Shown here piece after piece: positions 1 through 64,000 of a stretch of 64,000 nucleotides of DNA (position 1 is its first letter; each line of letters starts with the position of its first letter). Made by a program: the position numbers and the translations under genes. The notes below the pieces were generated by a model. That model was not told where the DNA came from and did no database searches. It saw nothing but the letters and a program-made list of their open reading frames with translations. Source of the DNA: Bacteroidetes bacterium GWF2_35_48. Its GTDB lineage: Bacteria > Bacteroidota > Bacteroidia > Bacteroidales > GWF2-35-48. Location: contig MEOG01000122.1 in NCBI GenBank assembly GCA_001769125.1, positions 32,815 to 96,814 on the forward strand. Reading direction: 5' to 3'.

Positions 1-324
1 ATGCCACAATCCATAATGCCCCTGCAAGAAATCAAGGGAGACAAACAACCCATCGGCATTTACTATAAAATGACATCCTTTACAAACCAAAACATACAAA
101 TACAGAAAGGCGACAGGATATATCTTATGAGCGATGGTTTTGCTGATCAGTTTGGTGGTCCAAAAAATAAAAAAATCAAAAAACAAACATTGAAAAATTT
201 TATTTCTTCTATTCAGAATAAGGATATGCAAACGCAAAAAGATGAGCTCGTAAAAATGTTTGAAGAATGGAGAAGTGTAAACGAGCAGGTAGACGATGTG
301 CTAGTGATTGGGTTTAAAGTTTAA
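1..324 (+). CDS. SpoIIE/PP2C-type serine phosphatase, C-terminal fragment
   Basis: The reading frame is open at the left edge of the window, so only the last ~107 residues are seen and the true start lies outside. The fragment contains the terminal part of a SpoIIE-like PP2C phosphatase domain: the motif LMSDGFADQFGG, where the Asp is expected to bind metal, followed by the closing motif DDVLVIGFKV. It closely parallels the C-terminus of the receiver-phosphatase at 44841-46169, which has LFSDGYADQFGG and DDILVTGIRL, so the two are paralogues. Such proteins usually dephosphorylate an anti-sigma-factor antagonist or another signalling protein. Its N-terminal input domain is not visible. Family assignment is solid; substrate and partner are unknown. 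Confidence 0.8.
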   Translation: MPQSIMPLQEIKGDKQPIGIYYKMTSFTNQNIQIQKGDRIYLMSDGFADQFGGPKNKKIKKQTLKNFISSIQNKDMQTQKDELVKMFEEWRSVNEQVDDVLVIGFKV

Positions 325-375
325 GCAAAGACATACGTTTGCTTTAAGAAATTATGCTGTTGATTTATCTCTGTC

Positions 376-1038
376 TTATCGTTTCAACAATCCCTCAACA
401 TCTTCTACTTTTATTTTTGAAAAATCATTAATCGTGAATTTTATCATTTGCAATTCTTCTTGCGAGTGAGTTGTTGTTACCCCAATGACATTCATCCCCG
501 CAGACATTGCCGATTTGATACCCGAAAAAGAATCTTCAAAAGCAACGCAATTATGGGGAGCAACAAAAAGTTTTTCTGCAGCTTTCAAATATACTTCAGG
601 AGAGGGTTTTCCTTGTGTTATCATAGAGTCATCAATCAATGCAGAAAAATAATGACGTATGGGCAAATGCTCCAATACAAAATTTAGGTTGCTTGTTGGC
701 GCTGAGGTAGCAATTCCCATTTTAAAACCTGCAATCTTAAGATTTTCTAAAAATTCATACAGCCCGTTGAGAGGTTTTATTGATGCGCTGAAAACATCTC
801 TGTACATTGCTTCTTTGATTTCAGTATGATCAATTATTTCAGAAGGAGAAAGTAAATTTTTATAAAGAAAATTTAAAATGTCTTCATTGGATTTTCCCCA
901 AATATTTTTGAAGAATTCGATTTCATCAATTGCAATATCGAAGGTCTGGCAATATCTCAGCCACGCATCTTTGTGAAACGGATTGTTGTTAACAAGCACA
1001 CCATCCATATCAAAAATAACAGCTTTTTCTTTTTTCAT
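376..1038 (-). CDS. HAD-superfamily phosphatase, beta-phosphoglucomutase-like
   Basis: A 220-residue HAD hydrolase of the beta-phosphoglucomutase/phosphatase subfamily, likely a cytoplasmic sugar-phosphate phosphatase or mutase. Motif I is FDMDGVLV, with nucleophile Asp10 and acid/base Asp12. An alpha-helical cap follows, then motif II (ATSAP), motif III Lys (GKPSPEVYLKAA) and motif IV (FEDSFSGIKSAMSAG). The frame is open upstream to 1092, but that would add 18 residues before the conserved start of the fold and overlap the divergent gene at 1082. The ATG at 1038 gives the family's usual length. The real substrate cannot be told from sequence. Confidence 0.85.
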   Translation of the reverse strand: MKKEKAVIFDMDGVLVNNNPFHKDAWLRYCQTFDIAIDEIEFFKNIWGKSNEDILNFLYKNLLSPSEIIDHTEIKEAMYRDVFSASIKPLNGLYEFLENLKIAGFKMGIATSAPTSNLNFVLEHLPIRHYFSALIDDSMITQGKPSPEVYLKAAEKLFVAPHNCVAFEDSFSGIKSAMSAGMNVIGVTTTHSQEELQMIKFTINDFSKIKVEDVEGLLKR

Positions 1039-1053
1039 TTTTTCATAACTTTG

Positions 1054-1061
1054 TATATTTG
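1054..1061 (+). promoter_or_regulatory. Probable -7 promoter element (TATATTTG)
   Basis: TATATTTG matches the Bacteroidota -7 consensus TAnnTTTG and lies 20 bp before the ATG of the alkyltransferase-like gene at 1082. No TTTG -33 box at the proper spacing is seen, so support is moderate. Confidence 0.4.
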
Positions 1062-1081
1062 TCAAAGTTGAGAAAAAATCT

Positions 1082-1420
1082 ATGAAAAACAAGGATGGTT
1101 TTTTTGATTTGGTTTATCAGGTTGCACGCCTGATTCCCTACGGTCGTGTTACATCGTATGGTGCTATTGCAAAATATTTAGGATCTGCACAATCTGCCCG
1201 CATGGTGGGTTGGGCAATGAACAATTCGCATACACAAAAAGAATACGTACCGGCACATCGTGTTGTAAACAGAACTGGAATGTTAACAGGCAAGCATCAT
1301 TTCGGAGGTTCTGATGTAATGGAAGATTTGCTAAAGAACGAAGGCGCGATTATTGCAGAAAATCAAATTGTAAATTTTCATCAGATTTTTTGGGATCCTG
1401 CAAAAGAGTTGAAATTATAG
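1082..1420 (+). CDS. Alkyltransferase-like (ATL) DNA repair protein
   Basis: A 112-residue protein made only of the DNA-binding winged-helix domain of O6-methylguanine-DNA methyltransferase (LIPYGRVTSYGAIAKYLG, SARMVGWAMNNS). The active-site motif PCHRV of true methyltransferases reads VPAHRVV here: the acceptor Cys is replaced by Ala. This is the signature of alkyltransferase-like proteins, which bind O6-alkylguanine and flag it for nucleotide excision repair rather than removing the alkyl group. The domain is complete for an ATL. It is divergent from the HAD gene, with start codons 43 bp apart and a TAnnTTTG element between. Family call is firm; the flagging role is from the family. Confidence 0.85.
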   Translation: MKNKDGFFDLVYQVARLIPYGRVTSYGAIAKYLGSAQSARMVGWAMNNSHTQKEYVPAHRVVNRTGMLTGKHHFGGSDVMEDLLKNEGAIIAENQIVNFHQIFWDPAKELKL

Positions 1421-1442
1421 AGTTGTTCCTATATTGTGGGGA

Positions 1443-1690
1443 AGTCGGCAGTCAAATAGTCTACAGTCGGCAGTCGGCAGTAAGAAAGTCTCCAGTAAGA
1501 AAGTCTCCAGTCAGCAGTCAGGCAGTCAGGACAGACTGAAAACTGTGGACTGTGGACTGTAGACTGTGGACTGTAGACTGTAGACTGCAGACTGTAGACT
1601 GTGGACTGTAGACTGTGGACTGTAGACTGTGGACTGTAGACTGTAGACTGCAGACTGTAGACTGAAGACTGTAGACTGTAGGTCGTAAAC
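1443..1690. repeat. Tandem GACTGT/ACAGTC simple-sequence repeat
   Basis: This gap of ~340 bp holds no gene. Its left third is built from CAGTCGGCAGTC and AAGTCTCCAGT units. The right two thirds is a run of units such as GACTGTAGA and GACTGTGGA with a ~9-10 bp period. The left block is roughly the reverse complement of the right block (AGTCTACAGTC against GACTGTAGACT), so the region can fold into a long imperfect hairpin. Confidence 0.85.
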
Positions 1691-1740
1691 AGATTTATAA
1701 AAAAACCATTTTACGTAACATGAGATACTAATATAAATTT

Positions 1741-1748
1741 TACCTTTG
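1741..1748 (+). promoter_or_regulatory. Probable -7 promoter element (TACCTTTG)
   Basis: TACCTTTG fits the TAnnTTTG consensus 16 bp before the ATG at 1765, just outside the tandem-repeat block. No clear -33 box is seen. Confidence 0.4.
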
Positions 1749-1764
1749 TAAGATATATTACAAA

Positions 1765-2124
1765 ATGAATATTGAAGAATTCAGAGAATATTGCATTTCA
1801 AAAAAAGGAGTAACAGAAGAATTCCCTTTTGATGAAGTAACGCTTGTTTTTAAAGTAATGGGAAAAATGTTTGCGCTTACAGGTCTTGACGAGGATATCC
1901 CTACTTACAATCTGAAATGCTATCCAGAAAGGGCTTTAGAGCTTAGAGAAAGGTATAACGCAGTTCATCCCGGTTACCACATGAATAAAAAACATTGGAA
2001 TACAATATTCTCGGATGCAACAATCACAAAAAAATTATTGCAATCATGGATTGATCATTCCTATGATCTTGTTGTAAACAAGCTGACAAAAGCGCAGCAA
2101 AAAGAATTAAATTTATTAAAATAA
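1765..2124 (+). CDS. MmcQ/YjbR family protein
   Basis: A 119-residue cytoplasmic protein of the MmcQ/YjbR family, a small CyaY-like fold proposed to bind DNA, with no settled function. Typical features are the N-terminal MNIEEFREYCISKKGVTEEFPF, the central FKVMGKMFAL, and the C-terminal PGYHMNKKHWNTI with the W and hydrophobic pattern of the family. Length equals the usual ~115-120 residues. It starts 16 bp after a TACCTTTG promoter element and is followed 12 bp later by a secreted protein gene that may be co-transcribed. Confidence 0.85.
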   Translation: MNIEEFREYCISKKGVTEEFPFDEVTLVFKVMGKMFALTGLDEDIPTYNLKCYPERALELRERYNAVHPGYHMNKKHWNTIFSDATITKKLLQSWIDHSYDLVVNKLTKAQQKELNLLK

Positions 2125-2136
2125 AAATTTATAATT

Positions 2137-2802
2137 ATGAAACACACAAGTTTTCTTTTTATCCTTTTTCTGACGTATTTGTTTGCAACAGCGCAAAGCA
2201 AAATTGAAATCAAAGAGCAAACCGAAGATATCGGTGGAGGCAACCACAATGCCCTTGTTGTAAAAATTTTTCAAAGCAAAGAAGATGACGTGTTTAAAGA
2301 ATGGAAAAGCATTATGAAAGATTTTGATGCAAAAGTGAGCATGAAGAAAAAAGAAATGTTTGCCGATAATGCAATCATTAAAGATATGTCGCAGAATGCG
2401 ATTGATGTATATGCGCGTGCTGAATCCAATGCGGAAGGAGATATTATTTTTGTTGTTGGATTTGATCTTGGAGGAGCTTATATGACCTCTGGTCAGCATC
2501 CGAGAGAATACAAAGAGGCAAAAAAAATGGTGTTAAATTTGGCAAAAGATTTAAGCGAAAAAGGATTAAAAAACAGGGTCAAAGCTGAGGAAAAAATAAT
2601 GCTCGGATTTACAAAGCAAAAAGATTTCATAACTAAAGAAAATGAAACATTAACCCGTGATATTGAAATTTACAAAGAAAAAATTATCAAAGCTGAAGAA
2701 AAAATAAAATTAAATCAAGACAATCTACTGCTTAAAGACAAAGAAATTTTGGACCAGCAAAAAATATTAGATCAGATGATAAAAAATTCTGATGTGAGAT
2801 AA
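2137..2802 (+). CDS. Secreted protein with C-terminal coiled coil, unrecognised
   Basis: A 221-residue protein I do not recognise. Residues 1-20 (MKHTSFLFILFLTYLFATAQ) form a Sec signal peptide with likely cleavage after TAQ. Residues ~20-145 form a mixed alpha/beta region. From ~150 to the end the sequence is charged and heptad-like (KAEEKIMLGFTKQKDFITKENE and onward), a predicted coiled coil, so the protein probably oligomerises or bridges partners in the periplasm. It lies 12 bp after the YjbR gene and converges on the branching enzyme gene, whose stop is only 4 bp away. No function is assigned. Confidence 0.7.
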   Translation: MKHTSFLFILFLTYLFATAQSKIEIKEQTEDIGGGNHNALVVKIFQSKEDDVFKEWKSIMKDFDAKVSMKKKEMFADNAIIKDMSQNAIDVYARAESNAEGDIIFVVGFDLGGAYMTSGQHPREYKEAKKMVLNLAKDLSEKGLKNRVKAEEKIMLGFTKQKDFITKENETLTRDIEIYKEKIIKAEEKIKLNQDNLLLKDKEILDQQKILDQMIKNSDVR

Positions 2803-2806
2803 CAGT

Positions 2807-4792
2807 CTATTTCCCTTTTTTTACAACCAGACAGCAATGGCTCGGCAAATACAAACGCAAATAATTTTTTTTGTTACTATTTATTGTTTCGTAAACCATT
2901 GTTTCATTAATTCGGTTATGCCCGTTATACATAGCAGAATCGCTGTTCAGCAAAATTGAATAATTTCCTTTTGGAATTTCTATTCCATAATCCGTGAAAG
3001 ACGTTACAGGATTAAAATTAAAAATAAAATACAGCTTCCCTCGTTTGAAAACCAGCACCTGATCTTCATTGTTGCGCACAAGAGGTTCTGAATAAAAAGT
3101 AAAAATTTTCTCTTTTTTTAACAAAGTAATCATATCTCTGTCAAAAAAACCAAGACCCATATAATGTAGATCTGGATTATCAGACAAACTCCATTGTCTT
3201 CGTGCATAATGAAACGACCAGTTGTTGCCTTCCCTTGGAAAGTCTATCCATTCCGGATGCCCGAATTCATTACCCATAAAATTTAGATAGCCATTTCCTG
3301 CTGTCCCTGCTGTTACCAACCTTATCATTTTATGCAATGCAACACCACGATCAACGTAAAGGTTTTGATGCTGTCTGTGCATGTCGTAATACATATTTGC
3401 GCCAATAAGCCTGAAGATGATTGTCTGGTCTCCTACAATTGCCTGATCGTGGCATTCTGCATAACTGATTACTTTTTCTTCATTACGCTTATCTGAAAGT
3501 CTGTAAAACATATCTCCCACATGCCAGTCTTCATCACGAACTTCTTTAATTAATTTTATCCAGTAATCGGGTGTGCCGAGTGCCAACCTGTAATCAAAGC
3601 CATAGCCCCCATCATCCAGTGGAGAAGCCAGTCCCGGCATTCCACTCATTTCTTCTGCAATAGAAATTGCATCCGGTTTATAATCATGTATTAGTTTATT
3701 CGCCAGCATCAGATATACTATGGCATCTTCATCCTGATTCAAATTAAAATATTGCTCATAGGAATGAAAATCCGACCCCAATCCATGGTCATTGTACAAC
3801 ATACTTGTAACGCCGTCGAAACGGTAACCGTCAAAATTGTACTCATCAAGCCAGAACTTGCAGTTTGATAACAAGAAATGCAGAACCTCATTTTTTCCGT
3901 AATTGAAACATCGGGAATCCCAGGCAGGATGATCTCCTCTCCCACCCTCGTGAAAATACAAATAACTGGTTCCATCAAATTGGCTCAACCCTTCCACTAT
4001 GTTTTTAACGGAGTGGGAATGGACTATATCCATAATTACAGCGATGCCCAACCCATGCGCGTCATCAATCAGATGCTTCAACTCCTCAGGTGTTCCCTGA
4101 CGGAAAGAGGCTGCAAAATAATTCGAAACATGATAGCCAAATGAACCATAATATGGATGCTCCTGTACTGCCATCAACTGAATTACATTATACCCTGCTG
4201 TATGAATTCGCGGCAACACATTCACTCTGAATTCTTCATAACTAGATACCTTTCCCTCTTCTGAAGACATCCCAACATGAGCTTCATAGACGAATGGATA
4301 TTGCGGAAGTTTTATCTTTTTATTTTTCCATTTATATTCTTTTTTAGGATTCCACACCTGCGCATTAAAAATTAAAGTTCTTTCATCCTGCACAACTCTT
4401 CGTGCCCATGCGGGAATGCGTTCTCCGCTTCCATCTTCCCAACATACAAGAAGTTTGTATTCATCATAATGCTTTAACAAATTCAATGGCAACTCAATTT
4501 CCCAGTTTCCGTTTTCTTTTCTTTGCAACAGGAAAGCAGAATCAGGTTTCCAGTTGTTAAAAGCGGCAAGAAAATAAATATATGTTGCATGTGGTGCCCA
4601 TTCACGAAAAACCCACTTATCTGCATATTTGTGAAGACCATAATACAAATAGCCGTTCATAGCATCGTGAAGAAAATCAAAACGACCTTTTAATTCCAGT
4701 TCTTTATCTGAAAATAACTGATGCCTCCTGATTATGGTTTCAGCAAAAGGCTCCAGGTACGTATCATTTTTTATCAGCTCCAAAGTTTCCAT
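2807..4792 (-). CDS. glgB: 1,4-alpha-glucan branching enzyme (GH13)
   Basis: Cytoplasmic branching enzyme of glycogen synthesis: cleaves alpha-1,4 glucan chains and re-attaches them by alpha-1,6 links. The 661 residues comprise an N-terminal CBM48-like domain (to ~150), a GH13 barrel and a C-terminal beta domain. Conserved regions are MDIVHSHSVKN (~254-264), GYRFDGVTSML with nucleophile Asp326, SIAEEMSGMPG with acid/base Glu380, and YAECHDQ with the transition-state Asp. The long insert-free form with VYEAHVGMSSEEGKVSSYEEF and FMGNEFGHPEWIDFPREGN resembles the eukaryote-like GH13_8 branching enzymes rather than the E. coli type. No other glycogen genes are nearby. A CAAACCTA (minus-strand TAGGTTTG) element at 4807-4814 may be its promoter. 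Confidence 0.95.
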   Translation of the reverse strand: METLELIKNDTYLEPFAETIIRRHQLFSDKELELKGRFDFLHDAMNGYLYYGLHKYADKWVFREWAPHATYIYFLAAFNNWKPDSAFLLQRKENGNWEIELPLNLLKHYDEYKLLVCWEDGSGERIPAWARRVVQDERTLIFNAQVWNPKKEYKWKNKKIKLPQYPFVYEAHVGMSSEEGKVSSYEEFRVNVLPRIHTAGYNVIQLMAVQEHPYYGSFGYHVSNYFAASFRQGTPEELKHLIDDAHGLGIAVIMDIVHSHSVKNIVEGLSQFDGTSYLYFHEGGRGDHPAWDSRCFNYGKNEVLHFLLSNCKFWLDEYNFDGYRFDGVTSMLYNDHGLGSDFHSYEQYFNLNQDEDAIVYLMLANKLIHDYKPDAISIAEEMSGMPGLASPLDDGGYGFDYRLALGTPDYWIKLIKEVRDEDWHVGDMFYRLSDKRNEEKVISYAECHDQAIVGDQTIIFRLIGANMYYDMHRQHQNLYVDRGVALHKMIRLVTAGTAGNGYLNFMGNEFGHPEWIDFPREGNNWSFHYARRQWSLSDNPDLHYMGLGFFDRDMITLLKKEKIFTFYSEPLVRNNEDQVLVFKRGKLYFIFNFNPVTSFTDYGIEIPKGNYSILLNSDSAMYNGHNRINETMVYETINSNKKNYLRLYLPSHCCLVVKKGK

Positions 4793-4806
4793 ATAATAAT
4801 TTTATA

Positions 4807-4814
4807 CAAACCTA
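4807..4814 (-). promoter_or_regulatory. Probable -7 element for glgB
   Basis: On the minus strand this reads TAGGTTTG, matching TAnnTTTG, 14 bp ahead of the glgB start codon. No -33 box is evident. Confidence 0.35.
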
Positions 4815-4914
4815 TGAAAAAAAAACAACATCGCCACTTGTAATAAGTATTAATAAGAAATGATTATTTTGCTTCACATTAAACAAAATCGTTTTCCCGA
4901 AATTGGGTGCTAAA

Positions 4915-5040
4915 AATTTATACCATGCCCAGTCATTAATTGTCCTTTTGGAAAATCCTTAGGGTCTCATTGCGCCTATCGAAAGGAGGTCTAAGGGGTT
5001 TATGCGATTGAGAAAATATGATAGGTAAGAGTATAGAATC
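4915..5040. repeat. Dispersed hairpin repeat (copy 1 of the 21.6-kb repeat)
   Basis: This segment of the 514-bp gap between glgB and the VOC gene is homologous to the flanks of the element at 21646-21950. Shared blocks include ATACC, GCCCAGTCATT against GCCCGGTCATT, GGAAAATCCTT, GCGATTGAGAAAA and TAAGAGTATAGA. The centre is an imperfect hairpin (ATCCTTAG with CTAAGGGGT). There is no coding content. Confidence 0.65.
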
Positions 5041-5129
5041 GGTTATTTAAAAAAATAATAGACGTTGTAAAATAAAAAATAGTTTTATCAATTATCAAAT
5101 AGCGCATTATAATAAATCCTATTTTTGCC

Positions 5130-5298
5130 TGCAAGAAAACAATGTGTTTGACAAAGAAAACGTCAAATACAAGACTTTCGAAGTCATGAAAACTAAGGAG
5201 TTTACTTTTGTAAATGACTGTTTTCATGACACGGCAAACAACCAGTGGTTGTTTGAGCGAGCTGGTGCGATGAACGCAGTAGTTGGCGTTTTCTTGCA
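5130..5298. repeat. Multi-hairpin structured element closed by an 11-bp stem
   Basis: The ends are exact inverted repeats: TGCAAGAAAAC (5130-5140) and GTTTTCTTGCA (5288-5298). Inside lie a 9-bp hairpin with one G:T pair (5144-5152/5162-5170), an exact 11-bp pair GTCATGAAAAC/GTTTTCATGAC (5183-5193/5220-5230) with a small inner hairpin TTTAC/GTAAA, and a 9-bp hairpin CAAACAACC/GGTTGTTTG (5235-5243/5247-5255). Together they can form a multi-branched structure. Short frames that cross it are not credible genes. It begins 9 bp from the stop of the VOC gene (5307). It could be a structured RNA or a dispersed repeat. Confidence 0.7.
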
Positions 5299-5306
5299 AA
5301 CACTAA

Positions 5307-6368
5307 TTAATCTTTTACCCTGTTAAACGATAATGTCTTCACCATCCAGTCAGGAAGCGGTTTTTCAGGATTTCTTTTTTTCAGATTAAAATAAATACCT
5401 AATTTTTTTAATACAGGAACCTTATGTGTTTCTACAAACTCGATAAGTGTTCCATCTGGATCTTCAATATATGCAAACGAACCTGCTGCATCGCCCATAT
5501 CAAAGCTGCTACCAGTATCAACGGTAAATGGAAATCCTTTTTCTGCACATTCTTTTCGAAGCATGTCCATACCACAAATATCAAAACAAAGATGAATATA
5601 ACCAATGTCGCCCCAAAAACGGTTTTCGAATATTTTTTTTGGCACTCTTTCAAAAACCTGAATTAATTCAATATGAGAAGTCCCTAAAAGCTTGCTGAAA
5701 GCACCTTTTCGCGGTTGACTATGACTTAACAAAATTCTTCTGCATTTTTGATTCCCGCCGGGAAGTGATGCGAAATCTTCAAATACATTTGTGTGATCGT
5801 ATTCTATCTTATCGTATCCCAAAATATCTGAATAAAACGGAATAGATTTTTCAATATCGCTAACACCAATTACGGCTCCACAAGGACCTCCTGTAAGACT
5901 TTTTCCATTAGAAAACCAATCAGAAAATTCCTCAACCTGAAAAATATTTTTATAGGGGTCTTTAACAAAAAAGAATTTTTTTCCGGCAGGGTCTTTTTGA
6001 ATAGTATCATTTAAAGAAACATTTTCACTCTTGAAAAAGTCGAATGCTTTGTCAATATTCCTGCATTTTATTTTTGCAATAAAAATTCCCAGATCCCCAA
6101 GCTGAACTTCAAATTCCGGGAAAAGAGGCGTTCTTTTCGTGTATTGCCAGATTTCAAAACCACCCCCACCCTGCATGTTAACAGCAAGTACAGCGTGGCG
6201 TTCCTGTGGTTGTCCTCCTGTATAAGGGAGCATCAATCCTGCTACGGCTGCTTCATCAAAAACAGGAATATCCATTCCGAAATATTTCCTGTACCATTTC
6301 CAGGCTTGTGGAGTATCAGGATTCCCAATCCCAATCTGCTGAATGCCGCATATAATTTTTTTATTCAT
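5307..6368 (-). CDS. VOC (glyoxalase/bleomycin-resistance) family protein, two-domain
   Basis: A 353-residue protein with two vicinal-oxygen-chelate modules: residues ~3-135 (ICGIQQIGIGNPDTPQAWKWY to IFQVEEF) and ~155-300 (GGPCGAVIGVSDIEKSIPFYSDILGYDKIEYD to GTLIEFVETHKVP). Candidate metal ligands are His (HIELIQVFER), His (IGYIHLCFDI) and Glu (TLIEFVE) in the second half. The family covers metal-dependent dioxygenases, isomerases and lyases, so the reaction cannot be named. The frame is open to 6470, but the ATG at 6368 starts directly at the domain (MNKKIICGIQQIG), while the longer form adds a lysine-rich stretch without homology sense. It is 105 bp downstream of the SDR gene on the same strand. 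Confidence 0.75.
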   Translation of the reverse strand: MNKKIICGIQQIGIGNPDTPQAWKWYRKYFGMDIPVFDEAAVAGLMLPYTGGQPQERHAVLAVNMQGGGGFEIWQYTKRTPLFPEFEVQLGDLGIFIAKIKCRNIDKAFDFFKSENVSLNDTIQKDPAGKKFFFVKDPYKNIFQVEEFSDWFSNGKSLTGGPCGAVIGVSDIEKSIPFYSDILGYDKIEYDHTNVFEDFASLPGGNQKCRRILLSHSQPRKGAFSKLLGTSHIELIQVFERVPKKIFENRFWGDIGYIHLCFDICGMDMLRKECAEKGFPFTVDTGSSFDMGDAAGSFAYIEDPDGTLIEFVETHKVPVLKKLGIYFNLKKRNPEKPLPDWMVKTLSFNRVKD

Positions 6369-6473
6369 GATTTTAGATGATAATTCAAATGAAATTTTTT
6401 TTATATTTATTGCGTCTATCTTAGGAGTTTTTTTTAATGTTTGCCCGTTATTGCTATCTGCTTCTTGCAAACA

Positions 6474-7268
6474 TTACGTAGGTTTAATTTTTAATACAAG
6501 CCAGTTAAAAAGCCCCGGAAAAAACCGTTTAATATAAACCATCAGTATTTCTTTACCTCCAATATAAATTTCATTTTTCCCATTATTAACTCCCCGTATT
6601 ATTTTTTTTGCGCACACATCAACAGCAATGCCTTGTTCCTGCCCATCATCCATTTTCCCATGCGGCTTCCCGTCTTTTTCAAGAGCATGAAAAGAAATAT
6701 TTGTTTTGATCCTTCCGGGACAAACAATTGTTACACCAATATTATTAGCATGTTCTTCAAAACGGAGCGTATCGAAAAAGCCATGTAATGCATGTTTTGA
6801 TGCAGCATAAGCAGAACGCAACGGAAAACCAAATTTGCCGGATACACTACTTATCACAACAAAATGTCCCTCTTTATTTTTTATCATTGATGGCAGAATC
6901 TTTTTTGTTAGCTTCACATACGAGAAAAAATTCACATCCATAATGCGTTTGTCAACTGAAAAATTCGTTTCTGCAACGGCTGAACGCTGGCTGATTCCTC
7001 CATTGTGTATCATAATTTGAACCGGACCGAAATTATTCATCACATCTTCCGCTGCTTTATCCAAAGAGTCAATATCAGAAAGGTCAAGCGTATAAATATT
7101 GCATGAAGTAGTATATTCAAGACAGATTTTCTGAACACGTTCCAACTCTTCTTTACGGCGCGCGGAAAGAATCAGGCTGCATTTTTCTTTTGCCAGCTCA
7201 ATTGCTAAAGCCTCTCCAATACCTGAAGATGCGCCGGTAATCCATATTGTTTTATTTTGAAGGTTCAA
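6474..7268 (-). CDS. Short-chain dehydrogenase/reductase
   Basis: Classical SDR of 264 residues: NAD(P)-binding TGASSGIG near residues 11-18, structural NGG (HNGGIS), catalytic Ser in VISSVSGKFG, and YAASK (Tyr/Lys pair) followed by PGRIKTNIS. The pattern and length fit the DHRS7-like group of ketoreductases found in many Bacteroidota; substrate unknown. The C-terminal ~25 residues (MVYIKRFFPGLFNWLVLKIKPT) are hydrophobic and may touch the membrane. A minus-strand -7 element (CAAAAATA, 7288-7295) lies 20 bp upstream. It may be co-transcribed with the VOC gene. Confidence 0.9.
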   Translation of the reverse strand: MNLQNKTIWITGASSGIGEALAIELAKEKCSLILSARRKEELERVQKICLEYTTSCNIYTLDLSDIDSLDKAAEDVMNNFGPVQIMIHNGGISQRSAVAETNFSVDKRIMDVNFFSYVKLTKKILPSMIKNKEGHFVVISSVSGKFGFPLRSAYAASKHALHGFFDTLRFEEHANNIGVTIVCPGRIKTNISFHALEKDGKPHGKMDDGQEQGIAVDVCAKKIIRGVNNGKNEIYIGGKEILMVYIKRFFPGLFNWLVLKIKPT

Positions 7269-7322
7269 TTTTTTATTTTTATTTTGACAAAAATAAACAA
7301 AAAAATATTAACAAGCACTCTT

Positions 7323-8006
7323 TCACTCCCTCTCCCTGTTTCGGTGAAAAGCGTCTTCCGGTTCATCAGGTCTGCCATTCGACCACCATTTCGTTACTGG
7401 TTCTATAAGCTCTCCGTAACTGTATTCTGCTTCCTGTTTTTTATTTCCGTTACGATACCATTCTGTCCAGATACCATGCTTTTGCCCGTCTATGCTTTGT
7501 CCTTCTTCTTTTTTTTGCTTGTTATCATACCACGATGTCCACGTGCTTTCGATTTTACCTTTCACATAATATGCTTTTTCTTTCATCATGCCATTCTTAT
7601 ACCACAAATACCAGTAATCGTCCCGTACTCCCAAAACATAATACTGGCGCGCCATGGGCTTCCCATTCTTATAATAATACTGCCATTTGCCATGTTTCAG
7701 ATTATTGAGCATATCGCCCAAAAATTCTATCTGTCCGTTTCTGTACCATCCGGTAACTTTTCCCTGAAGTAAATCATTAATATAATTCGTTTCTAATTCT
7801 TTTTGTCCGTTGAAATACCAATAGGTATGCGTTCCTGTGCGCATTCCGTTCTTATATGCACCTTCAAATTTTATGTTTCCATTGAACCATCTTGTGGTAA
7901 TGTTTTGAGAATAGACCTTGTTAACAGATAGAAATAGAAGGGAAAAAATAATTACGGGGAAAGTTATATAATACGTATTTTTATTGCAGGTATTCATATC
8001 AGACAA
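7323..8006 (-). CDS. Secreted MORN-like repeat protein (YwqK-type)
   Basis: A 227-residue protein with an N-terminal signal peptide (IIFSLLFLSVNKVYSQN) and about seven repeats of the type WYxNGxxxxxxxYxxGxxxG, for example WYFNGQKELETNYINDLLQG and WYRNGQIEFLGDMLNNLKHG. These MORN-like repeats define the family annotated as YwqK antitoxin in Bacillus, but in Bacteroidota such proteins are common exported proteins without a toxin, and none is adjacent here. The start at 8006 overlaps the amidohydrolase stop by 8 bp; Met4 (7997) is an alternative that removes the overlap. Function is unknown. Confidence 0.75.
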   Translation of the reverse strand: MSDMNTCNKNTYYITFPVIIFSLLFLSVNKVYSQNITTRWFNGNIKFEGAYKNGMRTGTHTYWYFNGQKELETNYINDLLQGKVTGWYRNGQIEFLGDMLNNLKHGKWQYYYKNGKPMARQYYVLGVRDDYWYLWYKNGMMKEKAYYVKGKIESTWTSWYDNKQKKEEGQSIDGQKHGIWTEWYRNGNKKQEAEYSYGELIEPVTKWWSNGRPDEPEDAFHRNRERE

Positions 8007-9186
8007 TCACTTTAACTTTGCTCTCCTGTGTTAGTTTGAAGTTCTGGATATTTACTTTTTCAAGTAATACAACACCCGGCTTTTTCCCCGAATAAAAACT
8101 GCCATAAATATCTTCAATATTTAAAGCCTCTGCGCCATTCAAACATGCCCATGAAATCATTTCTTCTAAAGAAATATTATCAAAATTTGCTGAAATTGTT
8201 TTCAGTTCTTCAAGAATATTTAAACGAGTATTTGATGCCAGACTGTCTGTTCCTACAACAATTTTTTGTTTGTTTTTTCTCAGCAAATGCACATCAGGAA
8301 GTGCGTTTTCAATATATAAATTTGAATTCGGACAAAGACACCAGAATAAATTTTTAAAATAAGATGACGCTGTTTCTATATCATTTTGTGATGAAAAAGT
8401 ATTGTGAACAAATAGTATATTATTTACAGGAGGCAATTTTTCATAAACATATTTCAGCGAAGAAACATTTTTCTTTTCCCAGGCAAAAGAGTCTTTACGT
8501 ATTTCTTTTAATTTGTTATAGAGCTTTCCCGTTCCAGACAAAAAATACTCGTTTTCAGTAGCACTTTCCTGGTTGTGAATACAAAGAATATCTCCAGTCT
8601 GCGCTGCATGTTTTTTTATAAGTGAAAATAATTTATCACTTACGGTATGCGGTGCATGAGGAACAATTGATGCGGATAAATTATATTCCTTTTTAGCTTT
8701 TTGATACAATGCAAGCCCCTTTATAAATTCATCATCTGCATGCTTTTCATCGGGATGAAAAACTTCGCAAAAAGTATGATAAAAAAGAGAAGATTTTTTT
8801 TTCAATTCAAAACTTGAACTGTTGTTTGAAATATCTCCAACAGCAACAATCCCATTTGATGCCATTATCCGGTCATACTTATGTATTTCATGAAGAATAA
8901 CATTTTCATCCTCTTTACGAAGATGCACCATTCCATCAATGAAGCCATCTATTCCTGCGCCTGCCGGAATGCGTTCTTTCATAAATGAAAGTTCAAGGTG
9001 GCAATGGCAATTTACAAAACCGGGCACAAGAATTCCATTATAAAATTCTATTTTTTCAGCATCTCTTAATTGCCCGCCTGTGTCAATAATTTCAGTAATG
9101 ACATTGTCATCATTTAAAACAAGAATACCATTTTTCAGCGGTTTTCCGGTTAATGTAATTATATAATTTGCTGCTATTTTTCGCAT
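7999..9186 (-). CDS. Amidohydrolase family protein (chlorohydrolase/deaminase-like)
   Basis: A 395-residue metal-dependent amidohydrolase of the cytosine deaminase/chlorohydrolase/SAH-deaminase superfamily. The N-terminal beta-sandwich ends at GILVPGFVNCHCHLELS, where HCH supplies two metal ligands. Further ligands are expected in VPHAPHTVS, IHNQES and VGTDSLASN (the metal-binding Asp). Likely a cytoplasmic aminohydrolase acting on a purine-like or ring amine; an aminofutalosine-deaminase role is conceivable but there are no menaquinone genes nearby. It starts just after a terminator hairpin at 9188-9218 and overlaps the MORN-like gene by 8 bp, suggesting a two-gene operon. Confidence 0.8.
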   Translation of the reverse strand: MRKIAANYIITLTGKPLKNGILVLNDDNVITEIIDTGGQLRDAEKIEFYNGILVPGFVNCHCHLELSFMKERIPAGAGIDGFIDGMVHLRKEDENVILHEIHKYDRIMASNGIVAVGDISNNSSSFELKKKSSLFYHTFCEVFHPDEKHADDEFIKGLALYQKAKKEYNLSASIVPHAPHTVSDKLFSLIKKHAAQTGDILCIHNQESATENEYFLSGTGKLYNKLKEIRKDSFAWEKKNVSSLKYVYEKLPPVNNILFVHNTFSSQNDIETASSYFKNLFWCLCPNSNLYIENALPDVHLLRKNKQKIVVGTDSLASNTRLNILEELKTISANFDNISLEEMISWACLNGAEALNIEDIYGSFYSGKKPGVVLLEKVNIQNFKLTQESKVKVIV

Positions 9187-9187
9187 A

Positions 9188-9218
9188 TAAAAAAACCCGC
9201 TTTCGCAGGCTCTTTTTA
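9188..9218 (-). terminator. Rho-independent terminator downstream of queA
   Basis: Read on the minus strand: a stem GCCTGC-GAAA-GCGGGT followed by a run of T. It lies between the queA end and the amidohydrolase start and would close the uppP-truB-queA transcript. Confidence 0.6.
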
Positions 9219-9352
9219 TTATTTATCAGCGTAAACTGTTTAATCACTGCGATAATCATCATTTCACTAAATTGAGTAGGAAAACCCATATTGCTTTAGC
9301 GTTAGAAGTAAAATTCTCTTTACACAATGCTTTACTCCTACTCCTACTCCTT

Positions 9353-9383
9353 AACCTGCCAGACTGCGTCAAGCAGGCAGGTT
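9353..9383. repeat. AACCTGCC/GGCAGGTT palindromic repeat
   Basis: An exact 8-bp inverted repeat, AACCTGCC (9353-9360) and GGCAGGTT (9376-9383), in the 248-bp gap between queA and the amidohydrolase. It shares its core with the palindromes at 14993-15006 and 31651-31710. Confidence 0.6.
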
Positions 9384-9434
9384 CTTAATCCAATATATCT
9401 CCCATTTTCACAAACCTGTCGTATCAATAAAATC

Positions 9435-10484
9435 TTACAAAATAAGCATTGCATCACCATAAGTTCCGAACCTGTATTTTTCTTTTATTGCAACCTTATA
9501 GGCATCAAACAATTTATCATAACCGGTAAATGCAGAAACCATCATCAGCATAATGGTAAGGGGCAAATGGAAATTGGAAATCAAACGTGTCGGAACCTGC
9601 ACTTCGTAAGGAGGAAAAATAAATTTATTTGTCCAGCCGTCATAAGGTTTTAACAATCCATTTGTAGAAACAGAGCTTTCAAGAGTGCGTAAAACGGTTG
9701 TTCCAACAGCGCAAATATTCTTTTTGCTTTCTTTCGCTAAATTAACAAGGGTTGCAGTATTTTCCTCTATAAGAATCTGTTCAGAATCCATTTTATGTTT
9801 AGTAAGATCTTCCACATCAACTGTACGGAAGTTTCCAAGACCCACATGAAGCGTTACATCTCCAAAATTAACTCCTTTTATTTCGAGTCGTTTCATTAAT
9901 TCGCGACTGAAATGCATACCGGCAGTAGGAGCGGCAACAGCACCTTCATGTTTTGCATAAATCGTCTGATAGCGGTCTTTATCTTCAACCTCTACGGCTC
10001 TTTTAATGATTTTAGGCAGGGGAGTTTCACCCATATCATAAAGGGTTTTCTTAAAACTGTCATAATCGCCGTCAAATAAAAATCGTAAGGTACGACCACG
10101 GGAAGTTGTGTTATCAATTACTTCAGCAATCAATGAATCATTTTTACCAAAGTATAGTTTGTTTCCAATGCGAATTTTTCTGGCAGGATCCACAAGTACA
10201 TCCCACAAGCGCTGATCTTTGTTGAGCTCTCTGAGCAGAAATACTTCAATTTTAGCGCCTGTTTTTTCTTTATTTCCATACAGCCGGGCAGGAAAAACTT
10301 TGGTATTATTAAATACCATAACGTCGCCTTCAGAAAAATAATCAATGAGATTTTTAAACACCTTATGCTCAATTTTCCCGGTAGCTCTGTCTAACACCAT
10401 AAGGCGCGATTCGTCTCTGTTTTTTGAAGGATAAGCGGTTATAAGCTCATCTGGAAGGGAATACCTGAATTGTGATAATTTCAT
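9435..10484 (-). CDS. queA: S-adenosylmethionine:tRNA ribosyltransferase-isomerase
   Basis: QueA transfers and isomerises the ribose of AdoMet onto 7-aminomethyl-7-deazaguanine at tRNA position 34, giving epoxyqueuosine. The 349-residue protein is full length, with the family start [31 protein letters not shown], and the strongly conserved [25 protein letters not shown] and [10 protein letters not shown] motifs, ending in [13 protein letters not shown]. It is the last gene of the minus-strand train DUF3098-uppP-truB-queA, 69 bp after truB, and is followed by a terminator at 9188-9218. Confidence 0.97.
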
Positions 10485-10553
10485 TTTATAAATTTTAGTT
10501 TAACATAAAAACCAAAAGTCTTTTTACGAAAAAAGTTTGCAAAGGTTACAAAA

Positions 10554-11240
10554 TTATTTGACAAATAAAATTAAATCATTGATATCAATAGCTTTGTCAA
10601 TTGAAAAATCTCCTATTTTCGTTCTTTCAAGCGCAGTTAAGTGTGCTCCGCTGTTTAAAAATTTTCCCAGATCATAAGCAAAAGATCTTATGTATGTTCC
10701 CTTCGTACATAAAATTTTTACTTTTGCTACGGGTAACGTAAAATCGAGCAATTCCAGTTCTTTAATTTCTATTTCTACTTTTTTCAAAAGAAGAGTACTA
10801 CCTGCTCTGGCTTTATCATAAGCTCTGACCCCATTTACTTTTTTTGCAGAAAACAAAGGTGGTTTCTGTAATTGTTTCCCTTTAAATGACAATAAAGCCT
10901 CTTTCAGCTTCTCAATTGTGATAAAATCATAAGGATATTCATTGTCAACCTGCGTTTCTAAATCAAAAGAGGGGGTTGTTGCTCCGAATTTTATAGTCAC
11001 GATATATTCTTTGTCTAGTCCTGTAAAATGGCTTATTTCTTTAGTTTTTTTTCCGGTACACACAATCATAAGTCCTGTTGCTAATGGATCAAGAGTACCA
11101 GCATGACCAACCTTGATTTTTTTATAATCCGGATTGTTTTTTTTCAGAACGAACTTCACTTTATTAACGAGGTCAAAGGAAGTCCACATGTAAGGTTTGT
11201 TAAAAAGCAGGACTTGTCCCTCAGCAAAATTTAATGGCAT
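10554..11240 (-). CDS. truB: tRNA pseudouridine-55 synthase
   Basis: TruB converts U55 of the tRNA T-loop to pseudouridine. The 228 residues cover the catalytic domain: GQVLLFNKPYMWTSFDLV, the catalytic-Asp motif GHAGTLDPLATGLMIVCTG, KEYIVTIKFGATT, and CTKGTYIRSFAYDLG near the C-terminus. The C-terminal PUA domain of longer TruB proteins is absent, as is usual in Bacteroidota. It starts 25 bp after uppP on the same strand. Confidence 0.96.
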   Translation of the reverse strand: MPLNFAEGQVLLFNKPYMWTSFDLVNKVKFVLKKNNPDYKKIKVGHAGTLDPLATGLMIVCTGKKTKEISHFTGLDKEYIVTIKFGATTPSFDLETQVDNEYPYDFITIEKLKEALLSFKGKQLQKPPLFSAKKVNGVRAYDKARAGSTLLLKKVEIEIKELELLDFTLPVAKVKILCTKGTYIRSFAYDLGKFLNSGAHLTALERTKIGDFSIDKAIDINDLILFVK

Positions 11241-11265
11241 GTGTATATAATGAAGTTTATTAATT

Positions 11266-12048
11266 TCAGATAATTTTCAAATCAACCCCTAAGGCAAGAA
11301 GTACCAATAACAGAACGCCCACGGCAATTCTGTAATACCCGAAAGCTTTAAAGCCATAACGGGTAAGTAAAGCGATAAATGTTTTTATTGCAATCAGGGC
11401 AACTATAAATGCAAAAATATTTCCAGCAAGTAAAAACTTTATATGCTGTGGTTCTATAATTTTATAAGTCTTTAATAGTTTGTATGCAGAAGCGGCAAAC
11501 ATCGTAGGAACAGCAAGAAAAAAAGAAAATTCGGCAGCATTTTTCCGGGTTAGTTTTTGTGTCATTCCTCCAATAATGGTTGCAGCAGAACGCGAGACTC
11601 CGGGAATCATGGCTATACATTGAAACAGTCCTATTTTAAATGCTTTCGGGTAAGTTACTTCTTGTTTGTTTTCATCGGGTTTGTTAAACCATTTATCAAC
11701 AAATAGCAAAACAATTCCTCCCAGTAGAAGGGAAACAGCGACAACCGCAACATTTTCGAGAAGTTGATCTATGTAATCTCCAAAAATTAAACCGATGATT
11801 GCAGCAGGAATAAATGCAACAAAAAGCTTAAAATAAAAATTTAAACTCTTAAAAAAGTTTTTCCAGTAAAGAACCACAACGGATAGTATTGTTCCAAACT
11901 GTATATTTACAATAAATGCTTTTATGAATTCTGAATTTTCAATTCCAAGAAGGGACTGGGCGATAATCATGTGCCCGGTTGAAGAAACAGGCAAAAATTC
12001 TGTTAATCCTTCTACAATAGCAAGGATAATAACATCAATCCAGTCCAT
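11266..12048 (-). CDS. uppP: Undecaprenyl-diphosphatase
   Basis: Integral membrane phosphatase of the BacA/UppP family, which recycles undecaprenyl diphosphate to the monophosphate for cell-wall synthesis and confers bacitracin tolerance. 260 residues with about seven or eight membrane segments. Family motifs are [17 protein letters not shown] at the N-terminus and the second active-site block [15 protein letters not shown]. It lies 3 bp after the DUF3098 gene and upstream of truB, an order widely seen in Bacteroidota next to ftsX. Confidence 0.97.
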
Positions 12049-12051
12049 GGA

Positions 12052-12321
12052 TTATTCTTTACTTTTGGGTTTGCGCAAGATTGCCCAAATTTCGAATATA
12101 AAACCTGCAAAAACGAGCATCGGAGCAAGTGTTATTCTACGAAAACTGAATACTTCGGGGTTAAAAACATTGGGGTCATCTGAACCGCCTCCTGCCATAA
12201 GAACAAAGCCTAAAGCTATAGCAATTACACCAATTATGATAAATTTATAGTTCTCACGGGGTATGGCAAAGCGAATATCATCAGTATCTGGTTGCCTTAC
12301 AGCGTCTTTTTTTAAATCCAT
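12052..12321 (-). CDS. DUF3098 small membrane protein
   Basis: An 89-residue protein with two transmembrane helices (FIIIGVIAIALGFVLMAGG and LAPMLVFAGFIFEIWAILR) separated by a short loop containing DDPNVFNPEVFSFRRITLAP. This is the DUF3098 family, typically encoded between ftsX and uppP in Bacteroidota. Here no ftsX is present; the gene is first in the minus-strand operon, with a TAACTTTG promoter element (12350-12357) 28 bp upstream. Its role is unknown; co-conservation with uppP hints at an envelope function. Confidence 0.85.
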   Translation of the reverse strand: MDLKKDAVRQPDTDDIRFAIPRENYKFIIIGVIAIALGFVLMAGGGSDDPNVFNPEVFSFRRITLAPMLVFAGFIFEIWAILRKPKSKE

Positions 12322-12349
12322 AATTCTTTGTCTAAAAAATTTAAGAGGT

Positions 12350-12357
12350 CAAAGTTA
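12350..12357 (-). promoter_or_regulatory. -7 element for the DUF3098-uppP-truB-queA operon
   Basis: Minus-strand TAACTTTG matches TAnnTTTG 28 bp ahead of the DUF3098 start. The -33 region is only a poor match (CGAAA on the plus strand). Confidence 0.45.
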
Positions 12358-12483
12358 ATTTAAAATTTAATTTCACGAAATTATGATGAAAAATTTTATG
12401 TTCTGTGTTTTCTGCATTGTTTGTATATGGCACAAAATTCCTGCAATCTTGTAAGGATCTTTCGCACGAGCCAACGCTCAAAA

Positions 12484-12680
12484 CCTCACAGGTGGGGTGA
12501 CCTAAATCCCATAATTTTGAATTTTTTCTCGTACCATTCAATTTAACAATTGCATAAAAAATTTCTATTGCACCCCTACAGGGTGCTTGCTTTTGAGTGT
12601 TTTATTTTTTATCACTATTTGCCACCCTACGGGGGCAAATAATTTATTTTGCATTGATTTACGTCACCCCACCTCACAGG
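12484..12680. mobile_element. 179-bp MITE-like element, copy 1, with 9-bp target duplication
   Basis: The element spans 12493-12671. Its ends are 16-bp inverted repeats with one mismatch: TGGGGTGACCTAAATC at the left and the reverse complement TGGGGTGACGTAAATC at the right. It is flanked on both sides by CCTCACAGG (12484-12492 and 12672-12680), a 9-bp target duplication. Internally it carries two hairpins, GCACCC-CTACA-GGGTGC and ATTTGCC...GGCAAAT. It has no coding capacity. A copy in opposite orientation at 21717-21895 is identical at 178 of 179 positions. This fills most of the 431-bp gap between DUF3098 and the lipoprotein gene. Confidence 0.9.
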
Positions 12681-12752
12681 ATTGCATTCGTAATTCCTAA
12701 TTCCTAATTCTTCCCAATAAATACCCAGTCATTCATATATTCAATTATACTT

Positions 12753-13634
12753 CTACTTGATTATTTTTAATTCCACAACAGCCTTAACTTTCGCATCCCC
12801 TTTTTTATCCCATACCACAACTTCAATCTTTACAGGAGGAGTCAATTGCATGTCTTCAAAATTAAAACGTGCAGAAACTTGTTCTTTAAAATCTGTAGTA
12901 TTAACGCCTGTTTCGGTATACATCGAAAATAAGTCGGGAACATCCACAATCGTACTTCCACTCTTGTCTATTCCTTTTATTCCAAGACCCGGAAAAACCA
13001 TTCCTTTTATTTCTGTGAAACCGCTCAATCCTTCAAACATCATATAAACGGTTTCTTTTTGGTAGATTTCATCTATCACAATACTTTTTGTTTCTTTAGC
13101 AAAAAGATAAACATCTGTATATTCTGCTTTATTTTTTTCAATAGTAATATTTTTATTCGTTTCAACTTTAAAATTTAGTTTTGCGGTATAAGTTCCTTTG
13201 CTTTTTTTGTCCCAGATTTTAATATGAATTGTGTATTCTTCATTTGATTTAACCGGATTCGCTACAACCAGACTCGTTGTTAAACGAAGAGGGCTTATTG
13301 TAATTCCTTCCGTATCATACTGCGTATATAAATCATCGGTTGCCATAGCTGTATCACCAGACTGTGATATTACAACAAAACGAATCCCTGGAAAAGCCTT
13401 ACCGTTCTCTCGTTGCAAGCCTTCAACATTACTGAAATTAATAACCATTTCTTCTCCATAAACAAAAGTTGTACGGCTTATTTTTTTATCATTAACTGTA
13501 ATGAATACATCTTCAGCAGATATGCCATCGCCCTGAGTTGTAAGACCGGTCATTAAATCTTTTTTGATTGACTTGTTGAATTCACATCCGTAAAATAATG
13601 CTGTTGCAAACAAAAGAAAGAATACGTTTTTCAT
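12753..13634 (-). CDS. Lipoprotein with two duplicated beta domains, unrecognised
   Basis: A 293-residue lipoprotein: signal peptide with lipobox (FFLLFATALFYGCEF), so lipidation at Cys16 is expected. The rest falls into two similar halves (~35-155 and ~165-290), each running from a strand-rich start through FPGIRFVVI / FPGLGIKGI, SGDTAM / SGSTIV, DLYTQYDTEGI / DLFSMYTETGV, then a closing IHIKIWDKK / IEVVVWDKKG. I read this as an internal duplication of an Ig-like beta fold. I do not recognise a named family. It is transcribed alone, between the MITE and a repeat-filled gap. Confidence 0.7.
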   Translation of the reverse strand: MKNVFFLLFATALFYGCEFNKSIKKDLMTGLTTQGDGISAEDVFITVNDKKISRTTFVYGEEMVINFSNVEGLQRENGKAFPGIRFVVISQSGDTAMATDDLYTQYDTEGITISPLRLTTSLVVANPVKSNEEYTIHIKIWDKKSKGTYTAKLNFKVETNKNITIEKNKAEYTDVYLFAKETKSIVIDEIYQKETVYMMFEGLSGFTEIKGMVFPGLGIKGIDKSGSTIVDVPDLFSMYTETGVNTTDFKEQVSARFNFEDMQLTPPVKIEVVVWDKKGDAKVKAVVELKIIK

Positions 13635-13738
13635 TTTTTTTGGTTTTAAAATTTATAAAGTCAATTTTTTTGTAAAATTAAAATAATATCCTAAAATTAA
13701 TAATACTGGCAATACAAATAAAATAATTTAACAAAATA

Positions 13739-13995
13739 GGAATTCAGTAGATGTTCAATTGTTGATTCGGTAGATGTTCAATAGTGCAACGATAGGAATT
13801 CAGTAGATGTTCAATTGTGCAACGGTAGGAATTCAATAGATGTTCAATTGTTGATTCGGTAGGTGTTCAATAGTGCTACAATAGATGTACAGTAGGTGTT
13901 CAATTGTTGATTCGATAGATGTACAATTGTCTTCCTATCGAACACCTATTGTATTTCTATCGAATTCCTATTGAACATCAATTGCATCCCTATTG
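13739..13995. repeat. Tandem AGATGTTCAATTG-type repeat with inverted tail
   Basis: Most of the 506-bp gap before the prolyl oligopeptidase is a degenerate tandem of units like GGAATTCAGTAGATGTTCAATTGTTGATTC, with steps of roughly 13-26 bp. The last ~60 bp (CTATCGAACACCTATTG and similar) are the reverse complement of the unit, so the block can fold back on itself. No gene is present. Confidence 0.8.
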
Positions 13996-14140
13996 TTTTT
14001 CAACCCATTTTAATTCGTAATTCGTAATTTCAACTATTAGTTTTGCTGTTTTACCGATTACATTTTAAAGATTAATTTTCCTGAATTACTTTTAATCCGT
14101 AAATATTTTTATTTTTAGCCAAAATTTAAAATTGTGAAAT

Positions 14141-16288
14141 ATGAAAGTAAAGTTATTAATTATTGCAATCTCTTTTGCTGTTCTATCGTGTAACCAAAAT
14201 GAAATTATGAAACTTGAATACCCTGTTTCCAAAAAAACCAATCAGGTTGATGATTATTTTGGAACAAAAGTAGCCGATCCATACCGCTGGCTTGAGAATG
14301 ATACTTCAAAAGAAACAGCAGAATGGGTAAAGGCACAGAATAAAGTTACTTTTGATTTTCTCGAAAAAATTCCTTTCCGTGAAAAAATTCGTGAGCGTCT
14401 GACACAGGTCTGGGACTATCCAAGAAAATCAGCACTTTTTAAATTTTCCGGTCATTATTTTTGCTATAAAAATAATGGATTACAAAATCAGTCTGTTCTA
14501 TATATTCAGGAAGGTTCTGAAAAAGATGCTTCCTCCCGCATTTTGATTGACCCAAATACCCTTTCTGAAGACGGTACTGTTGCAATGGGAACCATTTCTG
14601 TTTCCAAAGACGGAAAATATATTGCATATTCTGTTGCACGAGGCGGATCTGACTGGAATGAAATTCTCGTTAAAGAAATAGCTACAGGCAAAGATATGGA
14701 AGATAATATCAAATGGGTTAAATTCAGTGGTATTTCATGGTATAAAGATGGATTCTATTACAGCGGTTATGATGCTCCTGACAAAGGAACAGAACTGACA
14801 AAAAAAAACGAATTTCATAAATTATATTATCATAAACTGGGGACTCCGCAAGATAAAGACATGATCGTAATGGAGAATAAAAAAGAAGCCCTTCGAATGC
14901 ATTATGGAAGCGTTACGGAAGATGAAAATTTTCTGATTGTTTACGAATCATCAGCCGGAAAAAGAGGAAGCGCAATTCATGTAAAGGACCTTGCCTGCCG
15001 GCAGGCTGGTTTAAAAAACAATAAACCTTTTAAACAAATTATTTCAGAATTTGATTATGAATACAGCTTTTTCGATAATGACGGTAATATTTTGTATGCA
15101 CGTACCAATAAAAATGCACCTAAATACAAGGTCGTAAGTATAGATTTTAAAAATCCGGATGAAAAAAACTGGAAAGACCTGATTCCTGAAAAAGAAAATG
15201 TTCTTGAAAGTGCAGTAGCAGCAGGAAGCAAATTTGTTGTTAAATATATGAAAGATGCATATTCCCAAATGGAGATTTATGAAAACAACGGTGCTTTTGT
15301 GCGAAACATAGATTTACCGACTATTGGAACTGTTTCTACGTTTAATGGAGATAAAAAAGAAAATCTTGCTTTTTACGTGTTTACATCGTTTACAACTCCC
15401 GGAGATATTTATCAGTACAATGTCTCAACAGGAAAATCAGAATTGTATGAATCATCAAAAATTAAATTTGATGGAACGCAATATGAAGTAAAGCAGGTAT
15501 TCTTTTCAAGTAAAGATGGCGCAAAAATCCCAATGTTTATAACACATAAAAAAGGATTAAAGCTTGATGGAAGCAATCCTGCTATTTTGTATGGTTATGG
15601 CGGATTTAATGTAAGTCTTACGCCCAGCTTTAATAATGCCTTGGTTGTATGGTTAGAAAACGGTGGAATATACTGTATGGTTAATCTTCGTGGAGGAGGA
15701 GAATATGGAAAAAAATGGCATGAGGCAGGCACAAAGCTTAACAAGCAGAATGTTTTTGACGATTTCATCGCTGCGGCTGAATATATGATTAAAGAAAAAT
15801 ATACCAGCCCATCAAAGCTTGCTGCCCGTGGCGGTTCTAACGGAGGACTTCTTGTCGGTGCAGTTATTAATCAAAGACCCGATTTATTCGGAGCTGCAAT
15901 TCCTGCTGTGGGAGTTATGGATATGCTGCGCTTTCAGAAATTCACAATCGGATGGAACTGGGTTTCTGATTACGGATCTAGCGATAACAAAGAAGAGTTT
16001 GAATATCTTTACAAGTATTCTCCGCTGCATAACATCAAAGAAGATATTAAATATCCTGCAGTAATGGTAACTACAGCAGATCACGACGATCGTGTAGTAC
16101 CGGCTCATTCTTTCAAATATATAGCTGAACTTCAGTCAAAATATAAAGGATCAAATCCTGTAATTATAAGAATTGAAACAATGGCAGGTCACAGCGCAGG
16201 AAAGCCAACAGCTAAAATTATTGATGAATACGCAGATGTATGGTCGTTCTTGTTTTATACATTGGGAGCAAAACCAGAATATAAGTAG
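14141..16288 (+). CDS. Prolyl oligopeptidase family (S9A) lipoprotein
   Basis: Serine peptidase cutting short peptides after proline, here exported: MKVKLLIIAISFAVLSCNQ is a lipoprotein signal with Cys17 as the likely lipid site. The 715 residues show the S9A layout: N-terminal DPYRWLEN segment, seven-bladed propeller to ~440, and an alpha/beta hydrolase domain. Catalytic Ser566 lies in RGGSNGGLLVG, Asp in TADHDDRVVP (~650) and His in AGHSAGKP (~683). An ACRQAG insertion in the propeller near residue 286 is encoded by the palindrome GCCTGCCGGCAGGC (14993-15006) and looks like a repeat that entered in frame. A strong terminator follows. Confidence 0.93.
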   Translation: MKVKLLIIAISFAVLSCNQNEIMKLEYPVSKKTNQVDDYFGTKVADPYRWLENDTSKETAEWVKAQNKVTFDFLEKIPFREKIRERLTQVWDYPRKSALFKFSGHYFCYKNNGLQNQSVLYIQEGSEKDASSRILIDPNTLSEDGTVAMGTISVSKDGKYIAYSVARGGSDWNEILVKEIATGKDMEDNIKWVKFSGISWYKDGFYYSGYDAPDKGTELTKKNEFHKLYYHKLGTPQDKDMIVMENKKEALRMHYGSVTEDENFLIVYESSAGKRGSAIHVKDLACRQAGLKNNKPFKQIISEFDYEYSFFDNDGNILYARTNKNAPKYKVVSIDFKNPDEKNWKDLIPEKENVLESAVAAGSKFVVKYMKDAYSQMEIYENNGAFVRNIDLPTIGTVSTFNGDKKENLAFYVFTSFTTPGDIYQYNVSTGKSELYESSKIKFDGTQYEVKQVFFSSKDGAKIPMFITHKKGLKLDGSNPAILYGYGGFNVSLTPSFNNALVVWLENGGIYCMVNLRGGGEYGKKWHEAGTKLNKQNVFDDFIAAAEYMIKEKYTSPSKLAARGGSNGGLLVGAVINQRPDLFGAAIPAVGVMDMLRFQKFTIGWNWVSDYGSSDNKEEFEYLYKYSPLHNIKEDIKYPAVMVTTADHDDRVVPAHSFKYIAELQSKYKGSNPVIIRIETMAGHSAGKPTAKIIDEYADVWSFLFYTLGAKPEYK
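14993..15006. repeat. GCCTGCCGGCAGGC palindrome inside the S9A gene
   Basis: A perfect 14-bp palindrome embedded in coding sequence, translated ACRQAG between the otherwise smooth VKDL and LKNNKPFK. The same core occurs in the intergenic repeats at 9353-9383 and 31651-31710. Confidence 0.7.
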
Positions 16289-16308
16289 TAATTTGTAAAT
16301 TATTACGA

Positions 16309-16338
16309 TAAAAAAGGGTTGAGCATCAACCCTTTTTT
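16309..16338 (+). terminator. Rho-independent terminator after the S9A gene
   Basis: A stem AAGGGTTGA-GCA-TCAACCCTT followed by TTTT, 20 bp after the stop codon. Confidence 0.85.
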
Positions 16339-16662
16339 GGTTCTATATGATTTTGTGTGGGTAAATTAACTATTGAATCTATAAGAACACCTTCGGGGTT
16401 TCCATATTGCAGGCTTGCTGATATCACGAATGTGTTCAACAAAAATATTTCGGTGCGCTGCACCTAAGAAATATTTTGCAATTTTGTAGCTATAAATGTT
16501 ATCGGTGCTCTGCACCTGCTTTTAGCAGTATCGCTGCGGAATATTTGTAAAAACAATGAATGATACACATTTTAAAAAGCTGCAGAGCAGCGAAATATTA
16601 TTATCAAAAAAAATCATGCTTACATTGAATAAAATTTTCCACAAGGTTTCATATAGACCCCC
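16339..16662. repeat. Non-coding region bounded by imperfect inverted ends, with GGTGC...GCACC hairpins
   Basis: The gap 16289-16825 contains no gene beyond the terminator. Its left (16340-16378) and right (16623-16661) margins are imperfect inverted repeats sharing TCTATATGA and a TTGTGTGG/TTGTGG block. Inside are short hairpins CGGTGCGCTGCACC, CGGTGCTCTGCACC and GCTGCAGAGCAGC. This may be a decayed non-autonomous element. A TAATTTTG element at 16704-16711 could be a promoter for the genes that follow. Confidence 0.4.
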
Positions 16663-16825
16663 TTTTTTTATTTCAATAATTTTTTAATGTAAAATTAATT
16701 TTATAATTTTGTTTAAGTGAAAAGAAATTCATTTTATTTATCTTAAATTTTATTTTATGAAAAAAACTCTGGGAATAAAACTGCTTTTCGTTGTTAAAAC
16801 ATAATCACACACGTATCTTTTTCTG

Positions 16826-17995
16826 ATGAAATCTTTATCTCTTTTGTGTTTTTTATCCGCTTTTTCTATTGCAATATCTGCGCAAATATTAAATCCATTT
16901 TACAATAGCATTACAAATAATGTCAGTCAGGATTCAGTAGTTGTGAGTCTGCGGGAATTTGAATCACTTGGAGTGAAAGCATGTCCGTCTGTGGAATTGG
17001 GAAATACAGCAAGCTGGATTATTTCAAAGCTTTCTAATTATGGTTATTCAAATATTGAAGAGAACAATTTTCTTTTTCAAAATGATACGCTGAAAAATAT
17101 TATTGCAACAAAAACCGGAACAAGTTTTCCAGATTCGTATGTTATTATTTGTGGTCATTATGATACAGAAACGGGACCCGGCGTTAATGATAATGGAACA
17201 GGTGTTTCTATTATTTTGGAAGCAGCCCGTTTGCTGAAAAATATTTCCATGCGCTACTCAATTAAATTCATATTTTTTTCTGGAGAAGAAGAAGGATATC
17301 TGGGAAGTCGGTATTATGCAGATAGTATTGCTGTTCCTCTGAATATGAGCATACGGTTGGTTTTTAATATAGATGAAGTCGGAGGCATTGCAGGCTTAGA
17401 AAACAATGTTATAAAATGTGAAAAAGATCTTTCCCCTCCTTTCAGTAATAATCAGGTTTCCGAGGCTTTTACGGATACCCTGAGCAATCTTGTTCAGATG
17501 TATTCTTCTTTGAGTTCGGAAATAACGTATGCTTACGGATCAGATTATGTCCCATTCCAGCAAAACGACTTCGTAATTACGGGCTTGTTTGAGAAGAATC
17601 AATCCGATTTTGTTCATACGATTAACGACAGTCTTTCCAATCTTGATACAAATTATGTATTTCAGGTTGCAAGAGCATCCGTAGGAGCATTATTATTTTT
17701 CGCACAAGCTTATGAAAATACAAGTGGAATAAACGATTCTGAAAAAACAAAAAGTCAGATAATTGTATATCCGAATCCTGCAAAAACACATATTAATTTT
17801 ACTTCAGATAAAACACATGAAGAATTTATTTTTTCTTTATCCGATGTTCATGGAAAAGAAATAATGCAAAGCTTAGTGAGTGTTCCCGGAAATATACATC
17901 TTCCTTCAGATTTAAGTAAGGCTATGTATTCTTATTCATTAATTTCAACTCCTTCCGGGATATTTTTTCAATCTGGAAATATACGAATTGATTAG
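16826..17995 (+). CDS. M28-family zinc peptidase with T9SS sorting domain
   Basis: Secreted aminopeptidase-type metallopeptidase, 389 residues. Signal peptide MKSLSLLCFLSAFSIAISAQ. The M28 core shows zinc ligands in CGHYDTE (His), GVNDNGTGVS (Asp) and FFSGEEEGYLGS (catalytic Glu and zinc-binding Glu), with a later Asp in NIDEVGG. Residues ~310-389 form a type A type IX secretion C-terminal domain (IIVYPNPAKTHINF to GNIRID), predicting export to the cell surface or medium. It is followed 5 bp later by the asparaginase gene, so the two likely share a transcript for extracellular peptide use. Confidence 0.9.
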   Translation: MKSLSLLCFLSAFSIAISAQILNPFYNSITNNVSQDSVVVSLREFESLGVKACPSVELGNTASWIISKLSNYGYSNIEENNFLFQNDTLKNIIATKTGTSFPDSYVIICGHYDTETGPGVNDNGTGVSIILEAARLLKNISMRYSIKFIFFSGEEEGYLGSRYYADSIAVPLNMSIRLVFNIDEVGGIAGLENNVIKCEKDLSPPFSNNQVSEAFTDTLSNLVQMYSSLSSEITYAYGSDYVPFQQNDFVITGLFEKNQSDFVHTINDSLSNLDTNYVFQVARASVGALLFFAQAYENTSGINDSEKTKSQIIVYPNPAKTHINFTSDKTHEEFIFSLSDVHGKEIMQSLVSVPGNIHLPSDLSKAMYSYSLISTPSGIFFQSGNIRID

Positions 17996-18000
17996 TTTCA

Positions 18001-18972
18001 ATGCGAATAAAAATAAATAGTATAATTGGATTTTTTCTACTCCTGATATTCCCTTCAGTGAATAGTTTTGCGCAAAAATGGGCTTTGGCAATTCATAGCG
18101 GAGCTGGAAATTTTACTCCAAAAGATTTAACCCCTGAACTTGAAAAGCAAATCAGGAAAAAAATGGAAGAAGCCCTGCAAAAAGGAAAAAGTATTTTAAC
18201 CAACGGAGGAAGCTCTCTGGATGCGGTTGAGGAAGTAATAAAAATATTGGAAGATTCTCCCTTATTTAATGCTGGAAAGGGAGCCGTTTTTACACATGAA
18301 GGAAGAAATGAACTTGATGCGTCTGTAATGGATGGCAAGACTTTAAATGCAGGAGCAGTAGCCGGTGTTCATGATGTAAAAAATCCAATTTGTGCTGCAC
18401 GGGCTGTAATGGAAAAATCCGAACATGTTTTTCTAACCGGCAAAGGCGCTTCTGCATTTGCTAAGGAACAAAACCTTGAAATCGTTGACAGTTCGTATTT
18501 TTACACAAAAGACCGATGGGATCAATTGCAGAAAACACTCGAAAAAATTAAGGAAAAGAAAAAGGGAACAGTAGGATGTGTTGCATTAGACAAGTTTGGC
18601 AATCTTGCAGCGGGAACCTCAACAGGAGGAATGACGAACAAAAAATACGGACGTATTGGCGATTCTCCTGTAATCGGAGCCGGTACCTATGCGAATAATA
18701 AAACCTGCGCGGTCTCGTGTACAGGTCATGGTGAATATTTTATCAGAAATGTTATTGCTTATGATGTTTCAGCCCTTATAGAATATAGCGGTAAAACACT
18801 TCAAGCAGCAGCTGATTTTGTAATACAGGATAAACTAACGAAGCTGGGAGGAACGGGCGGACTCATTGCTGTTGACAACAAAGGGAATATTTCGTTTTCA
18901 TTTAACACCACAGGGATGTTCAGGGGATTTTTTTCATCAGATGGCAGCACGAAAGTTGAATTTTTCAAATAA
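18001..18972 (+). CDS. Isoaspartyl peptidase/L-asparaginase (Ntn hydrolase)
   Basis: Type 2 asparaginase precursor of 323 residues that autocleaves to expose a catalytic Thr and hydrolyses isoaspartyl peptides and asparagine. Signal peptide MRIKINSIIGFFLLLIFPSVNSFAQ. Family motifs: AIHSGAGNF at the mature N-terminus, LDAVEEVIKILEDSPLFNAGKGAVFTHEG, ELDASVMDG, then the cleavage site GTVGCVALD (nucleophile Thr) and GTSTGGMTNKKYGRIGDSPVIGAGTYA. All expected residues are present. Periplasmic or exported by signal peptide. It lies 5 bp after the M28 peptidase gene. Confidence 0.92.
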   Translation: MRIKINSIIGFFLLLIFPSVNSFAQKWALAIHSGAGNFTPKDLTPELEKQIRKKMEEALQKGKSILTNGGSSLDAVEEVIKILEDSPLFNAGKGAVFTHEGRNELDASVMDGKTLNAGAVAGVHDVKNPICAARAVMEKSEHVFLTGKGASAFAKEQNLEIVDSSYFYTKDRWDQLQKTLEKIKEKKKGTVGCVALDKFGNLAAGTSTGGMTNKKYGRIGDSPVIGAGTYANNKTCAVSCTGHGEYFIRNVIAYDVSALIEYSGKTLQAAADFVIQDKLTKLGGTGGLIAVDNKGNISFSFNTTGMFRGFFSSDGSTKVEFFK

Positions 18973-19190
18973 TCATTCAAATAATCATTCTAATTGAAAC
19001 ATCCCTATCTAAAACGATTTAGCTTTATGTTATAAAACATTTATTTGTCTTTTTCCTTTCATTAAGAGCAATTTCGGAATGTATCTTCTAAAACGATTTA
19101 CATTCACATATAAATTTAACAAAAGAAATTTGGATTTTGAAAATTTATATCATATTATTGTCATAATTATTAATCAAAAAAATCTAACCC

Positions 19191-21050
19191 ATGAAAAAAA
19201 TTTACTTATTAATCGCTGTAAGCTTCTTGCTCTGTTCGACAATTTTCGGACAATCTAAAGCGCAAAGACTAATTTTATTTGAAGAATTTACAAATGCTTC
19301 TTGCGCACCTTGTGCTGCAACAAACCCGGGATTAAATGCAATATTGCACAACCCGAGCAACGAATCTAAAATTATTTCTATTAAATATCAGGCCAACTTT
19401 CCCGGATCTGATCCGATGAATGCACAAAATCCAACCCAGGTTTCTACAAGATTAACTTATTATGGAGTAGAAGGCGTTCCTGATGGATATATGGATGGTA
19501 ATGTTTTTGCAGACCACCCGGGATATTTTTCTCAAACGAATATTGATAATGAATACCCTGTTTCTGCCCCATTTACGATAAGCCTTGTTCACAGCATTTC
19601 TTCTGGTTTAGATTCTGTTTATATTGACGTAACTGTAACTGCTGAAACAGCTACCAGCGGAACACTAAAACTTCATAATGTTATGATCGAAAGAGAAATT
19701 TATTTTGCAACTGCTCCGGGGAGTAACGGCGAAACAGAATTTTATGATGTAATGAGAAAGATGATTCCCTCTGATCAGGGTGAAACATTGCCAACAAGTT
19801 TTACTGCTGGGCAAACAGCAACTTTTCACTATGCTGTTCCTATTCCAACATATATTTATAACAAAAATCAGCTTGCAATTGTTTCTTTTATTCAGGACAA
19901 TGCAAATAAAAATGTTAAGCAGGCAGCATACAGCCAGCCAATTCCTGTAACTCCAGACGCAGCTATTATGTCGGTTTCCAATGTGCCCGCTATGCAGTGC
20001 AATACAACTTTTGATCCGGGTTTTGTTTTCAAAAATACAGGGTCAACAACGATTACATCTGCTACAATTGCATATAAAATTGACAATAATGCAGCTACTA
20101 ATTATACATGGACTGGAAGTTTAGCAACAAATGCATCTGAAGCAATAACCCTTCCTACTATTACAGGAACTACAGGCTCACATACTTTTACTGTTAGTGT
20201 TACTGAATTTAATGGCAGTCCTGATAATTTCACAGCCAATAATTCCAAAACGGTACCCTTTATTATTTTTGGATCCAGCGCAACAGCACCTCTTACCGAA
20301 TCTTTTTTAACAACAACTTTTCCTCCGGCAAATTGGAGCAGATATAATCCTGATGGTGGCCTGACATGGTCAAGGGCAGCCGCTGGAGCTGCAAGCACTG
20401 TCGGAAGCGCAAAGATTGACTTTTATAATATTACCGATGGAAATATTGATGATTTAATCCTTCCTCCTATTGATTTGACCAATATTGCTGATGCTACGCT
20501 ATTATTTCATTTAGCTCATGCTCAATATAGCACATCCTATTCAGACCGCCTGCAGGTTCAGGCATCAGCTGATTGTGGTACAACATGGACAACCGTTTTT
20601 GATAAAGCCGGTGCAACTCTTGCTACAACAACTGTAACTACAAGTGCTTATACGCCTACTGCAGCTCATTGGAGAGCTGAAACTGCTAATCTTAGCGCCT
20701 TTGATGGAACGAATAATGTGTTAGTAAGATTTCATGCTATATCTGGTTATGGCAATAATGCATACGTTGATCAAATAAATATTACTAGTATTACAGCTAT
20801 TAAAAATAATGCTGCTGCACCAAAAAACATTATGGTATACCCAAATCCAACAGACGGTCTTATTTACATTTACAATGCTGATAATTCTGAAATTTCTCTT
20901 TATAATATTTTAGGCAAACAGGTTTTAACTGTGTCAAAAGCGACTAATGTAAACACTCTTGATTTATCAGGATTGCCACAAGGAAATTATTTTGTGAAAA
21001 TTTCAAATGGCAAGGAAGTTGTTACAAAGAAAGTTGTATTAACAAAATAA
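19191..21050 (+). CDS. Omp28-like secreted protein with T9SS sorting domain
   Basis: A 619-residue exported protein. After the signal peptide (MKKIYLLIAVSFLLCSTIFGQ) comes a thioredoxin-like Omp28-type domain with CxxC (EEFTNASCAPCAATNP, ~33-45) and VEGVPDGYMDGN. Residues ~260-360 look like a CARDB-type beta domain. Residues ~365-535 resemble a carbohydrate- or ligand-binding jelly-roll (TESFLTTTFPPANWSR, DDLILPPIDLT). Residues ~545-619 are a type A T9SS C-terminal domain (IMVYPNPTDGLIYI ... KKVVLTK). The CxxC suggests a redox or heme-linked surface role, but function is not established. It has its own terminator. Confidence 0.82.
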   Translation: MKKIYLLIAVSFLLCSTIFGQSKAQRLILFEEFTNASCAPCAATNPGLNAILHNPSNESKIISIKYQANFPGSDPMNAQNPTQVSTRLTYYGVEGVPDGYMDGNVFADHPGYFSQTNIDNEYPVSAPFTISLVHSISSGLDSVYIDVTVTAETATSGTLKLHNVMIEREIYFATAPGSNGETEFYDVMRKMIPSDQGETLPTSFTAGQTATFHYAVPIPTYIYNKNQLAIVSFIQDNANKNVKQAAYSQPIPVTPDAAIMSVSNVPAMQCNTTFDPGFVFKNTGSTTITSATIAYKIDNNAATNYTWTGSLATNASEAITLPTITGTTGSHTFTVSVTEFNGSPDNFTANNSKTVPFIIFGSSATAPLTESFLTTTFPPANWSRYNPDGGLTWSRAAAGAASTVGSAKIDFYNITDGNIDDLILPPIDLTNIADATLLFHLAHAQYSTSYSDRLQVQASADCGTTWTTVFDKAGATLATTTVTTSAYTPTAAHWRAETANLSAFDGTNNVLVRFHAISGYGNNAYVDQINITSITAIKNNAAAPKNIMVYPNPTDGLIYIYNADNSEISLYNILGKQVLTVSKATNVNTLDLSGLPQGNYFVKISNGKEVVTKKVVLTK

Positions 21051-21063
21051 TATGATATTAATT

Positions 21064-21108
21064 CAAAAAAAGTCAGCAGCCTTTGTATAGAGTTGCTGGC
21101 TTTTTTTA
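21064..21108 (+). terminator. Rho-independent terminator after the Omp28-like gene
   Basis: AGTCAGCAGC pairs with GTTGCTGGCT around an 11-nt loop, followed by a T run, 14 bp after the stop codon. Confidence 0.8.
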
Positions 21109-21122
21109 TAATTCAAATTTTT

Positions 21123-21632
21123 ATGAAAAAATCAGGATTGTTCTTTGTTTTTATCTTGGCAGCAGGTTTTTTGTTCGCGCAAAATTCTTCTATCCCGGCA
21201 GTGAATCTGAAAAAAGCAGATGGTGGCACTTTTAATACATCGTCTATTTCTAACCCCGGAAAACCAATAATAATAAGCTTTTGGGCAACATGGTGCAAGC
21301 CCTGTGTGAAAGAACTTACTGCTTTTTCTGAAGTGTACGATCAATGGAAAAAAGAAACAGGTGTTATTATTTATGCAATTTCTATTGATGACTCAAAAAG
21401 TACGAGCAAGGTAAATCCTTTTGTTAATGGAAAGGGCTGGGAGTATGAAGTGTTGTTGGATGTAAATTCGGATTTTAAAAGAAAAATGAATGTGGTTAAT
21501 GTTCCGCATACATTTATTTTGGATGGTAAAGGAAAAATTGTATACCAGCATACAACCTACACGGAAGGAGATGAAGATAAAGTTTTTGAAATTTTGAAAA
21601 AAATTGCAAAAGGAGAGGAGATTAAAAAATAA
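21123..21632 (+). CDS. TlpA-family periplasmic thioredoxin
   Basis: A 169-residue thiol-disulfide protein of the TlpA/ResA type. Signal peptide MKKSGLFFVFILAAGFLFAQ, then VNLKKADGGTFNTSS and the redox site SFWATWCKPCVKEL, with the cis-Pro in NVPHTFILDGKGKIV. It likely reduces or oxidises periplasmic disulfides. An upstream in-frame ATG at 21093 falls within the terminator of the preceding gene, so 21123 is the better start. It sits between two Omp28-like CxxC proteins (19191 and 23880), which are plausible redox partners. Confidence 0.9.
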   Translation: MKKSGLFFVFILAAGFLFAQNSSIPAVNLKKADGGTFNTSSISNPGKPIIISFWATWCKPCVKELTAFSEVYDQWKKETGVIIYAISIDDSKSTSKVNPFVNGKGWEYEVLLDVNSDFKRKMNVVNVPHTFILDGKGKIVYQHTTYTEGDEDKVFEILKKIAKGEEIKK

Positions 21633-21645
21633 TTGTTATACCAAG

Positions 21646-21950
21646 CCCGGTCATTTTTTATGCTTTGGGAAAACCCTTGAGGTCTCCATTGGATAAGCAC
21701 GTTGAGACCTCAAGGGTGGGGGGACGTAAATCAATGCAAAATAAATTATTTGCCCCCGTAGGGTGGCAAATAGTGATAAAAAATAAAACACTCAAAAGCA
21801 AGCACCCTGTAGGGGTGCAATAGAAATTTTTTATGCAATTGTTAAATTGAATGGTACGAGAAAAAATTCAAAATTATGGGATTTAGGTCACCCCACCTCA
21901 AGGGTTTAAGCGATTGAGAAAAATGACCGATAAGAGTATAGATGTGAAAA
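21646..21950. repeat. Hairpin repeat copy 2, interrupted by the MITE
   Basis: Homologous to 4915-5040. Without the inserted element, the centre is the hairpin AAACCCTTGAGGTCTC ... GAGACCTCAAGGGTTT, and the outer ends (ATACCAAGCCCGGTCATTTTT and the reverse complement of AAAAATGACCGATAAGAGTAT) also pair. The 3' arm is split by the 179-bp element at 21717-21895. This accounts for most of the 374-bp gap before the DUF6029 gene. Confidence 0.75.
21708..21904. mobile_element. 179-bp MITE-like element, copy 2, with 9-bp target duplication
   Basis: Element 21717-21895, in opposite orientation to 12493-12671 and differing at a single position in one terminal repeat. It is flanked by CCTCAAGGG at 21708-21716 and 21896-21904. 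The target sequence differs from that of copy 1 (CCTCACAGG) while both flanks of each copy agree, which shows true insertion with duplication rather than an extended repeat. Confidence 0.9.
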
Positions 21951-22006
21951 ATTAATAGTAGAACATCTTTTCATCATATAAAATTTAAGCTTCAAAACTA
22001 CACACT

Positions 22007-23692
22007 ATGTATATCATCCGAAGTTTATTCATTTTAATATTTTTAATTTTTCCTGTTTTTCTTTTTGCTCAGGAAAACAATGAGGGCTCTAATGAAGGCA
22101 ACGAGGGCGGAGCACAACTCCATGGCAACTTTCAGTTCGACGGGCAAATTTATCAGAAAGATTCCTCTATCGGAGCCAGTGAAATTCCGAAAGAAAAAAT
22201 GTTGATGAATTCCTATGCTAATTTTGTGTACACACAGGGAAAATTCACAGCAGGAGTCCGCTTTGAAGGTTACCTGAACACATTGCAGGGATTTCAGAAT
22301 GACAATAACATGAACGATGGTGTAGGCATTCCCTACCGTTATGCTACTTATAAAAATGATGAGATGGAAATTACTGCCGGAAATTTTTACGAGCAATTTG
22401 GAAGCGGGCTTATTCTTCGCGCTTATGAAGAGAAAGGACTGGGTTACGATAATGCTATGGACGGTGTACGGTTAAAATATGAACCAGTAAAAGGCGTTTA
22501 TCTGAAAGGGCTTGTGGGCTTACAACGCCTTTATTTTGAAAAAGGACCCGGCATTGTGCGTGGTGCTGACGGAGAAGTTAACCTCAACGAAGCGATTCCT
22601 TCCCTTTCTGAAATGAAAACCCAGATTTCTTTCGGCGGCGGTGTCGTCAGCAAGTTTCAGGAAGACGACAATATCATTTACAAATTGCCGGAAAATGTTC
22701 TTGCTTTTTCAGGAAGATTTAATGTAACTCATGGAAAAATTACAACGTCAGGAGAATATGCATACAAATACAACGACCCCTCTTTTGATAATAATTTTAT
22801 TTACAAACATGGAGAGGCCTTGCTCATCAACTCTTCTTATTCAACAAAAGGTTTTGGCTGTATTCTGTCTGCAAAACGTATAGATAATATGTCGTATCGC
22901 TCAGACCGGACACAAAAGCTGAATAATCTCAGCATAAATTATCTTCCTGCTATTAATAAATCATTCACATATACGCTTCTGAACATGTATCCCTATGCCT
23001 CGCAATCAATGGGAGAGTTGGGAGCTTCTGCGGAAATCATGTATAAATTAAAGAAAGAAACGATGCTGGGCGGAAAATACGGAACAGATATAAATATGAA
23101 TTTTACTTATGTTCATGCGCTGCATAAATTTGAAATTAACGATACAATCCCTATTGGACAAACAGGAACTTTGGGTTATCATACCGATTGGTTTGACGCA
23201 GGAAAAGAAATGCTTTATCAGGATTTTAATATTGAGTTTACTCGAAAATTATCCGACAAAATGAAAACAACAGTCTTATATCAAAATCTTATCTACAATA
23301 ATGATGTATTACATGGAGTAGATTACCACGGGAAGATTTTTGCCAATACCGGACTTATTGATTTCACGTATAAGATGACTTCAAATAAAGCAATCAGAGG
23401 AGAAATAGAAGGACTTTTCACAAAACAGGATCAGGGAAACTGGGCAATGGGACTTGTTGAAGTTACTGTTCCTCGTTGGTTTTTCACAGTTCAGGATATG
23501 TATAATTACGGCAATGAAGAAAGCAGCAAAAGGCTTCATTACATGAATGTATCGTTTGGTTATATTAAAAAAGGTACAAGAATTCAGATAGGATACGGGA
23601 AGCAGAAAAAGGGTGTGATGTGCGTGGGAGGCGTATGCCGTACTGTTCCTGCTTCTAATGGTTTGACAATTTCAATATCCAGTACTTTTTAG
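22007..23692 (+). CDS. Outer-membrane beta-barrel protein, DUF6029-like
   Basis: A 561-residue secreted protein: signal peptide to ~FAQ22, an acidic/Gly-rich linker (ENNEGSNEGNEGG), then repeated amphipathic beta strands alternating aromatic and polar residues up to the C-terminal TISISSTF, which ends in Phe as outer-membrane barrels do. Motifs such as GIPYRYATYKNDEMEITAGNFYEQFGSGL fit the DUF6029 family of Bacteroidota. The family has no assigned function. It lies between TlpA and a second Omp28-like gene, suggesting one functional group. Transcription probably starts after the upstream repeat block. Confidence 0.75.
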   Translation: MYIIRSLFILIFLIFPVFLFAQENNEGSNEGNEGGAQLHGNFQFDGQIYQKDSSIGASEIPKEKMLMNSYANFVYTQGKFTAGVRFEGYLNTLQGFQNDNNMNDGVGIPYRYATYKNDEMEITAGNFYEQFGSGLILRAYEEKGLGYDNAMDGVRLKYEPVKGVYLKGLVGLQRLYFEKGPGIVRGADGEVNLNEAIPSLSEMKTQISFGGGVVSKFQEDDNIIYKLPENVLAFSGRFNVTHGKITTSGEYAYKYNDPSFDNNFIYKHGEALLINSSYSTKGFGCILSAKRIDNMSYRSDRTQKLNNLSINYLPAINKSFTYTLLNMYPYASQSMGELGASAEIMYKLKKETMLGGKYGTDINMNFTYVHALHKFEINDTIPIGQTGTLGYHTDWFDAGKEMLYQDFNIEFTRKLSDKMKTTVLYQNLIYNNDVLHGVDYHGKIFANTGLIDFTYKMTSNKAIRGEIEGLFTKQDQGNWAMGLVEVTVPRWFFTVQDMYNYGNEESSKRLHYMNVSFGYIKKGTRIQIGYGKQKKGVMCVGGVCRTVPASNGLTISISSTF

Positions 23693-23733
23693 GCTTTTTA
23701 GTTATACTCAGATTGCATAAATTTTTTACCTTT

Positions 23734-23841
23734 AAGTTGCAAGTTGGACATTGAGCGAAGCGCCGCACTGCGATGCACAGAGCTTGCCGAAGTGAGTTTA
23801 TCGAAGTGTCGAAATGCAACCTGCAACTTGAAACTTGCAAC
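23734..23841. repeat. Dispersed GTTGCAAGTTG/GACATTGAGCG repeat, copy 1
   Basis: The ends, AGTTGCAAGTTG and CAACCTGCAACTTG, pair with each other. The centre contains GAAGTGTCGAAATGCAAC. It is an inverted relative of 48772-48887 (TTGCATTTCGACACTTCGGCAAACTCAGTG). Confidence 0.7.
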
Positions 23842-23879
23842 AAAAGTGAAATAGTTAAAATATCATACGCTTACAGTAT

Positions 23880-24761
23880 ATGAAAAAAATTAGAATTTTA
23901 TTATCAATTTTTACTCTTTTTGCTTTATTTGTTTCCTGTGATAAGGTTGAGGGTCCCTTCATTGAAAGTATTCCGATTGATACTACAGATACAAATTCAA
24001 ATATTGTGAAAAGGAAAACGCTGATTCTTGATTTCACAGGACATAGGTGTATTGGCTGTCCGCGTTCGCACAGGGCAATAGACCAGATTGTGGCAAGCTA
24101 TGGAAACAAAGTTATTCCTGTTGCTATTCACACCGGTTTTTTTGCTGCAACAACTTCTTCATTTCCTTATGATTTCAGAACAAATGTCGGATTATTTTTC
24201 GGTGGCGACGGCGCTACTACCAGCGGATATTTTGAAATATTAGAAACACCTGCCGGAGCAGTAAACAGCCTAAAAAAAGAAGATTGCACGACCAATTACG
24301 CATCGTGGTCGTCTCTGACAGCGCAGTTTGTAAATACAAACGCTTTATTAAAAATTGAAATAACCAAAAATTTAAGTAACAGCAATCAGGATGTAGATGT
24401 TGCTGTAAAAACAACCGCGCTTGAGAGTTTAAATAAAAATCTGCGCCTTGTCGTTTTTGTTATTGAAGACAGTATTATTTCAAAACAAGTAGATGCGGAT
24501 GCAGATCCTCAGGAAATAGAACATTACGAGCATAAGCATGTGCTGAGAAAAGCACTCAACGGAACATGGACAACGGGTTCGCAAATTGGAGATGTGCTGA
24601 GAAGTGGAACTTACAATAAAGATGAGGCAATTAACCGGAATTTTAATTTTTCTTTGACAGGCACAGACTGGAATATCAATTACCTTCACATTGTGGCTTT
24701 TGTTTTTGATAACGACACCAAGGAGGTGTTGCAGGTTGAGGAGGCTGGGGTTTGGAATTAA
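23880..24761 (+). CDS. Omp28-related lipoprotein
   Basis: A 293-residue lipoprotein: MKKIRILLSIFTLFALFVSCDK gives a lipobox ending at Cys20. An Omp28 domain follows with a CxxC redox-like motif in DFTGHRCIGCPRSHRAID (~57-60), then HTGFFAATTSSFPYDFRT and ETPAGAVN (cis-Pro region of a thioredoxin-like fold). The C-terminal half is a beta domain ending AFVFDNDTKEVLQVEEAGV. Paired with TlpA and DUF6029, it likely works at the outer membrane; related proteins were first described as Porphyromonas Omp28. Molecular function is unknown. Confidence 0.85.
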   Translation: MKKIRILLSIFTLFALFVSCDKVEGPFIESIPIDTTDTNSNIVKRKTLILDFTGHRCIGCPRSHRAIDQIVASYGNKVIPVAIHTGFFAATTSSFPYDFRTNVGLFFGGDGATTSGYFEILETPAGAVNSLKKEDCTTNYASWSSLTAQFVNTNALLKIEITKNLSNSNQDVDVAVKTTALESLNKNLRLVVFVIEDSIISKQVDADADPQEIEHYEHKHVLRKALNGTWTTGSQIGDVLRSGTYNKDEAINRNFNFSLTGTDWNINYLHIVAFVFDNDTKEVLQVEEAGVWN

Positions 24762-24789
24762 TAGACAGTAATTGTTGGTTTACTTCATC

Positions 24790-24855
24790 GCACGAAGCGA
24801 AGTTAGTGTTATCATAAAAGCGAAATTGAACTATGCGCAGAGTTAGCGTTTTGTG
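24790..24855 (-). other. Possible degenerate attC-like site after the toxin gene
   Basis: On the minus strand, directly after the toxin stop, the sequence reads CGCTAAC-T-CTGCGCATAG, like the CCTATAAC-A-CTGCGCG of the cleaner site at 25513-25633. GCTAAC also complements GTTAGC at 25524, the expected start of this cassette. The opposite arm is not convincingly paired, so the site may be decayed. Confidence 0.3.
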
Positions 24856-24861
24856 CATTTC

Positions 24862-25209
24862 TTAATCATTCAAGTCAAGAATAATTTTTATATTTTCTTT
24901 TACTCTTTCAAAAACTTCTTTTGGTAAGTCTCCTATTTTTTTTATTAATCGTTTATTATCAATAGCTCTTATCTGATCTATCATTATATCACAATTTTCT
25001 TTTACTTTTGCTGTCCCTTTTTTCAAGTGAACACGTAATATTTCGCTATCAAGTTGAATATTGGTTGTGATAGGACAAATCAATGTAGATGGATGTATTT
25101 TATTTAATAAATCAGTTTGAATTATTAATACAGGTCTTGTTTTTCCAGTTTCAGTTCCATGTCTTGGATCAAGATTTGCAACCCATATTTCATTTTTTTT
25201 AATTATCAT
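24862..25209 (-). CDS. MazF/PemK-family endoribonuclease toxin
   Basis: A 115-residue toxin of the MazF/PemK family, expected to cleave mRNA at short motifs. Hallmarks: KKNEIWVANLDPRHGTETGKTRPVLIIQ (conserved GxExxKxRP), STLICPITTN, and CDIMIDQIRAIDNKRL. An upstream ATG at 25236 lies deep in the antitoxin frame; the ATG at 25209 starts at the conserved core and overlaps the antitoxin 3' end by 11 bp, the usual antitoxin-toxin coupling. The gene lies in a cassette-like context (see 25513-25633). Confidence 0.92.
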   Translation of the reverse strand: MIIKKNEIWVANLDPRHGTETGKTRPVLIIQTDLLNKIHPSTLICPITTNIQLDSEILRVHLKKGTAKVKENCDIMIDQIRAIDNKRLIKKIGDLPKEVFERVKENIKIILDLND

Positions 25210-25432
25210 AATCGTCAAGGTTGTCAAATTCTGCAAGTATTTTCATCGATTCTTTCTGTACTAACATGGATTCGGTCTCTATTTTTTTTGCTAATAATAT
25301 TTTTCTTTGAAGACGATTATAATATTGCAAAGCTTCATTAATATAACGATTACGTGTTTTTTTTAATCGGATTAATACTTGCTCTGTCTCCTGAAAAATG
25401 AATTCGTCAAGTTTTAATGAAAGAGTTTTCAT
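25199..25432 (-). CDS. MazE/ribbon-helix-helix-type antitoxin
   Basis: A 77-residue antitoxin directly upstream of and overlapping the MazF-type toxin. The N-terminal MKTLSLKLDEFIFQETEQVLIRLKKTRNRYINEAL fits a ribbon-helix-helix DNA-binding domain; the charged C-terminal tail (SMKILAEFDNLDDYDN) is the likely toxin-wrapping segment. The promoter carries a perfect palindrome AAAAGTATATACTTTT overlapping the -7 element, a likely autorepression operator. Confidence 0.85.
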   Translation of the reverse strand: MKTLSLKLDEFIFQETEQVLIRLKKTRNRYINEALQYYNRLQRKILLAKKIETESMLVQKESMKILAEFDNLDDYDN

Positions 25433-25460
25433 AATTTAAAATATTAAAAATAGTATATTA

Positions 25461-25492
25461 CAAAAGTATATACTTTTTAGGAATATTCCAAA
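25461..25492 (-). promoter_or_regulatory. Promoter and operator palindrome of the toxin-antitoxin operon
   Basis: Minus strand: TTTG (25492-25489), 20 bp spacer, TACTTTTG (25468-25461), a textbook Bacteroidota promoter 28 bp before the antitoxin ATG. The 16-bp palindrome AAAAGTATATACTTTT (25462-25477) overlaps the -7 box and suits autorepression. Confidence 0.7.
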
Positions 25493-25512
25493 TGATTTTG
25501 AGTTTTCGAACG

Positions 25513-25633
25513 GTTGGTGCTAACGGTACCTGCGCTGGCACATGTTTTATTTACCTTAGACCTACCGCCTATGCCCGTAGGGCTTGCGGATTTCAATAAA
25601 AATAAAATTGTGCTACGCGCAGTGTTATAGGCA
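25513..25633 (-). other. attC-like recombination site after the PorT-like gene
   Basis: On the minus strand the site starts 5 bp past the stop codon with TGCCTATAAC, then ACTGCGCG and GCACA; the distal arm is TGTGC, GCGCAG and GTTAGCACC. The arms pair with unpaired bulges, as in integron attC sites: CTGCGC/GCGCAG (25530-25535/25617-25622) and GCACA/TGTGC (25538-25542/25609-25613). The first 10 bp, TGCCTATAAC, are matched by GTTATAGGCA just upstream of the gene (plus-strand TGCCTATAAC at 26381-26390), exactly the relation expected between the start of a cassette and its own attC. No integrase is in the window. Confidence 0.5.
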
Positions 25634-25638
25634 TGTTG

Positions 25639-26316
25639 CTATTTGTCATCATCTTTATTTATTTTTATTGATACACCAATACTTAAAATCATCGTATCAT
25701 CATTTACATTTACACCTATATTTGATGTACTATTGGTAAAATTGGCTATTTTATTTAAATTTATATTTTTCGAGAAATCCATAAATATCATTATTTTTTT
25801 TAATTCATATCCAGTTCCAATTGAATAAACAAAACCATAAATAATTTCATTTAACTTATCGTAATCATGTATTTCTTGAAAAATATTGTCATATTTTATT
25901 GTAAAATCAATCCTTGGACCTATCGATATATAAGATACTATTTTTTTTAAAGTATATTTTCCCTTTAATTGAATATTATATGTCAAATAATTTATTTTTG
26001 ATACTCTTTTTGATTTTCCAATTGGATCTCCATATTCATTAACAAGGGTTACATTAAGCACTCCTCCCTTTTCTATGTAACCTAAGCCAGTTGTAATGTT
26101 TAAATATTTTTTATCTAATAAATCGGCATAAGCTTGAAATGAAAAACCAATTCTTTTTTGAAAATCAATTTTGTCTATAAAAAAATTTGAATAATTCCAG
26201 TTAATTTGTGATATTGAACCACCTGTCCTAATTCCAAACTGGTCGATAATCTGTGAATTTGATATTTTATAACCAAATAATATTATCAAGATTATTATTT
26301 TAAGTTTTTTACTCAC
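25639..26316 (-). CDS. PorT-like outer-membrane beta-barrel protein
   Basis: A 225-residue exported protein: signal peptide MSKKLKIIILIILFGYKISNSQ, then about eight amphipathic strands (FGIRTGGSISQINWNY, ISFSFQAY-like and GLGYIEKGG, ILSIGVSIKI at the end), as in PorT/outer-membrane-protein beta-barrel families of Bacteroidota. It is very AT-rich and unlike its neighbours. It is bounded by inverted GTTATAGGCA/TGCCTATAAC and followed by an attC-like site, so it was probably acquired as a cassette. No own promoter is evident. Function unknown. Confidence 0.7.
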   Translation of the reverse strand: MSKKLKIIILIILFGYKISNSQIIDQFGIRTGGSISQINWNYSNFFIDKIDFQKRIGFSFQAYADLLDKKYLNITTGLGYIEKGGVLNVTLVNEYGDPIGKSKRVSKINYLTYNIQLKGKYTLKKIVSYISIGPRIDFTIKYDNIFQEIHDYDKLNEIIYGFVYSIGTGYELKKIMIFMDFSKNINLNKIANFTNSTSNIGVNVNDDTMILSIGVSIKINKDDDK

Positions 26317-26434
26317 TGGTTATGTTTTTATCCTGAATTTTTTTTATCAATTAAATCTTTTTGTCTCGTGATTTTGCAATTGCCTATAACTTACCTTATT
26401 CCATCAATAAACCCGTTCTTATTCTGATTCCCTA

Positions 26435-28111
26435 TCAATACTTAAAGCTGCTTCCACCGAGAAATTCTCTTAAAATGGATGTGGGCGGAATTTCGCGTTC
26501 GTATTGTTCGGGAACATCTTTGAAAAATGAAAGAAATTTAATCAGGCGCATTGCTTCAGAATATATATCTTCCTGTTGTGGAACTTCACTGAGTAGCGGG
26601 ACAGCATATCTTTTTAAAACAGAAATTTCATATAAAAGCGCAGAATTAAAAATTGCATCGGCTTCTTCCTGAAAAGGGAATATGTTTTTTTCTTCTCCAC
26701 GCTTCACGCTTGGCCAGCGTTTTAATGTATCAAGCGCGCTATAACCACGGTATTTAAAATCGCGAATCATACGGCGCAAGAGCCTGTTGTCGGTTGTAGG
26801 AATACGGTTATGATTGTCAATAGCTATTTGTGTAAGCGCTGATACGTAAACTTTGTACTTTAATTCATCAGAAATTTTTGATGACAATTTAGGATTTAAG
26901 CCATGAATTCCTTCTACAATAAAAATGGAATTGGGTTGCGTTACTGTTTTTTTTCCTGTAAATTGTTTCCGTCCCTGAGCAAAATCAAACTTTGGCAATT
27001 CTACTTCTTTTCCATCCATCAGATCAAGCAGATTTTGATTAAACAAATTAATGTCTATGGCTTCAATACACTCAAAATCGTATTCGCCGTTTTCATCGCG
27101 GGGAGTATGCTCACGATCTACAAAATAATTATCTAAAGAAATCATCATGGTTTTAAAACCGAGTACCTGTAATTGAATTGAAATTCTCTTGCAGGTAGAG
27201 GTTTTTCCCGAAGAAGAAGGGCCTGCCAGCATCACAATGCGTACCTTATCTTTTTTTGCATAAATTTCATCCGCAATTTTGGCAATTTTTTTCTCATGCA
27301 GCGATTCTGAAATTTTTATCAATTCGCTTACCTGATTTTGCTGAATAAGCTCATTCATGCAACCCACATTTTCGACCCCTAATATTTGCGCCCAATGTTT
27401 GTGTTCTTTTAAAATTTCAAACATTTTTTCTTCTTTATTCTGAAGATCAAGTTCCTCTGGATTTGCCTGCTTATGCAAGCGCAGCAACATGCCCTCGTGA
27501 TAAGAAACAAGATCAAATGCAGGAATATATTCGGTAGAGGGTAGCAGATACCCATAAAAATAATCAATCGTATCTTCAAGAAAATATACAGAAGTGTACA
27601 TTATTTTACGATCTTTAAATAGCTTGACTTTATCCCACTGCTTATCGTTTTTATACATTTCAAGTGCTTCATCGTTGGGCATTTCTTCACGTCTGAACGG
27701 AATATTCTGTTTGATGATATCCGCCATTGTGGCTTTAATTTTCTTAACATCCGCAGCAGTCAAAGTACCCGAAATGTTTTCAAACTCGCAGTATAAACCT
27801 TTAGAAATTGCATGTGAAATTCTTAATGTAGCCTCCGGATAATGAATATAAAAAGCTCTTATCAGGACAAAACATAATGAACGCACACAGGTTCTGTATC
27901 CGATAGTGTCTGTTATATCAACAAAACGCACATGTTTTGCTCTGAATATTTCATAGGAAAGTTCCTGTAACTCGTTATTGACAAGGGCTCCGACAACCGG
28001 ATATTTTAATAACGGTTTTATCTTTTCTGCAACTGCATACAAATCTGTTCCTGCATCAAAATAATATTTTTTCCCATCATTAACACATGTAATAGCAATC
28101 TGTTTCTTCAT
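26435..28111 (-). CDS. Nucleoside kinase (uridine kinase-like) with TGS and threonyl-tRNA-synthetase-like N-terminus
   Basis: A 558-residue protein. Residues 1-60 resemble a TGS domain, and ~60-200 resemble the second additional domain of threonyl-tRNA synthetase (the HxxxH-type HYPEATLRISHAI region). Residues ~275-500 form a P-loop kinase with AGPSSSGKTSTCKRI, MISLDNYFVDREHTPRDENGEYDFECIEAID and VEGIHGLNPKLS, as in uridine kinase/phosphoribulokinase. This architecture is common in Bacteroidota and Firmicutes and is thought to phosphorylate nucleosides. A clear promoter (28134-28164) lies upstream. The cassette-like PorT gene has its boundary ~45 bp beyond the stop. Confidence 0.88.
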   Translation of the reverse strand: MKKQIAITCVNDGKKYYFDAGTDLYAVAEKIKPLLKYPVVGALVNNELQELSYEIFRAKHVRFVDITDTIGYRTCVRSLCFVLIRAFYIHYPEATLRISHAISKGLYCEFENISGTLTAADVKKIKATMADIIKQNIPFRREEMPNDEALEMYKNDKQWDKVKLFKDRKIMYTSVYFLEDTIDYFYGYLLPSTEYIPAFDLVSYHEGMLLRLHKQANPEELDLQNKEEKMFEILKEHKHWAQILGVENVGCMNELIQQNQVSELIKISESLHEKKIAKIADEIYAKKDKVRIVMLAGPSSSGKTSTCKRISIQLQVLGFKTMMISLDNYFVDREHTPRDENGEYDFECIEAIDINLFNQNLLDLMDGKEVELPKFDFAQGRKQFTGKKTVTQPNSIFIVEGIHGLNPKLSSKISDELKYKVYVSALTQIAIDNHNRIPTTDNRLLRRMIRDFKYRGYSALDTLKRWPSVKRGEEKNIFPFQEEADAIFNSALLYEISVLKRYAVPLLSEVPQQEDIYSEAMRLIKFLSFFKDVPEQYEREIPPTSILREFLGGSSFKY

Positions 28112-28133
28112 AACTTAAATAAATTTATTTTTT

Positions 28134-28164
28134 CAAAGATAATTTTTCAGAATTAAAATACAAA
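28134..28164 (-). promoter_or_regulatory. Promoter of the nucleoside kinase gene
   Basis: Minus strand TTTG (28164-28161), 19-bp spacer, TATCTTTG (28141-28134), 22 bp ahead of the start codon. The rest of the 387-bp gap to 28498 shows no gene or clear structure. Confidence 0.65.
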
Positions 28165-28498
28165 AGCATTGTTTTCTTCTTTTGATTTTTTACAATATTG
28201 CTTTTCCAATTTAGTTAGAATCCACGTCTTCGAATATTAAATTAATACATGAAAAAACCAACCGCCGATTTTCCGACCGGAGAATGATGATTCATTTTGT
28301 AAAGGATAGTTAAATCTGAAAGGTAATGACAGAAATCCGAAATCAAAGGGCAAGGCGCATTCTTTTATTTTAGTAAATACGACAGAACCGCATTTATATT
28401 TTACATCACTCACAGATTATAAGGCTGGCTGTGCTTTTTGTAGACAATAATAAAATATTCAATGGCTCGAATACTCAATTGAATTATTCCGGATAATT

Positions 28499-29992
28499 TT
28501 AATTTCTATATTTGTTTTTTATCCTGTAGACAGTCCGGAAATGATATCCGTAAATAGAAAAAGTCACTGCATCTACGAATAAGGCAGGGCGTCTGAAAAA
28601 AGTCCAAAGCATGAACCTCCAATAATCTCTGCGACCCCTATTGATGATTCCGATAATTAAAATTGATTTAAAAAAGCCTAGCAGTGCAACCCAATCAAAT
28701 TTTACCGGGTTCTTATGATTTGGTTTGTAATTGAGCAACAAGTTCCGTATCCTTTTATAATAGGCTTTTGTAGCATATATATCGCGTATAATCTTTTTAT
28801 GGCCATCAACAAGCACCTGATAATTCATACGGGGAATAAAATTCATTGATGAATCCGTATTGTTCCCTGTTGCATCCGTTGTCAACCTATTTTCAGCTTC
28901 CAACCGCTCGTACAGCCTAGTATTTTTAGGCGCATTTAACAAACCCACCATGGCAGAAACAATGCCGCTCTGCTGGATAAAATCTATCTGTCGCTGAAAA
29001 ACAGATGGCGAGTCGCTGTCAAAACCAACAATAAAACCTGCGGAAACCTGCAAGCCTGCTCTTTGTATTTTCTTTATGCTATCCAGAAGATCCCTGTTCT
29101 TGTTAGGTCCTTTATTGCACTCTATGAGCGAATTTTCTTCAGGGGTTTCTATTCCGATAAATACGGAAGTAAATCCGGTTTCAGCCATTAATTTCATAAG
29201 TTCGCTGTCGTCAGCCAGATTGATAGAAGCCTGTGTATTGAAAACAAACGGGTAGTTCCGCTCCTGCATCCATTTTTTCATAGCAGGAAGTAATTCGTAT
29301 TTTATTACCTTTTTATTCCCTGTAAAATTATCGTCAACAATTAATATATTTCCGCGCCATTGCAGTTCATATAATTTTTGCAGTTCATCCAAAATTTGTT
29401 CTGTCGTTTTAATTCGAACCTTATGACCGAGCAAAGAAGTGATTTCACAAAATTCACAGGCAAACGGACATCCCCGTGTAACCTGAATATTCATAAAAGC
29501 ATAATTTTTTCTTGATAATAAATTATAATCGGGAATCGGAGTTGAAGTTATATCGGCAAACATGTCCGTTTTGTATATTCTTTCCGGGTGTCCCTCTTCC
29601 AGGTCTTTCAGAAACAAAGGCAAAGTAATCTCCGCCTCATTCAAAACAAGATGATCTATCTGAGGATAATTTTCATAGTCCTGAGTAAACAGAGGCCCTC
29701 CGGCAATAATTTTCGTACCTTGTTTAATACATTCATCAATAATTTTATTTACTGATTCTCTCTGTATATACATAGCACTGATGAAAACATAATCGGCCCA
29801 CTGAATGTCTTTTATTTTAATCGGGATAATATTCAGATCCACCAGTTTTCTTTGCCAGTTAGCAGGCAGCATGGCAGAAACGGTTATCAGACCCAGCGGA
29901 GGCATAACTGCTTTTTTTGATATAAAGCGTAATGCATGTTTGAAACTCCAGATAGAATCAGGGTATTGGGGATAAACAAAAAGGATTTTCAT
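28499..29992 (-). CDS. B12-binding domain radical SAM protein
   Basis: A 497-residue enzyme: N-terminal cobalamin-binding Rossmann-like domain (MKILFVYPQYPDSIWSF to ~140, with IIAGGPLFTQDYENY), then a radical SAM barrel with the cluster motif CPFACEFC and GYxxSAGFIVGFDSDSP-like AdoMet contacts, and a C-terminal DUF4070-type region (~370-497, MNYQVLVDGHKKIIRDIYATKAYYKRI). Such proteins methylate or rearrange unactivated carbons, for example in hopanoid or cofactor pathways; the substrate here is unknown. The frame is open to 30046 but the ATG at 29992 begins at the domain edge. It is transcribed alone. Confidence 0.88.
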   Translation of the reverse strand: MKILFVYPQYPDSIWSFKHALRFISKKAVMPPLGLITVSAMLPANWQRKLVDLNIIPIKIKDIQWADYVFISAMYIQRESVNKIIDECIKQGTKIIAGGPLFTQDYENYPQIDHLVLNEAEITLPLFLKDLEEGHPERIYKTDMFADITSTPIPDYNLLSRKNYAFMNIQVTRGCPFACEFCEITSLLGHKVRIKTTEQILDELQKLYELQWRGNILIVDDNFTGNKKVIKYELLPAMKKWMQERNYPFVFNTQASINLADDSELMKLMAETGFTSVFIGIETPEENSLIECNKGPNKNRDLLDSIKKIQRAGLQVSAGFIVGFDSDSPSVFQRQIDFIQQSGIVSAMVGLLNAPKNTRLYERLEAENRLTTDATGNNTDSSMNFIPRMNYQVLVDGHKKIIRDIYATKAYYKRIRNLLLNYKPNHKNPVKFDWVALLGFFKSILIIGIINRGRRDYWRFMLWTFFRRPALFVDAVTFSIYGYHFRTVYRIKNKYRN

Positions 29993-30382
29993 AGGCTGTA
30001 TTTCAATTTTTTTTAGAAGGAATTTAATAAAACAAACAGGTATCACATACAGTTCCGTGATGTTTTTTATATTATCAATATCAGGAATGTGATGAAATTG
30101 TACGTGAAACGGAGAAAGAAATCCCTGCGTTCAAAACAGGGAAAAACAGAGAGTCGTATTCTTCATTACAAATCTATATTGCAAAGATTAGTAAAAAAAT
30201 AGTCGATAAATTATACAATTCCGGATAAAAATTACACAATTCACACATTTTCGAGTGTGTTGCGCCTACCGAAGTATAGAACGATTCCTACTTACCAAAC
30301 CATTATAAAAATGGGTATTTTTATCCATATTCGTTTATACTTTTTCCTCTGTTTCATGCGTCTTATAAAAAATATTATTCCT

Positions 30383-31633
30383 ATGAAATTGTATATCATA
30401 ATAGCCCTAACCGCATTGATAATAAATGCACGGGCGCAGCAGCGTGTTATTTTTTTTAATTCTGATAAATATGAATTGCGCTCAGATGCTATTACTACTC
30501 TTGATAGAATCATTGAACAAACCTCTGTTTCTAAAAATTATTCCATTAATCTGATTGGTCATACAGACAACACAGGCTCTTATTTTTATAATCAAAAATT
30601 ATCACAAAAAAGAGCGAATGCTGTTTACGAATATCTCATATCAAAAAATATTTTGGATGAAAAAATACAACGTTCATACATGGGAGAAGCAAAGCCTATT
30701 GCCTCAAATGAAAGAGATGATGGGAAAAAAGAAAATCGCAGGGTAGAAGTTTTTGTTTCTATATATGAAAATACATCTGTTGATTTAAATCGTAACGAAA
30801 ATTTATCTAAGAAAAATATTGCTTCTGCATTTGAAAATGATACGATTCTTCAGTTCCCGAATGGAACGATTCTGGAGTTTGAAGCAGGAACTTTTTTCCC
30901 ATATAAAATTAAAGATATAAATTTTGAAGTTGAAGAGGTATACTCGCTTTGCGATATGATTAAAAACAATATTACGACCCACACAGAAGATGGAAATTGC
31001 CTTATTTCAGGAGGAATGATATTTGTTAAAGCTATAATTGACACAATAGCGATACATCCCGTTAAAGGCAAATTTGTACGCATAAAAGTACCTCTTCAGG
31101 CAAAAGTTTTTGATAAAGATATGCAATTATATGTTGCCAGAAAAGATTCAAAAGGTTCCATAAAATGGAAATATGCAAGTGCTGATTTAAGTTATGTTGA
31201 AGGGAACAATCGTTATTATGAATTTAAAACAGATACGATGATGGGATTTAATCTCGATAAGCAGTTCATGGCACGATGTGAAGATGATGGTCCGCTTGTT
31301 AAAATACCAAGACTAAAGAATGTGAAAATGTATCTGACTTATAAAAGCGAAATTTATTTATCAAAGGGATTTCAAGAAAAAAACAGAGTCTGGTCACTTG
31401 CATGTATTGATTCTTCAAAAGTTCCTGTACTAACTGTAACAGGAGAGAAAAAAGGTGTTCCTTATTTTGCGTCTGGTCCCCTTCTTAATCTCAAATATAA
31501 AAAAAAGAAAAAAATGTTTGTACTTCCCAAAAAATATTTATTTAAGCGTAAAGATTTCATAAATAAAAATTCAGGTACTCCGGAAACAGAATTGTGTAAT
31601 AATTTGTTCGAGACTACTCCGAAAACCCCATAA
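30383..31633 (+). CDS. OmpA-family protein with large C-terminal beta region
   Basis: A 416-residue envelope protein. Signal peptide MKLYIIIALTALIINARAQ, then an OmpA-like peptidoglycan-binding domain (~20-135): RVIFFNSDKYELRSDA, LIGHTDNTGSYFYNQKLSQKRANAVYEYL, SYMGEAKPIASNERDDGKKENRRVEV. The conserved Asp and Arg for diaminopimelate binding are present. The remaining ~280 residues are beta-rich, with a ZU5/GAIN-like opening (GTILEFEAGTFFP), and end with a Lys-rich tail. The OmpA module is N-terminal rather than C-terminal, which is unusual. The ATG at 30257 would precede a poor leader; 30383 gives a proper signal peptide. The gap 29993-30382 shows nothing else clear. Confidence 0.8.
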   Translation: MKLYIIIALTALIINARAQQRVIFFNSDKYELRSDAITTLDRIIEQTSVSKNYSINLIGHTDNTGSYFYNQKLSQKRANAVYEYLISKNILDEKIQRSYMGEAKPIASNERDDGKKENRRVEVFVSIYENTSVDLNRNENLSKKNIASAFENDTILQFPNGTILEFEAGTFFPYKIKDINFEVEEVYSLCDMIKNNITTHTEDGNCLISGGMIFVKAIIDTIAIHPVKGKFVRIKVPLQAKVFDKDMQLYVARKDSKGSIKWKYASADLSYVEGNNRYYEFKTDTMMGFNLDKQFMARCEDDGPLVKIPRLKNVKMYLTYKSEIYLSKGFQEKNRVWSLACIDSSKVPVLTVTGEKKGVPYFASGPLLNLKYKKKKKMFVLPKKYLFKRKDFINKNSGTPETELCNNLFETTPKTP

Positions 31634-31650
31634 ATTAGAAATGCCACTAA

Positions 31651-31710
31651 CCTGCCTGTACTGTCGTTTCGGCAGGCAGGAATATGAACCTGTCTGCCTG
31701 ACAGGCAGGA
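31651..31710. repeat. CCTGCCTG/CAGGCAGG palindromic repeats
   Basis: Two adjacent palindromes: CCTGCCTG (31651-31658) with CAGGCAGG (31673-31680), and CTGCCTG-A-CAGGCAG (31694-31708). A further partial unit, CTGTCTGGCAGGTTC, lies near 31788-31802. Same family as 9353-9383 and 14993-15006. Confidence 0.65.
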
Positions 31711-31876
31711 ACTCAAAAATCCACAAAACATTAAGAATCAATTAATGTGTTTTTTGTGAAATTTTGTGATTTTGTGCTCCAGCCCATCTGTCTGGCAGGT
31801 TCGTGGCGAAATGATATTTTCGGAGTAGACTCAACCTATTAAAGAAAATAAAACGGGTATATTTGTAACTCTTTGT

Positions 31877-31884
31877 TATATTTG
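31877..31884 (+). promoter_or_regulatory. Probable -7 element (TATATTTG), duplicated
   Basis: TATATTTG occurs at 31858-31865 and 31877-31884 ahead of the AhpD-like gene at 31916. A TTTG box at proper spacing is not seen for either copy. Confidence 0.4.
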
Positions 31885-31915
31885 TTTTCCTTCAATTATT
31901 TAAAACTGATATCTC

Positions 31916-32254
31916 ATGAATAAAAAGGTAAGCGAATTCCGCGACTACAGGGCTAAGATGAATGAAAAAATACTTGCATCCGACAATCTTGTTATTAAAA
32001 GAATTTACAATATTGATACAAATTGTTATCAGGAAGGGGCTTTATCCATAAAAATAAAAGAGATGCTGGGGCTTGTGTCTTCAATGGTTTTAAGATGCGA
32101 TGACTGCGTGAAATACCACCTTGAAAAATGTCATGAGTTGGGAGTAACAAGCGCTGAACTTTTCGAAATTTTTGCTGTGGCAAACCTTGTCGGGGGAACT
32201 ATTGTTATTCCTCATACACGAAGAGCTCTGGAGTATTGGGAGGCTTTGGGTTGA
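31916..32254 (+). CDS. AhpD/carboxymuconolactone-decarboxylase-like protein
   Basis: A 112-residue all-helical protein of the CMD/AhpD family. The redox motif CDDCVKYHLEKCHELGVT holds the CxxC plus His (CxxCxxxH) used by AhpD-type peroxidase partners; SSMVLRCDDCV and VANLVGGTIVIPHTRRALEYW complete the fold. Likely cytoplasmic thiol peroxidase or reductant-coupled enzyme for oxidative defence, but the family also has decarboxylases. It stands alone between repeat-rich gaps with a TATATTTG promoter element upstream. Confidence 0.88.
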   Translation: MNKKVSEFRDYRAKMNEKILASDNLVIKRIYNIDTNCYQEGALSIKIKEMLGLVSSMVLRCDDCVKYHLEKCHELGVTSAELFEIFAVANLVGGTIVIPHTRRALEYWEALG

Positions 32255-32308
32255 TATTTCTGATGATTCGTCATAAATAATAAGATCTTAAAAATTAAAA
32301 ATAATTAT

Positions 32309-32366
32309 GGTTGCTGGTTGCAGGTTGGTTTTTACCAAATAACCTGCAAATTGCAACTTGCAACCA
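32309..32366. repeat. GTTGCAGGTT hairpin repeat
   Basis: GGTTGCTGGTTGCAGGTT pairs with AACCTGCAAATTGCAACTTG around a short loop. It shares units with the repeats at 23734-23841 and 48772-48887. Confidence 0.6.
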
Positions 32367-32420
32367 AATATTAAAATTACTTTCAACTAAAAATACCGAA
32401 TAACTATTTTTCTTAATGAA

Positions 32421-32451
32421 TTTGCTTGCTTCCCTGCATTTGTTAAATTTG
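32421..32451 (+). promoter_or_regulatory. Promoter upstream of the LuxR-type regulator
   Basis: TTTG (32421-32424), 19-bp spacer, TAAATTTG (32444-32451). The transcript would start near 32458 and run through two palindromes and a repeat before the regulator gene at 32671. Confidence 0.55.
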
Positions 32452-32460
32452 TGGCAAAAT

Positions 32461-32506
32461 AGTGTTTGTCCAAACACTGATATTATGGACAGATATTTAA
32501 TATCTG
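32461..32506. promoter_or_regulatory. Two palindromes just downstream of the promoter
   Basis: AGTGTTTG-TC-CAAACACT (32461-32478) and CAGATATT-T-AATATCTG (32490-32506) are both perfect 8-bp inverted repeats. They sit at the predicted transcription start and suit operator sites or 5' RNA hairpins. Confidence 0.5.
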
Positions 32507-32526
32507 AAGTTACGCAAAATGTTTTT

Positions 32527-32632
32527 TTATCAGTCGGAAGCTCGAAGTTCGAAGCTCGAAGCCAGTAGTTGGAAGCTGTTTCAACTTCTAACTTCTGACT
32601 TCTGACTTCAACTTCAATTTCCACAATTTGCG
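32527..32632. repeat. GAAGCTCGAAG / CTTCTGACTT simple repeat with inverted halves
   Basis: The left half has units GTCGGAAGCTCGAAGTTCGAAG; the right half has AACTTCTAACTTCTGACTTCTG, roughly the reverse complement. No gene is present in 32255-32670. Confidence 0.65.
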
Positions 32633-32670
32633 GAACATCAGTTAAAAAATACAAAATGATGCAATAAATA

Positions 32671-33327
32671 ATGGATGAACAAATAAAAATAATGATTGTT
32701 GACGATCACGAGATTTTCCGCAGCGGATTGAAAATGGTTATCAATAAACTTAAATTTGCGAAAGTTGTATCAGAAGCATCGAATGGAAAAGAATGTCTTT
32801 CAATTCTCAGCGAAAATAATCTTCCTGATATTGTGCTTATGGATATTCAAATGCCTGAAATGAACGGGATAGAGGCTACACGAGCAGCATTGGAAATGTA
32901 CCCAAATCTTAAAATTGTCGCTCTTACAATGTTTAATGAAGACGAATATGTAGAAAGCATGATTGACGCAGGAGTAAAGGGATTTATTCTGAAAAATATA
33001 ACAAAAGAAATTTTTGAAAAAGCTTTGCTGGCAATAAATAAAGGAAATAACTACTATTCCGAAGAACTCTGGTCTTTTTTTACAAAAAGGCTCACCCATG
33101 AAGACAAACCTTCGCTGGGAGAAGATTTGAAGCTTACACGAAGAGAAGTTGAAATCCTGAATCTGCTTTTAGAAGGGCTCAGCAACAAAGAAATTGCAGA
33201 CAGACTTTTTGTAAGCGAGCGCACCATAATCGGACATAAATCAAATTTGTTATCAAAAACAGGATGTAAAAGCACCGTTCATCTTCTTGCATACGCCATA
33301 AAAAATAAACTCATTGAAGTCAACTAA
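32671..33327 (+). CDS. NarL/LuxR-family response regulator
   Basis: A 218-residue DNA-binding response regulator: receiver domain (residues 1-125) with DD at 11-12, phosphorylatable Asp58 (DIVLMDIQMPEMNG) and Lys (KGFILKN), then a LuxR-type helix-turn-helix (~150-210: LTRREVEILNLLLEGLSNKEIADRLFVSERTI). It should be phosphorylated by a histidine kinase not encoded next to it. The receiver resembles the first receiver of the protein at 55789-56727 (DHEIFREGLKMVLGKMK), so both may be fed by related kinases. Upstream lie a promoter and two palindromes. Confidence 0.95.
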   Translation: MDEQIKIMIVDDHEIFRSGLKMVINKLKFAKVVSEASNGKECLSILSENNLPDIVLMDIQMPEMNGIEATRAALEMYPNLKIVALTMFNEDEYVESMIDAGVKGFILKNITKEIFEKALLAINKGNNYYSEELWSFFTKRLTHEDKPSLGEDLKLTRREVEILNLLLEGLSNKEIADRLFVSERTIIGHKSNLLSKTGCKSTVHLLAYAIKNKLIEVN

Positions 33328-33368
33328 ACTTACAAAGTCTGACATTAAAAAAACATTAAATTTTCCTA

Positions 33369-33950
33369 ATGAAACGAGTAATTAACAAGTACCCCCTAAA
33401 AAATTCTTACGCCCTGTTAATTACTTTTTTATTTTGTATATTTTCCATAAATTCTTTTTCTCAAAAAAACTCGAAATCATCTAATGACAGTAGTTTTGTG
33501 AAAAAAAAATCGCCCGGCAAAGCGATGATTTTTTCTTTAATTCTTCCCGGATCGGGTCAGGTTTACAACAAGAAAATTTGGAAAGTTCCGATAATATATT
33601 TAAGTTTAGGAACTTTAATCTATTACGCTGATAAAAATCAGAATTATTATCAGCGTTTCAAGAGGGCATACCTCTTCCAGTCTGATACATTGAGCAGCAC
33701 CATAAGTGAATTTGCTGGTGTTTCAAATGATCAGTTGCTGTATTACAGAAAACAATACAGGCGGAACAGAGATCTTTGCATATTAGGAATCACGGTTGTT
33801 TACATCCTCAATATTATTGATGCCAATGTAGACGCAAATCTTTTTGATTTCGATGTAAGCGACAATTTATCCATGAGATTAGAACCCGGGATAATAGATT
33901 ATAATAATAAAAACAACACAATCGGTTTGCGATGTGTAATTAAATTTTAA
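33369..33950 (+). CDS. DUF5683 membrane-associated protein
   Basis: A 193-residue protein of the Bacteroidota DUF5683 family: signal-like N-terminus, then KSPGKAMIFSLILPGSGQVYNKKIWKVPIIYLSLGTLIYYADKNQNYYQRFKRAY, with two short hydrophobic segments, and a C-terminal beta-like end. In many Bacteroidota the gene sits beside an MltD-type transglycosylase, as here (12 bp upstream of it), so an envelope or cell-wall role is likely. Function unproven. Confidence 0.82.
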   Translation: MKRVINKYPLKNSYALLITFLFCIFSINSFSQKNSKSSNDSSFVKKKSPGKAMIFSLILPGSGQVYNKKIWKVPIIYLSLGTLIYYADKNQNYYQRFKRAYLFQSDTLSSTISEFAGVSNDQLLYYRKQYRRNRDLCILGITVVYILNIIDANVDANLFDFDVSDNLSMRLEPGIIDYNNKNNTIGLRCVIKF

Positions 33951-33962
33951 AATTTTTATAAC

Positions 33963-35723
33963 ATGAAAAAATACATTTTGCTTATAGTTTTGATAGTGCA
34001 GGGGCTTTTTGTAATTGCCTCAACTTCAAAAGACACTACCCATCAGAATAATAAAACGGACAATTCTCAAATTATTGAAACCATAGACAGTCTCCTGAAT
34101 AATTACTATGTTAAAAATGTTATAAAATCACAATTTAAAGAAGATGAATTTTACTATGTAAAAGATACATTTATAGATTTTCCGGACTCTATTTATGTTG
34201 AACGAATAAAAAGAATGAACTCTCCTATGGATTTCTCATTCAACGAAGAAGTTAAAGCATTTATTGATCTTTATGCAAAAAGACGCAGAAATCTGGTTGG
34301 AGTTATGCTTGGTCTTTCTGATTATTATTTCCCGATTTTTGAGCAGCAATTAGATAAAAATAATCTCCCTTTGGAGCTTAAATACCTTCCTGTTATTGAA
34401 TCGGCTTTAAATCCCCGTGCGGTTTCACGTGCCGGCGCAACAGGTTTGTGGCAGTTCATGTTTTCTACCGGAAAAATGATGGGGTTAAAACAAACTTCTT
34501 ATATTGATGAAAGACGCGACCCTGTAAGATCAACAACGGCTGCATGCAAATATCTTGGACAACTTTATAAAATTTATGGCGATTGGATGCTTGCAATAGC
34601 TGCATACAATTGTGGTCCGGGAAATGTGAATAAAGCAATCAAACGAACCAATGGTAAATTAAATTACTGGGATGTTTATTATTATTTACCAAAAGAAACC
34701 AGAGGATATATTCCTGCATTTATTGCTGCAAATTATGTGATGACTTACTATAAAGAACACAATATTGTTCCGCAAAAAATAGAATTGTTTGCAACAGATA
34801 CAATGCATGTAAATGATTTGCTTCATCTGGAACAGGTTGCACTGGTACTGAATGTTGATATTAACCTGTTACGCGATTTAAACCCCCATTTTAAAAAAGA
34901 TGTTATTCCTGCAGCTGTTTCAGATGCGTACGCTCTTACAATTCCTGCTGAAAATGTGAATAAATATATTGAATATAAAGATTCTATCTTTGCTTTCAGA
35001 GATTCCGTTTATTTCAATCCGAAAAAAATTTATTACAAACCGGGTGATGCTAACTCGAATGATTACTCCTTACTTACAAAGGTTTTTTATACTGTTAAAT
35101 CGGGCGATAAACTCAGTTTAATTGCCCGTTGGTTTAATGTGGAACAAAGTGAGTTGAAACAATGGAATAAAAAAATCAAAAAAGGAGTGAGGTCAGGACA
35201 GCAAATAGCTATTTATGTTCCTAAAGATAAAGTAGACGAGTATAAAAAATTAAATGCAATGAATTTTACGCAAAAGCAACAATTTGCAGTAACAAATTCT
35301 TATACAAATAAGCAATCGGCATTTAAACCAAAAGACGAAAATAATACAGCAAAAAAGACTCCTGTGATTTCTAAAGAAGAAAAAGAAAAGAAAGAAGCAA
35401 AAGAAAAAGAAATTGCAGAATTATCGAAAGTTCTTAACAGTATTGACAATCCCGAATCGGCAGATTCTACGGAAATTGCAACAGCAGATTCTTTGGCTAA
35501 TAAATCAAATAAACTTACAAGCTCTGATAATATAGCAGAAGTAAAAGAAAACGATACCCAGCGTGATTATTTCTTTTATACGGTTCAGTCTGGTGATACG
35601 ATATGGTCTATTGCAAAAAGTTTTTCTCAGGTTACAAGAGACCTGATGCAGTATAATAATTTAACCGAGGCTGATGTAATTTCTCCCGGACAAAAAATAA
35701 AAATTAAAAAAACAGACAAATAG
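33963..35723 (+). CDS. MltD-like lytic transglycosylase with two LysM domains
   Basis: Secreted murein lytic transglycosylase, 586 residues. Signal peptide, then a goose-lysozyme-like SLT domain (~110-270) with catalytic Glu in LPVIESALNPRAVSRAGATGLWQFM, and AIAAYNCGPGNVNKAI. Two LysM peptidoglycan-binding modules follow: ~377-422 (YTVKSGDKLSLIARWF) and ~540-584 (YTVQSGDTIWSIAKSF), separated by a charged Lys/Glu-rich linker. It cleaves glycan strands producing anhydromuropeptides. Co-directional with DUF5683. Confidence 0.94.
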   Translation: MKKYILLIVLIVQGLFVIASTSKDTTHQNNKTDNSQIIETIDSLLNNYYVKNVIKSQFKEDEFYYVKDTFIDFPDSIYVERIKRMNSPMDFSFNEEVKAFIDLYAKRRRNLVGVMLGLSDYYFPIFEQQLDKNNLPLELKYLPVIESALNPRAVSRAGATGLWQFMFSTGKMMGLKQTSYIDERRDPVRSTTAACKYLGQLYKIYGDWMLAIAAYNCGPGNVNKAIKRTNGKLNYWDVYYYLPKETRGYIPAFIAANYVMTYYKEHNIVPQKIELFATDTMHVNDLLHLEQVALVLNVDINLLRDLNPHFKKDVIPAAVSDAYALTIPAENVNKYIEYKDSIFAFRDSVYFNPKKIYYKPGDANSNDYSLLTKVFYTVKSGDKLSLIARWFNVEQSELKQWNKKIKKGVRSGQQIAIYVPKDKVDEYKKLNAMNFTQKQQFAVTNSYTNKQSAFKPKDENNTAKKTPVISKEEKEKKEAKEKEIAELSKVLNSIDNPESADSTEIATADSLANKSNKLTSSDNIAEVKENDTQRDYFFYTVQSGDTIWSIAKSFSQVTRDLMQYNNLTEADVISPGQKIKIKKTDK

Positions 35724-35785
35724 ATCGGTTTAAACCGGTTTTTTTACGCTTTAATTTATTTTTGAACAGTAAAATATTTTAAAAT

Positions 35786-37348
35786 ATGCTGATGAAGCCC
35801 TTTAAAATACTGCTTTTTATGGCTTCTTTGTTTATTATTATTTCTGCGCTTTATTTTATTTTTCCTGCATCAGGGATAAATGTTACCGAACAATTCTCCT
35901 TAAAATTTATAACTCCTGATGATTTTGTAAAAAAAGAACGCAACGCCTATGCAGATATCAGTCATGTATTAAAAATTCATAGCCTTCTAACGGATACCGC
36001 ATTATCAGTTCCCGCAAAGGAAGACATTCAACACACTCTTTTTTCTTCCATTACTGATACGATAAAGAAGAAAGCTTTTCAGCCAGTTTCCGGAAGCGAT
36101 AAACTCATCCTCCCTTCTTCAAAAACAAATTTTAATATAGACAGTTTAAAGTTAAGTCTTCAAAAAATTGAGTATCCGGATGGTTCGGTAAACCCTTTAA
36201 GCACTTTTTTCTCTGAACTTATTTCACGCAATAAAGAAAATGAACCTATACGAATCATGCATTATGGCGATTCACAGATTGAGGGAGACCGGATTTCTTC
36301 TGTACTTCGAAACCGAATGCATGCATATTTCGGAGGAAGCGGACCAGGTCTTGTACCCGCTACGGTTGACAATCTTATTTCATTAACCGTATTGCATAAT
36401 TCCTCGAACAACTGGAAAATATTTAAAAAATGCGGATTTAATCAGCGATATGCAGAGCATAAAAAATACGGAGCACTGCTTAACTTCTCCCGTTTGATTC
36501 CCGTTTCAACAAATGATACAAATACCGTTCAGGGATGGTTGTCTCTTAAGAAATCGCCTTATTGCCTTGAAAGCGTTAAAAAATTCAAACAGTGTCGTCT
36601 TTTTTGCGCAAATAATAAAAAAGCGGCAAGCGTAGAGTTGTATAGCAAAGGGGTTTTGCTGGATAAAAAATATATCCCTGCTGAAAATCATTTTTCAATT
36701 CTAAAATTTACATTTGAAGAAACACCGGAAGAAACGGTTTTTAAATTCAAAGGAACAGCCTGCCCCGATGTATATGGTATAGCGCTGGATGATGAAACCG
36801 GAATTGCTGTAGACAATGTAGCAATGCGAGGTAGTGCCGGACTTGAGTTTACAAAGACAGACATGGAGTTCTTGAAAGAAATGTATCAGCGGCTGAATGT
36901 TAAACTTGTAATATTACAATTTGGAGTAAACATAGTCCCCAATATTTCTAGCAACTATTCTTTTTATGAAGATGGTTTGTACAGCCAGCTTGCATCACTG
37001 AAAAAAATATGTCCCGACCTTTCTATTCTTGTTGTTGGAGTCTCAGATATGTCGCGCAGAATAAACGGAAATTATGCTTCCTATCCGAATGTTGAATTAA
37101 TCCGCGATGCACAGAAAAGAGCCACGTTTAAAGCCGGATGCGCTTTCTGGGATTTGTATGAAGCAATGGGCGGACGCAATTCTATGCCCAGTTGGGTATT
37201 TACAAAACCACAGCTTGCAAGGACAGATTTTACCCATTTCACAAACAAAGGAGCCGGTATTGTTGCAGATTTACTCTATAATGCAATGATTTTTGATTAC
37301 CTCGACTATGTTAAAAAGGGCTTGCCTATTGAAGAAGCACGAAAATAA
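35786..37348 (+). CDS. SGNH/GDSL-family hydrolase, membrane-anchored
   Basis: A 520-residue protein. N-terminal hydrophobic helix (FKILLFMASLFIIISALYFIF) is an uncleaved anchor or signal. The SGNH core starts near 155: MHYGDSQIEGDRIS (catalytic Ser in GDS), Gly block FGGSGPG, Asn in LQFGVNI, and a C-terminal DFTHFTNKGAGIVAD with the Asp-His pair. Such proteins are O-acetyl esterases or acyltransferase partners for surface polysaccharide; in other Bacteroidota they sit beside an MBOAT acyltransferase, which is not seen here. Start may be Met1 (35786) or Met3 (35792). Confidence 0.82.
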   Translation: MLMKPFKILLFMASLFIIISALYFIFPASGINVTEQFSLKFITPDDFVKKERNAYADISHVLKIHSLLTDTALSVPAKEDIQHTLFSSITDTIKKKAFQPVSGSDKLILPSSKTNFNIDSLKLSLQKIEYPDGSVNPLSTFFSELISRNKENEPIRIMHYGDSQIEGDRISSVLRNRMHAYFGGSGPGLVPATVDNLISLTVLHNSSNNWKIFKKCGFNQRYAEHKKYGALLNFSRLIPVSTNDTNTVQGWLSLKKSPYCLESVKKFKQCRLFCANNKKAASVELYSKGVLLDKKYIPAENHFSILKFTFEETPEETVFKFKGTACPDVYGIALDDETGIAVDNVAMRGSAGLEFTKTDMEFLKEMYQRLNVKLVILQFGVNIVPNISSNYSFYEDGLYSQLASLKKICPDLSILVVGVSDMSRRINGNYASYPNVELIRDAQKRATFKAGCAFWDLYEAMGGRNSMPSWVFTKPQLARTDFTHFTNKGAGIVADLLYNAMIFDYLDYVKKGLPIEEARK

Positions 37349-37468
37349 TCTTTTTCCCTTCTTGTTTATTTCGTCAAAACCTGCATTTTAATCTATGAAA
37401 TCCAATTTCGTTTTTCAACGTTCGTTTCTGTATTTTCACATAACCAAAATGTAAATAAATATAATTTG

Positions 37469-37501
37469 TTTGGATACGTCATAGGATGCAGCCTATATTT
37501 G
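37469..37501 (+). promoter_or_regulatory. Promoter of the small secreted protein gene
   Basis: TTTG (37469-37472), 21-bp spacer, TATATTTG (37494-37501), giving a 5' leader of about 90 nt before the ATG at 37601. Confidence 0.65.
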
Positions 37502-37600
37502 TTCTAACAATAAAACGAAAAATAATAATATGGTAGAACAAAATAACAAAAATAAATCCAGAAAAAAGTGTAATAAATAAATTTTAAAAAATATACAATT

Positions 37601-38023
37601 ATGAAAACGATAAATATAATATTAACAATACTTGCAGTAGCTGCAATCGTTAATGTCCATGCAAATCCTGTTTCTTCAAAAGGGAAAAGCCTTCCTTCAA
37701 TAAATTGTCTTATTCAAGTAAAAGAAATGTCATCTTTTATGGCTGAAAATGAAAAGAAAGAAGCTCTTAATAAAATTTGTCAGTATTATGCAGTTGGTAG
37801 TTTTTCAAAAGAAATGCTATTGGAATACACAAATATGATTGTTCAGGCACAATTCAATGTTGAAGCAATTGCTTACGCTGCGAAACTTACTTCAGAAGCG
37901 GACGACTATGCTGAAATTTTTAAAGGTATTGCAAAAACTGCAGCTGAAACAAACAATGATGGTTCTATTTTTAAAGAAGTGTTGGATTTAATGTTTGTTG
38001 CTTACCAGAAAAATAGCAAATGA
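37601..38023 (+). CDS. Small secreted helical protein, unrecognised
   Basis: A 140-residue protein with a signal peptide (MKTINIILTILAVAAIVNVHA) and a mature, nearly all-helical part (SFMAENEKKEALNKICQYYAVGSFSKEMLLEYTNMIVQAQFNVEAIAYAAKL). It contains only two Cys. I do not recognise a family. It has its own good promoter and terminator, so it is a monocistronic, probably well-expressed gene. It converges on hydE; its terminator overlaps the hydE 3' end. Confidence 0.65.
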   Translation: MKTINIILTILAVAAIVNVHANPVSSKGKSLPSINCLIQVKEMSSFMAENEKKEALNKICQYYAVGSFSKEMLLEYTNMIVQAQFNVEAIAYAAKLTSEADDYAEIFKGIAKTAAETNNDGSIFKEVLDLMFVAYQKNSK

Positions 38024-38044
38024 GTTGAAATTTTTTAATTGCGG

Positions 38045-38075
38045 GAGGCAGTTTTTAGAACTGCCTCTTTTTTTT
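38045..38075 (+). terminator. Terminator overlapping the hydE 3' end
   Basis: GAGGCAGTT-TTTA-GAACTGCCTC followed by a run of T, on the plus strand. The hydE stop codon (38055-38057) lies in the loop region, so the last hydE codons form half of this stem. Confidence 0.85.
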
Positions 38076-39140
38076 GAAATGCAGTGAATCTCCGTAATCC
38101 TGAGCAATCTCTTCTCCAGCAGAATTTACCACTTTTTTAATATACACTACGCTTTCTTCTTCATCCTGAAAAACTCCGGGTTTATTTTCATATAACATAT
38201 AATTATCACGGTATTTTAACGGAGTTAAATTCGGCATTAAAACATTCGCTCCTGCTAAAAGTCCCTTTTCTCGACCCTCCGGATCAATTGATTGAAGGGC
38301 GGTTGTAGAAGCAATATTAATGTCTTTCATCAGAATTCTCAGAATTGCGATCATTCTTAAAGATAAATCAAATCTGTCTTTAATTGGTAATAATGATTCA
38401 CGATATTGATACAATGGTGTGTCTTCATGCTCTATGTAGGGTCCCATTCCAACCATATCAATATCCAGATTTTTCATAAAAAGCAAATCATCTGCAAGAT
38501 TTTCAAAAGTCTGAAATGGCAGACCAATCATAACACCTGTTCCGGCTTGATATCCTATTCTTTTTAATACTTGAAGACATTTCAGGCGTGCTTCATAATC
38601 ATGAAGTTTATTATTTGGATGAAGTGTTCGATATAGCTCTCTGTCTGAACTTTCAATCCTAAGCAAATATCTTTGCGCTCCTGCATTGTACCATTCTCTG
38701 TATGTTTCCTCAGATTGCTCTCCCAATGATAGCGTAACACGAAATTGTTCTTCTGAAATATTTTGAATTTTTTCTAAAAGGCGGGTTATTCTCTTTGTAA
38801 AAGCAAAATTGCATAACTCGCCTGATTGAATTACAACACTTGAAAATTGGTTGGACTTTGCAAATCTTATTACTTCTACAACTTCTTCGTCAGGAATATT
38901 GTATCTTTTTGTATTATTATTTTCTGCTCTAATTCCGCAATAAAAACAGTTTTTTCCGCATATATTTGATAATTCAATAAGACCGCGAAGGTACACTTTT
39001 TTCCCGACAAATTGTTCTTTTACAGCGTTGGCTTTCTGCAATAAAACATCCTGCTCTTCTTTTGTTTTAACAGTGAGGAGTGTTACGATATCTTCCTTTG
39101 TGAGGTTTTCTTTTTCTACTATTTCTTGAATGGGAAGCAT
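38055..39140 (-). CDS. hydE: [FeFe] hydrogenase maturase HydE (radical SAM)
   Basis: Radical SAM enzyme that, after HydG, helps build the [2Fe] subcluster of the hydrogenase H-cluster. 361 residues with the AdoMet-cluster motif C61xxxC65xxC68 (ICGKNCFYCGIR), GELCNFAFTKRITRLLEKI, ESSDRELYRTLHP, and GVMIGLPFQTFENLADDLLFMKNLDIDMVGMGPYIEHEDTP, all typical of HydE. It follows hydF on the minus strand with a 58-bp spacer occupied by a 16-bp-stem hairpin. Required partners HydF (39199) and HydG (46170) are in the window. Confidence 0.96.
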   Translation of the reverse strand: MLPIQEIVEKENLTKEDIVTLLTVKTKEEQDVLLQKANAVKEQFVGKKVYLRGLIELSNICGKNCFYCGIRAENNNTKRYNIPDEEVVEVIRFAKSNQFSSVVIQSGELCNFAFTKRITRLLEKIQNISEEQFRVTLSLGEQSEETYREWYNAGAQRYLLRIESSDRELYRTLHPNNKLHDYEARLKCLQVLKRIGYQAGTGVMIGLPFQTFENLADDLLFMKNLDIDMVGMGPYIEHEDTPLYQYRESLLPIKDRFDLSLRMIAILRILMKDINIASTTALQSIDPEGREKGLLAGANVLMPNLTPLKYRDNYMLYENKPGVFQDEEESVVYIKKVVNSAGEEIAQDYGDSLHFKKKRQF

Positions 39141-39160
39141 TAATGATTTTTTTATTAGGT

Positions 39161-39200
39161 AGTGTCAGCAAGAAAACTCGTGTTTTTTCTTGCTGACACT
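39161..39200 (-). other. 16-bp perfect hairpin between hydF and hydE
   Basis: AGTGTCAGCAAGAAAA (39161-39176) and its exact reverse complement (39185-39200) flank an 8-nt loop. It begins at the hydF stop codon (39199-39201) and ends 20 nt before the hydE ATG. No T run follows on the minus strand, so it is not a standard terminator; an intercistronic mRNA stability or translation element is likely. Confidence 0.8.
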
Positions 39201-40398
39201 AGGTGGAAAACGATGCCAGTGTTCTTTCATAAATGCCCTGGGTAAATGCAATCATCATTCCGTAATTGGTAACAGGAATTCCGGCATCAATAGCAGGTTT
39301 CAGGCGATTTAACACTTGCTTTTTGGTAAAAACACAACCCCCGCATTGTATTACCAGTGCATATTCTTTGATGTTATTTTTTAAATTTCCAAAACCGCTG
39401 ATAAATTCAAATTCCAGATTTTTTCCGGTAAATTTACTAAGCCAGTTGGGAATTTTATGCCTTCCTATATCATCGCAGCTCACATGATGTGTACAGCTTT
39501 CCAGAATTAAAATTTTATCTCCTTCTTTTAGATGAGATATTTTAGGTGTGCCAGCAAGATAGGCTTCAAAATTTCCGCGCAAACGTGCAAATAAAATACT
39601 GAAGCCAGTAAGAGGAATTTCTTTTGGAACTATTTTATCAATTTTCGCAAATGCCTGGCTGTCGGTAATGACAATCCGTGGTTTAATTTTTGTTTTTAAA
39701 AAATCTTCTAGCTCTGTTTCCTTAAGAACTACATTAATGCAATTATGATCCAGCACATCTCGAATGGCCATTACCTGTGGTAAAATCATTCTTCCATCCG
39801 GAGCTTCGCTGTCAATAGGTGTTACAAGTATAACAATATCTTTGTCATTGATCAATCCATCAAATAAGGCAATGTTCTGATATGAAGTCTGAGGTATTGT
39901 TAATTTCAGCAAGCCAACAACAGCATCCATATTCTCATTTTCGACAGAACTGAAGTCCAAAACATCTGCCTTACAAATAAAGTCTATTTCTTTCAAAGTA
40001 GATTTCTGAAGAGTTTGAATATCTTTTTTATTATGAATAATTAAAAAGGGTATTTCATACTCATTAAACATGCGGATCAGGTTGATTTCGTATTCTCCGA
40101 AATTATTTTCAGCTATTAAAAGTACTGCACAATCAACAATTTTAACAAGCTCCATTGTTTTACGAATCCTTTTTTCACCCAGAGCCCCGATATCATCAAT
40201 ACCGGCAGTATCTACAATAATTGCAGGACCAATTCCAAAAATTTCAATGGATTTTTTTACAGGATCAGTTGTAGTCCCGGCAACATCAGATACTATAGCA
40301 ACCTCAGAACCAGTAATTACATTGATAAAAGAACTTTTTCCGACATTTCTCCGACCGAAAATTCCTATATGTGGTTTTTGATCTTTTCCTTTGGGCAT
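39199..40398 (-). CDS. hydF: [FeFe] hydrogenase maturation GTPase HydF
   Basis: Scaffold GTPase that carries the [2Fe] precursor and delivers it to apo-HydA. 399 residues: GTPase domain with P-loop GRRNVGKS (~15-22), GTT switch (DVAGTTTDPV), DTAG (VDTAGIDD) and NKKD; a dimerisation domain; and a C-terminal [4Fe-4S] domain with C302xH304 and C352xxC355 (ESCTHHVSC, IQCGGC). First gene of the hydF-hydE unit. A palindromic array (40425-40500) lies in its 5' region, 26 bp before the start codon. Confidence 0.97.
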   Translation of the reverse strand: MPKGKDQKPHIGIFGRRNVGKSSFINVITGSEVAIVSDVAGTTTDPVKKSIEIFGIGPAIIVDTAGIDDIGALGEKRIRKTMELVKIVDCAVLLIAENNFGEYEINLIRMFNEYEIPFLIIHNKKDIQTLQKSTLKEIDFICKADVLDFSSVENENMDAVVGLLKLTIPQTSYQNIALFDGLINDKDIVILVTPIDSEAPDGRMILPQVMAIRDVLDHNCINVVLKETELEDFLKTKIKPRIVITDSQAFAKIDKIVPKEIPLTGFSILFARLRGNFEAYLAGTPKISHLKEGDKILILESCTHHVSCDDIGRHKIPNWLSKFTGKNLEFEFISGFGNLKNNIKEYALVIQCGGCVFTKKQVLNRLKPAIDAGIPVTNYGMMIAFTQGIYERTLASFST

Positions 40399-40424
40399 AG
40401 TAGTATATTTATTATTATTGACTG

Positions 40425-40500
40425 TATCATCGCCCCATGGGGCGATGTTACGGTCATATCATGGGGCGATGTTACGGTCATATCATGGAACGATTCTACA
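40425..40500 (-). repeat. Hydrogenase-island palindromic array upstream of hydF
   Basis: A perfect 20-bp palindrome CATCGCCCCATGGGGCGATG (40428-40447), then two further direct units at 24-bp steps (ATGGGGCGATGTTACGGTC and the diverged ATGGAACGATTCTACAGG). On the hydF strand the palindrome ends ~26 nt before the start codon. Related arrays lie at 49344-49416, 51413-51440 and 53184-53270. Confidence 0.85.
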
Positions 40501-40532
40501 GGCTACAAATTTATCAAAAGAAAATTCAAAAA

Positions 40533-40564
40533 TTTGCAACATAAATGGAATTATTTTATATTTG
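40533..40564 (+). promoter_or_regulatory. Promoter of the hydrogen-sensor operon
   Basis: TTTG (40533-40536), 20-bp spacer, TATATTTG (40557-40564), 71 bp ahead of the first gene at 40636 and just beyond the palindromic array. On the opposite strand CAAATTTA (40506-40513) reads TAAATTTG and may be the hydF -7 element. Confidence 0.65.
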
Positions 40565-40635
40565 AAGCTATTTAACATAGCAATTTTCTTATTTTAACTT
40601 ATTATAAGCCCAATAACCATTTAACATTTTCATTT

Positions 40636-41193
40636 ATGAAAATCAAAGGAACTGCTGTAAGATCAATAAATGACTTTATCCGTAAACGCTTTCCTGAAGA
40701 ATATGAAAAGTGGATAAGCTCCCTACCGGAAAGCTCCAGATATATTTTTCAAAACCCTATTTTTGTAACTAATTGGTATCCGCTCAATGAAGCCTGCATA
40801 ATTCCTACAGAAACTGCTGCAAAATTGTTTTTTGAAAATGACGTTATAAAAGCAGGATATGAATCGGGTAAGTACAGTGCCGAGTCTGCACTAAATGGAA
40901 TTTATAAGATTTTCATAAAAGTATCATCCCCAAATTTTATTATTAAGAGAGCAGGTATTGTTTTCGGTTCTTATTTTGAACCCAGCAATATTACTGTTGT
41001 TGAGAATCTATCAAAAAGTGCGGTTGTTCATATTTCTAATTTTCCGGAAATGAATATTGTTGTTGAACAAAGAATTCATGGCTGGATGTTTCAGGCAATT
41101 ACTATGGCTGGGGCTAAAAATCTTAAAATAGGTATAACACAATCTTTGACAAAAGGAAATGAAGTAACAGAGTACATTATTAATTGGGATTAA
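40636..41193 (+). CDS. Unrecognised small cytoplasmic protein of the sensor operon (V4R/DUF2378-like?)
   Basis: A 185-residue soluble protein with no signal peptide. The layout (helical N-terminus VRSINDFIRKRFPEEYEKWISSL, central GYESGKYSAESALNGIYKIF, then KRAGIVFGSYFEPSNITVVENLSKSAVVHISNF and a C-terminal EQRIHGWMFQAITMAGAKN) recalls the V4R/heme-NO-binding-like ligand domains and the myxobacterial DUF2378 family, but I am not certain. It contains a single Cys, so it is unlikely to bind a cluster alone. Its stop is 10 bp before the hydrogenase-like kinase gene and it follows a good promoter; a small-molecule sensor or partner of that kinase is the best guess. Confidence 0.5.
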   Translation: MKIKGTAVRSINDFIRKRFPEEYEKWISSLPESSRYIFQNPIFVTNWYPLNEACIIPTETAAKLFFENDVIKAGYESGKYSAESALNGIYKIFIKVSSPNFIIKRAGIVFGSYFEPSNITVVENLSKSAVVHISNFPEMNIVVEQRIHGWMFQAITMAGAKNLKIGITQSLTKGNEVTEYIINWD

Positions 41194-41203
41194 AAACATT
41201 GAA

Positions 41204-44200
41204 ATGGTAAACAAAGAATTAATTAAAATCATTGATGTTGATAAGGAAAAATGTGTAAACTGCCATGTTTGCATTAATGCATGCCCTGTAAAATATTGTA
41301 ATGACGGTAGCGGAGAATCCGTTACTGTAAACAAAAATCTCTGCATCGCTTGCGGGCACTGCCTTTCTGCATGTACGCACGATGCCCGTTATTATTTTGA
41401 TGATTTCGACCTTTTTATGAGTGATTTAAAAAAGGGAGAGAAAATTGCTTTAATTGTCGCACCATCTGTTGCTGCAAATTTTCCGGGAAAATTTTTACAG
41501 TTAAATGGATGGTTTAAAAGTATTGGAGTGGATGTTATTTTTGATGTCAGTTTTGGCGCAGAACTTACAGTTCCGTCTTATATCAATCATATTAAAAAAA
41601 ATAATCCCCAGACTGTAATTGCACAACCTTGTGCTGCAATTGTTACCTATATTGAAATTTTCAAACCTGAATTGATCAGTTTTCTTGCACCTGCTGATAG
41701 CCCCATGCTGCATACCATAAAAATGATTAAAACTTTTTACGAAGCATACAAAAACCACAAAATTGCTGTTATTTCTCCCTGTCTTGCCAAGAAAAGAGAA
41801 TTTGAAGAAACTGGTTTGGGTGAATACAATGTGTCTTATAAGTCTATTGATAAATATTTGAAAAATAATAATATCTCTTTAAATAAATTTGATAAAGTTG
41901 ATTACGATAATCCACCTGCTGAAAGAGCTGTCCTATTTTCCAGTCCTGGTGGTTTATTACAAACAGCAGAACGCTGGATTCCAGAAATTAGAAATAAAAC
42001 GAGAAAAATTGAAGGAATTCATACTATTTATGACTATTTGGACAATCTTCCCAGAATGATTCTGGAACGAAAATCTCCCTTGTTAGTGGATTGTCTGAAT
42101 TGCGAAAAAGGGTGCAATGGAGGACCTCTTACTCTTGCTAAGGATAAACCTGTTGATGAAATTGAATATTATATAAGCAAGAGAAATGAAGATATGCGGC
42201 AATATTATTCGAATCTCTCTTCTAAGGAAAATAAAGAAAATGTAAAATTAATTGAAGAAGAAATTAATAAATACTGGAAAGAAGGTCTCTATGACAGGGA
42301 ATATGAAAATCTTTCTGAAAATTTTAATTTAGATACACCAAACCCTTATGAACTTCAGGAAATTTATCGCAAAATGCATAAATATACTGAGGCTGATATT
42401 TATAATTGTTCCTCTTGTGGTTATGGGCGATGTGATAAAATGGCATTTGCTATTTTTAATGGTTTGAACAGACCTGAAAATTGTCATTTTTACTTGTCAT
42501 CAGAAGGTGAAATTGCGCATCGTGAAACAGAAGAGAGTCAGAAACATTTGCAGAATATTCTGAATACTATGATTGAGGGATTTCTTCAAATTGATAATAA
42601 AGTCAGACTGGTTGATGTAAACCCAGCACTTAAACAATTACTCAAAATAGATTCTTTTGAAGGAAAAACACTGTACGACTTTTTAAACGAAGACAATAAG
42701 AAAATTTTGAGTCAACAGATTGCTCTGCGCTCACAAAATAAAAACAGTACCTATGAATTAATGCTTACTGCCTCAGATGGCAACGAAGTATATTGTATTG
42801 TTAATGCTACTCCGCTTTTTGATAAACAAGGCGAAAAATCCGGATCATTCGCTATTTTAACAGATATTACAGATCGCAGAAAAGCAGAGATAGAACTTCA
42901 GAATTCACGGGATGAACTCGAAAGACGAGTTATAGAGCGAACACAGGAGTTATCTGAAATGGTTGAAGAATTAAAAGTTTCTAATGATGTGATTGAAACA
43001 TATAATCTGGAACTTGAAAATCTATCCATTGTTGCCAGCAAAACATACAATGGCGTTTTGATTATGGATCATGCCGGTATTCTTGAATGGTATAATCATG
43101 GCTATACGAACATGTTTGGCTATTCTTATGATGAGTATTTAATTAACAAGGGAAAAAGTTTTACAACAATTCTTACAGATCATTCTGCATCAGAAGCACT
43201 TGTTAAATGTACTTCAACAAAGCAAACGCTTATTTTCGAATCCCCCTGCCCTACAAAAAACAGAAGTTTTATCTGGGCACAAATTACCCTGACTCCGATT
43301 CTTGATGACGCAGGAGACATAACAAAGCTTGTTGCAATCTGTTCAGATATATCCGAACTAAAAGCGGCAGAAGAGGAAATTCATGTTCAGAACGAAGAAA
43401 TAACTGCACAAAGAGATTCTATTGAAGAAAGGGCAAGAGAACTAACAGAAGCACTGGATCAGTTACAGAAATCGCAGGAAAAACTAATTGAATCTGAAAA
43501 AATGGTCGCACTGGGTCAATTGATTTCTGGCGTTGCACATGAAATTAATACACCACTGGGTGCAATCCGTTCGTCTGTTGGAAATATATCAAACACCCTA
43601 CAGCAAATACTTACAAAATTGCCCGATTTTTTCAGAATGATAACAGAGACTGAAAAAAACGATTTCTTCATGCTTCTTGAAAAATCTATAGAAAATAAAC
43701 CTGCACTGACATCAAAAGAAGAAAGGACACATAAAAGAAAACTTGTCCATATTCTGGAAGAAAATAATATTTCAACCCCTGATGAATTTGCCGACACATT
43801 AGTAGACATGTGTATTTATGAAGATATTACTCCTTTCTTTGAGCTTTTGAAATCTAAAGAAAGTATTCAAATATTACAGATGGCATACAAACTTTCAGGA
43901 TTGTTGCGAAGCAGCCAGACCATTAATACTGCAGCAGACAGGGCGAGTAAAATTGTTTTCGCATTAAAAAACTTTGCGCATTACGACAACTCTGGAGAGA
44001 TGATCAAATCAGATATTATTAATGGCATTGAAACAATCCTTACTCTTTACTATAACCAATTAAAACATGGTGTTACAGTTGTAAGAAATTATGAGGAAAT
44101 TCCAATGATATTATGCTACCCCGATGAGCTCAATCAGGTCTGGACAAATTTGATTCACAATGCGCTTCAGGCGATGGAAAATAAAGGAACATTAACCATT

Positions 44201-44437
44201 GACGTTTACATTAAAAATGATAATCTTATTGTAAGTTTTACCGATTCTGGAAAAGGTATTCCTCCAGAAATACAGAACAAAATATTTAACCCGTTTTTTA
44301 CAACAAAACCTCAGGGAGAAGGTAGTGGGCTTGGCTTAGATATCGTACGACGAATAGTAGAAAAACATAAAGGAACGATTTCTTTTAACAGCGAACCAGG
44401 GAAAACAACATTTACAACAATCATGAGTGTTAATTAA
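41204..44437 (+). CDS. Sensory [FeFe]-hydrogenase-like protein fused to PAS and histidine kinase domains
   Basis: A 1077-residue soluble fusion. Residues 15-60: two [4Fe-4S] motifs (C17-C20-C23-C27; C47-C50-C53-C57). Residues ~75-320: hydrogenase H-domain with altered motifs: L1 AQPCAAI (Cys143), L2 SPCLAKK (Cys193), L3 CEKGCNGG (Cys300, Cys304). Four presumed H-cluster Cys are kept; the proton-relay Cys is Pro142. Residues ~394-430: a CxxCx4Cx16C FeS domain (Cys402, 405, 410, 427). PAS domains at ~445-560 and ~605-720, coiled coils, HisKA with His779 (SGVAHEINTPLG), and an HATPase with NLIHNALQAM and GSGLGLDIV. Read as an H2 or redox sensor kinase passing phosphate to the receivers that follow. 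Confidence 0.9.
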   Translation: MVNKELIKIIDVDKEKCVNCHVCINACPVKYCNDGSGESVTVNKNLCIACGHCLSACTHDARYYFDDFDLFMSDLKKGEKIALIVAPSVAANFPGKFLQLNGWFKSIGVDVIFDVSFGAELTVPSYINHIKKNNPQTVIAQPCAAIVTYIEIFKPELISFLAPADSPMLHTIKMIKTFYEAYKNHKIAVISPCLAKKREFEETGLGEYNVSYKSIDKYLKNNNISLNKFDKVDYDNPPAERAVLFSSPGGLLQTAERWIPEIRNKTRKIEGIHTIYDYLDNLPRMILERKSPLLVDCLNCEKGCNGGPLTLAKDKPVDEIEYYISKRNEDMRQYYSNLSSKENKENVKLIEEEINKYWKEGLYDREYENLSENFNLDTPNPYELQEIYRKMHKYTEADIYNCSSCGYGRCDKMAFAIFNGLNRPENCHFYLSSEGEIAHRETEESQKHLQNILNTMIEGFLQIDNKVRLVDVNPALKQLLKIDSFEGKTLYDFLNEDNKKILSQQIALRSQNKNSTYELMLTASDGNEVYCIVNATPLFDKQGEKSGSFAILTDITDRRKAEIELQNSRDELERRVIERTQELSEMVEELKVSNDVIETYNLELENLSIVASKTYNGVLIMDHAGILEWYNHGYTNMFGYSYDEYLINKGKSFTTILTDHSASEALVKCTSTKQTLIFESPCPTKNRSFIWAQITLTPILDDAGDITKLVAICSDISELKAAEEEIHVQNEEITAQRDSIEERARELTEALDQLQKSQEKLIESEKMVALGQLISGVAHEINTPLGAIRSSVGNISNTLQQILTKLPDFFRMITETEKNDFFMLLEKSIENKPALTSKEERTHKRKLVHILEENNISTPDEFADTLVDMCIYEDITPFFELLKSKESIQILQMAYKLSGLLRSSQTINTAADRASKIVFALKNFAHYDNSGEMIKSDIINGIETILTLYYNQLKHGVTVVRNYEEIPMILCYPDELNQVWTNLIHNALQAMENKGTLTIDVYIKNDNLIVSFTDSGKGIPPEIQNKIFNPFFTTKPQGEGSGLGLDIVRRIVEKHKGTISFNSEPGKTTFTTIMSVN

Positions 44438-44448
44438 AAAAACAATTT

Positions 44449-44844
44449 ATGTCAAAAAATGTAATTTTGTGTGTTGATGATGAAAAAATAATTCTAGATA
44501 GTCTGAAAACACAATTAAAAGAAAAATTTGGAAATGATTTTTCGTATGAAACTGCAGAGAATGCAAATGATGCAGAAGAAGTGCTGAATGAGCTTACTAC
44601 AGAAGGATGCAATGTTCTTATTATTGTTTCAGATTGGCTTATGCCAGGGATTAAGGGGGATGAATTTCTGATTAATATTCATAAGAAATTTCCCGGCATT
44701 GTTAAAATAATGCTAACAGGACAGGCAAAAGAAGAAGCTATAGAACGTGCAGTAAAAGAAGCAAATCTGCATAAATGCCTACATAAGCCATGGACAGCAG
44801 ATGAATTATTTGAAACAATAAAAAGCGGTATTCATAAATTATGA
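44449..44844 (+). CDS. Single-domain response regulator
   Basis: A 131-residue stand-alone receiver: ILCVDDEKIILDSLK with acidic pair at 10-11, phosphorylation site Asp62 (IIVSDWLMPGIKGDEF), Thr (MLTGQAK) and Lys (LHKPW). It starts 11 bp after the hydrogenase-like kinase and overlaps the next gene by 4 bp (ATGA), so it is translationally coupled with the receiver-phosphatase. Without an output domain it probably relays phosphate or allosterically controls another protein. Confidence 0.93.
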   Translation: MSKNVILCVDDEKIILDSLKTQLKEKFGNDFSYETAENANDAEEVLNELTTEGCNVLIIVSDWLMPGIKGDEFLINIHKKFPGIVKIMLTGQAKEEAIERAVKEANLHKCLHKPWTADELFETIKSGIHKL

Positions 44845-46169
44845 AAAAGAAATCTGTAATTCTCTGTATTGATGATGAAAAAATGGTTCTCAATAGTTTG
44901 AAAATTGAACTAAAGGAGAACTTCGGAGAACATCATAATATTGAATTAACTGAAAACCCGGAAGAGGCTGTAGAGATTTTCAACGAGCTTGTAGAAAGCG
45001 GTGTTGAAATACCCTTAATTATTTCTGATTATGTGATGCCAAATATTAAGGGCGATGAATTGCTTAAACGATTTCATGAAATTTCTCCAAAAACTCTAAA
45101 AATAATGCTGACAGGGCAAGCCACTACTGAAGGGGTTACCAATGCAGTAAACTGGGCGCGTCTTTACAGGTATATTTCCAAACCTTGGGTTGCTGAAGAT
45201 CTTGCAATGACCGTGCGTGAAGCAATCAAGAGTTATTTTCAAGATCAAAAACTTGAAAAACAAAATGAAGAATTAAAACAAATCAATGAAGAACTAGAAC
45301 AACGCGTTTACGACCGAACTCTCGAAATTTCAGAAAAAAATATCATTCTTGAAATTCAAAAAAATGAATTAGGGATAAGAAATAAAAATATAACAGACAG
45401 CATTATTGCTGCAAAGCGCATACAACAAGCATTGCTCCCTTCAGAAAATATTTTAAAAACTTATTTCTCCGACTATTTTATATTTTTTAAACCAAAAGAC
45501 ATTGTCAGTGGAGATTTCTACTGGGTAAGGCAATTTGAATCTTTAATCATAATTGCTGTTGCAGATTGTACAGGACACGGAGTACCCGGAGCGTTGATGA
45601 GTATTTTAGGAATTTCATCTTTAAATGAAATAATCAACAATTATTCCGATGAAGAGATACGACAGATAAAAGCCTGCGACATTTTAAACAGGTTAAAAGA
45701 AAAAATCATCAGTGCCTTTATGCACACGAATAAAGCGAATGAAAATAAAGAAGGCATGGACATTGCCTTGTGCATTATTGATTTGAATAAAAATTCGCTT
45801 CAATATGCAGGTGCTTTTAATCCTCTTTGTATTGTTAGGTTTGATGATTATGCTTCAGGTAGTTTTCATGAAGTTGTTGCCGATAAAATGCCGGTAGGTT
45901 ATCATACTGATGAAAAAACAAATTTCAAAAACAATATTATTTCTTTGTCTAAAGGCGATATAATATATCTTTTTTCTGATGGCTATGCAGATCAGTTTGG
46001 GGGCGCTTACAATAAAAAGTTTATGAAAAAGAAATTCAGAGAGCTTCTTTCATTTATTTCGAATAAACCCCTAAATGAACAACAAGAGATTCTTGAACTT
46101 ACTTTGACTGAATGGATGGGAGAATTTCCTCAGATTGATGATATTCTTGTTACCGGGATAAGGCTCTAA
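44841..46169 (+). CDS. Receiver-SpoIIE phosphatase (RsbU-like)
   Basis: A 442-residue signalling phosphatase: receiver domain 1-125 with Asp63 (LIISDYVMPNIKGDEL), a coiled-coil linker ~130-195 (QNEELKQINEELEQRVYDRTLE), and a SpoIIE/PP2C domain ~200-442 with AAKRIQQALLPS, DIVSGDFYWV (metal Asp), VADCTGHGVPGALMS and LFSDGYADQFGG. Likely dephosphorylates a Ser/Thr-phosphorylated anti-sigma antagonist or similar when the receiver is phosphorylated. No STAS or anti-sigma gene is in the window. The last gene of the sensor operon; its stop codon directly abuts that of convergent hydG. Confidence 0.92.
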   Translation: MKKKSVILCIDDEKMVLNSLKIELKENFGEHHNIELTENPEEAVEIFNELVESGVEIPLIISDYVMPNIKGDELLKRFHEISPKTLKIMLTGQATTEGVTNAVNWARLYRYISKPWVAEDLAMTVREAIKSYFQDQKLEKQNEELKQINEELEQRVYDRTLEISEKNIILEIQKNELGIRNKNITDSIIAAKRIQQALLPSENILKTYFSDYFIFFKPKDIVSGDFYWVRQFESLIIIAVADCTGHGVPGALMSILGISSLNEIINNYSDEEIRQIKACDILNRLKEKIISAFMHTNKANENKEGMDIALCIIDLNKNSLQYAGAFNPLCIVRFDDYASGSFHEVVADKMPVGYHTDEKTNFKNNIISLSKGDIIYLFSDGYADQFGGAYNKKFMKKKFRELLSFISNKPLNEQQEILELTLTEWMGEFPQIDDILVTGIRL

Positions 46170-47612
46170 TTAATAATACAAATCCCGTTTTCCCTGTTTT
46201 AATAATTCCAATTTATTTTTTAAACCCGATTTTATTTCGTCATTTAACTGCTCAATATTTTTTTCAATTACATGCCAGCCTTTATTTTTTGTAGCTTCTG
46301 GAGCATAGTCCAGCAGATATTCTGCGAGCGTAAGAATTGCATTGGGAGTACAATAGCGTTTTATAAACCCAGGTACTGAAAACTCCATAAAATGTTCTCC
46401 TGTTCTTCCCAAGCGATAACAAGCGGTACAAAAAGAAGGTAACATGTCTTGTTGGAGCAACTCATCAATGATTTCATTCAATGACCTGTCATCGTTAATA
46501 CGAAATTGTCCTTTGTTTAAGTTCTGTTCCTGATTTAAATTTTTTGAATAGCTTCCCAATTCAAGTTTTGTTCCACCATCAATTTGTGAAACGCCAAATT
46601 GTATGACTTCATTTCTGAGTTTTGCAGGTTCACGCGCTGTAAGAATCATCCCTGTATAAGGAACTGCAAGCCTTAAAATGGCAATCAGCTTAATAAAATC
46701 CTCATCTCTTACAAAATATTTTTCTCCCATTTGAAGCATTGAAGCGTCTTTAATTCTTGGAAATGAAATTGTATGCGGACCCACATTGTAACATGCTTCC
46801 AGATGATTCGAATGTCGTACCAATGCTAAAACTTCATATCTCCAATCGTATAATCCAAACAATGCGCCAATCCCGACATCATCCAGACCAGCTTCCTGAG
46901 CACGGTCAAGAGCTGTTAATCTGTAAGAAAAATCTGCTTTTTTTCCACGCAGGTGATAGGTTTTGTATGCCTCCGAATTATAGGTTTCCTGAAAAATCTG
47001 ATATGTGCCAATACCTGATTCTTTGATAATTTTAAAACCATCAATATCCAAAGGTGCTGCATTGATATTTACACGCCTGATTTCTCCATTATTTTTTTTA
47101 ACAGAATAGGCTAATTTAACAGTGTGTACAATGTATTCCGGGTTGTATTGTTCGTGATCTCCATAAACCAAGACAAGGCGCTTTTGTCCATTATCTTCAA
47201 GCGCTTTAATTTCATTCACAATTTCTTCATCATTGAGTGTTTTTCTCTCAGCATTTGTGTTAGAAGACCTAAACCCGCAATACGTGCAATTATTTGAACA
47301 TTTATTTCCGATATAAAGGGGCGCAAAAAGAACAATTCTGTTTCCGTAAATTGTACGTTTTAACTCGCGTGCGCCTTCTTTGATTTCATTAATTAATTCT
47401 GGATCTGTAGCATTAATAAGCACTGCAACTTCTTCAAGGGTTAAGCGTTTTTTGGAAAGAGATTTTGTGATAATTTCTCTTACTCTTTCTTTGCTTGATT
47501 TTGTTGTATTTATATATTCCCATATTTCTTCCGGATCAATGAATGGTCTCATTGCTTCATCGGCAATTTTATATTTTTCAGGTGTGAATTTCATAGGATT
47601 TTCTTGTGGCAA
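46170..47612 (-). CDS. hydG: [FeFe] hydrogenase maturase HydG (tyrosine lyase)
   Basis: Radical SAM tyrosine lyase that makes the CO and CN ligands and an Fe(CO)2(CN) synthon for the H-cluster. 480 residues: N-terminal radical SAM cluster C105xxxC109xxC112 (NKCSNNCTYCGFRSSN), ITAREP-type barrel segments, and the C-terminal auxiliary-cluster motif with CTAC and a distant Cys (FCTACYRLGRTGEHFMEF ... YCTPNA). Full length for HydG. It is the last gene of the minus-strand hydrogenase train, 18 bp after the receiver-kinase. The start may be Met1 or Met7 (47594). Confidence 0.97.
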   Translation of the reverse strand: MPQENPMKFTPEKYKIADEAMRPFIDPEEIWEYINTTKSSKERVREIITKSLSKKRLTLEEVAVLINATDPELINEIKEGARELKRTIYGNRIVLFAPLYIGNKCSNNCTYCGFRSSNTNAERKTLNDEEIVNEIKALEDNGQKRLVLVYGDHEQYNPEYIVHTVKLAYSVKKNNGEIRRVNINAAPLDIDGFKIIKESGIGTYQIFQETYNSEAYKTYHLRGKKADFSYRLTALDRAQEAGLDDVGIGALFGLYDWRYEVLALVRHSNHLEACYNVGPHTISFPRIKDASMLQMGEKYFVRDEDFIKLIAILRLAVPYTGMILTAREPAKLRNEVIQFGVSQIDGGTKLELGSYSKNLNQEQNLNKGQFRINDDRSLNEIIDELLQQDMLPSFCTACYRLGRTGEHFMEFSVPGFIKRYCTPNAILTLAEYLLDYAPEATKNKGWHVIEKNIEQLNDEIKSGLKNKLELLKQGKRDLYY

Positions 47613-47630
47613 TTAAGAGATTGTTTGATT

Positions 47631-48749
47631 TTATATGGGGAGAGATATAGTAAATATACTTCCCTCTCCCGGTTTACTTGAGACATCAATTTTTCCATTG
47701 TACAATTCTACTATTTTTTTTACAATTGAAAGCCCGAGACCTGTTCCGGAAATGTTACGTGTGTTTACATTTTTTATTCTTACAAAATCATGAAACAATT
47801 TTGCAAGATCATCTGTACTCATTCCAATACCTGTATCTTCAACTACAATATTAATAAAAGAATCTTGATCTTTTACATTTATATTAACATGTCCTCCTTC
47901 TTTATTGTATTTAATAGCATTTGAGATCAGATTATTAAAAATAATTTCGATTTCTTGCCTGTCTGCCTTTAGTCTCAATGATTCCGGAGCATCGAAATAC
48001 AATTTTACATTTTTTTGTAATGCAAGCGGTTCTAATGTATCAATAGAAAATTTTGCAATTTCGTAAATATCTACTTCTGCCAACTCACGGGTTTTTTCTC
48101 CAGATTCAATTTTCGTCAAATCCAGTAAATCGCTTATCAGATGCCGCATTCCCTTCATTCGTATCAAAGAACGATCAATCATCTCCATATAATCTTCAAC
48201 ATTATCTCCTACCTGTTTTTCCTGTAACATACGCAGGTAGCCTTCTACAGCATTAATTGGAGACTTCAATTCATGAGACAAAACAGAAAGAAACTGAAAT
48301 TTTACCTGCTTGTCTTCATCATTCATTTTTTGTGTCATCCTTTTAAGAAAAAGATGCTTTGTAATGCCTTCCATAGCAGCTTTCAGTTCCGTTGGAGTAA
48401 ATGGTTTCGGAACAAAATTATAGGCTCCATTTTTTGTTGATTTAACTGCAAGTTCAAGCGAGGCATAGCTTGTAATCATCATCACCATAGCATCGTACTT
48501 GTTTTTGTTGATATACTCAAGCACTTCCACTCCCTCAATACCGGGCAGTTTATTATCAAGGAGAATAATATCCATCTGCTCTTTGTTTATGATTTCAATT
48601 GCTTCCTCCCCTGTAGCAGCTTCAATCAGGTCGAAACAAAAATCTTCATCCATAAAGGGAAATCCCACACTGAAATTTTTTAGTATCCTTATGATTCCTG
48701 AACGGATTCCGGGTTCATCGTCTACTACTAATACTTTGAGCTTTTTCAT
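47631..48749 (-). CDS. Receiver-histidine kinase hybrid
   Basis: A 372-residue cytoplasmic protein: N-terminal receiver (1-130) with Asp65 (IILLDNKLPGIEG), a short helix, HisKA dimerisation domain with His159 (FLSVLSHELKSPINAVEGYL), and HATPase domain (~265-372) with NLISNAIKYNKEG, EDTGIGMS and GTGLGLSIVKKIVELYNGKI. No transmembrane part, so its signal is likely phosphate from a partner kinase, such as the hydrogenase-like one at 49410-51395. Last signalling gene before hydG. Confidence 0.94.
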   Translation of the reverse strand: MKKLKVLVVDDEPGIRSGIIRILKNFSVGFPFMDEDFCFDLIEAATGEEAIEIINKEQMDIILLDNKLPGIEGVEVLEYINKNKYDAMVMMITSYASLELAVKSTKNGAYNFVPKPFTPTELKAAMEGITKHLFLKRMTQKMNDEDKQVKFQFLSVLSHELKSPINAVEGYLRMLQEKQVGDNVEDYMEMIDRSLIRMKGMRHLISDLLDLTKIESGEKTRELAEVDIYEIAKFSIDTLEPLALQKNVKLYFDAPESLRLKADRQEIEIIFNNLISNAIKYNKEGGHVNINVKDQDSFINIVVEDTGIGMSTDDLAKLFHDFVRIKNVNTRNISGTGLGLSIVKKIVELYNGKIDVSSKPGEGSIFTISLPI

Positions 48750-48771
48750 AATTGTAGAATTTTAATATTAT

Positions 48772-48887
48772 TTGTTGCAGGTTGTTTGTTGTTGCAGGTT
48801 GTTTGTTGCATTTCGACACTTCGGCAAACTCAGTGTGGCGCTCCGCTCAATGCCCAACCTGTAACTTGTAACTTGCAACTTGCAACA
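48772..48887. repeat. Dispersed GTTGCAGG/GACATTGAGCG repeat, copy 2
   Basis: Starts with GTTGCAGGTTGTTTGTTG units and ends AACCTGTAACTTG...TTGCAACTTGCAAC, which pair. The centre contains TTGCATTTCGACACTTCGG and CGCTCAATGCCC, inverted relative to 23734-23841. It fills the 164-bp gap between the two regulator genes. Confidence 0.7.
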
Positions 48888-48913
48888 GGATATCATCTAT
48901 TATATACTTCTTT

Positions 48914-49309
48914 TTATAGTTTCAATAATTTATTAATTTCTTTGTGCAGTTGATCCTTTCGGATACCTTTCTCCATATACGTGTCGGCTTTTATCCACTG
49001 CCGTTCATTTTGGGAGTCTAAACCAAAAACAAGACCTGTTTCTGCTGTTACTGCTGTTGCGATAATAACAGGAACATCAGGGTATTTTTTCTTGAGCTTA
49101 TAGCTTAGAATAAAACCACTGTCTTTGTTATCCATCATTAAGTCGAAAATGGCAAGATCAGGTTTATTTTTTTCAAGATAATCCTCTGCCTCCTTCTGAC
49201 TTTGAACAGAGCAAACATTAAATCCGAAGCTCTTCACATTTGCTTCCATCACACTGAGCTGATCGGTATCGTCGTCAGCGATCAGTATTATTTTTTCTTT
49301 TGTTTTCAT
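48914..49309 (-). CDS. Single-domain response regulator
   Basis: A 131-residue receiver: IILIADDDTDQLSVMEANVKSFG with the acidic cluster at 12-14, phosphorylation site Asp56 (LAIFDLMMDNKDSGF), Thr (IATAVTAETG) and a late Lys. The loop region SQNERQWIKADTYMEKGIRKDQL is longer than in standard receivers and resembles that of the second receiver in the protein at 55789-56727. It lies between the hydrogenase-like kinase and the receiver-kinase, so a phosphorelay intermediate is likely. Confidence 0.88.
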   Translation of the reverse strand: MKTKEKIILIADDDTDQLSVMEANVKSFGFNVCSVQSQKEAEDYLEKNKPDLAIFDLMMDNKDSGFILSYKLKKKYPDVPVIIATAVTAETGLVFGLDSQNERQWIKADTYMEKGIRKDQLHKEINKLLKL

Positions 49310-49343
49310 ATACTTTGTATTACAAGATTACTACTATGGGACT

Positions 49344-49416
49344 GTATCATCGCCCCATGGGGCGATGTTACGGTCTCATATGGCGATGTTACAATCCCAT
49401 GGGACGATGTTACAGT
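49344..49416 (-). repeat. Hydrogenase-island palindromic array upstream of the receiver gene
   Basis: The perfect 20-bp palindrome lies at 49348-49367, followed by two more half units (CATATGGCGATGTTACAATC and CCATGGGACGATGTTACAGTC). On the minus strand the array supplies the TAA stop of the upstream kinase gene (49410-49412) and ends 34 nt before the receiver start. Confidence 0.85.
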
Positions 49417-51395
49417 CTAGTGGGTATTTTTATTTTAAAACTTGTTCCTGTTTGTCCGCATTGAGGGTCACAATTTGATGTTATATTTATATCTCCTTTA
49501 TGCATTTTTACAATTCCATAGCAAGTGGGAAGACCTAATCCTGTTCCTTTTCCTGGAGATTTTGTTGTGAAAAACGGTGTGAAAATCTTATCCATATTTT
49601 CTTTAGAGATTCCGGTTCCGGTATCGCTGATTGTAAAAATCACAGTATTGTTTTCCTGCTCAATTTTAATTTTCAGTATTCCCCCATCGGGCATTGCCTC
49701 AATTGAATTTTTGATAAGATTCGATAATACCTGTACCATTTGTTCTTTATCGAGTTCTGCTCCTGAATTGCTCAAAATAATTTCTTTTTCGAGTTTAATA
49801 TTTTGGGGGATTATTATTGCATGAAGACTTGTGTTGATCAATTCATTCAAATCTACAGGTTCATATTTTACCTGATTGTTTCGTGCAAAATTTAACAAAC
49901 CTCCCACGATATTTTTGCATCTCCCGGCTTGTTCTGCTATTAGCTGTAAGTCTTTTTTTGTTTGTGAGTCAATGGGACATTCTTCTAATAAAATATTGCT
50001 ATACATAATAACAACACCCAGCGGATTGTTGAGTTCATGAGCGATACCGGCAGACAATTGTCCCATGTGTGCAAGCTTTTCTGATTGCTTAAGTGCCTGC
50101 TGAATGGAAACAAGCTTTTCATTTGAAACCGCAAGTTCTTTAACAGAATTATGAAGTTTGCTTATTGTAAAAGGTAGGCACATTTCATTTTCAGCAAGAC
50201 CCTTGTGAATAGCTAAGGCATGTTCAAAGCAGGTATCATAACCACACGCCCCACAATTCAGGTGGTCTTCTTTTGTATATTTCCCCATCTCTTTGAGGAT
50301 TTTTTCAAGTTCCTCAGATGTTGCAATTAAAATGCGCTGGTCGTTTTCTTTAAACTCTTGTGACAAATCCAATGAATAATATTTTTCGACATCCTGCCTC
50401 CATCCGCATAAATCAGCATTTTTTAATTTGTTATAAACATAATTTCTTATTGCTGCTCTTTTTGAATAACGGTCGTTTTGAGATGACATTCCAACACCCA
50501 TGATACATCCTTCGCAACAAAGCAATTCTATATGTTGCGACTTTATCAGTCCTGCATCAAATTCTTTTATTGCATCTGCAAAACGAACGCGTCCGTCTGC
50601 GACAATTATATCTCCTTCCAGAATACTATCCTCCAGATCTACTGTTTGCAACAAACCCCTTGAAACGGGAAAAATAGCGCCTTTTCCTCCAACCGGAGAA
50701 TTGAATTCAAGAGGACTTGTGTTTTCATAATTTATGCCAAGCCGTGTAAATAACTGGCGAAGTTCACGGAAAGTAAGCACTTCATTGATTTCATCCGATT
50801 CTTCTTTTTTTGCAATACAGGGACCAATAAAAACAACGGGTGTTTCTTTTCCGTATTTTTTCCGAATTACTTTCGCTGTTGCAATCATTGGCGAAACATA
50901 AGGAACCAGATTTTTAACAAGGTGCGGATAATATTTTTCTACAAAATTTACAATAGCAGGACAGTCGGATGAAATAAAGTGCATACCCGATTCGCTTTGT
51001 ATGAACTCTCTGTATTTACGAGCAACAAGATCGGCACCAAAAGCAACTTCATGCACCCATTCAAACCCAATTGCTTTTATCATTCCCACAAGAATTCTGT
51101 AATCATCGAATTCGATAAATTCAGCAGGAAAACTTGGTGCAATGCACACGGCAACTTTTTCTCCTTTTTGAATTAAGGCAAGGACACTGTCTACAGAATT
51201 ATAAAAAACCTTAGCATCCTGACTGCAAACTTTAACGCAATTGCCGCATCCAATACAACGAGTTTCTATTACCTGAGCCTGTCCGTTTTCAATTTTGATT
51301 GCTTTAGCAGGACATTCCCGAACACAGGTATAGCATATTTTACAACGTTCTTTTATCGTTGAAACAAGAGGTGATATGTTGACTTTTCTTGACAT
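49410..51395 (-). CDS. Sensory [FeFe]-hydrogenase-like histidine kinase
   Basis: A 661-residue soluble fusion without PAS. Residues 15-60: two ferredoxin-type clusters (C18-C21-C24-C28; C47-C50-C53-C57). Residues ~75-320: H-domain with L1 SSDCPAI (Cys145, Asp144 in place of the proton-relay Cys), L2 GPCIAKK (Cys193) and L3 CCEGCIMG (Cys293, Cys297). A FeS domain follows (C381-C384-C389-C406), then HisKA with His453 (SAGIAHELNNPLG) and HATPase with NLIKNSIEAMPDG and GTGLGLPTCYG. It follows hydA by 41 bp in the same train, implying co-production with the catalytic enzyme it may monitor. Confidence 0.9.
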   Translation of the reverse strand: MSRKVNISPLVSTIKERCKICYTCVRECPAKAIKIENGQAQVIETRCIGCGNCVKVCSQDAKVFYNSVDSVLALIQKGEKVAVCIAPSFPAEFIEFDDYRILVGMIKAIGFEWVHEVAFGADLVARKYREFIQSESGMHFISSDCPAIVNFVEKYYPHLVKNLVPYVSPMIATAKVIRKKYGKETPVVFIGPCIAKKEESDEINEVLTFRELRQLFTRLGINYENTSPLEFNSPVGGKGAIFPVSRGLLQTVDLEDSILEGDIIVADGRVRFADAIKEFDAGLIKSQHIELLCCEGCIMGVGMSSQNDRYSKRAAIRNYVYNKLKNADLCGWRQDVEKYYSLDLSQEFKENDQRILIATSEELEKILKEMGKYTKEDHLNCGACGYDTCFEHALAIHKGLAENEMCLPFTISKLHNSVKELAVSNEKLVSIQQALKQSEKLAHMGQLSAGIAHELNNPLGVVIMYSNILLEECPIDSQTKKDLQLIAEQAGRCKNIVGGLLNFARNNQVKYEPVDLNELINTSLHAIIIPQNIKLEKEIILSNSGAELDKEQMVQVLSNLIKNSIEAMPDGGILKIKIEQENNTVIFTISDTGTGISKENMDKIFTPFFTTKSPGKGTGLGLPTCYGIVKMHKGDINITSNCDPQCGQTGTSFKIKIPTRL

Positions 51396-51412
51396 AAAAA
51401 TTTATTATTGTT

Positions 51413-51440
51413 GTAGCATCGCCCCATGGGGCGATGTTAC
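51413..51440 (-). repeat. Hydrogenase-island palindrome between hydA and the sensor kinase
   Basis: A single 28-bp near-perfect palindrome, core CATCGCCCCATGGGGCGATG at 51417-51436. On the minus strand it starts at the hydA stop codon (TAA, 51437-51439) and ends 17 nt before the kinase ATG. Confidence 0.85.
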
Positions 51441-53164
51441 AATAATACAATACGTTTTTTATAACATGTGTGTAATAATTTATGGCTCAAATGTCCATTG
51501 GGTTTGCCGAGAAATTTCTGATACAGTTCTAATATCTGAGGATTTTTATGAGATACCCTGAGTGCTTCATTTTTGTCAATTTCATACAATGCTTTAATGC
51601 GGGCATAAATAGAATTTTTATCTGCTCCTATATGTTGTCCTCCACCTGCAATGCATCCTCCGGGGCAGCTCATCACTTCAACGAAATGAATATCTTTTCT
51701 TCCTTCAGATATTTCTTTAAGTAAAGAAGCTGCGTTACCAAGACCATTGACAACTGCTACTCCCAGCTCAAGAGAATCTATCTTGATTTTTGAATGTTTA
51801 ACACCGCTTAAACCGCGCACTTCTTCAAATTCAAGTTTTTCAAGTTCGTTCCCTGTAATCATAGAATAGGCAGTACGTAATGCAGCTTCCATTACACCCC
51901 CGGTGGCGCCAAAAATTTTACCAGCAGAAGATCTTGTTCCCAGAGGAGAATCTGTATCTTCCGGTTCTAAATTTTTAAAATCAATACCATAAAGGCGAAT
52001 TAATTTTCCCAATTCACGAGTGGTTAAAACAGCGTCTACGTCTGATATTCCTTCCTGTGTCATTTCTTCACGTTGTGCTTCAAATTTTTTAGCAGTACAT
52101 GGCATGAGTGAAACTGAAAATATTTTTTCAGGTTTTATATTTTCAATTTTAGAATAATAATGTTTAATTATTGAACCCATCATTTGCTGAGGAGATTTGC
52201 AGGTTGAAACATTCGACAGCATTTCAGGCCAGAATTCTTCAACGTATTTAACCCATGCAGGACAACAGCTTGTAAACATTGGTATCGGATCACTGTTTTT
52301 TGTGATTCGTTCAATTAATTCTGTCGCTTCTTCCATAATGGTTAAATCGGCAGTAAAACTAGTATCGAAAACCCTGTTGAAGCCCACTTTCCGCAATGCT
52401 GCATTCAAAATACCATTCATATCTTTTTCGGGTTCCAGTCCGAATTCTTCAGCAATAGATACCGTAATAGCCGGAGCATATTGAGCGACGACTGTTAATT
52501 CAGGATTTTGCAATGCTTCTATTACAATACTGAGATGAGATTTTTCTGCAATGGCTCCTGTAGGGCAAACCATGAGACACTGACCACAGTTTACACAAGA
52601 AGAAGTATTCAGTCCCTTATTAAAAGCAGGTGCTACAATTGTTTTACTCCCTCGCAAAATAAAGTCAATCGCAGAGACGCCAATTGTTTCTTCGCAAACT
52701 CTTACGCAGCGTCCACAAAGAATACATTTATCCGGGTCGCAAACAATACTTTGTCCGGAATAATCTATGCTATGATTATTCTTTACTCCTGTTATTCTTC
52801 TATGTCTTACATCCAGCTCATCAGACAAATTTTGTAATTCACAGTTTTTATTCCGTACACAATACAAACAATCGTCGGGGTGGTTTGAAAGAAGCAATTC
52901 GACAATGGTTTTCCGGGCATTGATAACTCTCGGAGAATGACTAAGTAGTTCCATTCCATCTTCAACAGGATAAGAACAGGATGTAATGAGCCTACCACTG
53001 TTTACATGTTCTACAAGGCACATTCTGCACGCTCCAGCCGGAAACTTATCCTTCATATAACACAGTGTTGGAATTTTAATTCCATTTCTTTCGAGCACAT
53101 CAAGGATCATTTCGCCTTTTTCTGCCTGAACAGGTTTGGTATTTATTTTTATATTTAGTTTCAT
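51437..53164 (-). CDS. hydA: [FeFe] hydrogenase catalytic subunit HydA
   Basis: Catalytic subunit interconverting H+ and H2. 575 residues: [2Fe-2S] domain (Cys35, 46, 49, 63), His-Cys [4Fe-4S] (HPDDCLYCVRNKNC, ~95-108), two [4Fe-4S] (C147-C150-C153-C157; C190-C193-C196-C200), and a canonical H-domain: L1 TSCCPAW (298-304), L2 MPCTAKK (354-360), L3 MSCPGGCIAGGG (498-509). All H-cluster ligands and the proton-relay Cys300 are present, so it should be active. The operon with HydB and HydC marks the trimeric NAD- and ferredoxin-linked, electron-bifurcating type. It ends at ~575 residues, without the extra C-terminal [2Fe-2S] domain of the longest HydA forms. Confidence 0.97.
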   Translation of the reverse strand: MKLNIKINTKPVQAEKGEMILDVLERNGIKIPTLCYMKDKFPAGACRMCLVEHVNSGRLITSCSYPVEDGMELLSHSPRVINARKTIVELLLSNHPDDCLYCVRNKNCELQNLSDELDVRHRRITGVKNNHSIDYSGQSIVCDPDKCILCGRCVRVCEETIGVSAIDFILRGSKTIVAPAFNKGLNTSSCVNCGQCLMVCPTGAIAEKSHLSIVIEALQNPELTVVAQYAPAITVSIAEEFGLEPEKDMNGILNAALRKVGFNRVFDTSFTADLTIMEEATELIERITKNSDPIPMFTSCCPAWVKYVEEFWPEMLSNVSTCKSPQQMMGSIIKHYYSKIENIKPEKIFSVSLMPCTAKKFEAQREEMTQEGISDVDAVLTTRELGKLIRLYGIDFKNLEPEDTDSPLGTRSSAGKIFGATGGVMEAALRTAYSMITGNELEKLEFEEVRGLSGVKHSKIKIDSLELGVAVVNGLGNAASLLKEISEGRKDIHFVEVMSCPGGCIAGGGQHIGADKNSIYARIKALYEIDKNEALRVSHKNPQILELYQKFLGKPNGHLSHKLLHTCYKKRIVLL

Positions 53165-53183
53165 ATTATTATTATTATTATCT

Positions 53184-53270
53184 GTAGAATCGCCCCATGG
53201 AGCAATTTTACAGTAGATTACATGGGGCGATTTTACAGTAGATTACATGGGACGATTTTACAGTAGATTA
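53184..53270 (-). repeat. Hydrogenase-island array between hydB and hydA
   Basis: Three direct units at 25-bp steps (CATGGAGCAATTTTACAGT, CATGGGGCGATTTTACAGT, CATGGGACGATTTTACAGT) preceded by the inverted half GTAGAATCGCCCCATGG. It begins a few nt after the hydB stop and ends 19 nt before the hydA ATG. The T-rich variant differs from the other three arrays. Confidence 0.85.
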
Positions 53271-53272
53271 TA

Positions 53273-55219
53273 TTATGAAAATGTTATTGCATTGAATTTA
53301 CAAGTTTCAGCGCAAGCACCACAGCCGATACATTTATTTTCAACAATCACATGCGGACTTTTCTTACTTCCTATAATAGCTCCTGTTGGGCACTTCTTCA
53401 GGCATGCCATACAACCGGTACATACTTCCGGATTAATAAAAAATTTACGCAATTCTGTGCATACTTTTGCTCTGCAAACTCTTTCAAAAATATGTTCTTC
53501 ATATTCGTGCCGGAACCATTTAATGGTGCTGAGTACAGGATTCGGCGCAGATTGTCCAAGTCCACAAAGAGAAGTCTCTTTAATTACACCGCCCAGTTTT
53601 TCAAGCATGATGACTCCCTGAAAACGCTCCAATGCCTTGCTATTTTCAGTTGACGGTTTTTGGGTTATGCTTTCAAGAATTTCTAACATTCGTTTTGTTC
53701 CTTCGCGGCAGGGAATACATTTCCCACAACTTTCGCGCTGAATAAAATCCATGAAAAATTTCGCGATATCAACCATACAGGTGCCTTCATCCATAACAAC
53801 CAAGCCACCAGAACCCATCATGGCTCCAACACTTTTCAACGATTCATAGTCAATTAAAATGTCGAGGTTCTCTTCAGTAATACAACCACCAGAAGGTCCT
53901 CCAATCTGCACTGCTTTAAATTTTTTTCCATCTTTAATACCACCGGCAATAGTGAAAATTATTTCTCTAAGCGTAGTTCCCATTGCAACTTCAACCAAAC
54001 CTGTTTTTGCAATTTTTCCAGATAATGCAAAAACTTTAGTGCCCTTGCTGTTTTGAGTTCCGATTGCGGAATACCAGTCTGCTCCATTTTTCATAATAGC
54101 AGCGACATTAGCGAATGACTCCACATTATTTATTACAGTTGGTTTTCCGAATAAACCGCTTACAGAAGGATAAGGCGGTCTGGGTTTCGGTGTACCCCTC
54201 TTTCCTTCAATACTGTGCATTAAAGCTGTTTCTTCCCCACAAACAAATGCGCCTGCACCCATTTTAATTTTCAGATCAAAATCAAAACCAGTATTAAGAA
54301 TATTTTCGCCAAGCAAGCCATAATCCTTTGCCTGCGCTATTGCTTTTTTTAATCTTTCAATAGCAAGGGGATATTCAGCACGTATGTATACATACCCGTT
54401 ATTTGCACCAATTCCGTAAGCGCCGATAATCATCCCTTCAATGAGTCTGTGCGGGTCGCCCTCTATAACAGCGCGATCCATGAAAGCACCGGGATCTCCT
54501 TCGTCGGCATTGCATATTAAATATTTTTGTATCTGTTTTTCAAACAATGCAAGTTTCCATTTTTTCCCTGTAGGAAAACCAGCCCCTCCTCTGCCCCGTA
54601 AACCGCTTTTTTCAACAGTTTCACATACCTGAGCCGGAGATTGTAATTTCAGCGTTTTATATAAAGAGGTATAACCACCATTTGCAATATATTCTTCAAT
54701 ACTGGTTGGGTCAATAATTCCACAATTTTGCAGTACAATGCGTTTCTGTTTTGAAAAAAATGGATGCTCATCAAGATATGCAACATCTTTCCATGCTTCA
54801 CCATGCGCTGCACGGAATTGCCCCAAAACACAATCAGATGGAACATTGTTTGCGAAAATAGTGTTAAAAATATCTTCAACTTTTTCAGCATTTACTTTTT
54901 CAAAAGAGATTCTTTTTTTTCCGGGGATTGAAATATCAACAATAGGTTCCGAAGAACATAGTCCGATGCACCCCGTTTCAATAATTTCTGCATTTAATTT
55001 TTTTTTCGAAAAATACTTTTTAATTGCCCGGATTGTCTTATCAGCACCTGCGCCTAAACCACATGTACCGGCACCGACAAATATCTGAATGGTATCAATA
55101 TTTTCTCTTTTTAAAAGCGACATTACGTCATGAAGCAGCACTTCATCGTTGTTTGTATTATTATCTGTAAGTGTCCGTACTAACAGATCTTTTATCGTAT
55201 TTTGTTCAAAAATTTTCAT
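53273..55219 (-). CDS. hydB: NADH-binding hydrogenase subunit HydB (NuoF-like)
   Basis: Flavoprotein subunit of the HydABC complex; holds FMN and binds NAD(H). 648 residues: N-terminal thioredoxin-like [2Fe-2S] domain (~40-120: VGAGTCGLGAG, TGCIGLCSSEP), NuoF core with FMN/NADH Gly motif GRGGAGFPTGKKW (209-221) and ADEGDPGAFMDR, a [4Fe-4S] site ESCGKCIPCREGT (~496-508) with a later Cys in TSLCGLG, and two C-terminal ferredoxin clusters (CTGCMACLKKCPTGAI; CIGCGACAETCKFNAI, from ~600). This fused layout is typical of bifurcating HydB. It overlaps hydC by 4 bp. Confidence 0.97.
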   Translation of the reverse strand: MKIFEQNTIKDLLVRTLTDNNTNNDEVLLHDVMSLLKRENIDTIQIFVGAGTCGLGAGADKTIRAIKKYFSKKKLNAEIIETGCIGLCSSEPIVDISIPGKKRISFEKVNAEKVEDIFNTIFANNVPSDCVLGQFRAAHGEAWKDVAYLDEHPFFSKQKRIVLQNCGIIDPTSIEEYIANGGYTSLYKTLKLQSPAQVCETVEKSGLRGRGGAGFPTGKKWKLALFEKQIQKYLICNADEGDPGAFMDRAVIEGDPHRLIEGMIIGAYGIGANNGYVYIRAEYPLAIERLKKAIAQAKDYGLLGENILNTGFDFDLKIKMGAGAFVCGEETALMHSIEGKRGTPKPRPPYPSVSGLFGKPTVINNVESFANVAAIMKNGADWYSAIGTQNSKGTKVFALSGKIAKTGLVEVAMGTTLREIIFTIAGGIKDGKKFKAVQIGGPSGGCITEENLDILIDYESLKSVGAMMGSGGLVVMDEGTCMVDIAKFFMDFIQRESCGKCIPCREGTKRMLEILESITQKPSTENSKALERFQGVIMLEKLGGVIKETSLCGLGQSAPNPVLSTIKWFRHEYEEHIFERVCRAKVCTELRKFFINPEVCTGCMACLKKCPTGAIIGSKKSPHVIVENKCIGCGACAETCKFNAITFS

Positions 55220-55683
55220 GATAACTCCTCCCTGTTTCTATACGATTCGACAATTTCTTTTAAGCTATCTACAGTTACTTTTGCATGAAATTCTCCATTT
55301 ATTGCAATTACAGGAGCAAGACCGCATGCGCCAATACAAGCGACAACCTCTATACTGAATAAGTTATCTCTGGATGTTTGCCCTGCTTTAATTTTCAGAT
55401 ATTTTTCAAGTTCATTAAGAACAGTGGATGAACCCAACACATGACAAGCAGTACCCCTGCACACCTGAATATTGTATTTCCCTTTGGGTTGAAAGCGAAA
55501 CTGGTTGTAAAATGTTGCAACTCCATAAATTTTACTGGTAGGAAGATGCAGATGGTTTCCCACTTCTACTATTGCTGTTTCTGACAGAAACCCTTCTGCT
55601 TCCTGAATTTCCTGAAGTATAGGAATAAGGCTGTCGTGGCAGGCATTTTTATATTCTTTCAATATTAAATCTACTTTTTCCAT
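55216..55683 (-). CDS. hydC: Hydrogenase [2Fe-2S] subunit HydC (NuoE-like)
   Basis: Small electron-transfer subunit of HydABC, 155 residues from the ATG at 55683. Thioredoxin-like [2Fe-2S] fold with CRGTACHVLGS and CIGACGLAP (four Cys ligands), PTSKIYGVATFYNQFRFQPKGKYNIQVC and the helical N-terminus SLIPILQEIQEAEGFLSETAIVEVGNHLHLP, all as in NuoE. The frame stays open to 55776, but the extra 31 residues look like a translated leader and NuoE proteins normally begin at this point. Its stop overlaps the hydB start (ATGA), indicating translational coupling. Confidence 0.95.
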   Translation of the reverse strand: MEKVDLILKEYKNACHDSLIPILQEIQEAEGFLSETAIVEVGNHLHLPTSKIYGVATFYNQFRFQPKGKYNIQVCRGTACHVLGSSTVLNELEKYLKIKAGQTSRDNLFSIEVVACIGACGLAPVIAINGEFHAKVTVDSLKEIVESYRNREELS

Positions 55684-55788
55684 TTCATTACTTTTTAAGG
55701 CTAGATTTAAAAACTTCCCTTTAACGGACGTTTGAAGCAATCTGATAATATAAACCAGATTGCTTCTTAAATCCACATTGTTAATTTT

Positions 55789-56727
55789 TTAATTTTTCCG
55801 TGCTGTCAAAACTTTTTCAATTTCCGGTAATATTTTGCCGGGATCAACGGGTTTTGCAACAAATCCATCTACCGGAAACCAAACGGTTTTTCCTTTTTCT
55901 GACAAATAATCTATTCCTGCTTTTCCAGTAATAATGTCCTTTACGAGTAAAACATGCAGGTCTTTAAATCCTGGATTTTTTCTGAACTCACGAGCCATTT
56001 CCTGAACATCAGGGCGTGTGGTAATAAGCACTTCAATAGAAGTCTGCATCAGTACCGGCATGTTTTTCAACTCGGGATCTTCAGTGATTTCTTTAGCTAG
56101 TTCAAAGCCTTCATAATGCGTAGTCATCATTACATCAAGAATAGCGAGATCGGGGTTTTCTTCCCTGATTTTTTTCATGCCTTCTTCTTTGTTCATGGCT
56201 GTAATAACTTCGTATCCTTTTTTACTAAGGATTGTTTCGATTACCGTGATAACATCAATATCGTCATCTACGATTAAAATTTTTGTGGTTTTCATAGCTG
56301 TAAAATTTAAATTATTTGAATATTCATTAAAATGTAAAGGGAAAAACAACTTTCCCTCAATTACAAGATGTATAGCCCTTTTTATTATTTTTTTTTCTGA
56401 ATTTTTTGGAAGAAAACAATGGACACCCGTTTTAGCTATTTTTGACAGTACCTCATTATCATTAAACATTGTCAGAACAATTATTTTAATGTCGGGATAT
56501 GTTTTTTGTATTTTCTTTATGGATTCGAATCCTTGTGTTCCGCATATTTCAATGTCGAGTAATATTATATGTGTGTTAATTTTTTTCAATACTTCGAGAA
56601 GTTCAAAACCATCTGAAACTTCAGCAACAATGTTTAACTCTTTCATTTTTCCGAGAACCATTTTTAATCCTTCCCTAAAAATTTCGTGGTCTTCCGCAAT
56701 GATTATATTTGTTGTTTCACTTTTCAT
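55789..56727 (-). CDS. Tandem receiver protein (REC-REC)
   Basis: A 312-residue protein with two receiver domains and no output domain. The first (1-125) resembles the NarL-type receiver at 32671: IIIAEDHEIFREGLKMVLGKM, Asp58 (IILLDIEICG), KN near 108. The second (~145-312) has ILIVDDDIDVITVIETILSKKGYEV, Asp198 (LAILDVMMTTHYEGFEL) and a long insert (TTRPDVQEMAREFRKNPGFKDLHVLLVKDIIT). The linker is short and AT-rich (NEYSNNLNFTA), and Met145 (56295) would make a good separate start, so two genes fused by loss of a stop is possible. The promoter at 56750-56757 lies inside the longer frame, so 56727 is the start. It heads the hydrogenase train. Confidence 0.82.
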   Translation of the reverse strand: MKSETTNIIIAEDHEIFREGLKMVLGKMKELNIVAEVSDGFELLEVLKKINTHIILLDIEICGTQGFESIKKIQKTYPDIKIIVLTMFNDNEVLSKIAKTGVHCFLPKNSEKKIIKRAIHLVIEGKLFFPLHFNEYSNNLNFTAMKTTKILIVDDDIDVITVIETILSKKGYEVITAMNKEEGMKKIREENPDLAILDVMMTTHYEGFELAKEITEDPELKNMPVLMQTSIEVLITTRPDVQEMAREFRKNPGFKDLHVLLVKDIITGKAGIDYLSEKGKTVWFPVDGFVAKPVDPGKILPEIEKVLTARKN

Positions 56728-56749
56728 TTTTTCAATTGAACTTCTGAGA

Positions 56750-56757
56750 CAAAAGTA
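56750..56757 (-). promoter_or_regulatory. Promoter element of the hydCBA gene train
   Basis: Minus-strand TACTTTTG matches TAnnTTTG 22 bp before the REC-REC start. A TTTC near 56781-56778 is one base off the -33 box at 20-bp spacing. Confidence 0.45.
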
Positions 56758-56893
56758 CATTGTCGCCATACCTCTTTGAAAGGGTATTTTGTAGGGATTT
56801 TTATCAGTACTTTTAGGAATGTTATACAACAAAAACCAGTACTTTTACGCAATGTATTTTGCGTTTTCAGGAAAGAAAAAGCCGAAAAATAAT

Positions 56894-56924
56894 TTTGTGC
56901 AAATAAAAAAAAGCAGTATATTTG
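56894..56924 (+). promoter_or_regulatory. Promoter of tRNA-His
   Basis: TTTG (56894-56897), 19-bp spacer, TATATTTG (56917-56924), 13 bp ahead of the mature tRNA 5' end. An exact consensus promoter. Confidence 0.75.
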
Positions 56925-56937
56925 CAATCCTTAAAAC

Positions 56938-57012
56938 GGAGGATGTAGCTCAGTTGGTTAGAGCATCAGATTGTGGTTCTGAGGGTCGGGGGTTCGAGCC
57001 CCCTCTTCCTCC
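56938..57012 (+). tRNA. tRNA-His (GTG anticodon)
   Basis: Cloverleaf: acceptor GAGGATG/CTTCCTC with one T:T mismatch, D-arm GCTCAGTTGGTTAGAGC, anticodon stem TCAGA/TCTGA with loop TTGTGGT (anticodon GTG), T-arm GGGGGTTCGAGCCCCCT with a terminal G:T pair. The extra 5' G at -1 faces C73, the tRNA-His identity element. The 3' CCA is not encoded. Confidence 0.96.
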
Positions 57013-57013
57013 C

Positions 57014-57048
57014 AAAAAAAAAGACACTTGAAAAGTGTCTTTTTTTTT
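57014..57048 (+). terminator. Terminator of tRNA-His
   Basis: AAAAGACACTT-GAAA-AGTGTCTTTT followed by T residues, immediately after the tRNA. Confidence 0.9.
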
Positions 57049-57153
57049 GGCTAAAGGTTACGCTGTACCACTGAGGAAGAAGGAAGCCCCATCTTCTTTA
57101 AAAAAAATCTTCTCCTGAAAAAAAACTCATCGCCGTTTTTTTAATAATTTTCT

Positions 57154-59223
57154 TTATTTTTTAACTATTTTTAAAGCGTCAAAAGTAGCTTCCAGTATTG
57201 GTCCGCAGGAAATTTCTTTTCCGACTGCTTCTTTCATCCACACCTGAGGAATAAGGCGACCCTTCGTGTAAATACGCTGCACTTCTTCTGCAAAACTTTT
57301 CCCATGTATTTGTTTTTCTATCTGAAAATCTATAAGGTGACCGAGTGGATACGCTGATAAATATAAGGGGTAATCAATCATGTGTGAATAAATTGCCAAA
57401 ATGGGTTCGTCTTTTGATCCAAAAACTTCTGCATAATATTTATTCCAAACATCTTTTGCAATAAGAATAACCTGTTCTTTCAATTGCGCAGGAGTAGCTT
57501 CAGGATTTTTGTACAGCCATTTCCACACATACATATCTACAAGTGAAACACCCATTATTTCGTAGCACGCCCAAAAATTATCGAGTGCCATCATGTGAAA
57601 TTTATTAGGGTCATTGTCTTTAATTCCTAATAATTCCAGATCGCGTTTCTGAAAAATAAAAGCAAGAGCTTCTGTAAATGCGGTGTTTGGAACTCCGCGC
57701 ATCATGTAAAAATCTACGTCCTGTAATGATAAGGTTTGTTCAACATTATGTCCGAATTCATGAATTGCAATATTATATCCTTTGTAATTCATTCCTTTTT
57801 CGGTAATACGTGTACGCAGCCGTGCTTTGTCTGATTTCATTTCTGCTCCCAGCGCATGCCCCGCTCCCCTTGATGCATCTACAGTAATGTGTGAACAGAT
57901 TTGTTTTGCTTTCTCTTTGTTAAAGCCAAGTCTGACAAGAATTTCGGGCAAATCTTTTTCATAAGCATCTTTGTTCGGATATTTTTTCAAACAGGCATTG
58001 TCTAATATTTCGCCTGAAATAGTGCCACGCGCTTTGAATCCATCGTACCAAATATCGAATGGTTCAAGGTTTCTGCCAAGCCGTTGGCTTATAAATGCTC
58101 CAACTTGCTTTACCTGTGCGGAAGATAAAAGCTGAATAAAAATCTTCTCAACTTCTTCCTGTGATAATTCCATATCTCTGTTAAATTTCCGCTCAATCAT
58201 TGTTGGGAAATTCGGGCAAAAAGCATCAACTTCTCTACCTGCTTTAAATAAATTCAACAGCTTCTCATAACGGGTATCTGGTTCGGGTTTAAATTTTATT
58301 TCTTTTCCATCTTTGAAAAGTCTGTTAGAAAAAGGATTCCACTTGTATTTATTACTATTTATAACGCTTTCAGGTATAGTTTGTGCGATAATATTTTTCA
58401 TAACCTGATACACCATTTTTTGCTTCACAAGTCCGTTTTCTTTATTGCTGTAATTTGATTTCAATTCATCACGCAAGCCCCAGTGTGTAATAAGTTTCAT
58501 GTCTTCCGGGAAAAGAGTTTTATTCTGATCGTCCACAAGATTTCCCATGTAAATATTGTAATTCGATATATAAGAATCGGCATTGCTCATAGCCTCTCCC
58601 TCTTTCAACAATAATTCTGAAGGAATACGCGAAGCAAAAATATCACCGAGTCGCGCATAAGCCCATTGCCTTCTGTTCCATGAAGAAGCTGCCTCTGCTT
58701 TTTCTGCAAGTGAATAATAGGGGAAATTCAGCAACACAACAAATCCGATTTTATTATTGAAAAAATCCTCGGTCATGTGAGAAAATGGTTCATAACCGCC
58801 AAACAATTCATCAATGGGGAAGACTTCTCCGATTTCGAGATGCAGGGGGACTTTCAAATCTGTACTAATACGATTATAATAGCCGTAGAGCGATTCAAAA
58901 TTTGATTCCAATCTTTTTGCTGTTTTTTCCAGAATATCATCTGACGCAATAAAATTGTTATGGCAAAATTCTGAAAAAACATCTTGCGATCCATCTTTTT
59001 CTGTCCAAAGCGCCACAAGCTGGGGAATACTTTTTTTGATGCGTAACTCATGCGCTGCACCAAATTTTTTCACAAGAGATGAAATAAGCGTATCTGTTAC
59101 CTGAGTGGTAATGATTGTCTTGTTTTGATTTTTCATATTTAATGATTCGGATTTATTATTTTCGTTTTTGCACGACACTGAAAACAGAATCAACGCACTG
59201 ATAAATACATAAGTTATTTTCAT
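57154..59223 (-). CDS. HEFGH zinc metallopeptidase-like lipoprotein
   Basis: A 689-residue exported protein. MKITYVFISALILFSVSCKN is a lipoprotein signal ending at Cys18. The zinc site NIAIHEFGHNVEQTLSL (HExxH) lies about two thirds along, followed by a downstream Glu/Asn-rich helix (NTAFTEALAFIFQKRDLELLG) likely giving the third ligand, as in M3-like gluzincins. The large helical flanks suit an oligopeptidase-type channel fold. It likely degrades peptides in the periplasm or at the outer membrane. The closest named family is uncertain. Monocistronic, facing the tRNA terminator. Confidence 0.78.
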   Translation of the reverse strand: MKITYVFISALILFSVSCKNENNKSESLNMKNQNKTIITTQVTDTLISSLVKKFGAAHELRIKKSIPQLVALWTEKDGSQDVFSEFCHNNFIASDDILEKTAKRLESNFESLYGYYNRISTDLKVPLHLEIGEVFPIDELFGGYEPFSHMTEDFFNNKIGFVVLLNFPYYSLAEKAEAASSWNRRQWAYARLGDIFASRIPSELLLKEGEAMSNADSYISNYNIYMGNLVDDQNKTLFPEDMKLITHWGLRDELKSNYSNKENGLVKQKMVYQVMKNIIAQTIPESVINSNKYKWNPFSNRLFKDGKEIKFKPEPDTRYEKLLNLFKAGREVDAFCPNFPTMIERKFNRDMELSQEEVEKIFIQLLSSAQVKQVGAFISQRLGRNLEPFDIWYDGFKARGTISGEILDNACLKKYPNKDAYEKDLPEILVRLGFNKEKAKQICSHITVDASRGAGHALGAEMKSDKARLRTRITEKGMNYKGYNIAIHEFGHNVEQTLSLQDVDFYMMRGVPNTAFTEALAFIFQKRDLELLGIKDNDPNKFHMMALDNFWACYEIMGVSLVDMYVWKWLYKNPEATPAQLKEQVILIAKDVWNKYYAEVFGSKDEPILAIYSHMIDYPLYLSAYPLGHLIDFQIEKQIHGKSFAEEVQRIYTKGRLIPQVWMKEAVGKEISCGPILEATFDALKIVKK

Positions 59224-59326
59224 TGGAAATATTTTTTAATTTTTATTGTGTTCATTTTTTGTTAGGGAAAACGAAACTCCCCTGTCTGAAAATCTTCAAT
59301 TAGAAACAAATCAGATGGAATAACCA

Positions 59327-59794
59327 TTACTCCTTCAAATCTATCTCTTTCGGAACAAACATACTTGCATCGCCACCATATTTTATTACTTCACGTACTA
59401 ATGTGGAAGTAATAGGTGTAAGCTCTGGGGTGGTTAGCAAAAAAATAGTTTCAATTTCAGGAGCAAGATAAAAATTTGTTTGGGCAATGCCGCGTTCGTA
59501 TTCAAAATCTGCTGAAGTGCGTATGCCTCTCAAAATATAATTCGCATTAAATTTTCTGCATAAATCAACAGTCAGGCAATCGTATTTCTCCACGCTAACT
59601 TTAGCTTCGTCTTTAAAAATTTTACGTATCCATCCCATTCTTTTTTCAAGCGGAAACAAGCCATCGGGTTTCACAGAATTATATCCAATAGCGATAATAA
59701 TTTTATCAAACATTGGAAGCGCTCTTTTTACGATAGATTCATGCCCTATTGTAAAAGGGTCAAAAGTACCGGGAAATAATACTATTTTATCCAT
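59327..59794 (-). CDS. coaD: Phosphopantetheine adenylyltransferase
   Basis: CoaD couples 4'-phosphopantetheine and ATP to dephospho-CoA in CoA synthesis. 155 residues: nucleotidyltransferase T/HxGH motif PGTFDPFTIGHESI (12-25), GYNSVKPDGLF, YILRGIRTSADFEYE, and the second motif LTPITSTLVREVIKYGGD. Full length for the family. The ATG at 59794 begins at the conserved core; the frame is open to 59818 but would overlap the tag gene. It starts 10 bp after tag ends, so the two are likely co-transcribed. Confidence 0.96.
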   Translation of the reverse strand: MDKIVLFPGTFDPFTIGHESIVKRALPMFDKIIIAIGYNSVKPDGLFPLEKRMGWIRKIFKDEAKVSVEKYDCLTVDLCRKFNANYILRGIRTSADFEYERGIAQTNFYLAPEIETIFLLTTPELTPITSTLVREVIKYGGDASMFVPKEIDLKE

Positions 59795-59804
59795 TTGTTT
59801 GGTT

Positions 59805-60383
59805 TTATTTTTTTGCAATTTTTACAATTTCCTTGTGCCTGAAACAATCTGTAGTGTGGTCGTTTACCATTCCTGCTGCCTGCATAAAAGCATAACAAAT
59901 AGTTGTTCCGACAAAACTGAATCCACGTTTTTTCAAGTCCTTGCTCATTGTATCGGATTCTAAAGTTGAGACAGGAATTTCTTTATGCGTTTTCCAGTTA
60001 TTAAGAATGGTTTTTTCTTTTGTAAACTGCCATATATACGAATGAAAATTTCCGAATTCTTTCTGAACAGTAAGAAAAGCCTGAGCATTTTTTATGGTTG
60101 CACGAATTTTTAATTCGTTTCGTATTATACCGATATCCTGAAGCAGTTCCTGAATTTTTGATTCGTCAAATTTAACAATTTTTTTTGCGTTGAAATCGGC
60201 AAAAGCTTTTCTGAAATTTTCACGTTTGTATAAAATTGTTTTCCAGCTTAAGCCTGCCTGAAAAGAATCAAGAACTATAAATTCAAATAATTTATTGTCA
60301 TCAAAAACAGGCACTCCCCATTCCTGATCGTGATATGCAATCATGAGAGTATCGTTCTGAGGCCAGAAGCATCGTTGTTCCAT
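59805..60383 (-). CDS. tag: DNA-3-methyladenine glycosylase I
   Basis: Tag removes 3-methyladenine from alkylated DNA. 192 residues with all family marks: N-terminal zinc ligands Cys (EQRCFW) and His (AYHDQEWGVP), helical core DSFQAGLSWKTILYKRENFRKAFADF, KRGFSFVGTTICYAFMQAAGMVNDH, and C-terminal zinc ligands in VNDHTTDCFRH. Along with the ATL protein at 1082 it covers alkylation damage. It is immediately upstream of coaD. Confidence 0.96.
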   Translation of the reverse strand: MEQRCFWPQNDTLMIAYHDQEWGVPVFDDNKLFEFIVLDSFQAGLSWKTILYKRENFRKAFADFNAKKIVKFDESKIQELLQDIGIIRNELKIRATIKNAQAFLTVQKEFGNFHSYIWQFTKEKTILNNWKTHKEIPVSTLESDTMSKDLKKRGFSFVGTTICYAFMQAAGMVNDHTTDCFRHKEIVKIAKK

Positions 60384-60475
60384 TTTTGTTTTGTTAATTA
60401 TTAATTATTGGATGTTGGATGTTGAAAATTGATCATTAAATGGTTCGTATTAAGTTTTTATGCACGTTTGTGAAT

Positions 60476-61531
60476 TTAAATTGATTCCGTTTTTTCCCTT
60501 TCTTTAATGAGAATTGAAGCCAAAATACTTATTATTAAAGTTGCTAAAATTATATAAAGAGAATATTTTGTTTCAAAGCCAATGTCGTCAAGAAAACTAT
60601 GAAATAAAAGTTTTATGCCAATGAACACGAGCAAAAAAGAAATTCCGACTTTAAGAAATCTGAATAAATCGACCACTTTTGAGAGGAGGAAAAACAGCGA
60701 ACGCAACCCGATTATTGCAAAAATATTAGAAAAAAAAACGATGTAGGGATCTGTAGTAATTGCAAAAATTGCAGGAATACTGTCGAAAGCAAAAATTAAA
60801 TCTGTAAATTCCACTAATACTAAAACAATAAATAAAGGGGTAAAAAAATGTTTGCTGTTTATTTTAATAGAAAATTTCCCTTCAACATAATGTGGATGAA
60901 TAGGAAGTCTTTTGGAAAGAAATTTCACTATTGAATGGTTCTGGGGGTCAATTTTTTCATTTTTATTACGACCGAGAAACATTTTAACACCGGAAAAAAT
61001 TAAAAAACCACCAAAGAAATATAAAATAAATGCGAATTTCTGAATTAATGCAGCACCAACAAAAATGAATATAAACCTGAGAATTATCGCACCAAGCACA
61101 CCCCAGAAAAGCACAGGTTTGTAATATTTTTCATTAACAGAAAAAGTGCTCAGGATCATCATTATCACAAAAACATTATCAATAGATAAAGAGTATTCCA
61201 CCAGATAACCCGTAATAAATTCCATTGCAATTTTGCTTCTGTAAGCTTGTATGTCGCTTGCAAAATCTCCGGTAATGAGAAGTTTTTCGGCGTATTTTGA
61301 CGTTACTTCTACAAGTTTTTCTGTATTCTCAATACCATGCAGCTTTTCACCGAAAAAATATAAAAGAAAATAAAACCCAAGAGCAAAAGATACCCAAATA
61401 GAAGTCCATAATATGGATTCTTTGAAAGAAACAACATGGCTGTTTCGCCCAACCACTTTCAGGTCGAAAAATAATATGCCCAGTATAAAAATACAGAAGC
61501 CAATAAATACTAAAGATTCTCCGGAAATCAT
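60476..61531 (-). CDS. TerC-family integral membrane protein
   Basis: A 351-residue membrane protein with about nine transmembrane helices, of the TerC/Alx family linked to tellurite resistance, pH response and metal (Mn2+) export. Conserved acidic motifs in the membrane: EYSLSIDNVFVIMMIL (with Asp) and VLVEFTDLIFAFDSIPAIFAITTDPYIVFFSNIFAIIGLRSLFFLL, both diagnostic. A minus-strand TAACTTTG promoter element (61546-61553) lies 15 bp upstream of the start. Monocistronic. Confidence 0.93.
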   Translation of the reverse strand: MISGESLVFIGFCIFILGILFFDLKVVGRNSHVVSFKESILWTSIWVSFALGFYFLLYFFGEKLHGIENTEKLVEVTSKYAEKLLITGDFASDIQAYRSKIAMEFITGYLVEYSLSIDNVFVIMMILSTFSVNEKYYKPVLFWGVLGAIILRFIFIFVGAALIQKFAFILYFFGGFLIFSGVKMFLGRNKNEKIDPQNHSIVKFLSKRLPIHPHYVEGKFSIKINSKHFFTPLFIVLVLVEFTDLIFAFDSIPAIFAITTDPYIVFFSNIFAIIGLRSLFFLLSKVVDLFRFLKVGISFLLVFIGIKLLFHSFLDDIGFETKYSLYIILATLIISILASILIKEREKTESI

Positions 61532-61545
61532 ATATGAATTTTTTG

Positions 61546-61553
61546 CAAAGTTA
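61546..61553 (-). promoter_or_regulatory. Probable -7 element for the TerC gene
   Basis: Minus-strand TAACTTTG matches TAnnTTTG; no -33 box at proper spacing. The rest of the 318-bp gap to 61849 has no visible gene. Confidence 0.4.
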
Positions 61554-61795
61554 GGATTTTAAACAATACCTTATACATTGCTTTTATGATTTTTATTATA
61601 GGAGGGTAACAGGCATTAAAGAGTAAAGTACCCGTTGTGATTAGCTTTCATTTTGTACACTTCGACTGCCTGCACACACCTACAACACACGCTCAGTGTA
61701 AATCTTTGAAATATAATAACATTGTTATAAAACACATGTTGTTTGTCATTTTTAAGATAGAGAGAAAAAGGGGAGCGAGAAAAGGGTGTACTAAA

Positions 61796-61831
61796 CAAAA
61801 AAAGACCTTCCAAATGGAAAGTCTTTTTAAA
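61796..61831 (-). terminator. Terminator downstream of the PKD/T9SS protein gene
   Basis: AAAAGACTTTCC-ATTT-GGAAGGTCTTTT with one mismatch when read on the minus strand, followed by T residues, ~20 bp past the stop at 61850. The stem also works on the plus strand. Confidence 0.75.
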
Positions 61832-61849
61832 TACTAATTTTTTTTTAAT

Positions 61850-64000
61850 TTATTGTATCAATGTTACAGAGCCAACATGTTGATGTTCTACCCCTGAAAT
61901 GTCTTTATAAACAACCTGCCAGGAAAAGACTCCTCCTTTTACAATATCTCTTTTACTGTCTTTAATTACGCCGTTCCATCCCTCATTCATATTTTTAGTT
62001 TGAAAAATAAGTCCGCCCCAACGGTCGTATATAGATAGGAGGAAACTTTTGGGGTCTATGCCGTGACCGTAAACGTTAAATATATCATTGATGCCATCTT
62101 TGTCAGGAGAGAATGCTGAGGGAGCAAAGAAGGTGTATTCATCCATTATCATTATGTTTGTCATTGACGTATCAAGGCAACCGTATTCGTTTTGCGCAGT
62201 GAGTACAACAGGGAACGTATTAACCGATTTGTACACGTGCTGTGGGCTGATGTATTGTGAAGAATCGCCATCGCCAAAAGACCAAAAATAATTTATCGCG
62301 CCTGTTGTGTAATTGTCGAAATAAACCAGAGGATTAATAATTTTTGTAACAATGGGTGAAGCCACAAAACGCACATCCGGAGTTGGGAATACTGTAATCA
62401 TATCTGTAATAACTCTTGAGTTTGAGCAACCTTCTTTTGAGATAAGGGTAAGGCTGACATCGTATACGCCGGGTTCACGGAAAACATGGGTAGGATATTT
62501 ATTTACAGATGTATTGTATTCGTCAATATCGCCAAAATTCCATAAGAAAGAAGCACCTGTATTATTATTTAATTCATTAAACGAAACAGGCAATGGCTGG
62601 CAACCCTCTACTTTATCAGACTGAAACATAACTTGAGGAAGAGGATAGGTATTCACTAACACTGTATCTCTGACCCCGTAGGTGCCACAACGGTCTCTTG
62701 CAACAATAATATAGTAGGTTGTTTCATTCGGATATACAAAAATCGGAGGACTTTCAATATATTCATCATTTACATAAATATAATACGGACCACCTGAACC
62801 ACCCCAAACAAGGGTGCTTATGAGAACAGGGTCGCCAGGACAAACAGTATCATGGCTTACCATTAATTGCAAATTCAGTGGAGGATCAACATAAACCATA
62901 ATTTTAAAGGTATCGCTCCGGCAACCATTCGCATCTTCTGCAGAAACAGTATAGGAGGTTGATGCAAGCGGCCCAATATAAATAGAAGCAGAATCAAGCG
63001 TGTTGTTCCAGTAAAAATTGTAGGGAGAAATTCCTCCAAAGGGGTTTGCATAAATAAACTGATGCTCTCCATAGCACAGGAATAAATCGGGGGATGGAGT
63101 AATGGTAAAAGGAAGCGGTTCGTTAATCGTAACTGAGGCAGAAGTGTCGCAGCCATTACCATCGTATATTGTAACAGAAAAATTACCATCATCAAGCCCC
63201 GTAATCATAGGCCCAAAGCCTCCGTTTGACCATACCATGGTATAAGGGGGATAAGAAGATGTGACATTTACAGAAGCTCTTCCATTATTATAACCATTAC
63301 AGGTAATATCCTGTGTTGATGTTGTAAAATCAATTTTTGTAAATGTAATTGAAACTTCAGCAGAGTCTAAACAAGCCGGATTATACGTTTCTTTCCACCT
63401 GAAAGTGTATGTTCCGAAGGCATCAACATTAACAACAGCGTTTTGTAATGTGGGATTAGAAAACAGCGCAGTTCCCGGACCACTTAACGCTGACCAGATG
63501 CCTGTGTTTCCAGTAGTGAGTGACGCATTTAGTTGATATGATAAACCGCAAGATACAGCATTATTTCCTGCTGAAACAATAGGATTGATGCAGCATTGAG
63601 CGTCTGTTTGCGGTCTAACATAAATAGAAAGACTCGTGTCGAAGCTGCAACCGGCATTGTCAATAGCTGTAAATGTATACGTGTGAATTCCTGCGCTTGG
63701 AGGCTGAACTGTAACCGTACTTCCGTTGGGTGTTACAATGTCGTTATTCAGACTTGACCAGTATTGATCGGTTGAAGTATTCGTAAAAACAGGCGTAAAT
63801 TCCCAAGAGGATGGGTACAACGAGGGTTCAAAATCAATACCCCACCAGAAAATATAACCATTGTCGGAATTAAGATTATCAATAACTGTTATTGTCCAAT
63901 CACCATTCAAAGGGCAACCTATAAGCGATTCAAAAGTATGACCGCTTTCCCCAGTTTCTTCATAATTTGGCGGAGATGCAGCCATGGTGCCACCCGTATG
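61850..64000 (-). CDS. Large PKD-repeat protein with type B T9SS (gliding motility-associated) C-terminal domain, 5' truncated
   Basis: At least 716 residues; the frame stays open to the window edge, so the start is missing. In order: a proprotein-convertase P-domain end (FESLIGCPLNGDWTITVIDN), HYR/SprB-type repeats (~240-300, ITCNGYNNGRASVNVTSSYPPYTMVWSNG), a second such repeat, two PKD domains (PLPVSFNELNNNTGASFLWNFGD and PLVYFDNYTTGAINYFWSFGDGDSS), and the CHU_C-type sorting domain APSAFSPDKDGINDIF ... GSVTLIQ. This is a secreted adhesin- or surface-type protein exported by the type IX system. A terminator follows at 61796-61831. Confidence 0.9.
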   Translation of the reverse strand, partial: HTGGTMAASPPNYEETGESGHTFESLIGCPLNGDWTITVIDNLNSDNGYIFWWGIDFEPSLYPSSWEFTPVFTNTSTDQYWSSLNNDIVTPNGSTVTVQPPSAGIHTYTFTAIDNAGCSFDTSLSIYVRPQTDAQCCINPIVSAGNNAVSCGLSYQLNASLTTGNTGIWSALSGPGTALFSNPTLQNAVVNVDAFGTYTFRWKETYNPACLDSAEVSITFTKIDFTTSTQDITCNGYNNGRASVNVTSSYPPYTMVWSNGGFGPMITGLDDGNFSVTIYDGNGCDTSASVTINEPLPFTITPSPDLFLCYGEHQFIYANPFGGISPYNFYWNNTLDSASIYIGPLASTSYTVSAEDANGCRSDTFKIMVYVDPPLNLQLMVSHDTVCPGDPVLISTLVWGGSGGPYYIYVNDEYIESPPIFVYPNETTYYIIVARDRCGTYGVRDTVLVNTYPLPQVMFQSDKVEGCQPLPVSFNELNNNTGASFLWNFGDIDEYNTSVNKYPTHVFREPGVYDVSLTLISKEGCSNSRVITDMITVFPTPDVRFVASPIVTKIINPLVYFDNYTTGAINYFWSFGDGDSSQYISPQHVYKSVNTFPVVLTAQNEYGCLDTSMTNIMIMDEYTFFAPSAFSPDKDGINDIFNVYGHGIDPKSFLLSIYDRWGGLIFQTKNMNEGWNGVIKDSKRDIVKGGVFSWQVVYKDISGVEHQHVGSVTLIQ

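Follow-up and report, generated by a model that had tools for sequence, protein, structure and literature searches.

The locus described here raises the question of what a single protein that joins an [FeFe]-hydrogenase H-domain to a histidine kinase senses, and to which kind of sensory hydrogenase it belongs. The window, that is, the whole stretch of DNA analysed, comprises 64,000 nt of Bacteroidetes bacterium GWF2_35_48 (assembly GCA_001769125.1, contig MEOG01000122.1, positions 32,815-96,814 of the forward strand). The reading that we consider probable is that the focal protein acts as a sensor histidine kinase in the cytoplasm. Its input would come from a matured but slow [FeFe]-hydrogenase H-domain that responds to H2 or redox state, and its output would pass via PAS domains to receivers and a SpoIIE phosphatase.

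The features needed for the argument are given below. The HydDB class C1 is represented in our trees by a proxy, the 661-aa histidine kinase family encoded next to hydABC, and hence members of that family are called "C1-like".

38055..39140, - strand: HydE-like radical SAM maturase (Pfam Radical_SAM; cluster position; similarity to HydE of other loci)
39199..40398, - strand: HydF maturase (Pfam HydF dimer/tetramer domains; TIGR03918, 472 bits)
40399..40635: 237-bp gap that separates hydF from the divergently transcribed sensor operon and contains a 20-bp palindrome at 40428-40447 as well as a 24-bp tandem repeat
40636..41193, + strand: operon gene 1, 185 aa, no Pfam or NCBIfam match and no homolog in the fetched loci
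41204..44437, + strand: focal sensor kinase, ATG start, 1077 aa, ORF open and complete
44449..44844, + strand: single-domain response regulator, 131 aa (Response_reg 4.1e-17), 11 nt past the kinase gene
44841..46169, + strand: receiver-SpoIIE (PP2C-type) phosphatase, 442 aa (Response_reg 3.5e-13, SpoIIE 3.7e-16), 4-nt overlap with the preceding ORF
46170..47612, - strand: HydG maturase (Radical_SAM and BATS; TIGR03955, 494 bits; CX3CX2C and CX2CX22C present)
47631..48749, - strand: receiver-histidine kinase (Pfam), kept next to the C1-like sensor in other genomes
48914..49309, - strand: receiver (Pfam), also kept next to the C1-like sensor in other genomes
49410..51395, - strand: second sensor, H-domain, FeS and histidine kinase, 661 aa, no PAS, C1-like (Pfam, H-domain tree)
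51437..56832, - strand: hydA, hydB and hydC of a bifurcating-type group A3 hydrogenase, and a double receiver (55789-56832)

In Pfam searches, the focal chain begins with two Fer4 motifs (Cys 17/20/23/27 and 47/50/53/57, i.e., 2x[4Fe-4S]), followed by the H-domain (Fe_hyd_lg_C, PF02906, residues 80-308, 2.6e-27) and an FeS domain (PF04060, 400-428) with the motif C402-x2-C405-x4-C410-x16-C427. Next come PAS1 (448-557), a coiled coil, PAS2 (about 616-712), HisKA from residue 770, with a DHp region that contains His779 in its H-box and a long insert, and HATPase_c (973-1071, 4.2e-25), in which the N-box (from 982), G1 (from 1014), F-box (from 1028) and G2 (from 1038) are intact. The sequence-only reading of this DNA had claimed these domains within one 1077-residue frame, and the open ORF and the Pfam matches confirm the claim. 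The protein has the features of a two-component sensor kinase (a phospho-accepting His, the N, G1, F and G2 boxes, and a receiver in the operon), those of the PF02906 superfamily (the H-domain fold and the four cubane Cys), and those by which Group C/M2f is defined (N-terminal 2x[4Fe-4S], Cx2Cx4Cx16C, PAS and loss of C299; PMC8163306).

An AlphaFold2 model of focal residues 1-440, built with 44 relatives, has a mean pLDDT of 94.6 and matches the solved [FeFe]-hydrogenases CbA5H, DdH, TmHydA and CpI (Z 30-34, rmsd 2.5-3.0 A, approximately 310-365 residues), so the hydrogenase fold is recovered in the model; the solved structures matched include no sensory enzyme. The architecture is not a chance one, since the N-terminal 440 aa have relatives of 52-65% identity in many genomes. 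As far as its sequence can tell, the focal protein is a sensory-type H-domain and an intact histidine kinase in one chain.

The focal gene is the second of a tight four-gene operon on the + strand, consisting of the 185-aa ORF, the kinase, the receiver and the receiver-SpoIIE protein, and the operon lies between hydF/hydE, which diverge from it, and hydG, which converges on it. Among 6 relatives examined from the same order, 5 keep the arrangement hydCBA - 661-aa sensor - receiver - receiver-kinase, with hydG further along in 3, and the focal operon appears in none of these. Because relatives have this standard cluster order without the focal operon, the operon looks like an insertion into a standard hyd cluster. 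The second H-domain kinase, on the opposite strand at 49410-51395, does not appear in the text of the sequence-only reading. The 20-bp palindrome upstream of the operon is enriched in the intergenic gaps of the hyd cluster. We rejected it as a dedicated operator: copies also occur elsewhere, two of them within ORFs that encode SpoIIE domains, which makes a dispersed repeat equally likely.

The spread of the focal H-domain was surveyed using focal residues 1-440 as the query. Within the order, about 18 of the 247 genomes contain relatives at 52-65% identity, and in the phylum sample relatives were found in 5 of 395 genomes, the genome of the window aside. A scan of named genomes yielded 80 loci in Bacteroidota, Ignavibacteriota, Spirochaetota, Planctomycetota, Fibrobacterota, Bacillota, Thermodesulfobacteriota, Acidobacteriota, Riflebacteria, Hydrogenedentota and Auribacterota; the clade is widespread, in at least ten phyla. 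Cultivated organisms that carry a family member include Desulfoluna limicola, Plebeiobacterium sediminum and Clostridium sp. ZS2-4. Most of the family genes lie away from hyd genes; three sensors, those of the window and of two genomes designated G406 and L141, lie beside maturase genes.

In H-domain trees, the focal family forms one clade (99 SH-aLRT; 100/100 in a second tree), which is separate from HydA, from a shorter type of about 480 aa, and from the C1-like clade, whose 661-aa proteins are 27-30% identical to the focal H-domain. When the focal protein is forced together with the C1-like kinases, the tree is rejected by the AU test (p-AU 2.5e-53). By this rejection and by its different pocket signature (see below), the focal H-domain is predicted not to be of the C1 type; in the window, the C1-like kinase is encoded by the other gene, at 49410-51395.

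HydDB divides group C into C1 (histidine kinase-linked), C2 (chemotactic) and C3 (phosphatase-linked), all putative (PMC5037454). On outputs, the focal ORF fits C1, with HisKA and HATPase_c; for C2, Pfam detects no MCPsignal domain in the focal protein; and for C3, a SpoIIE domain is encoded in the focal operon but unfused, whereas it is fused in relatives. The focal clade itself holds all three linkages: the 93 family members in the tree carry MCP (57), SpoIIE (20), kinase (6) or a cut SpoIIE-type output (1), with none or none assigned in 9. At least 8 output changes in all are required on the family tree. The kinase label changes four times on the best tree, and the well-supported branches alone force one change. 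Measured by path, the nearest relatives of the focal protein are SpoIIE fusions from Bacteroidota and Ignavibacteria, and homology to such a fusion runs through PAS1, the coiled coil and PAS2 (41% over 324 aa), after which the kinase follows. Because this homology reaches up to the start of the kinase and the clade is mostly of MCP and SpoIIE types, the kinase looks like a secondary output swap within an MCP/SpoIIE clade.

The active-site pocket was examined by motif checks and by alignment with the local HydA, and all the residues named in the sequence-only reading (Cys143, Cys193, Cys300, Cys304, Pro142, a Ser at the L2 Met, and His779) are in place. The H-cluster Cys are C143, C193, C300 and C304; Pro142 aligns with Cys300 of the local HydA (C299 of CpI, the proton relay) and Ser191 with the Met of L2 (CpI M353). 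The Met of L3 (CpI M497) is also replaced, by Leu298, a change absent from that reading. Across the family alignment, the four cubane Cys are kept in 94-95 of 95 members, and the Lys equivalent to CpI K358, which contacts a diiron cyanide, in all 95. At the three substituted positions, the family has Pro in 93/95 (C299), Ser in 94/95 (M353) and Leu in 94/95 (M497), giving the motifs Pro-Cys, Ser-Pro-Cys and Cys-Leu-x-Cys; Cys297 and His170 are also invariant and specific to the focal clade. H-domain relatives that hold a [4Fe-4S] cluster only also retain the Cys, so the Cys are no proof of a diiron site.

A published census of sensory enzymes found Ala (43%), Cys (17%), Pro (10%) and Ser (10%) at C299, and Gly (51%), Ser (32%) and Thr (17%) at M353 (PMC10055695). 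TmHydS and TamHydS, which are without those pocket residues, still bind an active H-cluster (PMC10055695, PMC8163306), and TamHydS has Leu at M497 (PMC8163306). In CpI, the M497L exchange impairs [2Fe] insertion (PMC10055695). Since such substitutions occur in sensory enzymes, and since TmHydS and TamHydS are active without those residues, the focal substitutions are no sign of a dead site, although CpI M497L is a warning. The H-domain can thus be described as sensory-type, as proposed before: its substitutions are ordinary for putative sensory hydrogenases (PMC10055695, PMC8163306), and its ligands are conserved throughout the family.

The pocket of the C1-like clade is Asp/Gly/Leu versus the focal Pro/Ser/Leu, with Asp at the C299 position in 13 of 16 members, including the 661-aa second sensor of the window. 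Asp is the sole C299 exchange that prototypical enzymes tolerate (PMC10055695). Because the C1-like sensor has Asp and the focal sensor Pro at this position, the two sensors of the window may differ in proton transfer.

Evidence on maturation comes from the genomes that carry the family. HydG scores over its curated cut-off in 69 of 90 family genomes (17/23, 40/50 and 12/17, with G406 and G638 counted once), which says little alone, since nearly all such genomes also have a catalytic HydA. In two genomes, G406 and G638, the family sensor is the only PF02906 protein even at E 0.001. The assembly of G638 (Bacteroidetes GWA2_30_7), as it stands, contains intact hydE, hydF and hydG, the products of which are 55, 67 and 69% identical to those of the window. 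In G406 (100% complete), the sensor operon itself includes hydE and hydG, and hydF lies on another contig; the HydG of this genome reads CTAG for CTAC, so that one Cys of CX2CX22C is lost, and we therefore rejected this genome as clean proof of H-cluster maturation. In the Melioribacteraceae MAG L141, hydG and hydE directly follow an MCP-type sensor. Since maturases are retained in G638 and G406 without any other H-domain protein, and since the L141 sensor adjoins hydG and hydE, these cases favour a matured H-cluster, short of proof, in the focal family.

Downstream of the H-domain, the kinase module has a sole full-length match among the fetched sequences, in G406 (48.7% over 312/318 aa), and the receivers, including that of the SpoIIE protein, have their best outside match in the G406 sensor operon (54%). 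The genes for both matches follow directly after that of the H-domain sensor of G406, in one operon. That two distant genomes both keep a kinase-receiver set next to an H-domain sensor supports their pairing. The receiver and SpoIIE phosphatase that the sequence-only reading had placed next door are intact and belong to the same operon. The phosphatase step is the weaker one, resting on operon position and receiver conservation, since the SpoIIE domain of the window shows no particular affinity to those that relatives carry as fusions, and since such domains are abundant in these genomes (65 matches in the genome of the window). We also considered the neighbouring SpoIIE as a split-off twin of the fused SpoIIE, and rejected this candidate, since within the genomes of relatives some other SpoIIE domain matches better than the fused one.

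Signalling may then proceed as follows. The state of the H-cluster would be set by H2, or by the ferredoxin pool, whose redox state would reach it through the two N-terminal [4Fe-4S] clusters; the focal protein would bind H2 and turn it over slowly. Judging from the domain order, changes in the unit formed by the H-domain and the FeS domain would reach the DHp helix by way of PAS1, the coiled coil and PAS2. The C-terminal cluster of TamHydS is not reduced by H2 (PMC13104023), and for this reason a conformational link from the H-cluster to the PAS domains appears at least as likely as a redox link. His779 would be phosphorylated and the phosphate transferred to the adjacent receivers, as the intact catalytic motifs and the operon structure suggest. 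The receiver of the SpoIIE protein would switch the PP2C-type phosphatase, the target of which is probably an anti-sigma or STAS-type partner; none is seen in the window.

The main competitor to this reading, which we regard as rather unlikely though deserving of weight, is that the H-domain lacks a diiron site, holds [4Fe-4S] clusters only, and responds not to H2 but to O2 or to the redox state of ferredoxin/NADH, with the output unchanged. The near-universal Pro at the proton relay and Leu at M497, together with the poor [2Fe] integration of CpI M497L cited above, speak for it, as do the position of most family genes apart from hyd genes and the Cys missing from the HydG motif of the lone-sensor genome G406; in addition, H-cluster motifs are hardly found in the C1 proteins of Hydrogenedentota (PMC11406978). 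It must, however, be set against the conservation, in at least ten phyla, of all ligands and of the Lys that corresponds to K358, the intact hydEFG of G638 with no other H-domain protein to serve, the working H-clusters of TmHydS and TamHydS, and the maturase genes that adjoin the sensors in the window, G406 and L141.

It is improbable that the focal protein is an ordinary group C1 hydrogenase. That assignment draws on the definition of C1 as histidine kinase-linked (PMC5037454), which the fused kinase would suit, and on the nearby group A3 hydrogenase genes, which are frequent for C1 (PMC11406978, PMC7768429); the H-domain nevertheless falls within the MCP/SpoIIE clade at 100/100 support, its grouping with the C1-like clade is rejected, and its Pro/Ser/Leu pocket is of the other kind. 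Least probable of all is a dispensable or decaying copy that hitch-hikes in the hyd cluster. A few family genes do have internal stops (in L014, in L020 and in one further copy in G029) and the genus-mate G090 is without the focal gene, but the focal ORF is intact, as are the kinase boxes, the receivers and the motifs of the phosphatase, the genes are spaced as tightly as in an operon, and the H-domain is strongly conserved.

Histidine kinase-linked sensory hydrogenases are already known as a kind, so the suggestion that this type of fusion is "little described" does not hold: HydDB names a histidine kinase-linked C1 (PMC5037454), and fusions of kinase domains to the H-domain have been published (PMC11406978). 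What is new here is that an H-domain from a clade of MCP/SpoIIE type, which has a pocket signature of its own, is fused to a kinase and encoded beside a C1-type sensor kinase. Since one clade holds all three outputs, names that class sensory hydrogenases by a kinase, chemotaxis or phosphatase output do not track the descent of the H-domain. Sensory [FeFe]-hydrogenases have long been proposed, with little direct physiological evidence (PMC8924675), and an H-domain with a complete kinase in one chain would turn H2 signalling by the H-cluster into a one-protein phosphorylation assay. A broader picture, which we offer tentatively as possible rather than probable, is that of a widespread H-domain module with its own H-cluster pocket that evolution plugs into chemotaxis receptors, phosphatases or kinases; in this organism, two H-cluster sensors of unlike proton-transfer competence might read H2 or redox state at two thresholds and so control one hydrogenase.

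Among known systems, the putative class C1 resembles the focal protein in linking an H-domain to a histidine kinase near a group A3 hydrogenase (PMC5037454; Petrimonas mucosa, PMC7768429), but differs in that the focal clade has Pro/Ser where the C1-like clade has Asp/Gly at C299/M353. The putative class C2 corresponds to the 57 of 93 focal-clade members with MCP, whereas the focal protein itself is a PAS-PAS-kinase and no MCP. The putative class C3 corresponds to the 20 SpoIIE-fused members, and the focal operon does encode a receiver-SpoIIE protein, although the phosphatase of the window is a separate protein that would be reached via a receiver. The closest characterized likenesses are TmHydS (group C, M2f) and TamHydS (group D, M2e), which share with the focal protein 2x[4Fe-4S], the H-domain, Cx2Cx4Cx16C, the loss of C299 and a small residue at M353 (PMC8163306, PMC13104023). 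Of these, TmHydS also has PAS, as the focal protein does. Versus the focal Pro/Ser/Leu, the pocket of TmHydS is Ala/Gly/Ser, while TamHydS has Ser at M353 and Leu at M497. No fused kinase is described for either enzyme, whereas the focal protein has one.

The hyd cluster encodes a second H-domain sensor kinase and carries a recurring palindrome. The features concerned are as follows.

40428-40488, 49348-49409, 51417-51436 and 53188-53260, between genes of the hyd cluster: CATCGCCCCATGGGGCGATG, a palindrome, with its half-sites
40636-41193, (+): 185-aa protein, first gene of the sensor operon
49410-51395, (-): second H-domain-FeS-histidine kinase, 661 aa, without PAS domains, C1-like (resembling HydDB group C1)
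57154-59223, (-): 689-aa ORF past hydABC

In the 661-aa kinase, Asp occupies the position of C299, the proton-relay Cys of CpI. Together with the next receiver and a receiver-kinase, this protein forms a module that is kept adjoining hydCBA in several relatives of the order. The 185-aa protein matched no known family and has no homolog in the fetched loci, and a Pfam search with the 689-aa ORF gave no matches.

Some sensor genes of the family in other genomes are broken by in-frame stops or frameshifts (loci L044, L020/L052 and L055). The break points differ among these genes, which suggests either that the sensor has decayed repeatedly or that the assemblies contain errors. G406 (loci L073/L156) has a family sensor and no catalytic hydrogenase. 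Its HydG (8877-10619 of L156) retains all of CX2CX22C except the second Cys, which has been lost, and about 10 copies of a TEEKCHL repeat form the C-terminal end of this protein.

Between the genes of the hyd cluster, half-sites of CATCGCCCCATGGGGCGATG match 10 times, against 0.5 expected. Outside the cluster, about 380 kb of sampled sequence contains one more exact copy and one imperfect copy, each within an ORF bearing a SpoIIE domain; the palindrome may be an operator or a dispersed repeat. The whole 6-Mb genome to which the window belongs has at least 65 SpoIIE domain matches at E <= 1e-10, and its predicted phosphatase signalling set is unusually large.
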